Source: a virus
Virus record (IMG/VR): IMGVR_UViG_3300009610_000065
Location: 1-30,624 of that record
Reading direction: 5' to 3' (one strand)
DNA length: 30,624 nt
Below the pieces are notes generated by a model, which saw nothing but the letters and a program-made list of their open reading frames with translations, was not told where the DNA came from and did not search any database. The position numbers and the translations under genes are program-made. Below, piece by piece: positions 1 through 30,624 of this stretch; the first letter of the stretch is position 1; every line of letters starts with the position of its first letter.

Positions 1-378
1 CGGCGGCATCGTGGTCACGGGAGGCGGAGGCGCCGCATCAAGGCCATGATCGAACGGATCGATCCAGTCTTTCCGGCTATAGCGCGGCGCGTCGACCATC
101 CACCCCGGTTGCGGGTTCGGCCCACCGGCGCCGCCGATGAAGTCCACCGCTTGTGATTCGCCCTCGACATCGGAGAGGTAGAGCGCGGAGTCTTCGCCGT
201 GACCATGCACCTGGGTCTGACTCGCGGACTTTTTCAGGTGGCCCCACCGCTCATCGATGCCGTGCAACGTGGCGACGACCGCATCGGTAAACGCGCCTTG
301 GCCGTCTTCGGTCTTCAGATTATAGAGGCCCGTGTCGAAGAGCTTGCGCGGGACGTTGCTGTAGTTTGGAACGCTCAT
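1..378 (-). CDS. Unrecognised phage protein, N-terminal 126 residues, cut by left edge
   Basis: An uninterrupted minus-strand frame starts at an ATG at 376-378 and runs off the left edge with no stop. It begins MSVPNYSNVPRKLFDTGLYN and is preceded by an AGGA-type ribosome site and, 6 bases away, by the stop of the 61-residue gene. The visible part is polar and soluble, with a Gly/Pro-rich stretch near residues 85-95 (GGAGGPNPQPGW) and a Pro run near 118-121. No signal peptide or membrane helix is seen. Its place beside a membrane protein could suggest a lysis or end-of-operon role, but I recognise no lysin motif and assign no function. The frame itself is well supported by its lack of stops and its position in a continuous operon. 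Confidence 0.7.
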   Translation of the reverse strand, partial: MSVPNYSNVPRKLFDTGLYNLKTEDGQGAFTDAVVATLHGIDERWGHLKKSASQTQVHGHGEDSALYLSDVEGESQAVDFIGGAGGPNPQPGWMVDAPRYSRKDWIDPFDHGLDAAPPPPVTTMPP

Positions 379-384
379 GTCGGC

Positions 385-570
385 CTAGTCCTTGTGATGC
401 TTCATCGTGTCGCGGAAGGTCTGGACCATCTCAAGGTCGAATCGCACCGCGGCTTCTGCGCCGTCTTTGAGGGCGCCGTGTTTCATGCGAATGGACACCA
501 GTCTGTCGAACTGTTCGGACGATCCGAACGCGCAACAAATACCCATCAGGCAGCAGATATATTCGTTCAT
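385..570 (-). CDS. Small Cys-rich hypothetical protein (61 aa)
   Basis: The start ATG overlaps the stop of the upstream 119-residue gene (ATGA), so the two are probably translationally coupled. The N-terminus MNEYICCLMGICCAFGSS has four cysteines in two CC pairs and is hydrophobic for about 12 residues. The rest is charged and soluble. It looks a little like a lipoprotein signal, but the residue before each candidate lipid cysteine is Ile or Cys, not Gly/Ala/Ser, so a true lipobox is not met. Next to a candidate lysis protein it could be an accessory lysis factor. I do not recognise the family. Confidence 0.55.
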   Translation of the reverse strand: MNEYICCLMGICCAFGSSEQFDRLVSIRMKHGALKDGAEAAVRFDLEMVQTFRDTMKHHKD

Positions 571-926
571 GGTTGACGTCCTTGGGTTTGCTGTTTCGTC
601 AGTTCCTGCATCGCGGCCAACGCCGCCGCGCGGTTACTGGCCGCGTCGATCTTCGCTTCCAGAGCCTTGATCCCGGCATTAAACATTTCCTTGTCGGCCT
701 CGCGGAGTTTGGATTCGTACTCCATCCGCATATTCATCAACTGCACGTCGGTCTTGATCGACCAGACCGCGCCCCCGATCGAGAGGGCGAAGACGATCGC
801 GCCAACCGTCATGGGGAGAGGGAAGGTCAACTTCGCCGCATCGGTACTTCGCCGTTCTTCTCTCGGAGGGCTCATCGTGTCCTTCAGCGGGGGGCTTAGT
901 GGCACTGGCCGCATTACGGCTTCCAT
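567..926 (-). CDS. One-pass membrane protein with coiled-coil tail; candidate spanin or holin-type lysis protein
   Basis: The protein has 119 residues. A polar N-terminus of about 35 residues is followed by one clear membrane helix near 36-56 (LPMTVGAIVFALSIGGAVW). After it comes a long charged, Ala-rich, heptad-like tail to the end. That layout fits an inner-membrane spanin (Rz-like) or a phage holin-associated protein, with the tail in the periplasm. No o-spanin reading frame was recognised in or after it, so the spanin call is only a suggestion. The ATG at 926 has an AGAGAGG ribosome site 7 bases upstream; an internal ATG at residue 18 is a possible second start, as in dual-start holins. 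Confidence 0.6.
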   Translation of the reverse strand: MEAVMRPVPLSPPLKDTMSPPREERRSTDAAKLTFPLPMTVGAIVFALSIGGAVWSIKTDVQLMNMRMEYESKLREADKEMFNAGIKALEAKIDAASNRAAALAAMQELTKQQTQGRQP

Positions 927-1016
927 TCGTGACCTCTCTCCCTTATCCCCGACCGTGGACCGTCCGATACATCCCCACAGGTGGATACGGGCAACCAGTT
1001 TGCTCGTGTCTGCTCA

Positions 1017-1051
1017 GGGGCCGTGTGCCTGTTCACGCAGGGCACGGTCCC
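1017..1051 (-). other. Imperfect stem-loop in the gap between tail and lysis-region genes
   Basis: On the minus strand GGGACCGTGCC pairs with GGCACACGGCCCC. There is one mismatch and a two-base bulge, around a loop of about 11 bases. No run of T follows on either side, so it is a weak candidate for an intrinsic terminator. It lies in the 176-base gap between the 190-residue tail gene and the membrane-protein gene. Apart from this stem and a possible 22-codon frame, I see nothing in that gap. Confidence 0.3.
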
Positions 1052-1101
1052 GACTCGTCTTCCCCGAAAAATTCACAGTAGCCGTTGAGCTTTCTGGACA
1101 T
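1033..1101 (-). CDS. Possible 22-residue microprotein in intergenic gap
   Basis: An ATG one base beyond the stop of the 190-residue gene opens a 22-codon frame ending in TGA. The peptide MSRKLNGYCEFFGEDESGPC is acidic with two cysteines. The only ribosome-site candidate is GAGTGG inside the end of the previous gene. It overlaps the stem-loop described separately, so the sequence may be kept for RNA structure and not protein. The frame is short enough to arise by chance. Confidence 0.2.
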   Translation of the reverse strand: MSRKLNGYCEFFGEDESGPCPA

Positions 1102-1102
1102 C

Positions 1103-1675
1103 TCAATACCACTCAATCACTTGATAGCCGACAACCCCGCCGAGCGTCGTTTCATTCGCCCGAACCGTCGTGGCATTCAGCAACGCCACTCGACATTGTG
1201 TCGTGAGCTCCGCCGCCGTCGTATCGAACAGAAAGCCGAGGTAATCCACTTCCGTCTTCCCCGTGTTCACCGTCGTGATCGTGTCGTCGGTGGGATCGGC
1301 CGCAACCGTAATCGCGCCTCGTTGCACCGACTTGATCACCCCCGGCCAGTACTCGATCAATTCAAAGTTCGCCGTTACCGTCCCGGCTGGCGTGTTGCCG
1401 CGTGTCGCCGTGATCGTGGTCGTGTTCGTCAACGCGATCCGGCAATAGCCGTTATCGTTCTGTTGCAGTGCTGTGCTGGACGCCCCGAGAAACTTCAGCC
1501 GGCTATTCGTCAACACGACAGCGGTGATCGCGCCGGTATTTGACGACGCCCCGCCGGCAATCGTGATCGTCCCGCGCTGGATCGACCGCACCAGCGAGGT
1601 TGGCATCCAGTTCGCCACATCACTGAACGCCGGGATCCCGCCTTGATGCGCCCGCGAGCCGAAGCGGTTGCTCAT
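1103..1675 (-). CDS. Tail/appendage structural protein with internal duplication
   Basis: This is a 190-residue beta-rich protein of Thr, Ala, Val and Gly with no membrane helix. It contains two tandem copies of one domain. The first runs from about residue 29 (VRSIQRGTITIAGG) to the phrase FELIEYW near 107. The second runs from IKSVQRGAITVAAD near 113 to the C-terminal YQVIEWY. Each copy opens with the same SxQRGxITxA strand and closes with the same xxIEYW/xxIEWY strand, so the gene arose by duplication. The start overlaps the previous stop as TGATG. It ends the run of appendage genes left of the ejection genes. A virion surface or fibre-accessory role is inferred from composition and place. 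Confidence 0.7.
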   Translation of the reverse strand: MSNRFGSRAHQGGIPAFSDVANWMPTSLVRSIQRGTITIAGGASSNTGAITAVVLTNSRLKFLGASSTALQQNDNGYCRIALTNTTTITATRGNTPAGTVTANFELIEYWPGVIKSVQRGAITVAADPTDDTITTVNTGKTEVDYLGFLFDTTAAELTTQCRVALLNATTVRANETTLGGVVGYQVIEWY

Positions 1676-2049
1676 CAGCTCACCGTCATGCGATTCACGT
1701 TACCGCTGATCATGACGACATTCGCTGAGGCGCAGAACGCCTTCACCGTCACCGCCGCCGCGCCCGTGCCCGTCAAGCGCTTCCCGGCAATGATCAGCCG
1801 ATCGCCACTCTCGGCGGGAATCGTCACTTCCAGTAGATCATCCGGTGACGTGACCCCGCCCCACTCGATCGTCAGTTTCCGATCCGTCGTGTCGGTGTTA
1901 TTCGCGTAGAGCCAGATTTCATCGAACACCGTCGCGCTCGTGCCGGTGGCGTGGATGGTCGTGCCCGGTGTGCTCGTGGCGACGACTTTGATTTGTCGTC
2001 CAGTCGTCGAACCCGACAACAGGACGGGAACAGTGGGAACGGCAGCCAT
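1675..2049 (-). CDS. Small beta-rich virion protein (124 aa)
   Basis: A 124-residue, Thr/Gly/Val-rich protein with the alternating pattern of a beta sandwich (for example TGRQIKVVATSTPGTTIHAT and RKLTIEWGG). This type is common among phage head or tail accessory proteins. It has no signal peptide, coiled coil or enzyme motif. The ATG at 2049 has a strong purine-rich ribosome site (GGGAGAGAG) 6 bases upstream. The stop overlaps the next gene's start. It sits between a fibre-like gene with a head-binding-like N-terminus and a duplicated-domain tail protein, so it is probably part of the same appendage. The exact role is unknown. Confidence 0.65.
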   Translation of the reverse strand: MAAVPTVPVLLSGSTTGRQIKVVATSTPGTTIHATGTSATVFDEIWLYANNTDTTDRKLTIEWGGVTSPDDLLEVTIPAESGDRLIIAGKRLTGTGAAAVTVKAFCASANVVMISGNVNRMTVS

Positions 2050-2062
2050 ATCAACTCTCTCC

Positions 2063-2773
2063 CTACGTCATGCAATCAATAAACAGGATGTCCGGCTGCA
2101 CATCAGTGACCGGATTCGGCACGATCACAATCGTGGTCGTGGATTGCGCCTGTCCGATAAACCGCGCATTCGTCGGCGCCGTTGCTGTCAACGAGCCGGC
2201 CGTGGCGCTCACGTAATACGAGCTGCCCGCCGTGAGTGGCCCCGCCACCGTCATCAGCCCTTGCAGGCGAATCGTGCCGGTCGCTCCAGAAGCGATCGCG
2301 CTGGGTACCATCCCCACCGTGACCGCCGCACTACTGGCGTAGGTCAGATCGGCATCAGCCTTGTACCAACTGCCCGGCGTGAGCGAGCCTGATCCGGTCG
2401 AGAGATACACCACGTCCTCCGCCGCGAGATCGACACCCGCCACGCCCTGAATATCCACGTTGACGGTGGACGGCGGCACCGCGGCGATGTTGTCCTGCGT
2501 CCACACGGCCACATCGGCGGAGGTCGTGAGGATGAACTTGTACGACTGGCCCGGCTCAAGATAGAGTTCGCTGGACCCTGAGATACGTCCCGCGCTATCG
2601 AGCACAATCGGATTCGTGTGGGCCGTCCCCGAGGACGTTTGATACACCGTCACCGCATCCGCGGGATACGAGCCGCCCGCCGTGACGGTATAGAGCTTCC
2701 CAGACGAGAGCGGATTGCCGCTCGCATCGAGCAACTGTCTTTTGACGTTTGGGCTCAGGGTATAAGTCGCCAC
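2063..2773 (-). CDS. Tail fibre/spike-type protein with podovirus head-binding-like N-terminal domain
   Basis: 236 residues. The first 90 or so show the pattern seen at the N-terminus of many podovirus tail spikes and fibres. In order these are a GxPLSSGKLYTVTAGG segment, the NPIVLDSAGRISG motif, a YLEPGQSYKFIL strand and the closing VWTQDNI. The second half (about 130-225) is a separate beta domain with the phrase GPLTAGSSYYVSATAG, seen in phage capsid-cement-like and fibre proteins. No long receptor-binding or enzymatic domain follows, so it may be an adaptor that holds another appendage. Translation starts at GTG (2771-2773), four bases after the stop of the small upstream gene. Confidence 0.75.
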   Translation of the reverse strand: MATYTLSPNVKRQLLDASGNPLSSGKLYTVTAGGSYPADAVTVYQTSSGTAHTNPIVLDSAGRISGSSELYLEPGQSYKFILTTSADVAVWTQDNIAAVPPSTVNVDIQGVAGVDLAAEDVVYLSTGSGSLTPGSWYKADADLTYASSAAVTVGMVPSAIASGATGTIRLQGLMTVAGPLTAGSSYYVSATAGSLTATAPTNARFIGQAQSTTTIVIVPNPVTDVQPDILFIDCMT

Positions 2774-2776
2774 GGG

Positions 2777-2899
2777 TTACAATGCTCCGTTGATGCGCTT
2801 CTGGCTGCTCGACCTGCCGGCGCTTATCGTTACGCTCCTGTTTCGGGCGTATGCCGTCTGTCTCGCCGCGATGGCGCTGGTCTGTTTTCTTTCCGTCAT
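2777..2899 (-). CDS. Small basic protein (40 aa) coupled to ejection gene
   Basis: An ATG overlaps the stop of the 591-residue gene as ATGA, with an AAGGG ribosome site 6-7 bases before it. The frame ends 3 bases before the GTG of the next gene, so it exactly fills the space between two well-supported genes. The product is basic, Ser/Ala/Arg-rich and probably unstructured. The opposite strand of the same bases carries a 50-codon hydrophobic frame (see findings), so coding on this strand is favoured by the ribosome site and coupling but not certain. No function is recognised. Confidence 0.5.
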   Translation of the reverse strand: MTERKQTSAIAARQTAYARNRSVTISAGRSSSQKRINGAL

Positions 2900-4671
2900 T
2901 TATTCCCTTGCGGCACTGGCGTTCCAGTGGCCCCCGATTTGGTAGCCTGCTCGATCAGATTCGTGAGCCGGGCATACCGTGCCGTCGCCACGGCCGTGGC
3001 TTTCAACGGCACGCGCACGCCTTCAACTAAGAGCCTCGTGATCGTCGGAGAACTGAGCGCCTTCGCTAACGCCGCGCCCGTCAACTGATACGCCGCCAGG
3101 GTCACCGGATCGGTCAGGAGATAGCCTTGGGCCATTAACCCGCCGACGTGCGCGGATCCGCTGGGATTCGACTGCTCCCCCATCTTGCGCGCGAGCGCCC
3201 AGAACCGATCCAGGTCTTTGATATACGCCGGGTCTTGAAAGAGCAGCCGCTTTGTCTCCGGCCCGAGCTTTTGCCATTTCGTCGCGAGTGATTGTGTGGC
3301 GGTAAACCCGCCGTCTTTCGTGGCTTCTGTCAGGAGATCCGAGAGCACCGCTTTGCCGACGTGCGGCAACGAGTCCGGGGCGAACTTCTGAAGCTCGCGC
3401 AGGTGCATCACGGCCGCATCACTCGGCGCAATCGCGGCATTCGCGGTTCTCACTGGCTCCGCTTTGAGTGCGTCGAGGACTTCGGCCGCGGCATACTTCT
3501 GGCGTGTGGCGAGTCGGCCTTCCTTGAGCGCCGAGACGGCCTCAGGACCGAGTGATGCCGCCGCGTCATCCACGGCCTTGCTCAACTTCTGGACGGCAAA
3601 CGCCGCCGCGCCCTGACCGCTAGACCGCAATTCCGGCATCGCCGCGCCACGCGACATTGATTTCAGTTGGCTGAGCGCCCCATCCACCGCGGATAACGGA
3701 GCCATATCGGGGCCGTTCACGAGCGCATCCAACGCCGTCGCCGCGTGCGCTTCCGCCCCTTGTAGACTTCCCGTTAACTCTTTTTTCCGCAGCAGCCGAT
3801 CCAGTGCCGGTTTCAGAACCGATTTCACAGACACGAGATCCACGGCCACCGGGGTCGCCTGCTCAAGCGCGCGCACCGTGCCGTAGTGAACATCGGCGGC
3901 ATCATCGAAACCCTTGATCGAGGCTTCCACACCCGCCCGCGCCGCTGCACCCGCCGTTTCCTTCGTCACCGCCGGTGTATAGCCCTTCGCGGCCAACTGC
4001 TCACCCACGGTCGCTAAGCCAGCCTGCCGCGCCTTTGCCGCTTTCGTCCCGATGACACTGCCGGCGACAGAGGTCTTCGTGGCTAACTGTTGGGCAGCGC
4101 GAGGGATGGGATTCGCCGTCGCCGACGCCACATCCACAGGAATCCCCTGTTTGAGTCCCCACGCGGCCAGTTCACGCTCCGGCGTCACCGTGCCACCGAT
4201 GCGCGCCGGTATTTTCCCGACGAGTTTCGGCGCCTGCCACGCGAGCGCACCGCCTGCCAACCGGCCCGCCGCGCCCGCCACGTCGCCCGTTCCCGCCTGC
4301 TCACCAATCGACGCCGCCAACGGACCCACCACCGGCAGAAACGAGGCCGTGCCATGCCCCACCATTTCGGAGTAGCGGCCTTCGCGAGCGGCTTGCACAG
4401 CCTTGTCAAACTCTGCGCCTTGTTGCTGATACATCGCGGACACGGTATCCACGGGATGTCGAACGGTCTGATACAGCCCTTTGGCGATCGTGACTGGATT
4501 CACCATCTCGCCCACACCGGAGGCGAATCGACCCGCCGCAGATCGGGTTGGTGGCAGCGAAGGCTGAGGCGTAGACGCCTGCCGCGCCTGTTCGGCCAAC
4601 GCGGCATAGTCCGGCCCGGACGCCTCTCGGCGGGCTTGTTCCGCGAGCTTCGCGTAATCGATCTGCGGCAT
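2896..4671 (-). CDS. Large internal virion (ejection) protein candidate
   Basis: 591 residues. The N-terminus repeats a short helical motif: IDYAKLAEQARREAS at 4-18 and PDYAALAEQARQAS at 20-33. The middle is Ala-rich, helical and heptad-like. It includes hydrophobic Gly/Ala stretches near residues 105-145 (ASFLPVVGPLAASIGEQAGT) and 525-560 (GYLLTDPVTLAAYQLTGAAL) that could touch membrane. It is the last and largest of four consecutive genes after the gp10-like gene. In P22 that position is held by the ejection proteins gp7, gp20 and gp16, with the large gp16 last. I infer a protein packed in the head and sent into the host with the DNA. No lytic transglycosylase motif was seen. Start and previous stop overlap as TAATG. 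Confidence 0.65.
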   Translation of the reverse strand: MPQIDYAKLAEQARREASGPDYAALAEQARQASTPQPSLPPTRSAAGRFASGVGEMVNPVTIAKGLYQTVRHPVDTVSAMYQQQGAEFDKAVQAAREGRYSEMVGHGTASFLPVVGPLAASIGEQAGTGDVAGAAGRLAGGALAWQAPKLVGKIPARIGGTVTPERELAAWGLKQGIPVDVASATANPIPRAAQQLATKTSVAGSVIGTKAAKARQAGLATVGEQLAAKGYTPAVTKETAGAAARAGVEASIKGFDDAADVHYGTVRALEQATPVAVDLVSVKSVLKPALDRLLRKKELTGSLQGAEAHAATALDALVNGPDMAPLSAVDGALSQLKSMSRGAAMPELRSSGQGAAAFAVQKLSKAVDDAAASLGPEAVSALKEGRLATRQKYAAAEVLDALKAEPVRTANAAIAPSDAAVMHLRELQKFAPDSLPHVGKAVLSDLLTEATKDGGFTATQSLATKWQKLGPETKRLLFQDPAYIKDLDRFWALARKMGEQSNPSGSAHVGGLMAQGYLLTDPVTLAAYQLTGAALAKALSSPTITRLLVEGVRVPLKATAVATARYARLTNLIEQATKSGATGTPVPQGNK

Positions 4672-6035
4672 TATCGCCCGCCTCCGATCAGTTTCTTGAA
4701 CGCGTCGGCTTGTGCTTGCGTCTCAAAGGGATGCACGGACCCATCGGGAGCCGTGACAGAGAACGGTCCGCCCGTTGATTTCGGTGCCCCGCGCTCGGTA
4801 AACCGCGACACGTCATAGCCCGCATCCGCCAGCGCTTCGAGTTGTGTTTCCCGCCGCAATGTCAGCGCGGACTGTAAGCCGTGGAGTTTGGACTTCACGA
4901 CTTCCGGCGCGTCATAAATGGTCGGCAAAATCTTTTCGTATTTCGCCTCGTCCTCTTTACGCAGGACGCCGCCTTCTAACGCCTTCCCAATGACCTGCTT
5001 CACGCGATCGATCGCGGCCTGCTTCTGTTTGGCAGAAATGCCGCGGCCTGTCAGCTCCGTGACCCAATTCGGCAGACTCGCGCCAATCTTTGCGCTCGTG
5101 CCCGTCGAACCCGTCACCGTGTTCGTCAAGACGTTCAGGTCATTCAGCGACGTGTCGAGGTCGGCAATGCGCCCGGCATCGCCACTGGTGACCGGACGAC
5201 CCTGTTCGCGGGACTGCCCAGAGCGCCACCCATCACGGGAAAGCGTTGATGCCTCGGTCGGCGTCACGAAACGCATCTCACTGCCCTTACTCACCCAGAC
5301 AGAAGGCTTCTCCGTGCCAGTCGATTCTCGCCCAGCTGCGATCTGCTGCCGTCGCAGTTGCAACGCCTTATTCGGATCGCCGCCCGCCGCTTGCATCAAG
5401 ATCGACCATTCGGTCGGCTGCGGCGCCACCGGCTCTTTCGGCGGCATGATCACTTGCCCATTCGGCCCGATCTGTCCGCCCATCCCTTGAATCGACTGCT
5501 CCACCGCAATCCCGCGTTGCTGCTCGCGGGTCGGCTGCAGTTCCGGCCCCTCGGCGGTACCGGGTCCGAAGCTGTACCGCACCCGACCCGCTGCCGGCCC
5601 CTGCATCACGGGATCGACTTGCGACTCACTCATCGGGCCGTAGCCAATCTCATCCGCGACCTTTCCGCCGCGGGTGTACGCCGTCGCCTCGGCGGCCGCG
5701 CGGGTGGCCTCTTCTTTAGCGAGCCGATTTTGTTCGCGCTCCTGCTGCAGGGCTTCAAACTGCGCCACCTTTAGCGAGTCCTCCAGTCCCTTCCGGCGTT
5801 GCTCGTCCGCGTACTGCGCCGCCTGTTCCTTCTCCTGCCGCAGCTGTCCGAGCCCCCCGCCCACGATCTGCCCGAGTGTCATCAAGCCGTGCGCCGTCGC
5901 CTGCCCCTTCCGACCGACCGCTTCGGCGCGCGCCTGCCCCGCCATCTGCATCAACTGCAGCAGCGTGCGCGTATCCGGCTCATAGGCCGGACGCACATAC
6001 GGGAGTGGCGCGCGATCAACGGGACGGATCGGCAT
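4671..6035 (-). CDS. Internal virion (ejection) protein candidate with coiled coil
   Basis: 454 residues, soluble. Residues about 60-125 are a long charged coiled coil rich in Gln, Glu, Arg and Ala. A disordered Pro/Gly-rich linker follows (about 130-285). The C-terminal part (about 290-415) is helical and contains the phrases GISAKQKQAAIDRVKQVIGK and VVKSKLHGLQSALTLRRETQ. This type of C-terminal domain occurs in phage internal or DNA-injection proteins. The last 35 residues form a small PFSVTAPDGSVHPF beta-hairpin-like end. It lies between two other candidate ejection genes, overlapping the downstream one by TAATG. The role is inferred from architecture and gene order. Confidence 0.6.
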   Translation of the reverse strand: MPIRPVDRAPLPYVRPAYEPDTRTLLQLMQMAGQARAEAVGRKGQATAHGLMTLGQIVGGGLGQLRQEKEQAAQYADEQRRKGLEDSLKVAQFEALQQEREQNRLAKEEATRAAAEATAYTRGGKVADEIGYGPMSESQVDPVMQGPAAGRVRYSFGPGTAEGPELQPTREQQRGIAVEQSIQGMGGQIGPNGQVIMPPKEPVAPQPTEWSILMQAAGGDPNKALQLRRQQIAAGRESTGTEKPSVWVSKGSEMRFVTPTEASTLSRDGWRSGQSREQGRPVTSGDAGRIADLDTSLNDLNVLTNTVTGSTGTSAKIGASLPNWVTELTGRGISAKQKQAAIDRVKQVIGKALEGGVLRKEDEAKYEKILPTIYDAPEVVKSKLHGLQSALTLRRETQLEALADAGYDVSRFTERGAPKSTGGPFSVTAPDGSVHPFETQAQADAFKKLIGGGR

Positions 6036-6880
6036 CAGTCAACCCACACAGGATTCGACAACCAGTCGCCTTCGGCCTTCCATTTATTGAAGTCATTCAT
6101 CGCCGCATCCCGCCGGGCGCCGTAGTCGTTCTGTGACACGCCGAGATTGAACGTGTTGCGCTGGCCGACGGTGTTCGCCCGCGTATCAAACACGTCGCGC
6201 CGCTGGCCGTATTGCTTGCCCCAGATGTCCGCCGCGTTCCCGCGGTTCGTGTCGTACTCCTGCAACGCGCGGTTGTAGACGTTCCCGTACTCCTGGGAGG
6301 CGAAGTTCTGGCCGTAGCCGAGAATGTCCTTCAGCGTCCCGCCAGAGCGCAGCACGCCCCGCCCCGCCGCCGACGCTTCGAGCGCCTTCCGCCCTTGATC
6401 GAGTCGGAACTGGAATCCGGGCTCCTGCAGCATCGTGTCGCCCGTCGGCGCGGCGAAGTCACGGAAGGTAAACCGCGGGCCGGGATCGAATTCGCCCGGA
6501 TCCATATAGCTCGGCGCGGCGTAGCTCGGCCACGCGCCACCCCCGCCACCGCCTGCACCCGGACCACCGCCGCCATACCCACCCGGCGGCGTGTAATCTC
6601 CACCAATCGGCGCAATATCTCCACCGCCTGTCGGCGTCGTAGTTGCCGTGGGCGCCTGCGGCATCGCCACCGTTTCCCATTTGCCGTTTTGGAACACCCA
6701 CCGCAACCCCGGTGGGAGCGGATGACCCGACAGATCCGCCGTCGGGTCATAGAGCCAGTCCGGCGGCGCGGTATCGGGATCAGTCCACGTCTCGGTCGGT
6801 GGTCCGGCCGGATCCGCCACAGGGGCCGGCCTCCACGGCTCCCCGCCCATCGCTACGTCATTGCCATATGCGTCCAGCAT
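6035..6880 (-). CDS. DNA-transfer/ejection-type virion protein
   Basis: 281 residues in two parts. The first 130 are disordered and very rich in Pro and Gly, with a glycine tract near 100-118. The C-terminal half carries a conserved phage structural signature. It starts at EPGFQFRLDQGRKALEASAA (near 152-171), continues through RGVLRSGGTLKDILGYGQNF, and then ASQEYGNVYNRALQEYDTN. I know this pattern from proteins annotated as phage DNA-transfer or internal virion proteins. Its place among the four post-gp10 genes supports that. The stop lies next to the ATG of the following 454-residue gene, suggesting coupled translation. Confidence 0.65.
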   Translation of the reverse strand: MLDAYGNDVAMGGEPWRPAPVADPAGPPTETWTDPDTAPPDWLYDPTADLSGHPLPPGLRWVFQNGKWETVAMPQAPTATTTPTGGGDIAPIGGDYTPPGGYGGGGPGAGGGGGGAWPSYAAPSYMDPGEFDPGPRFTFRDFAAPTGDTMLQEPGFQFRLDQGRKALEASAAGRGVLRSGGTLKDILGYGQNFASQEYGNVYNRALQEYDTNRGNAADIWGKQYGQRRDVFDTRANTVGQRNTFNLGVSQNDYGARRDAAMNDFNKWKAEGDWLSNPVWVD

Positions 6881-6883
6881 GGC

Positions 6884-7594
6884 TTACCCCCGCCCCCGTC
6901 CAAGAAAGTCACTCAACCGTACCCGCGCCTGTTGCCGTCGGCCTTCGCGCTCTTCGATCAGCCGGCGAGTAAACGCCCGCTCCTCGTCTGAGGCCGCGAG
7001 TTCCCGCGCCCGGTTCTGCTGGTCCACGTCCCAGCGCCGTTGTTCTTCGCCATACAGCCGATCGGCTTCGGCGCGGCGCTGCGCTTCGATCTCGCGGGCA
7101 TAGGCCATCTGCTGTTGGAGGTTCTGCTGCTCGATCTGGGCCTGCCGATCTAGCGCTTTATTCTGTGAGCGTTGGCCGAGATAACTCGTCACCGCCGGCA
7201 CGGCGACTTGCGCGAATTTTGAGAGGTTCCCGAGCGTATAGAGTCCACCCGCGCCTGCGGCCGAACTCACGCCGGCTCCGGCGCCTGCCCCAGCGACCCC
7301 CGTCCCAGCGGCCCCCGCTGCACCAGCTGCGCCGCCACTCGCCGCGGCGCCACCGCCCAGCAACGCGGCGCCGCCCGCCACCGCGAACGGCGCGAGACTC
7401 GCGATCTGTCCGAACCGTACCAAGCGGTTATGCGATGCTTTGCTGCGGTTGTTCTGATCGAGGCGGATCGCTTCATTCCACGCCTGATGCTCCGCCTCAT
7501 CGCCCCACACGGATTTCACGGGCAACGCACGAATGGCTTGCACGGACTGCTGCTGCGCCGGTGTGAGCGTGTAACGAGACAAATCGTAGGGCAT
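6884..7594 (-). CDS. Membrane-active ejection protein candidate
   Basis: 236 residues. The N-terminus is helical and polar (MPYDLSRYTLTPAQQQSVQA). Residues about 60-120 are a hydrophobic Gly/Ala-rich stretch (LAPFAVAGGAALLGGGAAAS and on) that could insert in membrane. The C-terminal half is a strongly charged coiled coil of Gln, Glu, Arg and Ala ending in basic VRLSDFLGRGRG. Polar head, glycine-rich hydrophobic core and coiled-coil tail are typical of small podovirus ejection proteins, which help make the trans-envelope DNA channel. It is the first of four genes in the P22 ejection position. The specific P22 counterpart (gp7 or gp20) cannot be told by eye. Confidence 0.6.
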   Translation of the reverse strand: MPYDLSRYTLTPAQQQSVQAIRALPVKSVWGDEAEHQAWNEAIRLDQNNRSKASHNRLVRFGQIASLAPFAVAGGAALLGGGAAASGGAAGAAGAAGTGVAGAGAGAGVSSAAGAGGLYTLGNLSKFAQVAVPAVTSYLGQRSQNKALDRQAQIEQQNLQQQMAYAREIEAQRRAEADRLYGEEQRRWDVDQQNRARELAASDEERAFTRRLIEEREGRRQQARVRLSDFLGRGRG

Positions 7595-7599
7595 GGTGG

Positions 7600-8103
7600 T
7601 TAACTCGCCACGCTCGCCAGCACGGCATAAAAGGCGTAGTGCATCGCGGACGCCGCATTCGAGGCATACGTCAATACATAGCGAATCGGGGCGTCACCAT
7701 CGGCCTTGACCAAATACGACTCACTCGCATTCGTCGTCGTCGTATTGCCCGTCATTGCGGTAAAGGTGTGCGTCTTCGCCACCCCGCCTTCGGTCCAATT
7801 CAATGCGGGCGTGAGACTCGAACTCACCCCCGCTGCCGTCAGCACCGAGGTATAGAACTGAAAGCTGTACAAGCCGTCCTGCTCCGGCGTGAGGAGGGTC
7901 GTCGCGGCCACCGACGCATTGAGATCCGCTTCACTCACCGAGGCATTCGGCAGAATGCGCGGCGTGTTATCCAGGTCCGTCCGCAAATCGCGGAAAAATC
8001 GGTTCCACGGTTCGGTCGTGACTTGCCCCTTCTCCCCGGCCTCATTGGTCGCCTGTTGTGACAGAAACGCGCGCGGGATCGGCGGCTTATTCGTGACCGC
8101 CAT
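7600..8103 (-). CDS. Virion structural protein with C-terminal beta domain
   Basis: 167 residues. The first 60 are helical and polar (PWNRFFRDLRTDLDN). The C-terminal 100 form a beta-rich domain with phrases LYSFQFYTSVLTAAGVSSS, LNWTEGGVAKTHTFTAMTGN and YVLTYASNAASAMHYAFY. That domain recurs at the C-terminus of many phage tail and appendage proteins. Because it directly follows the gp10-like gene, it stands where P22 has the gp26 needle. It lacks the long heptad coiled coil expected of a needle, so that identity is not supported. Start and previous stop overlap as TAATG. Confidence 0.65.
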   Translation of the reverse strand: MAVTNKPPIPRAFLSQQATNEAGEKGQVTTEPWNRFFRDLRTDLDNTPRILPNASVSEADLNASVAATTLLTPEQDGLYSFQFYTSVLTAAGVSSSLTPALNWTEGGVAKTHTFTAMTGNTTTTNASESYLVKADGDAPIRYVLTYASNAASAMHYAFYAVLASVAS

Positions 8104-9551
8104 TACGCCACCGCCTTTTCCGCGTCCAGAAACACTTGCGTGATCCTCCAGGGCATCGCATCCGTGGCGACCAACTCATAGACACGATTTCTCGCCAAGC
8201 CCAACTGCCAGAACCACACGAGCGCGCTATACGCCCCGACTTCGCCCACCTCGGCGGTCACTTCATTGCCCCACGTCTTGCCGCCATCATCCGAATAGCG
8301 CAGGGACAACACGGGGGCATCCCCCTGGGACGCCAATCCGGTTTCCATCAGGATCGTGAGCTTGCGATGGAACACTTCGAGTTGTTGATTGACAATCGCC
8401 GGAGTCCGACGCACGCGCCGGATGAACCGATCATCCACATCCGTCGTGTAGTCATGATCCATGTCGTACAGCACGCCGGATTCCCGATCGCCCACGAGAT
8501 GCTTATTGAAGGCAAACGCATAGAACACCGGACGGAAATAGCGGTATTCGCTCGTCTCCTCCACCCACGTGCCCAGATCCGTCCACAGCCCATTCGTAAA
8601 GTCGAACTGCTTGGTCACATCCGCCGCCGGGAACGTCAACCGAAAGAACGTATGGCCGTCCATTCGCATCGACTCACCGATCGCATCGGTGATCCCCACC
8701 GTCTTCGTGAACTCCGACATCTGATGTTCGAGTGCGAAATCTGAAATTCGCGAGGGCTGTAACCCCGAGGCGGCCACCACTTCATAATCGCCATCGTTAT
8801 TCACCGACAGCCACACCACCGATCCGCCGGCATTCGTGATAGAAAACGTCGCGGCAATGCCTTTGTTGAAGTTCCCGGCGGAATCCAGCGCGAAGGGCAG
8901 CGGGAACCCACCGTTCGGGTACCACATCTCGCCGGAGTACTGCCCCGGTAGACAGATATAGCCCCACGTCGTCACGCACATCGCCTGCCAGTTATCCGGC
9001 TGATTCGAGCGCTGGAAGAAGTTGGTCGGATCGAAGACGGAGAAGTCCAGCAGATCGGAGTAATAGACCGTGCTGGTGGCGGAATCAAACACCAGCCCAT
9101 ACCCACCGAGATAGGCGCCTTGCGTGGCCTTCCCGTTGAGATCGGTGATCTGGGTCAGCGTATCCGTGGCGAGCGTGTAGTAGTAGGCATTCGTTCCTGA
9201 CGTGATCAGGAGTTGCCCACCGCCATCACCATTCGTGGAAATCGTCGCCGGGTTATTATCGAGCGCGACCGTACCCCGGAGCGTGGCCGTACCGACTTCC
9301 GCCGGAAACGTGATCTCGTAAAAGCCATCCTGGCACACCCCAAATGTCCGCCCGTTCATTTCAAACAGGCAGCGCCAGCCGACTTTCGAGACGCGAAGAA
9401 ACTCTTCCACGCCCGGTGTCGGCAGCAGCGTGATCGGACTGGTCGCGCCCTTCGATTCGGCTTTCTCGACGTACCAGTTCATCGTGAACTCTTGCGAGTT
9501 CTGCGCGTTCTGGGTGACGTAGGAGCGCCCAAGGGCGTTGTCGAAGATCAT
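8103..9551 (-). CDS. P22 gp10-like packaged-DNA stabilisation (tail hub) protein
   Basis: 482 residues, against about 470 for P22 gp10. The protein is rich in beta strands, with repeated aromatic-glycine turns: GGQLLITSGTNAYYYTLATD, GLVFDSATSTVYYSDLLDFS, MCVTTWGYICLPGQYSGEMW and FTNGLWTDLGTW. This is the pattern of the P22 gp10 (Phage_stabilise) family. A conserved C-terminal section includes LSLRYSDDGGKTW, as seen in gp10-like proteins. In P22, gp10 binds beneath gp4 and plugs the portal, keeping DNA in the head. A gp4-like gene lies upstream in the same operon, though separated by fibre genes. The start has a GGGATG context close to the previous stop. Confidence 0.8.
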   Translation of the reverse strand: MIFDNALGRSYVTQNAQNSQEFTMNWYVEKAESKGATSPITLLPTPGVEEFLRVSKVGWRCLFEMNGRTFGVCQDGFYEITFPAEVGTATLRGTVALDNNPATISTNGDGGGQLLITSGTNAYYYTLATDTLTQITDLNGKATQGAYLGGYGLVFDSATSTVYYSDLLDFSVFDPTNFFQRSNQPDNWQAMCVTTWGYICLPGQYSGEMWYPNGGFPLPFALDSAGNFNKGIAATFSITNAGGSVVWLSVNNDGDYEVVAASGLQPSRISDFALEHQMSEFTKTVGITDAIGESMRMDGHTFFRLTFPAADVTKQFDFTNGLWTDLGTWVEETSEYRYFRPVFYAFAFNKHLVGDRESGVLYDMDHDYTTDVDDRFIRRVRRTPAIVNQQLEVFHRKLTILMETGLASQGDAPVLSLRYSDDGGKTWGNEVTAEVGEVGAYSALVWFWQLGLARNRVYELVATDAMPWRITQVFLDAEKAVA

Positions 9552-9555
9552 CCCA

Positions 9556-10605
9556 TCACCACCACTCCAGGGTGCTCCCCGCCTTACACACGACAGCGGA
9601 CGTATCGACTTCCGTGGCGAAGCGGACGATCACCGTCCCGTTGGCGCTCGGTAAGATCGTGCCTTCGAGAATCGCCGTATTGGTCGTCGTCAAGCTCGTG
9701 GCATTGGCGGTCGTCGGAATGTCGTACGCGGCGGCGAAATTGGTGGTGACCGTCGTGGCCGCGAGCGTATAGGTGCTCTTGTAGGCCATGTTCGTCGCCG
9801 CCGGACCGTTGATCGCCCACTTCGATCCCGTCGTGTTGGCCGCGCTCGTGTACCAGATCTGCGCGTAGAAGTGATAGCGCGTCCCTGACGTGACGGCGAA
9901 GCTCAGGCCCGTGCAATCCACGTAGGTACTCGCACCAGCACTGTCAGTGACATCGCCCCCCAACGTGACGAGGGTCCGATAGTTGGCCCCCCCGGCAGGC
10001 GTGGCCCATTCCGCCGCATTCGCTGCCGCATTCGTCCGGAGGACTTGCAGCGCAGTTCCGAGCGCCGTCAGACCCGTGCCGCCCTTCGCCACCGTGACGG
10101 TATCGGAGAGCGTCGAGCCCGCCGCCGTGACCGTGACGTTCGCGGTGCCATCCACGCTCACGCCGTTGATCGTGCGCGGTGTCGTCCATTTCGTTGCGCT
10201 CAGGACGTTCTTACTTGCGTCGGACGTGTTATCGACGTTCCCTAACCCCACTTGCGTTTTTGTCAGGCCCGTGAGCGATCCGCCGTTGCCATTCGTCGCC
10301 AGCTTCGCGTCAAGCGCCGTCTGCAGATCGGTTTGATTCGCGAGCGTGCCCGTGATCGCGCCCCACGCGGCCGCGCCCACCTCAGAGGGACCGACCACGG
10401 CCCACGCGGTCGGACTCGTGGCGATCCACAACCGCTGCGTATCCTGTGTCACCGCGAGATCGCCGGGCGTATTACCCGAGGACGGGCGGAGCGCTTCGGT
10501 CGGACAAATCAAGAGGGCCGAGCCAATGATCGACGCCCGAATACAGGTCTGCGCGTCGGCCACCATCGGCAGCATCAGACAGGCGCAGCACAGGACGATC
10601 TTCAT
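9556..10605 (-). CDS. Tail fibre protein with signal-peptide-like N-terminus
   Basis: 349 residues. The middle (about 80-160) has classic fibre-shaft repeats: WGAITGTLANQTDLQTALDA, then LTKTQVGLGNVDNTSDASK, then TPRTINGVSVDGTANVTVTA. The C-terminal 140 residues form a beta-rich domain (FAVTSGTRYHFYAQIWYTSA, then ILEGTILPSANGTVIVRFA, ending AGSTLEWW) that recurs in phage fibres. The first 18 residues, MKIVLCCACLMLPMVADA, look like a Sec signal peptide with an ADA-QT cleavage site, which is odd for a virion protein (see findings). No lipobox is present. Several fibre genes surround it. It probably forms a trimeric receptor-binding appendage. Confidence 0.75.
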   Translation of the reverse strand: MKIVLCCACLMLPMVADAQTCIRASIIGSALLICPTEALRPSSGNTPGDLAVTQDTQRLWIATSPTAWAVVGPSEVGAAAWGAITGTLANQTDLQTALDAKLATNGNGGSLTGLTKTQVGLGNVDNTSDASKNVLSATKWTTPRTINGVSVDGTANVTVTAAGSTLSDTVTVAKGGTGLTALGTALQVLRTNAAANAAEWATPAGGANYRTLVTLGGDVTDSAGASTYVDCTGLSFAVTSGTRYHFYAQIWYTSAANTTGSKWAINGPAATNMAYKSTYTLAATTVTTNFAAAYDIPTTANATSLTTTNTAILEGTILPSANGTVIVRFATEVDTSAVVCKAGSTLEWW

Positions 10606-10608
10606 CGG

Positions 10609-10893
10609 CTAATCTGGCGACCCCGAAATCGTGCCGGCGAGGATGCCATCCGCGTTCAGTTGCGTGAGAATGCGCTTGTGCAGCGAATTGCTCGTGAGAT
10701 TGGCCTTGTTGAGCGCGATCATCATCGTCGTGGCATTCGGTCCGGTATAGGCGTGGCTTAACCGCTCCGCGCCGCTGCCTCTCAGGCCAATGGCGATCGT
10801 GGCCGCATCCCAATCGAGCAGAAGCGAGACCACGCGCCATGTCGTGATACTCGGCGTCGTGACCGGCGTCGTGAGCGTGAGCAGTTCCGCCAT
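10609..10893 (-). CDS. Small virion-associated protein (94 aa)
   Basis: 94 residues. The N-terminal half is a beta-strand pattern (TTWRVVSLLLDWDAATIAI). The C-terminal half includes HKRILTQLNADGILAGTISG and ends SPD. The closing phrase, a basic helix followed by DGxLAGxISGxPD, occurs in small phage structural proteins found beside fibre genes. It lies between two fibre genes, separated from the downstream one by only three bases. No enzyme, metal or membrane motif is seen. A role as a fibre accessory or chaperone is possible but not shown. Confidence 0.6.
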   Translation of the reverse strand: MAELLTLTTPVTTPSITTWRVVSLLLDWDAATIAIGLRGSGAERLSHAYTGPNATTMMIALNKANLTSNSLHKRILTQLNADGILAGTISGSPD

Positions 10894-10903
10894 GTCAGAC
10901 TCC

Positions 10904-11617
10904 TTACGAGGTCGCCGCCGTGAGCGAGAGGTAATGCACCGTCAGGCGAATCACGCCCGAGTCAAACTGCCCCGCATTCGCCGTCAACACCACACTCGTC
11001 GCCGCCGCATAAATCGGGGCCGCGTTGATCGTCGCGTTCGCCAAGGTGACCGTGGTCCCCGCCGCCAGCAGAATCCCGGTGCCCCAGCGATCCGCGTCCG
11101 AGCCGTCGCCAATCGAGAAGGACGTCATGCCCGCGCCGACGATCACCGTCGTCACCCGCGCATCCACACCGATGACGAGTGACCCCGCGGGAATCAGATT
11201 CGTGGCCGTGACCGTCCCGAGTCCGCCAGTCGTGGACTGCGACACCATCGCCTTGCGGACATTCGTCGCCGATCCATTCGGGCCGGTCGAGGCCCACGAT
11301 CCCGCCGTCAATCGGGAGAGGGAGACATCCACCGATCCGTGCGTGGCCCCCATCGCTAACGCGCGCGGACCAATGTCGATCACGTTCCCACCGACGACCA
11401 TCTGCACCGAGCCCTCGTCTGAGAACCCAATACTGCTACCTGTTAAATAAAGCCCAGTATTGTCGTCACTCGCAAAGCTATAACTCGGCGCCGCCGCCGT
11501 CCCATCCCCCGCGAGAAATCCAACCGACGCACTCACCGTTCCGGTGAACGTCACCGTCGTGCCGCTGGTGCTCCACGGAATCCCGCCGAGGAAGCCGACA
11601 AAGATGCTACTCGCCAC
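10904..11617 (-). CDS. Tail fibre/spike-like protein
   Basis: 237 residues from the preferred GTG at 11615-11617, which has a GGAG site 7 bases upstream and overlaps the previous stop by 11 bases. A TTG at 11641 would add 8 residues. The N-terminal third contains APSYSFASDDNTGLYLTGSS and IGFSDEGSVQMVVGGN. This 'sample-sequence, sometimes seen, observed' beta pattern is common in viral fibre shafts. The remainder is Thr/Ala/Val-rich beta structure. There are no catalytic residues of a depolymerase that I can identify. It clusters with three other appendage genes, so it probably contributes to host binding. Confidence 0.7.
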   Translation of the reverse strand: MASSIFVGFLGGIPWSTSGTTVTFTGTVSASVGFLAGDGTAAAPSYSFASDDNTGLYLTGSSIGFSDEGSVQMVVGGNVIDIGPRALAMGATHGSVDVSLSRLTAGSWASTGPNGSATNVRKAMVSQSTTGGLGTVTATNLIPAGSLVIGVDARVTTVIVGAGMTSFSIGDGSDADRWGTGILLAAGTTVTLANATINAAPIYAAATSVVLTANAGQFDSGVIRLTVHYLSLTAATS

Positions 11618-11810
11618 GGGGCTCCGCCTGCTCTGCCGCAATCAACTGCTGTAACACGTCAATCGCGCCATCGCTCTTGACGAGCGCCAGATCGATCTGC
11701 TGCGCCTCCTGCGCGATCCGTTGCCGCGCCGCTTCCACCTCTTGTCGGCGCAGATAGAGCCGCGTGGCCGTGGCCTGCGCGTCCGCGAGTCGTTCCTGAA
11801 GGGTCATCAT
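11607..11810 (-). CDS. Small coiled-coil protein (67 aa)
   Basis: The ATG shares its A with the stop of the gp4-like gene (TGATG). A TTG one codon earlier is possible but unneeded. The protein is almost wholly helical with heptads of Leu, Ala and Ile: MTLQERLADAQATATRLYLR and VEAARQRIAQEAQQIDLALV. It resembles the short coiled-coil proteins that many phages encode between head-completion and fibre genes. The end overlaps the GTG of the next fibre gene. It may be a trimerisation or assembly helper, which is an inference from coiled-coil content only. Confidence 0.6.
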   Translation of the reverse strand: MMTLQERLADAQATATRLYLRRQEVEAARQRIAQEAQQIDLALVKSDGAIDVLQQLIAAEQAEPRGE

Positions 11811-12547
11811 CAAATCCCGGTGTACACGTTGCTCTGCTGCGCCCGCGGCACCAGCGCGAGATCAACCGAGAGATCCATCAACCGCGTATTCACGCGCTCC
11901 ACATCGCCCTTACTCTCGTTCGCCTGCGCCTTGATCCGCTGATACAGCGCGTCCGGCACGGGATAGCTCGTCGTCAACTCCAACGCCAGATTCGTCTCGT
12001 AGAACCGCTCATAGCCCGGCGGCAATGCGATCGTGTCCGCCAGCGCCACACTCGTCGCCGCCACGGGCGCATAGAACACCCCCGTCAACGTCGAGGAGGT
12101 CGCCAAGGGCCAGAGGATCAACGTCCCATAGGGCGCCGCGCTACTCGTATACGTCGGGTTGTAGTACCAACTCGTCGGATACGTCCCCGTCTGACTCTTG
12201 TTCTGGATCGCCTGGTAACTGTCGTCCGTCAGTTCCCAGAGCGGGATTTCCGTCGTCGTGCTCGACGCCGTATCGATAAACGCGACGGTAGACCCCTGCA
12301 TATTCATCGTCGACGGCCGCAGAATATTGATCGTCGCGCCGCTCCCCACCGTGTAGGCACTCGCGCCGCTAATCGTCCACGTCACCCGCGAGATCGTGAA
12401 GGTCAGGAGCCGATTCGTGGACCACGCCGCAATCAGGCGATTCAACTTCCCGAGCGCGGCATTCGCCATCGTGCCAGCCGCCGTCTGTCCCGAGCCGAGC
12501 ACGCCGAGATCGATCAGACTGTTGCTGACTAATTCATTTACAGTCAT
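11810..12547 (-). CDS. P22 gp4-like tail accessory factor (head completion)
   Basis: 245 residues, longer than P22 gp4 (166). It begins with the helical TVNELVSNSLIDLGVLGSGQ and ANAALGKLNRLIAAWSTNRL, matching the helical N-terminus of the gp4 family that binds the portal. The middle is beta (ITYPTSWYYNPTYTSSAAPY-type strands, LILWPLA). The C-terminus returns to helix with LPPGYERFYETNLALELTTS and VPDALYQRIKAQANESKGDV, which is the family's most recognisable part. In P22, gp4 attaches first to the filled portal and forms the platform for gp10 and tailspikes. Here a set of fibre genes lies between it and the gp10-like gene. Confidence 0.8.
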   Translation of the reverse strand: MTVNELVSNSLIDLGVLGSGQTAAGTMANAALGKLNRLIAAWSTNRLLTFTISRVTWTISGASAYTVGSGATINILRPSTMNMQGSTVAFIDTASSTTTEIPLWELTDDSYQAIQNKSQTGTYPTSWYYNPTYTSSAAPYGTLILWPLATSSTLTGVFYAPVAATSVALADTIALPPGYERFYETNLALELTTSYPVPDALYQRIKAQANESKGDVERVNTRLMDLSVDLALVPRAQQSNVYTGI

Positions 12548-12895
12548 TTACGCGCTCGAGATCGTCGCCGTCATCGTGCCGCCGCCGCCAATCGCCGTGT
12601 TCACACGGACCCGCGTCCACATGCCCGCGCCAATCTGCACATGCACCGCGAGCTTCGCATTCCCCGTCAGCGCCGCCGCCGTTTGCGAATGCACCTGACT
12701 CCACGTACCCGTATAGGACGGCAGATCGCTTTCCTCAATGATCATGTTCCCGCTGGAGGTCGTCCCCTCCGACGTGTACGTGACCGTGTAATCCTTGTGA
12801 CTGCCGAGATTCTGGAACGGGACACTGGTCGTCTCGTCGGTCGTGACGCGATCGAGGAGAAAGACCGGCCCCGTCCCCGTATTCGTGATGTTCAT
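12548..12895 (-). CDS. Hypothetical beta-rich structural protein (115 aa)
   Basis: 115 residues, with no cysteine, membrane helix or coiled coil. Strand-like phrases include GPVFLLDRVTTDETTSV, KDYTVTYTSEGTTSSGNMII and KLAVHVQIGAGMWTRVRVN. The size, composition and position between a beta-helix appendage gene and the gp4-like gene suggest a minor virion or capsid accessory protein. I do not recognise a family. The gene abuts its neighbours: the stop is followed at once by the ATG of the gp4-like gene. Confidence 0.6.
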   Translation of the reverse strand: MNITNTGTGPVFLLDRVTTDETTSVPFQNLGSHKDYTVTYTSEGTTSSGNMIIEESDLPSYTGTWSQVHSQTAAALTGNAKLAVHVQIGAGMWTRVRVNTAIGGGGTMTATISSA

Positions 12896-12900
12896 GGCAT

Positions 12901-13938
12901 TTACGTCGGCGCCAGCATCAAGCCACCCGCGGAGGCGGACACCGCCGGCATGTCCAGGAACGAATTCGCCAACCCGTTGGTGTCACCAAACTTCGTCACG
13001 CCGACCATCGCGCAGTTTTTGAAGATCACCATCCCGCCCGGAGAGGCCGTAGTGAACGACAACAGCGCGGTCATCCCCGTGGACGTGCTCTTGGTCGCGT
13101 TGATAAACGCGCACCGCTCGAAGAGGTTGAAGCGATCCACGCAGCCATTGCCCGTGCCGAGAATGCCCAGCACCGTCGCACTGGAGGTCATCAATGGAAA
13201 CAGGCAATCCCGGAAGACGTTGCGCGGCGTCGCGCCCGCGAATTCCACCGAGGCATTCGCGGCCGAGCGCGTGACGGTATCGATCCCGATCGTGCAAGAG
13301 TCGAACACGTTTTCGCCGGAGCCGCCGGAGCCAATCTTGAGTGACCGCGAGCCCGCATCCGCGGCGGACTCCGTATCGCCCATGCCGGCAATGTGGCAGT
13401 TCTTGAAGTAGTTTCGGGAGCCCGTCACGGTGACCCCGATCTGGGCGGTCGTGCCCGTGGTGAACCCGTTGAACCACTGGATGTTCTGGAAGACGCACCC
13501 CGACGCCGAGAGCGTAAAGAAGTTGGCGAACGCGGTGGTCGTCGAACTCGGCGCCAACCGGGCGCGCTGGGACATCAAGACTGGGGCACAGATGCCTACC
13601 AGATGCGTTTCACCCTTCGCCCAGGTGAACGCACTCTCGACGCGCAGCGTGGCATTCGTGCCGCCGTTGGCGAGGACGACGACCGTATCGTTCTTGCCGA
13701 GCGTAGTGGAGGTGCCATAACAGGCGTTGTAGGCGCCTTGCAAGGTCTGCTTGGGACCGCTCGAGCCGTTCGCCTGCGGGGAGGGGAAGGTGCCGTCGTA
13801 GAAGTCTTTGCCGTTGACCGCATCCACGAAATACGCCGTGCCCTGCCCCTGGGTCAGCCCGGAGAGCAGCGCAAAGTTCTGATTGATGAGCGCCTGATCC
13901 TCGGTGGTAAACGATCCGACCTGCTGAACGAAATTCAT
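12901..13938 (-). CDS. Right-handed parallel beta-helix virion protein
   Basis: 345 residues. After a short helix the sequence contains AYFVDAVNGKDFYDGTFPSP and a QTLQGAYNACY turn, the usual opening of phage pectate-lyase-like beta helices. Repeating rungs follow, with stacked Asn, Cys and aromatic residues: FTLSASGCVFQNIQWFNGFT, NYFKNCHIAG, NVFDSCTIGI, NVFRDCLFPL, NLFERCAFIN and MVIFKNCAMVG. The repeated xxFxxC pattern every 35-45 residues is the beta-helix signature. Such proteins serve as spikes, depolymerases or head decorations. No catalytic pair is obvious. An AAAGGA ribosome site lies 6-7 bases before the ATG, just after a pair of hairpins. Confidence 0.75.
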   Translation of the reverse strand: MNFVQQVGSFTTEDQALINQNFALLSGLTQGQGTAYFVDAVNGKDFYDGTFPSPQANGSSGPKQTLQGAYNACYGTSTTLGKNDTVVVLANGGTNATLRVESAFTWAKGETHLVGICAPVLMSQRARLAPSSTTTAFANFFTLSASGCVFQNIQWFNGFTTGTTAQIGVTVTGSRNYFKNCHIAGMGDTESAADAGSRSLKIGSGGSGENVFDSCTIGIDTVTRSAANASVEFAGATPRNVFRDCLFPLMTSSATVLGILGTGNGCVDRFNLFERCAFINATKSTSTGMTALLSFTTASPGGMVIFKNCAMVGVTKFGDTNGLANSFLDMPAVSASAGGLMLAPT

Positions 13939-13950
13939 GACAATCCTTTC

Positions 13951-13990
13951 GCGCCTTCAGAGCGCTACTACCCGAGCCTTCAGGACTCGG
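13951..13990 (-). promoter_or_regulatory. Twin small hairpins with the same loop, upstream of the beta-helix gene
   Basis: Two inverted repeats stand side by side. At 13972-13990 CCGAG pairs with CTCGG. At 13951-13965 GCGC pairs with GCGC. Both enclose the same 8 bases, CTGAAGGC on the minus strand (13976-13983 and 13953-13960). The first hairpin overlaps the last codons and stop of the 45-residue gene. The second ends 3 bases before the AAAGGA ribosome site of the next gene. No T-run follows, so they are more likely an RNA processing or protein-binding signal than a terminator. Confidence 0.4.
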
Positions 13991-14117
13991 CAGGGTTTAA
14001 CTTCTTCTTCGGCTGTCTCACGCGCGTGGGCGGCGCGTCGTCCGTGGGAGGAGGTGTCTTCGCCGGGGGCGCCTTCGGGGCGTCATTCGGGGGAGACTGG
14101 TAATCTTCCTGTTCCAT
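13980..14117 (-). CDS. Short Pro-rich protein with basic tail (45 aa)
   Basis: An ATG at 14115-14117 overlaps the stop of the 186-residue gene as TGATG, with AGGTGG as ribosome site. The peptide starts MEQEDYQSPPNDAPKAPPAK, is about one quarter proline, and ends with basic VRQPKKKLNPAES. It should be disordered, with an acidic start and a nucleic-acid-like basic end. It follows a protein whose C-terminus is also basic and AT-hook-like. The coupling, ribosome site and tight fit between genes support it as real. I do not recognise a family. Confidence 0.6.
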   Translation of the reverse strand: MEQEDYQSPPNDAPKAPPAKTPPPTDDAPPTRVRQPKKKLNPAES

Positions 14118-14677
14118 CACGCCACCTGTTTCTTGGGACGCCCGCGCGGCTTCTTCACCGGGGCGGGCAAATCGAGCAGATGATCTTCGCCATTGGCGCG
14201 ATCCGCCGCTCGGAATTCCTCTTTGGCCTGCTCACTCATACGGCGATCCGTGAAGGCTCGCTCCGCTGCCGCCACCGCAATCGTGTTCGCGATGTAGTGG
14301 TCGTGGGCCTTCTCCACGTCGTCTGGATTGTCGGTCCAGCCCTTGTTGAGCCAGTCCTGCCGTTCGCGATCGTTCCCCACAAGGCGGGAATCCCACTTCG
14401 GGACGTGCGACTCCGCTTCTTCACGCTGGATCGGCTGCTTCAGATCAAGGCTGTACATCCGCGCCGAGTCGAGAATCGCTTGGCGCTTGCGATCATCCGA
14501 CCACACGCCATAGATCGCAGACGGATAGGGCCGATATTCGTACGGCGGAAACGTCAGTGGCCGGCCGTTGATCTTGGGCGGCGTCGGCGCGTTGTAGAGG
14601 AAGTGCAATTCGTCGCATTCCTCTTGTGTGAGCTTGCGGCCGTCGATGCCATCCGCACGAAAACCTGGTGAACTCAT
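14117..14677 (-). CDS. Phage protein with C-terminal AT-hook-like motif (186 aa)
   Basis: 186 residues, mostly polar and helical, with conserved-looking segments LTQEECDELHFLYNAPTPPK, PSAIYGVWSDDRKRQAILDS and RERQDWLNKGWTDNPDDVEK. The last dozen residues, KKPRGRPKKQVA, contain the GRP core flanked by basic residues that defines an AT hook, a minor-groove DNA-binding element. The gene lies between the decoration protein and the beta-helix gene. An AGGAG ribosome site precedes the ATG by 5 bases, just after a strong hairpin. A head-interior DNA contact or a regulatory role is possible; neither is shown. Confidence 0.6.
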   Translation of the reverse strand: MSSPGFRADGIDGRKLTQEECDELHFLYNAPTPPKINGRPLTFPPYEYRPYPSAIYGVWSDDRKRQAILDSARMYSLDLKQPIQREEAESHVPKWDSRLVGNDRERQDWLNKGWTDNPDDVEKAHDHYIANTIAVAAAERAFTDRRMSEQAKEEFRAADRANGEDHLLDLPAPVKKPRGRPKKQVA

Positions 14678-14692
14678 GACACTCCTGAAACA

Positions 14693-14725
14693 GGGTGAGG
14701 GCGGCCATCAGGAACGCCCCCACCC
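14693..14725 (-). terminator. Strong GC stem-loop after the decoration gene; probable (leaky) terminator
   Basis: On the minus strand GGGTGGGGGCG pairs with CGCCCTCACCC over 11 bases, with one G-U pair, around an 11-base loop. It begins 8 bases after the stop of the decoration gene and is followed by TGTTTC, a weak T-rich tail. It is the strongest inverted repeat I found in the window. Its place after coat and decoration genes is where many phages lower transcription of later tail genes. The next gene's AGGAG follows closely, so read-through is expected. Confidence 0.55.
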
Positions 14726-14732
14726 GTGAGAA

Positions 14733-15353
14733 CTACGAGATGGACACGTCGATATTGGTCACCGTGCCCGCCAACGGACCAGGGAACGGCACCCAAATGC
14801 CATTCGCGGCGATGAAGGCCACGGAGGTCTGTCCGCCCGCCGGGAACGTGAAGACGGTGTAACCAGACCCCGCATCACCTGCCGCCGTCGCCAAGGTCAG
14901 CGTATGGGCCGCTTTGCCGTTGCTGTAGGTGACATGCAGCTGCCCGTCCTGCTCTTTGGTCGGGACCGCGAGTGTCATCGTGAGCGCGGCCGTGCCGAGT
15001 AACTGATGGAGCCCGCCCGTTACTGCCACCGCGCCAGACGCGGCGTAGTCGAACAGCGGCAGATTCCACTGGTTATTGTTGGGGATCGGTTCCGCCAACT
15101 GCGAGACAGCCTGCGTGAAGTCGCTGCCGTCACCCACGGCCACAACAGACCCGCTTGCGTGCGCAGACTGCACCGACCCGGACTGCCCGCTAAAGACCGG
15201 GATAAATGAGCCCGACGCCTCTGCGGTTTGTGAGAAGAATTCGCGACCGATCTTGATGGTCTTCCCGCGGGCAAAGCCCGTGGTTGCGGCCACCTTAATC
15301 GTGGAGTCGTTCGCCGCCTTCGCGGCCGAGAGCGTGGTATAGGTCAATGCCAT
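14733..15353 (-). CDS. Head decoration/cement-like protein
   Basis: 206 residues directly after the coat gene. The N-terminal part, LSAAKAANDSTIKVAATTGF followed by ARGKTIKIGREFFSQTAEAS, is a common beta pattern of phage structural proteins. The C-terminal 110 residues (LHQLLGTAALTMTLAVPTKE to the end) form an Ala/Thr/Val/Gly beta domain closing WVPFPGPLAGTVTNIDVSIS, as in decoration proteins that cap coat capsomers. It has no cysteine or membrane helix. Position immediately after the coat gene and in front of a strong hairpin supports high expression with the coat. The exact symmetry site cannot be told. Confidence 0.65.
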   Translation of the reverse strand: MALTYTTLSAAKAANDSTIKVAATTGFARGKTIKIGREFFSQTAEASGSFIPVFSGQSGSVQSAHASGSVVAVGDGSDFTQAVSQLAEPIPNNNQWNLPLFDYAASGAVAVTGGLHQLLGTAALTMTLAVPTKEQDGQLHVTYSNGKAAHTLTLATAAGDAGSGYTVFTFPAGGQTSVAFIAANGIWVPFPGPLAGTVTNIDVSIS

Positions 15354-15364
15354 GATTCAGCCCC

Positions 15365-16585
15365 TTACGCCTGAATCCGAACGGCCCAATCGGCCCGGAT
15401 GGTTTTGAAGCCGTAGATCCAGTCCAACCGCGTTGGATGCTGATCTGTCATGATGTCGGACGCTTCCCAGAGCCGCAGGCTCATACCCGATCCAGGCGCG
15501 CGCACGCGTTCAGCCTTGCCCTGGTTCGGGAGAATCAAATCCGCCGACGCCATGACAAACGCGTCCTTGTGGTACCCGAGCCCCTGCATTGAGGTCACGG
15601 CACTGGAGCCGACCACGTTGATTGTCGCGTTATCCGCAGGAGACGCCACGACGGTCTGATACGCCCCCGAGGTGATGATCGACGGCGCGATCGCCAGCGT
15701 GAGCATTTCGCCCGAGACATCCGACGTGGTGGCCGTCACGACAAACTTCTGCGGCAACCCGGAATCCTGGTAGCTCTGCACGTTCACGCCTTTAACCGCG
15801 GTCGCGCCGCTGCCAATGGTGAATACGTCGCCCTTGTTGAGTGTGGAGGCGCCCGACGACCAACCATCGGTCGCAAGGGTTGAACCCGTCTGACTCGCCC
15901 CCTTAACCAGCGGGGTGCCAGCGTACGTGCCGTAGGTGTGCGGGTAGATGTTGTTGTCTTCCCACCACTCTTTCCACTTCAGGGCGCCGGCCGATAACAT
16001 GCCATCTTCCAGCACGTTTTTGCTCGAGCCGAGATTAAAGAGCGCCAGATTGGCATTGGCGATCGCCGTGCCCATCGTGGAATTCACGAGCATGTTCCGG
16101 CTATCCTTCGGCACCGCCGCGATCTGCGTCAGATCATCAGCAGCAGCAAAGTAGACCGTGTTGGCGCTCGGCGTCGTGCCCGGCGTGCCTTGCGAGAAAT
16201 AGATGTCCTGATAGAGCCGTGATAGACCATCCTTGTCGGCCGTGTTCGCTAATTGCGTGCCGGCCGGATTCACGTAGCGCTCGCGCGTATCTTGAATATT
16301 CAGGGTGCCTTCTCGGCTTGACCAGCCCCACGCGATGTTGGCCTGATCGGTGATCGTCACGTAGACCACCGTGTCCTGAATGTTCTGGAGCTGGATACCC
16401 TGCCCCTTCGTGGTCACGAGACGTTGCGCCAGACGGACGCCGACCGTGCCTCCAACCTTGGTTCCAGAGACAATGAATTCGTCCGACAGCTTTTTTTGAA
16501 CGTTCCGAATGAACCGGGTTTCGTTCTTCGCCACGCGTTGCACGTCTCTGGCGACCCAGAGCGGCTCAATGGTGGTGTTCGCCAT
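15365..16585 (-). CDS. Major capsid (coat) protein, P22 gp5-like family
   Basis: 406 residues, close to P22 coat (430). The N-terminus, TIEPLWVARDVQRVAKNETR then FIRNVQKKLSDEFIVSGTKV, matches the opening of the P22-type coat family, followed by an E-loop-like segment VRLAQRLVTTKGQGIQLQ. The middle carries an inserted beta domain (VFTIGSGATAVKGVNVQSYQ), as in P22's I-domain. The C-terminal signature is LGYHKDAFVMASADLILPNQ, then MSLRLWEASDIMTDQHPTR and DWIYGFKTIRADWAVRI. It forms the icosahedral HK97-fold shell. The ATG has TAGGTAAGC before it. Codons 30-32 contain a slippery A AAA AAG heptamer (see findings). Confidence 0.88.
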   Translation of the reverse strand: MANTTIEPLWVARDVQRVAKNETRFIRNVQKKLSDEFIVSGTKVGGTVGVRLAQRLVTTKGQGIQLQNIQDTVVYVTITDQANIAWGWSSREGTLNIQDTRERYVNPAGTQLANTADKDGLSRLYQDIYFSQGTPGTTPSANTVYFAAADDLTQIAAVPKDSRNMLVNSTMGTAIANANLALFNLGSSKNVLEDGMLSAGALKWKEWWEDNNIYPHTYGTYAGTPLVKGASQTGSTLATDGWSSGASTLNKGDVFTIGSGATAVKGVNVQSYQDSGLPQKFVVTATTSDVSGEMLTLAIAPSIITSGAYQTVVASPADNATINVVGSSAVTSMQGLGYHKDAFVMASADLILPNQGKAERVRAPGSGMSLRLWEASDIMTDQHPTRLDWIYGFKTIRADWAVRIQA

Positions 16586-16587
16586 GC

Positions 16588-17607
16588 TTACCTACTCGCC
16601 CCACGAGACTGCCGTTCCTGCGCGTTCCAATACGCGTCGAATTCCTCTTGCGTACAGGTCGCCGGATCAGGTTCACCCGATTTCGGGGCACTATGCGATC
16701 CACTGACCGGAGAGACAGGCGGATGCGCAGAGGTTTTCGGTTTAGCTGGGGCCGCTCCGGTAAGTGCGGCGGCCTGTTCCAACTGATATTCAATGCGTGA
16801 CAATTCCCGAAAGGCGTGCAGAGGCGGCAGAGACGACAAACGTTCCGCCTCCTCCGAGTGATCGGCCATGTAGGCCAAGAGCTGATCCGGGATGGCGCTT
16901 TCAATCACGACATCCCACATCGGCCGCGTCATCGCGACCGTTTCTAATTTCGCTTGCAAGTCAGGATTCGTCTGGAAGGCCGACTGCATGCGCTGTCCGA
17001 GCTTCTGAATCCGCGTCCGTTCATGCGTCTCCCGCTCGGCCTGCTGCCGCTGGGCCTGGTCGGCCTGCTGGCGTTCGCTATACGCTTTTTGCTGATCCGC
17101 GAATTCCTGCCGCGCTTCCCACCGAGCCTGATCCTTGAGGTATTTCCGATCAAACTGCCCATCGGGGTACTTCTCGGTATTGGCGGGATCGGGTTCGGGA
17201 TCGCCCTGCGGCTCGGCCTTCGGTGGCTCCGGCCGCGCCATGCGCTTCAGTTCCGCTAACTCACGCTGAAATTCCTCGCGGAGTGAGCCAATCTGCCGCT
17301 CGGACTCGGATTTCATCCGTGCCGCTTCGCGCTTCGCCTCTTCCCGCTCGTAGACCACCTGATCGATCCGCTTCTGCGGGTCTTTCTTGGCGGGTTTCAC
17401 GGCCTGTGGTTGCTTCTGATCTGCGGCTGGCTCCGAGGCCGGAGGCGCAGCCACCGCATCCGCGGCGGGGGCCTCGGCGGTCTCTGTGGCGGGTTCGGAA
17501 ATGGGGATGTCGAGCGTGGCGCGGATTTCGTCGGCGGTCTGCGAGTTGGACGAGACCGTCACACCCTCATGGGTGACCGTGCCCGTCGCATTCGGCGGAG
17601 CGTTCAC
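16588..17607 (-). CDS. Scaffolding protein
   Basis: 339 residues, immediately upstream of the coat gene. It is acidic and Pro/Ala-rich for the first 75 residues. From about 76 to 215 it is a long highly charged helix or coiled coil rich in Glu, Gln, Arg and Ala (YEREEAKREAARMKSESERQ, ARQEFADQQKAYSERQQADQ). The C-terminus ends with the short helix TQEEFDAYWNAQERQSRGAS, the kind of basic helix-loop-helix end with which P22-type scaffolds bind coat. Role: it co-assembles with coat into the procapsid and leaves before packaging. Start is GTG with AGG 5 bases upstream. Confidence 0.8.
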   Translation of the reverse strand: MNAPPNATGTVTHEGVTVSSNSQTADEIRATLDIPISEPATETAEAPAADAVAAPPASEPAADQKQPQAVKPAKKDPQKRIDQVVYEREEAKREAARMKSESERQIGSLREEFQRELAELKRMARPEPPKAEPQGDPEPDPANTEKYPDGQFDRKYLKDQARWEARQEFADQQKAYSERQQADQAQRQQAERETHERTRIQKLGQRMQSAFQTNPDLQAKLETVAMTRPMWDVVIESAIPDQLLAYMADHSEEAERLSSLPPLHAFRELSRIEYQLEQAAALTGAAPAKPKTSAHPPVSPVSGSHSAPKSGEPDPATCTQEEFDAYWNAQERQSRGASR

Positions 17608-17633
17608 GCGCCTATCGTGCGAAATTCACTCCG

Positions 17634-17858
17634 CTAATTGTTTTTTGCAGCACCCCGAAAATCGATTTTATGTTCCTGACGCGCGCGGGTGAGCATGTGC
17701 CGCCACCACTGGCGGGTGATGTTCTGGATCGTCGTGCCGTGGAATTCGGCGTACTCCCGCATCTCGTCGAGCGTGGCCTGATTGGCGTGGAAGACGACAC
17801 GAACCCCGTTACAGCGCAATTCTGGCGGGAGCGGAGGACGGCCGCGTTTATGACTCAC
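17634..17858 (-). CDS. Small ribbon-helix-helix-like protein with basic GRP motif (74 aa)
   Basis: The GTG at 17856-17858 overlaps the portal stop by 11 bases and has GGAGG 5 bases before it, so I prefer it over a longer frame that would run deep into the portal gene. The protein starts VSHKRGRPPLPPELR, a basic AT-hook-like stretch. It continues with strand GVRVVFHAN, helix ATLDEMREYAEFHGT and helix IQNITRQWWRHMLTRA. Strand-helix-helix after a basic arm fits the Arc/CopG ribbon-helix-helix fold, usually a dimeric DNA-binding repressor. Finding it between portal and scaffold is unusual. The fold is inferred by eye. Confidence 0.6.
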   Translation of the reverse strand: MSHKRGRPPLPPELRCNGVRVVFHANQATLDEMREYAEFHGTTIQNITRQWWRHMLTRARQEHKIDFRGAAKNN

Positions 17859-20166
17859 GCGCCTCCGGTTGTTTCTCCGCCATCTCAACTTCGTGCATAT
17901 GCCCCTGCTCGCCTTGCTCCAGCGACTGCTCATGCCCGCGCTCGGCCTGCTCGGCGGCGTGCTGACGATTGCGCTCCGCCTCTTGCGCCTTCAGTCGCTC
18001 CACTGCAAGCTCGTGCGCCCGATCGATGGCCTGCTCGCCGTGCTCATGCCGCTGCTGATCGTCCTGCAACCCCGCCTTGACCGCGCCCTCTTCCTTGAGC
18101 TTCGCGTGCTCCAGCCGCGCCTTCATCAACGCGATCTTTAACTCGTTCTCGGCCTCCAGTTGCGCGATCTCGAACTTGTAGGCGTTGTCGATCTTCGCCT
18201 TCTCGATCGCGATCTGTCCCGCGACTTCCGCCTGCTTGAGGTCCGCTTGCGCCTTGATCTGATCGGTCTCGAGCGCCTTCTGTAGCTCCTGCAGTTGCTG
18301 ACTCAACTGCTCGACCATCTGCCCCGCCTGATCCCGCTGGGCCTTCAGCACTTGCGGATCGTTCGGATCGTCCTTATTGTCCTGCAGATTCGGCGGCAAG
18401 GACTTCTTCATGCGCTCTTGCGCTTCCTTGTGGCCGGGGAACGTCTGGAACCCCATCCAAATATCCGACAGCATCGGGCCGTAGAATTCCGGCGCCGCCT
18501 GGATCAGGTTCCCCAGCGCGTCCGACCCCTCTTCCGCGCGGGTCTGATAGCTCTTCCCCACCTCCACCACGACCGAATAGACGCCCTTCTTGAGATTGTG
18601 GTTGAGCGCCTGCTCCACGCCCGGCGGAAGGATTTTCGATCCAGACGGAAGCGCCACGGGCCGGCCAGTTTTGGGGTGTTTAATATAGGGGGCATTGAGA
18701 ATGATTTCTTTCCGCTCACCATCCTCTCCAAGAATCTGTGCCCTTCGACCGGCACGGTCATACACCGTAACGATCAGATCCAGTACGACCTTCGACTCAT
18801 ACGACATCGAGAGGTCGGCCATGTTCTGCACGTACTGCGACTGACTGATGCTGTTCGATTCCTGCATCGCCGCGAGCGTCTGATGGGCCACCTTGCGTTT
18901 CGCAAGATTTTCCAGCGCCGAACTGTCGGTAATCGCCGTGCCGGTCTGCAACGCATCTTTCGCCAGCCCAATCAGGGCGAGGGACGAGGATAGATCGGGA
19001 CTTTCCAAGTTCCGCTGCGGGGGAGGCGCGAGATGCCCACCAGCAGACACAGGGTCGTATTCCAGAAAGGGGAAGTTCCGCGTATTGGCCTGCTGCCAGG
19101 CGGCCTGATTCGTCTTAAACTGCCCGACCGCGCCAATCCACGGGGCTTTGGTCGCGAGCGCGTCCTTCTCCACCGCCGAGGAGACTTCGTAGTTAATCAG
19201 CCGCGCCGCATCCTTGTTCGGGCCAATCAGGCCGGCCCATCGGCGCTCAGTATCAAATGGCTGCAACTCGTTCCCAATCGTCGGGATGATCGGGATGTAC
19301 TTCCCGTTCCACGTCCGCGAGTCCAAGACCTCGATCGCGTTGATCTTCGCCCACTTGATGATGGGCTTCCGCTGCCGGCCCTCGCCCTCATACTCGGTGT
19401 AGAACAACTCGGCCACGCACACGGCATCATTCGCGCCGTCATACCACTTGAGCTTGTCCGTGCCCTTGACCGGCTTGCCGTCCGTACCAACACTCCAGGT
19501 CGCGAAGTTCGGCATCTGCGACTGCAGCTCGATCAGCTCATCGGCGCTCATGCCGCTCATTTTTGACTTCGAGTGCTCCCGCTTCAGCGTCTCCCGCGAG
19601 ATCCATGAGGTAATCAGGCACCGCGTCTGATCGCAAAAGTCCGGCTCCACCGCGAACGGATCCCAGTAGACCGACGACTGCCGCAGAATCCGCTTGATGA
19701 CGACCTTCAGATCGTCCGGATCGTCTGTGGCCTCGTCGTAGACCACATCCACCCGATACGCCCCGAACCCGGCTTTAATCGCCCGGTCATACGCCCAGCC
19801 ACGAGCCATGTAGGCGCGGGAATCGACTTCGATATGCCGGTAGAGCCCTTGGAAAATCTCCGCCGTGTCGGTGTCCGCATCCTGCGAAATCGGGCTGACA
19901 TGAATGCCGAAATGGGCGCGCGACCACTGGTTATACGTCTGCTGAATCGGCTGAGCTAAGGACGGAATCGACAGCATCACCCGCGGCGGGAGCGGGACAC
20001 CTTGCACCGTCTGCCCGGCGCGCATGACCTGCACCTGTTCCGGCCACTGCTTCTCCGGCACTTGGAAGGCGAGGTCGTCATCCTCCCTCTGCCGTTGGGC
20101 CCAGAACGCCTCCGAACTCAGCTTCTGGAAGTCTAGCGCCGCGCGGACAATCGGATCATCAGCCAT
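17848..20166 (-). CDS. P22-type portal protein
   Basis: 772 residues, near P22 gp1 (725). Recognisable parts of the family in order: SEAFWAQRQREDDDLAFQVP, the strand YDRAIKAGFGAYRVDVVYDE (near 132-151), RILRQSSVYWDPFAVEPDFC, the central GKYIPIIPTIGNEL and AGLIGPNKDAARLINYEVSS, then AGGHLAPPPQRNLESPDLSS. Residues from about 604 to the end are one continuous charged helix, matching the P22 portal 'barrel' that runs up inside the head. The last 70 residues are unusually His-rich (QQRHEHGEQ, GHMHEVE). The dodecameric portal is the DNA gate and terminase dock. The ATG overlaps the previous stop. Confidence 0.87.
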   Translation of the reverse strand: MADDPIVRAALDFQKLSSEAFWAQRQREDDDLAFQVPEKQWPEQVQVMRAGQTVQGVPLPPRVMLSIPSLAQPIQQTYNQWSRAHFGIHVSPISQDADTDTAEIFQGLYRHIEVDSRAYMARGWAYDRAIKAGFGAYRVDVVYDEATDDPDDLKVVIKRILRQSSVYWDPFAVEPDFCDQTRCLITSWISRETLKREHSKSKMSGMSADELIELQSQMPNFATWSVGTDGKPVKGTDKLKWYDGANDAVCVAELFYTEYEGEGRQRKPIIKWAKINAIEVLDSRTWNGKYIPIIPTIGNELQPFDTERRWAGLIGPNKDAARLINYEVSSAVEKDALATKAPWIGAVGQFKTNQAAWQQANTRNFPFLEYDPVSAGGHLAPPPQRNLESPDLSSSLALIGLAKDALQTGTAITDSSALENLAKRKVAHQTLAAMQESNSISQSQYVQNMADLSMSYESKVVLDLIVTVYDRAGRRAQILGEDGERKEIILNAPYIKHPKTGRPVALPSGSKILPPGVEQALNHNLKKGVYSVVVEVGKSYQTRAEEGSDALGNLIQAAPEFYGPMLSDIWMGFQTFPGHKEAQERMKKSLPPNLQDNKDDPNDPQVLKAQRDQAGQMVEQLSQQLQELQKALETDQIKAQADLKQAEVAGQIAIEKAKIDNAYKFEIAQLEAENELKIALMKARLEHAKLKEEGAVKAGLQDDQQRHEHGEQAIDRAHELAVERLKAQEAERNRQHAAEQAERGHEQSLEQGEQGHMHEVEMAEKQPEARES

Positions 20167-20407
20167 GCGTCTCGTCTCGCAGTCTCGCCAGTTCCTTGGT
20201 CAACTGATCCACCCCGGTCAGCAGCGCGTCCATCTGCATCTCCAACGTCTCGACCTTCTGGAACAGCACCGCGTAGCCGGCATTCAGATTCGTCAGGTTG
20301 TCCGCGTGGTTGTTGAGCGCATGCCGGAGCTCGGCGTCCGCTTCGGCCTTCGCCGCGCGCTCGGCCGCTTCGACCGATTGATAGCTCTTGAAGTCCGTCA
20401 GGCTCAT
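20159..20407 (-). CDS. Small coiled-coil protein upstream of portal (82 aa)
   Basis: 82 residues, helical and charged throughout: SVEAAERAAKAEADAELRHA, then heptads YAVLFQKVETLEMQMDALLT and VDQLTKELARLRDET. It has no cysteine or membrane helix. It overlaps the portal start by 8 bases. Its position between the terminase pair and the portal suggests a packaging or assembly helper, but no family is recognised. The ATG follows AAGG at a rather long spacing of about 10 bases. Confidence 0.6.
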   Translation of the reverse strand: MSLTDFKSYQSVEAAERAAKAEADAELRHALNNHADNLTNLNAGYAVLFQKVETLEMQMDALLTGVDQLTKELARLRDETHG

Positions 20408-20438
20408 CTACGACAACCTTGTGCTGAGTGGTTAACTC

Positions 20439-20657
20439 TTACGACATTCGCCACTTGCGCCCCCACTTCTGCTGTCGAACCATTCGCTGCGCAATTTCGG
20501 GCGAGTTCTCGTCTGTGATCCGCTCTGACACCTCAATCTCGGCATCGCATGTGCATTCCCCGCCATTTAGCTTTGGGCAATCGTTGTTGTGGTAAACCGC
20601 AACCATTCGCACGCCTCGCGCCGAAGGAATATCGAGAACCTTCTTTAAGTAGCTCAT
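20439..20657 (-). CDS. Small protein with Cys motif (72 aa)
   Basis: I choose the ATG at 20655-20657, which overlaps the large-terminase stop as ATGA, over a TTG four codons earlier. The 72-residue protein has a conserved-looking core, VAVYHNNDCPKLNGGECTCD, with Cys27, Cys35 and Cys37, followed by AEIEVSERI. This HNxxCPxLxGGxCTCD pattern occurs in small phage proteins and probably binds one metal ion with the preceding His. The C-terminus is basic (VRQQKWGRKWRM). It belongs to the set of short Cys proteins scattered through this phage. Function unknown. Confidence 0.6.
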   Translation of the reverse strand: MSYLKKVLDIPSARGVRMVAVYHNNDCPKLNGGECTCDAEIEVSERITDENSPEIAQRMVRQQKWGRKWRMS

Positions 20658-22060
20658 ACGCTCATCCAATCGGTCCCGGCATACGTCTGGGATCGCGGCT
20701 CGTCCATGAACTTTGGCCGCTCCTCTTCGGGGGGTTGATACCGCACGGCCAACCCGCGAAACGCATCGGCGCCGTGACTCGCCCAGTTATGCACGGGCGT
20801 CCCGGTAAACTCATTCAGGCGTGCGTTATGCGCCTTCCGATAGTTCCGAAGGGATTCAATAAGCCCCGCTGAATGCTTCTCGTCAAACCAGCACTTCGCC
20901 AGAAACAATCGCGTCGCATTGATGCCATCCGTCAGCGCCAGCGCCGGTAGAGGCTCCTCGAACTTCAGCCCAAGACTGGCGGCCGTTTCTTTCCGGCTCT
21001 TGCCCGTGCCTAACTCGCGAACGGCGATGTCATGCGGTGGGTAGTGCTTCCCGTAGGTGTACCCACGATCCGCCAACACCTGAATGTAATGGCCGAAGCC
21101 TTCCCCGCTCGCTTCGTAGTAATCCACAATCCGGACTTCGCCCGACCGGAACGACTGGCTGAAGACAATCGCGGTCGAGTCGTCCATCCCGAGATCCCAA
21201 TCGGTGTTGACCGGCAGCACGGGGTCCACCGGCACGCGCGTAATCCGCCCCTGCGTCTTCGCCGCGGCCATCTCCTTCCGGTACCACGCCCCCTGAATCG
21301 CTGCGTCAGGACTGAGATACCATTCCTGGTCGAACTCGTCCTGCGTCATGGCACCGTTGACGACCAGTTTGCGATCGTCCTCCATCGCGCGGATGAGCGC
21401 CGTAATCGTGGCGCCTTCCTCGTTGGCGAGCGAGACATCGACGTCCTGCCAGAGCGCGAACCATTCCGGGTCCACCGTCGCCGCCGCATGGAGATCAAAT
21501 AACTGGTCATGGCCCTTAATCGTCCCAGACCAGATGCAATACCCGACATGATCCGCGAGCGTCTTGGAGAGAATTTCCCCGAAGACATTCTTCGGAATCT
21601 GCGAGAACTCATCCAATGACAGGCCCGATAAGCCGGGACCGCGGAGCGAATCCGGATTATCGGCACCAATCAACTGCACCCGATTACCATTCGGATAGAC
21701 CACGAGCAATTCCGACTCGTTGAACTTGTGCCCCGGAATCGGGCGGGCAATATCCTTCAGCATCTCCCACGCCACGAGCTTGGCTTGCTTGTAGCTCGGC
21801 ATCACATGCCAATAGATACGCTTCTTGAGGAGCGTTTCAATCTGGTCTGCGGGTGCCTTGGGGAGTAAGTAGGTCAGGCGTTGCCGCTCCCAGTCGTCAT
21901 TCGTGGCGGCCCGCTGATGATGGTTGAGTTCAAAGGTCGTCTTCCCGGCGCGTCGATGGAGGACTAACGCGAGCCAGCGCTTGAACGTCGCATGCGCCGC
22001 CCGCGCCCACTTCCGCGGGCGATAGGGAATCACAATCTCCATCGGCGGGGCGAGCGTCAT
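20654..22060 (-). CDS. terL: Terminase large subunit (packaging ATPase/nuclease)
   Basis: 468 residues. The ATPase domain has Walker A HRRAGKTT at 35-42 and Walker B GLSGLSLDEF at 146-152 with catalytic Glu151. A coupling motif follows near WSGTIKG (177-183). The RNase H-like nuclease has the first acidic residues in NTDWDLGMDDSTAIVF (Asp287, Asp289) and the last in HGADAFRGLA (Asp432). It docks on the portal, drives DNA into the procapsid and cuts the concatemer. All key residues are present, so it should be active. The ATG overlaps the small-subunit stop as ATGA. Length and layout match P22-type headful terminases, though packaging mode cannot be proved here. Confidence 0.9.
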   Translation of the reverse strand: MTLAPPMEIVIPYRPRKWARAAHATFKRWLALVLHRRAGKTTFELNHHQRAATNDDWERQRLTYLLPKAPADQIETLLKKRIYWHVMPSYKQAKLVAWEMLKDIARPIPGHKFNESELLVVYPNGNRVQLIGADNPDSLRGPGLSGLSLDEFSQIPKNVFGEILSKTLADHVGYCIWSGTIKGHDQLFDLHAAATVDPEWFALWQDVDVSLANEEGATITALIRAMEDDRKLVVNGAMTQDEFDQEWYLSPDAAIQGAWYRKEMAAAKTQGRITRVPVDPVLPVNTDWDLGMDDSTAIVFSQSFRSGEVRIVDYYEASGEGFGHYIQVLADRGYTYGKHYPPHDIAVRELGTGKSRKETAASLGLKFEEPLPALALTDGINATRLFLAKCWFDEKHSAGLIESLRNYRKAHNARLNEFTGTPVHNWASHGADAFRGLAVRYQPPEEERPKFMDEPRSQTYAGTDWMSV

Positions 22061-22539
22061 TCGCCATCACCCAGCCAGCGAATCGTCAGCCCGCCGGAAT
22101 GCTCAATCTTCTCGGTAAGGAGGGCGAAGTGCTTCGCCAGCATCTCGAGGTTCTTGGACTTATCCCAAACCTTGACCTTATGGACGGTATCCATGTGCCC
22201 ATCGCCAGCCTCGGCATTCTTGACAATGACCTCCAAGCCGGCGATACAGGCGGCCTCTTCCGCCGTGAGCGTGTGGAGCGGCTTCAGCTTCCCGTTGGCA
22301 TCGAACAGCGCGCGTACGTCTGAGAAGGCTAACCGGCCAATCTCCTGCAAGACCCGCTCAGCGGTGATGTCAGCCTTCGCGAGTTGCTGCTGTGTCTTTT
22401 CGGCCACAGCCCCCCGAATGCTAGGATTTGCCATTAACGCGGCGGCCATTTTAGGGTGATAGCCCGCACGTTCGGCTGCCGCGGTCGCGTTCAGGTCTTT
22501 GCGGTATTCCGCCACGAATCGGACTTGCTTTGGGGTCAT
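22057..22539 (-). CDS. terS: Terminase small subunit (DNA recognition)
   Basis: 160 residues, opening MTPKQVRFVAEYRKDLNATA followed by AAERAGYHPKMAAALMANPS. This is the terminase_2 signature, in which the N-terminal helix-turn-helix recognises the packaging site. The middle helices (VLQEIGRLAFSDVRALFDAN) and the C-terminal VWDKSKNLEMLAKHFALLTE are also typical; the latter is the region by which small subunits contact the large subunit. It lies directly before terL with an ATGA overlap at each end. In headful phages the pac site often lies in this gene; I could not pick it out. Confidence 0.88.
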   Translation of the reverse strand: MTPKQVRFVAEYRKDLNATAAAERAGYHPKMAAALMANPSIRGAVAEKTQQQLAKADITAERVLQEIGRLAFSDVRALFDANGKLKPLHTLTAEEAACIAGLEVIVKNAEAGDGHMDTVHKVKVWDKSKNLEMLAKHFALLTEKIEHSGGLTIRWLGDGE

Positions 22540-22823
22540 GGAATGGTCGGATACCGTGTCAAAAATGCCACAATCGCCTCGTGGCTCACCCCTTTATTCT
22601 CTTGGAGATCAAGCGCCCACGCCGGATCCGTGTGTGCGGGATCGAGCGCGTGGGCCTGGAGTCGGGCGGTCAGGGCCTGTGCCGCGAAGGCTTCGGCGGT
22701 AGGGTAGTCGGGCTGCGACGTGACCAGGCCGTCCTTGTTGGCGCGGCCAGCGTGGCGCTTGCGATTCAGGGCGTGCTGGCGGGCCTGCTGGAGCAAGTCC
22801 GCAACGGTCGGATCTCCGATCAT
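22536..22823 (-). CDS. Hypothetical protein coupled to small terminase (95 aa)
   Basis: 95 residues, Ala-rich and helical (PTVADLLQQARQHALNRKRH, then PTAEAFAAQALTARLQAHAL), with a closing SHEAIVAFLTRYPTIP helix. The helices around ARxHALxxKxxAG and the D-x-x-H tail are not linked to any family I know. There are no cysteines or membrane helices. The stop overlaps the terminase start as ATGA, so it is expressed with packaging genes. A role in DNA packaging is possible by position only. Confidence 0.6.
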   Translation of the reverse strand: MIGDPTVADLLQQARQHALNRKRHAGRANKDGLVTSQPDYPTAEAFAAQALTARLQAHALDPAHTDPAWALDLQENKGVSHEAIVAFLTRYPTIP

Positions 22824-22835
22824 CCCAGATCATCA

Positions 22836-22925
22836 TCAGGGAGAAATCAGAGAGGTATACGCATAGATTATCGGCTGCATCGACAAAACCCCGCCGGCGA
22901 CCATCACATTGATAAACAGTCTCAT
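22836..22925 (-). CDS. Possible hydrophobic microprotein (29 aa)
   Basis: The ATG overlaps the stop of the zinc-ribbon gene as ATGA, with a weak GAGAG site before it. The peptide MRLFINVMVAGGVLSMQPII is almost all hydrophobic and could form a single membrane helix. It fills what would otherwise be a 98-base gap, the only gap near the terminase genes. Coupling and hydrophobic pattern favour a real microprotein, but the frame is short. Confidence 0.4.
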   Translation of the reverse strand: MRLFINVMVAGGVLSMQPIIYAYTSLISP

Positions 22926-23212
22926 GCCGCTCTCAGTTTCTCACGACAGCCCCGACACGTCCACGGCTCAAATCGTTCTTTCGGCGCCCGGCAGACCACG
23001 CACTTATTCTGCGCTAACAACACCATCACCTCGAGAAAGCGATTCGTGAGCCACCAGGATCGGAACTGCGCGGCGTTCTGCGGCGATCGGGCGCGCGCGC
23101 AGCGATCGCAGTAGTAACCCCGTGCAGCGGCGGTGCAGCCGGCACCATGACATTCCCCGCGGGCCGTTCGCTGGGCCCGCCACCGTCTGGCTCGACTGGC
23201 ACCGTCGGTCAT
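22922..23212 (-). CDS. Double zinc-ribbon protein (96 aa)
   Basis: 96 residues with two four-cysteine clusters. The first is Cys21, Cys26, Cys35 and Cys38 (CHGAGCTAAARGYYCDRC). The second is Cys71, Cys74, Cys86 and Cys89 (CVVCRAPKERFEPWTCRGC). Both have the CxxC pair of zinc ribbons. A basic arm of Arg residues precedes the first cluster. It has no HNH catalytic His-Asn, so an endonuclease call is not supported. Proteins like this often bind nucleic acid or a host polymerase. It sits just before the terminase genes. The ATG overlaps the stop of a 21-codon frame and has GTAAGG upstream. Confidence 0.65.
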   Translation of the reverse strand: MTDGASRARRWRAQRTARGECHGAGCTAAARGYYCDRCARARSPQNAAQFRSWWLTNRFLEVMVLLAQNKCVVCRAPKERFEPWTCRGCREKLRAA

Positions 23213-23274
23213 GGCCTTACTCCCTTCCCCGGATAGGCCCGATGGTCGCGTTGCTCAGCGGGGCTAAAACTCAT
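23209..23274 (-). CDS. Possible 21-residue microprotein
   Basis: The frame opens at an ATG 6 bases after the previous stop with GAGG at good spacing, and closes with an ATGA overlap onto the zinc-ribbon gene. The peptide MSFSPAEQRDHRAYPGKGV is polar with a basic end. Good ribosome site and coupling at both ends suggest that ribosomes read it, perhaps as a link to the next gene and not for its product. Confidence 0.4.
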   Translation of the reverse strand: MSFSPAEQRDHRAYPGKGVRP

Positions 23275-23280
23275 CGCACC

Positions 23281-23886
23281 TCACTCCTGGTTCGGTCGGG
23301 AGAGGGCCGCGAGGGAGGCTTCAGCCTGCAACGCCCGTTCTTTCCATGTGTAGAGATTACAGGCGCGATTCGATTCTAATTCCTCGGTGACAGCCGCTAA
23401 CTGTTCCTGCAACGCCTTCATCTGCTCGGCCTGCTGCGCTCGCACGGTGGCTTCAAAGGCGTCGAGGGCGTCTTTGAGATCCCGCGACCGCTCCCATTGC
23501 CGCCCGTTGGGAACCGGATCGTGCATCGCCCACGCGGCGTCCCATACTGACTGCAACGCATCAGCGTCCTCCACCGATGCGGAGGGCTCGGTCGGCGCGA
23601 CCCATGCAGCCGGGCACGTCTCGCAGAGATCACCGACACTGATCGCGGTTCCGCAGACACGACACGTCGGGGAGGGCTCGGGCGGCGCTTGCGACCACGC
23701 ATGTTGCACTGACCGCGAGTGTTCACCAGCGTTTGCGACATGGACGCGCACTTGCTCGGCGTCCTCGGCGCGGCTAAAACGAACGGCCCAATTCGGATCG
23801 ACGGTGAACTCCTCGCCAGCCTTCCGCCGCCCAGACCAATAGACCAGCGCGGGGCCATCGTATTTCTCAATCAGCCAGCACACCAT
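23281..23886 (-). CDS. Zinc-ribbon protein with C-terminal coiled coil (201 aa)
   Basis: The ATG at 23884-23886 overlaps the stop of a 27-codon frame as TAATG and is preferred to a GTG 13 codons earlier with no spaced ribosome site. The N-terminal part has DGPALVYWSGRRKAGEEFTV, a small beta fold. Residues 75-91 form a four-cysteine ribbon, CRVCGTAISVGDLCETC. The C-terminal 90 residues are helical with a coiled coil (AQQAEQMKALQEQLAAVTEE). The segment just before the ribbon, PPEPSPT, is encoded by a 35-bp repeat shared with the neighbouring gene. Function unknown; metal binding is a fair inference. Confidence 0.6.
   Translation of the reverse strand: MVCWLIEKYDGPALVYWSGRRKAGEEFTVDPNWAVRFSRAEDAEQVRVHVANAGEHSRSVQHAWSQAPPEPSPTCRVCGTAISVGDLCETCPAAWVAPTEPSASVEDADALQSVWDAAWAMHDPVPNGRQWERSRDLKDALDAFEATVRAQQAEQMKALQEQLAAVTEELESNRACNLYTWKERALQAEASLAALSRPNQE
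23654..23688. repeat. 35-bp exact direct repeat, copy 1 (pairs with 24266-24300)
   Basis: The plus-strand stretch cagacacgacacgtcgggga (first 20 bases) and the following 15 bases recur exactly at 24266-24300. On the coding strand this copy encodes APPEPSPTCRVCG in the 201-residue protein, up to the first CxxC of its zinc ribbon. A weaker third version (ggagggctcggtcggcgcga) lies at 23581-23600 in the same gene and encodes APTEPSAS. Confidence 0.85.
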
Positions 23887-23969
23887 TACGACCACGCGCT
23901 TTCTGGGGCACCACACGTTGGACACTCCACGGAGTCTGATACCGGAGACGGTTTGAGAGGATTAGACAT
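23886..23969 (-). CDS. Single zinc-knuckle microprotein (27 aa)
   Basis: The ATG lies within the last codons of the 168-residue gene (8-base overlap) and the stop overlaps the next ATG as TAATG. The peptide reads MSNPLKPSPVSDSVECPTCG and on, ending APESAWS. CPTCG is a bona fide zinc-knuckle half-site, so it could bind metal as a dimer or with a partner. The ribosome site is weak (GTGGAT), so re-initiation from the upstream gene is likely. Short frames can be chance, but the knuckle and the coupling at both ends make it worth recording. Confidence 0.4.
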   Translation of the reverse strand: MSNPLKPSPVSDSVECPTCGAPESAWS

Positions 23970-24468
23970 CTGGCAGCGCATCCACTTCGGCATCGCTCAT
24001 CATCTTGACGCGGAATACCAATTGCTCGGACTCGTCCATCTGCGGCAGATACTGCTGTAATGTCTCCCACACGGCAGACGCGGCGAGATCGTCTACGTCA
24101 CCGATGCACGTGTCGGCGTCCTCAGGCTCATTACTTGGGCCGAAGAGACGCAGTTTCTTTTTGTCGCGATCGACTTCGCTCTTCGACGCGTGGGTCGGAT
24201 TCTCAGGCGCGATAGCTGAGGCTGGAGCGTAGCGCGACTGATCGTCGTCCTCTCTGACCGTCCCACAGACACGACACGTCGGGGAGGGCTCGGGCGGCGC
24301 GATCTGCGTTGTGCGCCAGGTGTCGTAGGCCGACCAACAGCTAGCCACGCCGCTCCACTGGGCAAGCTCGAGCGCCGCGTCCCAGCCGGCTGCGAAGGCG
24401 TCGGCCTGACCTGGCGGGATCGCCTTTTCTTGATCGTTATTTGGCTCGGACTTTTCGGGCTCTCGCAA
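23962..24468 (-). CDS. Hypothetical protein with half zinc ribbon, TTG start (168 aa)
   Basis: The start is TTG at 24466-24468, backed by a strong AGGAG 7 bases before it; no ATG or GTG near the beginning fits. The protein opens MREPEKSEPNNDQEKA, has a helix ADAFAAGWDAALELAQWSGV, then the shared repeat-encoded APPEPSPTCRVCGT at 58-70. Only one CxxC (Cys65, Cys68) is present, whereas its neighbour has a full ribbon, so it may be a decayed or dimeric zinc site. The C-terminus is acidic and helical (WETLQQYLPQMDESEQLVFR). It overlaps the 66-residue gene upstream by 32 bases. Function unknown. Confidence 0.6.
   Translation of the reverse strand: MREPEKSEPNNDQEKAIPPGQADAFAAGWDAALELAQWSGVASCWSAYDTWRTTQIAPPEPSPTCRVCGTVREDDDQSRYAPASAIAPENPTHASKSEVDRDKKKLRLFGPSNEPEDADTCIGDVDDLAASAVWETLQQYLPQMDESEQLVFRVKMMSDAEVDALPDV
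24266..24300. repeat. 35-bp exact direct repeat, copy 2 (pairs with 23654-23688)
   Basis: Identical over 35 bases to the copy about 610 bases to the left, then different on both sides. In this gene it encodes APPEPSPTCRVCG of the 168-residue protein. Reading frame is kept in both copies, so the segment moved as a coding module. Confidence 0.85.
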
Positions 24469-24637
24469 GATGCTTCTCCTGTTGCGGTCGGTTGCCGGTT
24501 TTAGTACCGCCTTTGCGCCGTCCGTCGAGCGTGTCGAGCGCGAACGTGAGCAAGGCTTCGATGGCCGCGAGGCGATCCAGTCCCTTGCGGAGCATGTAGT
24601 CGTCGATGCGATCGTTGAGTGTTTTCATCGGCGTCAT
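24437..24637 (-). CDS. Small helical basic protein (66 aa)
   Basis: I choose the ATG at 24635-24637, which overlaps the stop of a membrane microprotein as TAATG; a second ATG three codons on is also possible. The protein has the helices MKTLNDRIDDYMLRKGLDRL and AAIEALLTFALDTLDGRRKG, then a strongly basic tail ending ARARKVRAK. The phrase AIEALLTFALDTLD resembles VDALLAFARWALDG in the 179-residue gene at 26310-26849, so the two may share a helical module. The basic end suggests nucleic-acid contact. Function unknown. Confidence 0.55.
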   Translation of the reverse strand: MTPMKTLNDRIDDYMLRKGLDRLAAIEALLTFALDTLDGRRKGGTKTGNRPQQEKHLARARKVRAK

Positions 24638-24720
24638 TATCGCTGTGACTTCGCGAATATCCATGCGCACAGCAGCACGTAGGCAATCGCGCACAGCACC
24701 TCGATTACCTTCGCTGCCAC
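24637..24720 (-). CDS. Membrane microprotein B, one helix (27 aa)
   Basis: GTG start at 24718-24720, inside the end of microprotein A (16-base overlap), with GGGA as a modest ribosome site. The stop overlaps the next ATG as TAATG. The peptide reads MAAKVIEVLCAIAYVLLCAW and ends IFAKSQR. It is a single predicted membrane helix of about 18 residues with a basic end inside. Size and shape match microprotein A, so they probably form a pair in the inner membrane. Not long enough to assign a family. Confidence 0.5.
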   Translation of the reverse strand: MAAKVIEVLCAIAYVLLCAWIFAKSQR

Positions 24721-24788
24721 GGTTCCCGTCCAAGGAAATACCAGAGCACGACGAGGAACACCGCGAAGTCGAACAACGCTTGCGCCAC
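24705..24788 (-). CDS. Membrane microprotein A, one helix (27 aa)
   Basis: GTG start at 24786-24788, two bases after the stop of the 116-residue gene, with GGTGGG 7-8 bases before it. The peptide MAQALFDFAVFLVVLWYF, followed by LGREPWQRR, is a single hydrophobic helix with a strongly basic C-terminus. Good ribosome site, position and hydrophobic-plus-basic pattern support translation. Tiny one-helix phage proteins often act on host membranes, as toxins, superinfection blockers or lysis regulators. Which of these applies is unknown. Confidence 0.5.
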   Translation of the reverse strand: MAQALFDFAVFLVVLWYFLGREPWQRR

Positions 24789-24789
24789 G

Positions 24790-25140
24790 TTATAGCCCAC
24801 CGTCGTATCGCGCCAACACTTCTCTGAGCCTCTTAAGATCCGATTCCCTCGGCGCCCATTCCGCCTTCGCTACAGGGATCGCCACGATCATGATGTTCGC
24901 TAGTTGTTGTCGTAACCGCATCTCTACGCTTGAATCTCGCTGTTGCTGACTGCTCGCAGGCCGAACCATTAACGGCGTCTCCATGTCAATCGGCTCGGAC
25001 ACGCCAAGATCGAAGTTGAACACGACGCACGATTTCTGCGGCCAGTCGTTCACCCATTCGACGAGCATCCAACCGTCGCCGTCCCAAATCTCGTCGCCCT
25101 TCCTCACGTCTTTCGCGGCTTTCATCTGTGGGAACGCCAT
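24790..25140 (-). CDS. Small beta-fold phage protein (116 aa)
   Basis: I choose the ATG that overlaps the previous stop as TGATG, leaving 116 residues. The first 60 residues, MKAAKDVRKGDEIWDGDGWM then LVEWVNDWPQKSCVVFNFDL, have the KDVRKGDEI turn followed by alternating strands seen in small phage proteins with a beta-barrel fold. The second half is helical (SSVEMRLRQQLANIMIVAIP, then LKRLREVLARYDGGL). There is no metal site or membrane segment. It is the second gene of the transcript from the promoter at 25368-25396. Function unknown. Confidence 0.6.
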   Translation of the reverse strand: MAFPQMKAAKDVRKGDEIWDGDGWMLVEWVNDWPQKSCVVFNFDLGVSEPIDMETPLMVRPASSQQQRDSSVEMRLRQQLANIMIVAIPVAKAEWAPRESDLKRLREVLARYDGGL

Positions 25141-25361
25141 CACGCGGCCTTCGCTTTCTTCGCGTCATGCGCCAACGTCATCTCGCACTGTTCCGCCCAG
25201 AACATAAGCGCGTCCTGATGCGTCATGTTCCGACTCGCGCCGACCAGCCACATTTCGGGCAGGAAGTGCGTCACGCCGTCCAGCATAAAGCTCGTCACGC
25301 GACCGCGCTTCTCTGCCTTGAATCCCTCGCAGCACCCGCAAACCGTTGATGTCTTTGCCAT
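25140..25361 (-). CDS. Small Cys-cluster protein, first gene after the promoter (73 aa)
   Basis: 73 residues opening MAKTSTVCGCCEGFKAEKRG, with Cys8, Cys10 and Cys11 close together and Cys59 later; a metal site is possible. The middle (VTSFMLDGVTHFLPEMWLVG) has a hydrophobic face and the tail is basic (AHDAKKAKAA). The ATG lies only 6 bases from the -10 box of a good promoter and has no ribosome site, so the message should begin at or beside the ATG (leaderless). The stop overlaps the next ATG as TGATG. As first gene of this transcript it may be a regulator, by position only. Confidence 0.65.
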   Translation of the reverse strand: MAKTSTVCGCCEGFKAEKRGRVTSFMLDGVTHFLPEMWLVGASRNMTHQDALMFWAEQCEMTLAHDAKKAKAA

Positions 25362-25367
25362 ATTCAG

Positions 25368-25396
25368 AGTCTATGCTTAGCGTAGTTACTAGTCAA
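25368..25396 (-). promoter_or_regulatory. Sigma70-like promoter giving a near-leaderless transcript
   Basis: On the minus strand, TTGACT at 25391-25396 (5 of 6 matches to the -35 consensus) is spaced 17 bases from TAGACT at 25368-25373 (4 of 6 to TATAAT). The region 25362-25433 is AT-rich in a GC-rich genome and is the longest clear promoter-like gap in the window. Six bases separate the -10 box from the ATG of the 73-residue gene, so transcription would start near the A of that ATG. It would drive the small genes and then terminases and virion genes. Confidence 0.65.
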
Positions 25397-25415
25397 GCGA
25401 AATAGTATGCTTAGC
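25372..25415 (-). repeat. Paired 10-bp direct repeats flanking the promoter (operator candidate)
   Basis: TATGCTTAGC on the plus strand occurs exactly at 25372-25381 and at 25406-25415, 34 bases apart. One overlaps the -10 box; the other is just upstream of -35. Each carries the near-palindrome GCTTAGC/GCTAAGC. The arrangement fits a site where a repressor or activator binds twice across the promoter, about three helical turns apart. Confidence 0.5.
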
Positions 25416-25433
25416 TGAGATTTAATAATTAGC

Positions 25434-25757
25434 CTATTTGTCCTCTTTTTCGGTCACTCCCGGCACATCGGCGGGCGCGTCGGTCAGCGCATCGGTTGGA
25501 CTCGGGTGGTCGGAGCGCGCCAACGCCTTGTCGTCGTCGTTCGTCTCCTCTCGTGCGGGCGGGACGCGGAGGGCCGCGATCAGGGCGTCAATAGCGTGAG
25601 GACGCGGATCGTGGACGCGGCGGTAATCCCACTCGAATCCGCATTCACCACACGCGATGTAGTCATTACCTCCGCTGCGCGAACGCTGCGGGTGGTCGCA
25701 CATCAGGTGCTTCCTCGCTTCCTCCACGGTGGCGTCTCGGGCGGGATCGCGAGTCAT
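25434..25757 (-). CDS. Zinc-ribbon protein with shared ALARSDHPS segment (107 aa)
   Basis: 107 residues. The N-terminal half has the metal pattern Cys20-x-His22 and Cys36-x2-Cys39 (CDHPQRSRSGG, then ACGECGFEWDY), typical of a small zinc ribbon. The C-terminal third is a low-complexity acidic linker containing DKALARSDHPS (near 77-87). This phrase also occurs in the next gene upstream, encoded by a 29-base near-repeat. The start overlaps the previous stop as ATGA. The stop is followed by the AT-rich promoter region. It is probably a regulator or host-interaction protein, on metal-site grounds only. Confidence 0.6.
   Translation of the reverse strand: MTRDPARDATVEEARKHLMCDHPQRSRSGGNDYIACGECGFEWDYRRVHDPRPHAIDALIAALRVPPAREETNDDDKALARSDHPSPTDALTDAPADVPGVTEKEDK
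25501..25529. repeat. 29-bp near-exact repeat, copy 1 (pairs with 26043-26071)
   Basis: ctcgggtggtcggagcgcgc plus 9 more bases match 26043-26071 at 27 of 29 positions. On the coding strand both encode KALARSDHPS in frame. The two differences are both synonymous (Ala and Leu codons), so the peptide has been kept while the DNA drifted. Confidence 0.75.
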
Positions 25758-26110
25758 CGGTTCGATTCCTCAATGTAGAAGTCCACTGCGGACAGGGCAG
25801 CTTCAACCCCTGCGTTGTAGGCATTTACGTAGTCATCGCCGGGATATGGGTCTTGATTTTCACGCTCCCACCTATCGCGGGAGGCTTCCATTTTCCAGTG
25901 GCAGTGCATCCAATACGCGAACGCTCGAAGACCGCGCTCATGGACTTCCTGCATCTCCGACCAGATCGACGAAAAGCCTCCGTCTTCCTCAGTCTCGATT
26001 TCGCCTCTCTGGTCGCCGCGTTGGACAGGGCCACTAGTTACGCTCGGGTGGTCGGAGCGCGCTAAAGCCTTATCCTTTTCCTTCTGCGCTCGGGCGGGAT
26101 CGGGGATCAT
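25754..26110 (-). CDS. Hypothetical protein with shared linker and aromatic helical domain (118 aa)
   Basis: The ATG at 26108-26110 overlaps the previous stop as ATGA and has AAAGG 6 bases before it, so it is preferred over an ATG 33 codons earlier. Residues 1-30 hold the shared segment DKALARSDHPS. The rest (about 45-118) is a helical domain rich in Trp, Tyr, His and Asp: SSIWSEMQEVHERGLRAFAY, WMHCHWKMEASRDRW, then AYNAGVEAALSAVDFYIEES. The His/Trp cluster might bind a ligand. No family recognised. It shares its first module with the 107-residue gene downstream, so these may be fusions to different domains. Confidence 0.6.
   Translation of the reverse strand: MIPDPARAQKEKDKALARSDHPSVTSGPVQRGDQRGEIETEEDGGFSSIWSEMQEVHERGLRAFAYWMHCHWKMEASRDRWERENQDPYPGDDYVNAYNAGVEAALSAVDFYIEESNR
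26043..26071. repeat. 29-bp near-exact repeat, copy 2 (pairs with 25501-25529)
   Basis: Matches the copy at 25501-25529 at 27 of 29 positions with two synonymous changes. It encodes KALARSDHPS in the 118-residue protein. Together with the 35-bp repeats at 23.7 and 24.3 kb it shows that small genes here exchange linker-coding segments. Confidence 0.75.
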
Positions 26111-26313
26111 GGGGTGCCTTTCTGGGCAAGTGTCCGGCGCATTTGCAGTCGGACTTCGACCTGCTCGAACACGGTGCCGTTGTATTCTCGGCGACGCTGA
26201 CCGCGCCATGTCACCAGCGGGAGATCAACGCCGACGCGCACGAGTTGACCTGTGCGGGTGTCCAGGAGCGCGATACCCTTGAACGGCGTCTCCGTCCAGT
26301 CGCGCTTCTTCAC
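26107..26313 (-). CDS. Small basic beta-type protein (68 aa)
   Basis: GTG start at 26311-26313 overlaps the previous stop and has GGAGG 8 bases before it. The protein opens MKKRDWTETPFKGIALLDTR, continues VRVGVDLPLVTWRGQRRREY, and is basic (many Arg and Lys). A short beta fold with a basic face suggests nucleic-acid or protein contact, but no family is recognised. The stop overlaps the next ATG as ATGA. It lies in a run of genes of 60-180 residues with no known functions. Confidence 0.6.
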   Translation of the reverse strand: MKKRDWTETPFKGIALLDTRTGQLVRVGVDLPLVTWRGQRRREYNGTVFEQVEVRLQMRRTLAQKGTP

Positions 26314-26849
26314 TGTCCGGCCTCCAACTTCAGGAAACGACGAGCTTTCCCGTGATATACCTCGGCCTGATCACGGTCAGCACTCGTCCCTGTCCGTTCA
26401 TAGAGTTCAAGTGTGAGCACATACGCCGTCTGCTGATTCAACGCCTGTTCCCGATCCTCCCGCGACAGCAGCGCGAAGCCGGATTCGTTAGTTCGATCTT
26501 CGCGCTGCGCTCTTGCCCATTCAGCAGTTCGCTCCGCTGATGCTGGCTCCGTGCCGCTGCCGACCTCTAGCCATGTGGCCGCAGCGTATCCTTCGCCGCA
26601 CTGCCTCAACAACCCCAACTCAAGAGCCTTTTGTTCGAGGTCGTAACCGTCCAGATCTCCAATGTGATTTTCATCGGTGATATAGCCGTCCAGCGCCCAC
26701 CGCGCAAACGCCAACAGCGCATCAACGTTCGGCAGCGCCTCGGTGCTGGCAGGCGAAGCACTCGGGTCGGCGGGCAGGAGCGAAGCGCCATCAGTCTTTT
26801 CGTCGTCCTTCTTCGTCATTAGGATCGTCTCGCGGGGGAGATCAGTCAT
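26310..26849 (-). CDS. Hypothetical acidic helical protein (179 aa)
   Basis: 179 residues, acidic and Ala/Glu/Thr-rich. The N-terminus is low complexity (SLLPADPSASPASTEAL), like the linkers in neighbouring genes. Then come helices VDALLAFARWALDGYITDEN, EQKALELGLLRQCGEGYAAA and WARAQREDRTNESGFALLSR, and a last helix QAEVYHGKARRFLKLEAGQ. The VDALLAFARWALDG helix resembles part of the 66-residue gene at 24437-24637. The start has GAGG about 9 bases upstream. No metal site or membrane helix is seen. Function unknown. Confidence 0.6.
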   Translation of the reverse strand: MTDLPRETILMTKKDDEKTDGASLLPADPSASPASTEALPNVDALLAFARWALDGYITDENHIGDLDGYDLEQKALELGLLRQCGEGYAAATWLEVGSGTEPASAERTAEWARAQREDRTNESGFALLSREDREQALNQQTAYVLTLELYERTGTSADRDQAEVYHGKARRFLKLEAGQ

Positions 26850-26855
26850 TGAACA

Positions 26856-26930
26856 TTACCTCAAGAAAATGCAAATCCTTTTACGCGCTTCGACCACTGA
26901 GCCGAAGTCACCGCTGACCAACGCGGCCAT
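26856..26930 (-). CDS. Possible 24-residue microprotein
   Basis: An ATG overlapping the DUF4326 stop as TGATG opens a 24-codon frame (MAALVSGDFGSVVEARKRIC, ending IFLR). No good ribosome site is seen; translation would need re-initiation. It nearly fills the 80-base gap before the 179-residue gene. It could equally be a simple spacer. Confidence 0.25.
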   Translation of the reverse strand: MAALVSGDFGSVVEARKRICIFLR

Positions 26931-27289
26931 CACGGTACCGGGTTCGCGAGTTCTAAAAGCACGTCGGCATGACACGGTTGATCGAGTCGGCACCAGCACG
27001 CGAGATTCTTACCTTGTAGGACGCTACGGGCGGCCTCAGAGGGGTGCTCTCCGTTGAACCGCTTCAGCCACGCCTGCCGTAGTTCCAACGCCGCTAGCGC
27101 CCGCGCTACGTCCAAGTCAGGCCCCCATAACCCGCTCACCATGTCTCGGTAAAGGAGAATGGCGTGATCGAGGCCAAACACCGACGCCGTGAAGGGGTTA
27201 CCCCAATAGCCGGGTCTGCCCACATAGACCGTGTTCTCTGGCATCTTCCAGCCCTTCGACCGCTTCCGTTGAATACGGATCGGCGTCAT
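26930..27289 (-). CDS. DUF4326 family protein
   Basis: 119 residues matching the DUF4326 pattern. The N-terminal RIQRKRSKGWKMPENTVYVG leads to GRPGYWGNPF (24-33), and the C-terminal NLACWCRLDQPCHADVLLEL (95-114) carries the CWC and PCHAD motifs with Cys98, Cys100, Cys106 and His107. The family is widespread in phages and bacteria, often as a small stand-alone protein; its biochemical role is not established to my knowledge. The length is complete for the family. The ATG overlaps the previous stop as ATGA with AGGGAG upstream. Confidence 0.8.
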   Translation of the reverse strand: MTPIRIQRKRSKGWKMPENTVYVGRPGYWGNPFTASVFGLDHAILLYRDMVSGLWGPDLDVARALAALELRQAWLKRFNGEHPSEAARSVLQGKNLACWCRLDQPCHADVLLELANPVP

Positions 27290-27525
27290 TTCTCCCTGCC
27301 TGTCTGGTGATCGAACTGGGCGACCTTCAACGCTGCTATTTCTTCAGCCGTGGGAGGCGCGCAGAACTCACGTATCGCGTCGTGGAAGCCCTCGTGCTGC
27401 TGACGGCAGTGAGTTGCCACAAGCGCACCACAACGGCATTGATAGGTGATGCCCAGAAAGAGGCGCCACCGTTGCGACCACGTTAGAGCCGCTTTCCTCG
27501 CCGTCGCTTGAATACTCTCGCTCAT
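27286..27525 (-). CDS. Small Cys-containing protein (79 aa)
   Basis: I choose the ATG at 27523-27525, which has AGGA 7 bases upstream and follows the previous stop by 7 bases; the longer frame would overlap that gene. It opens MSESIQATARKAALTWSQRW, with a helical, partly hydrophobic segment RLFLGITY. The Cys/His group CRCGALVATHCRQQH (Cys30, Cys32, Cys40, His44) may bind a metal. The C-terminal helix (AEEIAALKVAQFDHQTGREK) is polar. It stands between the zinc-ribbon and DUF4326 genes in the same coupled run. Function unknown. Confidence 0.6.
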   Translation of the reverse strand: MSESIQATARKAALTWSQRWRLFLGITYQCRCGALVATHCRQQHEGFHDAIREFCAPPTAEEIAALKVAQFDHQTGREK

Positions 27526-27532
27526 CAGCGTC

Positions 27533-27772
27533 CTACCGTTCTGATTGTCTGAAACTCGCCACATTCCCCGCCCGGACCCGCTTCGCCTTCGTCTGACACG
27601 ATCCTAAATCCGGCTGCTGCGCTGACTGCGGGCCGTGGACGATCGCACTCGCTAAGACGTGCCGCCGATCTCCGCAGACCCTGCACACAAGTTCCAACCG
27701 CCCCTGCCCGTCGCGCTCGCGGTAGTCGTCATGAGAGAGACAGCCGGTCCAGAGACGGCGAAGGAAACTCAT
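27533..27772 (-). CDS. Zinc-ribbon phage protein (79 aa)
   Basis: 79 residues, opening MSFLRRLWTGCLSHDDYRER. Cys11-x2-His14 and Cys30-x2-Cys33 (LELVCRVCGDRRHVL) form a likely C2HC zinc ribbon, a pattern common in small phage proteins whose partners are unknown. The rest is polar and basic, ending in a Lys/Arg-rich stretch (CQTKAKRVRAGN). The ATG overlaps the previous stop as ATGA. It may bind nucleic acid or RNA polymerase, but nothing in the window tests this. Confidence 0.65.
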   Translation of the reverse strand: MSFLRRLWTGCLSHDDYRERDGQGRLELVCRVCGDRRHVLASAIVHGPQSAQQPDLGSCQTKAKRVRAGNVASFRQSER

Positions 27773-28191
27773 CGACCTTCGGCTTTCGCAAGGGCGAGGC
27801 CCACCGAATAGGCGGCGTCGTCACGAAATCCGTGCGCGATTAATTGCGCCATGAATCGGGCGCGTAAGTCCTCATCGTCCTGAATCAGCGCATTGATCGC
27901 ATCACAGAGCGGCTTCATACCAAGTAGCGCTTCTTTCATCTCCGGCGCGGCCGCGATCAGATGCGCGTTGGCTCGCGCTACTTCAGCGTGATAATGCGCC
28001 GTCATTACGCGGCACACCGCGAACGAGTCCGGAGCGTGAACGAACAGCTTGGGTGGGCGAAAGAGATCAACGTGAGCCTTCCACGGCCCCGGCGTGGGGG
28101 TATGGCGTGCGATAGCTGTATCACTAGCGATGGAACCTGCGCTTGCGTCCTCCGTGGCGCCCTGCGCTCCCAAAGTCTTATCGTTCCTCAT
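27769..28191 (-). CDS. HTPGPW-type phage protein (140 aa)
   Basis: The start ATG at 28189-28191 overlaps the previous stop as ATGA with AAGGA upstream, so the extra 8 codons of a longer frame are left out. Residues 30-37 carry HTPTPGPW, and 74-89 carry NAHLIAAAPEMKEALL. The pair 'HTPGPW' at the front and 'NAxLIAAAPELLxAL' later defines a very common phage family of unknown function, here with an extra Thr-Pro. An N-terminal Ala/Thr-rich lead and a C-terminal helix (FMAQLIAHGFRDDAAYSVGL) complete it. Family recognition is good, function is unknown. Confidence 0.7.
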   Translation of the reverse strand: MRNDKTLGAQGATEDASAGSIASDTAIARHTPTPGPWKAHVDLFRPPKLFVHAPDSFAVCRVMTAHYHAEVARANAHLIAAAPEMKEALLGMKPLCDAINALIQDDEDLRARFMAQLIAHGFRDDAAYSVGLALAKAEGR

Positions 28192-28388
28192 GAGACTTTC
28201 CTTCGATCCCGCCACTGTTGTTTATGTCCAAGATTCGGGGGATACACCCCCATCGCGGCGTCACCGCGTTGACGGAGACGATGATCCCGTACCGCTTGCT
28301 CGGCCTGGGCTTCGACGTGCGCTTTCCAGATCGCGAAGATCGAGCCCGCGAGTAAGCCGACGACAACGAAGATGGCTGTGTAGATCAT
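28188..28388 (-). CDS. Small one-pass membrane protein (66 aa)
   Basis: The ATG at 28386-28388 overlaps the methyltransferase stop as ATGA with AGGAG 8 bases upstream. The first 22 residues, MIYTAIFVVVGLLAGSIFAI, are a single membrane helix, followed by a basic, polar tail (VRDHRLRQRGDAAMGVY and KQQWRDRRKVS). With the helix at the very start and a long positively charged end in the cytoplasm, it should lie in the inner membrane. Its role could be host control or lysis regulation, neither shown. It is coupled to the methyltransferase, which may be relevant. Confidence 0.65.
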   Translation of the reverse strand: MIYTAIFVVVGLLAGSIFAIWKAHVEAQAEQAVRDHRLRQRGDAAMGVYPPNLGHKQQWRDRRKVS

Positions 28389-29101
28389 GCGACACGCTCC
28401 TCTGGTTTCCAGGCTTGGGCGATATGACGCGAGAGCACTAAAGGGATTTTGGCGATCACTGCTGCCGCGTGTTTGCGAGCCTTCGACCTCGACGAACATC
28501 GACGCGAAATCGAATTACCGGATGCTTTATTGAACCAGTCATCGCCTTGCTTGATACCGTCTCGCATCGCGTCATAGTTCGCTAGCGCGGCTGAGCGGCC
28601 TTTCTCGGTGCGCTGACCTACTCCAGTCGGCATCTTCATCGCCCGCGCCATAACGAGCGGCATCAATGCCGGCACGTCTCCCCACAGATGAAAACTCCCG
28701 AAGTGATACCGCGACCGTCCGACCCACTTCTGGGCGCCGCGCACGTTCTCAACCACGAGCGGGATATACCGCCCAGCCGCGGCAGAGGCTTCCTGTTGAA
28801 TCCGAAAGCACGCCTCGAACAAGGAGTTATCCGGTGGCGGTAACGCCTTGGCGCGCTTCCAGGGCATCGCCCGATAGCTGTAGCCTTGACACGGCGGACT
28901 GGCGACGATCAACGCGGCGTCCTTGAACTGCCGACCGTGGAGCGTGAGCACGTCCTGAATCACGAGCTGCGCCGGATACGCATGATCGCCGTAGACGTGG
29001 CGCTCAATGTCAAAGCCGACCACGCGATACCCTTCCGCTAGCAGCCCTTCCGTCCAGCCGCCTAAGCCGCAATAGAGATCGATCGCGAGCGGCTGATTCA
29101 T
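28385..29101 (-). CDS. Orphan C5-cytosine DNA methyltransferase
   Basis: 238 residues. Motif I is IDLYCGLGG (7-15), the S-adenosylmethionine site. Motif IV is ASPPCQGYS with catalytic Cys71. Motif VI is VVENVRG with Glu118-Asn119-Val120. A further basic segment GRSRYHFGSF (128-137) stands where motif VIII lies. The target-recognition part is shorter than in restriction methyltransferases, as usual in phage enzymes. The C-terminus has the conserved AAAVIAKIPLVLSRHIA. All key residues are present. No cognate restriction enzyme is visible, so it probably protects phage DNA from host enzymes or alters expression. The ATG has GAGG about 9 bases upstream. Confidence 0.85.
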   Translation of the reverse strand: MNQPLAIDLYCGLGGWTEGLLAEGYRVVGFDIERHVYGDHAYPAQLVIQDVLTLHGRQFKDAALIVASPPCQGYSYRAMPWKRAKALPPPDNSLFEACFRIQQEASAAAGRYIPLVVENVRGAQKWVGRSRYHFGSFHLWGDVPALMPLVMARAMKMPTGVGQRTEKGRSAALANYDAMRDGIKQGDDWFNKASGNSISRRCSSRSKARKHAAAVIAKIPLVLSRHIAQAWKPEERVA

Positions 29102-29134
29102 CTCGTCACCCTCTCCCCCGCTGTGACCATGCGA

Positions 29135-29377
29135 TCACCTCGACCTTTCGAGCGCTTTACGCATCGCCTTAAATAGACGGTTGTTCTGTTGCTCAGTGGT
29201 CGCGCGAGGATCGAGCATCTCGAAGAAATCAACCAGCGCCTTCTGCATGTCAGGAGCCGCCGCAAATAGGATCGCCTGCTCGACACAATCAGCGCGGGAG
29301 CCAACCATCTTGCAGACAGATCGACCGTGGTCGTCTTCAACCCACACGCCGCGAAGATGCCTGACTTTGTAGCTCAT
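29135..29377 (-). CDS. Hypothetical phage protein (80 aa)
   Basis: 80 residues, opening MSYKVRHLRGVWVEDDHGRS. It has a helical section CVEQAILFAAAPDMQKALVD, where the AAAPxMQKAL phrase resembles the second signature of the HTPGPW family gene at 27769-28191, so these may share an ancestral domain. The end is basic (NRLFKAMRKALERSR). The ATG overlaps the stop of a 21-codon basic frame as ATGA. It lies upstream of the methyltransferase with about 34 bases between. Function unknown. Confidence 0.6.
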   Translation of the reverse strand: MSYKVRHLRGVWVEDDHGRSVCKMVGSRADCVEQAILFAAAPDMQKALVDFFEMLDPRATTEQQNNRLFKAMRKALERSR

Positions 29378-29439
29378 GACCGCATAGACCTCTTCCGGGC
29401 ATTTCTCTTATTGGCCGACTTGTGTAAACGGCGTGCCAT
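29374..29439 (-). CDS. Possible very basic 21-residue peptide
   Basis: ATG at 29437-29439, GGACAGACG before it, and an ATGA overlap with the next gene. The peptide MARRLHKSANKRNARKRSM is more than one third Arg plus Lys. Tiny basic peptides can bind nucleic acid or ribosomes. The frame fills most of a 92-base gap, but a short basic frame is also expected by chance in such sequence. Confidence 0.35.
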   Translation of the reverse strand: MARRLHKSANKRNARKRSMRS

Positions 29440-29469
29440 CGTCTGTCCGTCGATACCGCTGCCGGGGGA

Positions 29470-29733
29470 TCACTTCATTAGCTCCGCGCGCAAGGTGTCG
29501 AGCTGTTCAGGCTTCGAGAGGTAGCGAACCGGAAACCCGCGCGCCACCAATCGCTGCTGTGTTGGCGTCAACGTCCCGCCCTTCGATTTCCACTCGACCA
29601 GGATCGCCCGGTCGCCCCACGCGAGCGCGCCATCGATTGATCCGCCTAAATGCTCGTAGTCAAAGCCGAGGGACTTCGCGTAGGCGATCAATTCTTTCGA
29701 GCCGGTGTCGGGGCGGTTCACGCGGTAGCGCAT
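29470..29733 (-). CDS. VRR-NUC-type nuclease
   Basis: 87 residues with the core of the VRR-NUC fold. It shows GSIDGALAWGDRAILVEWKS (31-50), where Asp34 and Glu47-x-Lys49 form the metal and catalytic residues of the PD-(D/E)xK type. Then comes the conserved LTPTQQRLVARGFPVRYLSK (55-74). These short stand-alone nucleases resemble Holliday junction-resolving or structure-specific enzymes encoded by phages. The catalytic residues are all present. The ATG follows the stop of the previous gene directly, with GAAGG upstream. It may act in recombination or genome processing before packaging. Confidence 0.8.
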   Translation of the reverse strand: MRYRVNRPDTGSKELIAYAKSLGFDYEHLGGSIDGALAWGDRAILVEWKSKGGTLTPTQQRLVARGFPVRYLSKPEQLDTLRAELMK

Positions 29734-29934
29734 CTACTTGGCCTTCTTTCGCGGCAGTGGCTTCTTATAGGCCGCAATCGCCGCCATCCCGGCCGCGTGG
29801 CCCGCTTGCGCGATCTGTGTGTCCAACTTGTCGATCGTCGTCGGCGTCTGCACCTTGTGGATATTGATCCTGAGTTGCATGATTGCTTCGTGAACGGCGT
29901 CGTAGATCGCTTGCTCTTTCCGTTCGCTTCTCAT
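29734..29934 (-). CDS. Small helical basic protein (66 aa)
   Basis: The ATG at 29932-29934 overlaps the previous stop as ATGA; a longer frame reaches back into that gene and is rejected. The protein is helical and charged: MRSERKEQAIYDAVHEAIMQ, then LRINIHKVQTPTTIDKLDTQ, then a basic end AAYKKPLPRKKAK. It has no cysteine or membrane helix. Its stop lies directly before the VRR-NUC start, so the two are co-translated and may work together. Function unknown. Confidence 0.6.
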   Translation of the reverse strand: MRSERKEQAIYDAVHEAIMQLRINIHKVQTPTTIDKLDTQIAQAGHAAGMAAIAAYKKPLPRKKAK

Positions 29935-30254
29935 CGGACGCCCCATTTCGTGCGCTTCGTCTGCCACTGGGTTAACTCGTACTCCCCGCTATCCACGATC
30001 AGATCGCCCAGCCCGTTCCTGGTGGAATTAATCGAACTGACTTCCCGCCCGAGTGCCTTCGCCGCCGCGTGATCGCTCAGGGGCCCCACCACGCGCAATA
30101 ACTCCAGGTAGGCGCAGGACAGCTTCCCGCGGTCGATCGCCGCTCTCCGCGCGCCCGTTGCCGAGGCATGGCGGGTTCTGGGCGTCTTGCCGGCCACAGG
30201 CAGCCGGACATCCGTATCCCAGTCGAAGGTGGGATCCAAAGGTTGTGAGATCAT
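29931..30254 (-). CDS. Winged-helix-like DNA-binding protein (107 aa)
   Basis: 107 residues. After a polar N-terminus with many Arg (KTPRTRHASATGARRAAIDR), residues about 47-82 match the fold of phage winged helices, with LELLRVVGPLSDHAAAKALG followed by recognition helix SSINSTRNGLGDL, a turn, and the wing VDSGEYELTQWQ. It resembles the common phage 'GPLTDxExAxxLGxxxxxVxxxRxxL' helix-turn-helix family. This could be a regulator or replication-linked protein. The ATG overlaps the metallophosphoesterase stop region, keeping these coupled. Confidence 0.65.
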   Translation of the reverse strand: MISQPLDPTFDWDTDVRLPVAGKTPRTRHASATGARRAAIDRGKLSCAYLELLRVVGPLSDHAAAKALGREVSSINSTRNGLGDLIVDSGEYELTQWQTKRTKWGVR

Positions 30255-30624
30255 TTGGGCGCTGCGCTCCTGCGCGGTGTCTGGGCTCGCTCCGCATCCG
30301 TCACCGTGCCGCTGCCGGTCTGTAGTTCATCGAGATCGATCACGACTGGCTTGTGCTTCGGTCGATACATCTCATCAACGTGCGAGACGTTAAGCACGCG
30401 CACGCCGTCAAGCATGTAATCGCCGAACGCTTCATGGATGTGACCGCACACGACGAGCCTGAGCCGAGGTAATTGCTTCATCCGTTCGGCAAGCGCCACC
30501 GAACCCGTTCGCAGTGTCATCGTCGTAACATCGCCAGCACCGAGGGGCGGACAATGTGTGACGATAACCTCGGTGTCATCCGGGATGCGTGCATACTTCT
30601 TTGCTAACGTCTCCTCGTCGGCCA
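30251..30624 (-). CDS. Metallophosphoesterase, C-terminal part, cut by right edge
   Basis: The frame is open from the right edge to the TGA at 30251, so this is the last 123 residues of a longer protein; an internal ATG at 30520 is not the start. It shows the two late calcineurin-like motifs VIVTHCPPLGAGD and VVCGHIHEAFGDYMLDGVRV, with His residues that would bind the two metal ions, followed by LNVSHVDEMYRPKHKPVVID. Enzymes of this type hydrolyse phosphate mono- or diesters. The N-terminal metal-binding motifs lie outside the window. After them a short acidic tail follows. It is the first gene of the right-hand coupled run. Confidence 0.78.
   Translation of the reverse strand, partial: ADEETLAKKYARIPDDTEVIVTHCPPLGAGDVTTMTLRTGSVALAERMKQLPRLRLVVCGHIHEAFGDYMLDGVRVLNVSHVDEMYRPKHKPVVIDLDELQTGSGTVTDAERAQTPRRSAAPK

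Follow-up and report, generated by a model that had tools for sequence, protein, structure and literature searches.

The window analyzed here, the full 30,624 nucleotides of IMG/VR record IMGVR_UViG_3300009610_000065 (30.6 kb of viral sequence, with no repeats at its ends), is by its predicted proteins a podovirus-like phage, with PHROG matches for terminase small and large subunits, portal, scaffold, P22-type coat and head-closure proteins. Its terminase large subunit (TerL) is nearest to those of Rhodoferax P26218 and Pelagibacter HTVC010P-like phages (~38-39%). On the question of the host, a genome_contig search with TerL returned nothing close, and a TerL-alignment search gave mixed matches of at most 45% identity, many of them alphaproteobacterial. 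There is no integrase among the window proteins scanned, and nothing in the contig points to lysogeny. A DUF4326 protein (PF14216) encoded at 26930-27289 has its nearest copies in Arthrobacter phages (47%) and a Bradyrhizobium phage (47%), and the DNA of this stretch alone gives BLAST matches in actinophages.

All of the genes treated below, those of the island, the operon and terminase, are encoded on the minus strand (Table 1). A 72-bp island separates the stop codon of the ORF at 25434-25757 from the ATG at 25361. With 35% GC, against 61% in the window, it is the window's only AT-rich island, as a sequence-only reading of this DNA had stated, and it contains the 60-mer of lowest GC (0.32; the next lowest is 0.38). 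Its minus strand reads GCTAATTATTAAATCTCAGCTAAGCATACTATTTCGC-TTGACT-AGTAACTACGCTAAGCA-TAGACT-CTGAAT-ATG, which bears out the earlier description of TTGACT and TAGACT hexamers 17 nt apart, followed after 6 nt by an ATG and lacking a ribosome site. The TAG of the -10 hexamer doubles as an in-frame stop just before the start codon.

Table 1. Positions of the regulatory elements and genes discussed; L191 is the related phage contig IMGVR_UViG_3300037762_000057
Feature	Position	Strand	Remarks
Distal operator TCAGCTAAGCATA, core GCTAAGC	25406..25418	minus	11/13 to TAYGCTWAGCRTA; core 19 nt before -35, conserved in L191
-35 hexamer TTGACT	25391..25396	minus	identical in L191; 5/6 bases fixed by search pattern
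Proximal operator TACGCTAAGCATA, 13-bp near-palindrome	25372..25384	minus	13/13 to TAYGCTWAGCRTA; 13/13 identical in L191
-10 hexamer TAGACT	25368..25373	minus	identical in L191
CTGAAT, 6-nt -10-to-ATG spacer	25362..25367	minus	no Shine-Dalgarno; identical in L191
Conserved regulatory cassette, 105 nt	25354..25458	minus	ungapped, 84/105 identical (80%) to L191:96-200
First gene, 73 aa, predicted leaderless	25140..25361	minus	overlaps next gene (TGATG); no family match
Second gene, 117 aa	24790..25143	minus	no relative found in IMG/VR
63-aa basic protein MKTLNDRIDDYM...KVRAK, candidate operator binder	24437..24628	minus	84% identical in L191
Terminase small subunit	22057-22539	minus	PHROG phrog_51/phrog_2 matches for terminase pair; downstream of island, same strand
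Terminase large subunit (TerL)	20654-22060	minus	PHROG phrog_51/phrog_2 matches for terminase pair; downstream of island

Placing the -10 hexamer at positions -12 to -7 makes the first base of the ATG at 25361 the predicted +1, and the mRNA should be leaderless. The anti-Shine-Dalgarno energy before this ATG is -0.5 kcal/mol, i.e., there is no Shine-Dalgarno sequence, and the same is found in the L191 record. Among the 46 candidate starts in the window this is the only one preceded by TANNNT-N(4-9), and many of the others have clear Shine-Dalgarno sequences. A TANNNT motif about 12 bp before the start marks leaderless genes in high-GC bacteria; genes of this type are typical of Actinobacteria and Deinococcus-Thermus, where they are frequent, and occur also in Acidobacteria and deltaproteobacteria (PMC3160421). 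The island resembles these bacterial genes in having the first T of TAGACT 12 nt before the ATG, in L191 as well, and no Shine-Dalgarno sequence. It differs from them in leading a phage gene, in a genome where Shine-Dalgarno sequences precede most of the other genes. As a promoter the island scores 9/12 in the sigma-70 scheme with its 17-nt spacing, a score that 416 of 3,000 shuffled versions of it (14%) also reach, and promoter-like sites between 12000 and 30624 of the window are at chance level (4 found, 4.7 expected).

The decamer GCTAAGCATA occurs exactly twice in the window, at 25406-25415 and 25372-25381, the two copies being 34 bp apart. Each sits in a 13-bp near-palindrome, TAYGCTWAGCRTA, which is found nowhere else in the window (the next best site matches at 10/13). 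The distal decamer ends 9 nt upstream of -35, and the proximal operator covers the 3' part of the promoter spacer together with the first 2 nt of -10. The earlier claim of two exact copies, one over -10 and one above -35, thus holds, with an overlap of -10 of only 2 nt. A motif search of the kind that had been proposed also found that the repeats are not scattered: only the two copies occur in the window, and in the 28.6-kb record of L191 the core GCTWAGCRT lies only in the island. When the island was shuffled by dinucleotides 20,000 times, 114 of the shuffles contained an exact direct repeat of 10 nt (0.6%, P ~0.006); over the whole window there are 10 such repeat pairs, this one included, whose two copies lie within 50 bp, compared with 2.8 expected in the shuffled window. 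A scan for the pair pattern GCTAAGCATA-N20-28-GCTAAGCATA matched five contigs, none of them with the architecture of the island.

Taken on the statistics of the window alone, the island is unconvincing; it becomes convincing because it is conserved in L191. This contig was found by an IMG/VR scan with TTGAC-N10-GCTAAGCATANNNT, which matched seven contigs, only one of them, L191, with the same island; a control pattern off by one in spacing gave 2 matches, both unrelated. L191 is a diverged podovirus, with a portal protein 38% identical to that of the window, a different TerL and reordered small genes. In both phages the island lies ~3.3 kb before TerL and faces it. The homologous 105 nt begin within the upstream ORF, near its 3' end, and reach the third codon of the predicted leaderless gene, and the 21 mismatches all fall outside the operator cores, -35, the proximal 13-mer, -10, the 6-nt spacer and the ATG, leaving 39 of 39 element positions identical. 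Part of this agreement was built into the search, whose pattern held 10 of the 13 bases of the proximal operator; with the 16 pattern-fixed positions removed, the probability that none of the 21 mismatches would fall in the remaining 23 element positions is 7e-4. Three elements that the search pattern did not contain, the distal core GCTAAGC, the spacer CTGAAT and the ATG, nonetheless match in L191 at identical distances. The distal operator of L191 is a perfect palindrome, ACGCTAAGCGT, its core again 19 nt before TTGACT, and the proximal 13-mer, TAGACT, CTGAAT and ATGGCAAA are identical. Immediately after ATGGCAAA, past the third codon, homology drops to ~30%. In L199, from the same record as L191, the island is the only promoter-like site on the sense strand within 1-8500, and the first gene after it has a start without a Shine-Dalgarno sequence, one that most neighboring genes possess. 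The island DNA had no match among phage sequences, and there was no match in Rfam. The proposal of the sequence-only reading, a leaderless promoter with paired operators, is supported by elements that keep equal spacings in this diverged phage.

This conservation leaves hardly any room for a chance arrangement in an AT-rich spacer. The promoter score is within the range of shuffled islands and close 10-mer repeats are expected in the shuffled window, as given above; the retention in L191 of every element, with all distances between them unchanged, largely refutes that explanation. We also consider it very unlikely that the repeats are iterons of a replication origin, a packaging start or an integration site with the promoter hexamers coincidental. 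An AT-rich island with repeats would suit such a site, and clusters of GCTAAGCATA(G) occur between the genes of viral contigs unrelated to this phage (L003:4640-4720, L006:11810-11855, L007:540-650), some of the words arranged there as head-to-head palindromes. The window has only two copies and, among its scanned proteins, no integrase; moreover, what is exactly conserved is the -35/-10 spacing, the distance from -10 to the ATG and the start codon itself, and conservation ends at that codon.

The first genes behind the island, of 73 aa in the window and 69 aa in L191, are not homologous, and no IMG/VR relatives were found by the first gene, the second gene or the gene upstream of the island. 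Over its first 26 codons the 73-aa ORF has a poor coding score, and an in-frame GTG that could be an internal start follows a purine-rich stretch 21 codons into the ORF. These features would suit a real promoter whose first gene is translated from a weak internal ribosome site, the message not being functionally leaderless. Such a scenario is improbable, in our estimate: CTGAATATGGCAAA is identical in L191 even though the genes behind it differ, and the L191 ORF starts at exactly the same ATG, which argues for selection on the start codon and on its distance from -10. A second leaderless-like start, TGGATA-16-GATAAT-7-ATG at 24628-24663 on the minus strand before the 63-aa gene, was rejected; it is not conserved, the ATG in L191 overlapping the preceding stop. 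One terminator-like hairpin, at 22585-22567 before the terminase small subunit gene, is within chance numbers.

The 63-aa gene is the third after the island in the window and the second in L191, where it directly follows the leaderless gene. Its product is better conserved (84%, compared with 38% for portal) than any other shared protein detected. The structural model consists of a helical hairpin and a basic C-terminal helix (mean pLDDT 78, pTM 0.49), for which the best Foldseek matches are HU hairpins at a TM of ~0.6 and nonsignificant E values of 1.4 or worse. A PHROG annotated as transcriptional repressor matches the L191 copy, at an E value of only 0.016. There is no family match of weight, no CI/Cro family match and no PDB sequence match, and searches of phages and plasmids gave no matches. 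Assignment to the ribbon-helix-helix proteins was rejected, there being no Pfam or NCBIfam match and the predicted secondary structure being helices at 4-15, 19-39 and 47-61 with no strand. Assignment to HU/IHF was rejected as well: the hairpin superposes on HU, but beta arms and a sequence match are lacking. From its linkage to the island and its conservation, the 63-aa protein is our leading guess for the protein that may bind the operators.

We propose, with a probability of about 0.72, that the island is a regulated leaderless promoter for the operon ahead of terminase, with the 63-aa protein as the candidate binder. A sigma-70/SigA-type promoter, TTGACT-17-TAGACT, would start transcription at or within 1-2 bases of the A of the ATG at 25361; the leaderless mRNA would carry the small first gene, and read-through would extend it into the operon ahead of the terminase genes. 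The two TAYGCTWAGCRTA sites, their centers 34 bp apart, bracket the promoter, one above -35 and the other between -35 and -10 and touching -10. A dimeric protein bound at the proximal site would exclude RNA polymerase, and a second dimer 34 bp upstream (~3.2 turns) would add cooperativity or contact the polymerase. Repression is the likelier sign of regulation because the proximal site lies inside the core promoter. The binder would most probably be phage-encoded, with the 63-aa protein, a product of the same operon, as the best candidate for an autoregulator. A substantial but lesser possibility is that the leaderless promoter is as proposed but its palindromes bind a host regulator, or a phage protein whose gene lies off the contig, perhaps as activator sites. 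No recognized DNA-binding family is encoded near the island, both records are fragments from which a regulator may be missing, and the distal site, centered at about -50, would also suit an activator; set against this are the contact of the proximal site with -10, which suits repression, and the presence in the same operon of both phages of the best conserved of their shared proteins. It is plausible that the island is the main switch for the packaging and virion genes, as had been suggested earlier, and other promoters are possible too.

The textbook leaderless phage mRNA is that of lambda cI, transcribed from PRM. The PRM-cI region with OR1-OR3 is like the island in that the mRNA starts at the AUG, in the island by prediction, and repeated near-palindromic operators overlap the promoter, the two sites of the island matching at 13/13 and 11/13 with the core conserved at both positions. 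Unlike lambda, the island has two operators 34 bp apart and one direction of transcription, with no divergent cro-like gene, no CI/Cro-type protein nearby and nothing else in the contig that points to lysogeny; the genes on both sides share a strand, and the arrangement is not a lambda-like divergent immunity switch. In phage PY54 the cI and cro mRNAs are leaderless, as mapped by RACE, and lie beside a palindromic operator (PMC4488713). The likeness to the island is in the leaderless mRNAs next to a palindromic operator, the leaderless start being in our case predicted from sequence, whereas PY54 has one operator of 16-18 bp and divergent repressor genes, and the sequences are unrelated.

Comparable promoters were found closer to the window, in a survey of 54 TerL-related contigs of at least 50% GC (the window counted in) in which a promoter-like site was one scoring 9/12 or better with TANNNT. 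ATGs following such sites peak at 6-7 nt, the contributors being the window, both arms of an island in L023, L014 and L015, and L020; in the last four contigs, promoters scoring at least 9/12 have TAnnnT exactly 7 nt before the ATG. A further peak at 23 nt was discarded, as it comes from one homologous stretch in L081, L082, L091 and L093. The island of L023:6985-7125, L014:340-480 and L015:5374-5513 is AT-rich and divergent, lies ~970 bp before TerL, and has the leaderless-type promoters TTGACA-17-TATATT-7-ATG and TAGACA-17-TAGACT-7-ATG. Its paired repeat GTCAAYACA reads GTCAACACA in L023 and GTCAATACA in L015, both copies having changed. On its right lies a gene for a NikA-like ribbon-helix-helix protein (PF21983, E = 1.6e-9), and its leftward gene differs between L023 and L015 right after the start codon. 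This island is like that of the window in being AT-rich and shortly before TerL and in having leaderless-type promoters and paired direct repeats; it is unlike it in its two divergent promoters, its repeat sequence and the NikA-like gene beside it, and the two have no repeat or first gene in common. In L020:960-1060 a 19-bp perfect palindrome, TGTTCATTATTAATGAACA, occupies an AT-rich spot where more TGAAC/GTTCA repeats occur and adjoins a tRNA-looking stretch, at which ARAGORN makes no call. Regulated leaderless-type promoters seem, from these sequences, to recur in the TerL-related phage group, in few independent cases. Given these promoters and the mRNAs of PY54 and lambda, there is no support for the earlier view that operators alongside a leaderless start are unusual in phages; a regulated leaderless phage promoter is of a kind already known from lambda and PY54.

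What is possibly new is cassette behavior, in which a promoter travels with its own start codon. It is conceivable, though we would not call it probable, that promoter, twin operators and start codon form an exchangeable cassette, joined in different phages to varied first genes immediately behind the AUG, with a new family of small basic autoregulators (the 63-aa MKTL protein) kept alongside it. In L023 and L015, too, a conserved leaderless-type promoter leads into unrelated genes directly past ATGACGAA, which would make another example. We rate this novelty modestly because phages are commonly mosaic at gene boundaries; the window and L191 likewise share the 63-aa gene from its start codon to slightly beyond its stop codon. 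If the cassette is real, it would suggest that leaderless promoters help phage genes shuffle, since such a promoter supplies the start codon itself and works without a leader or a ribosome site. The proposed regulation, if true, would give uncultured podoviruses a compact testable unit of one promoter, two operators and one candidate regulator, in a lineage whose TerL and capsid are related to those of HTVC010P-, PAE2- and P22-like phages, and the TAnnnT style would hint that leaderless genes are in wide use in the host.

Another small protein shared by the two phages, of 65-77 aa (MSERKEQAIYDAVHEAI...; window 29734-29967 and L191:626-820), is 70% identical between them. In the window its gene is found 4.4 kb upstream of the island, but in L191 it comes straight after the 63-aa gene, an instance of the reordering of small genes.
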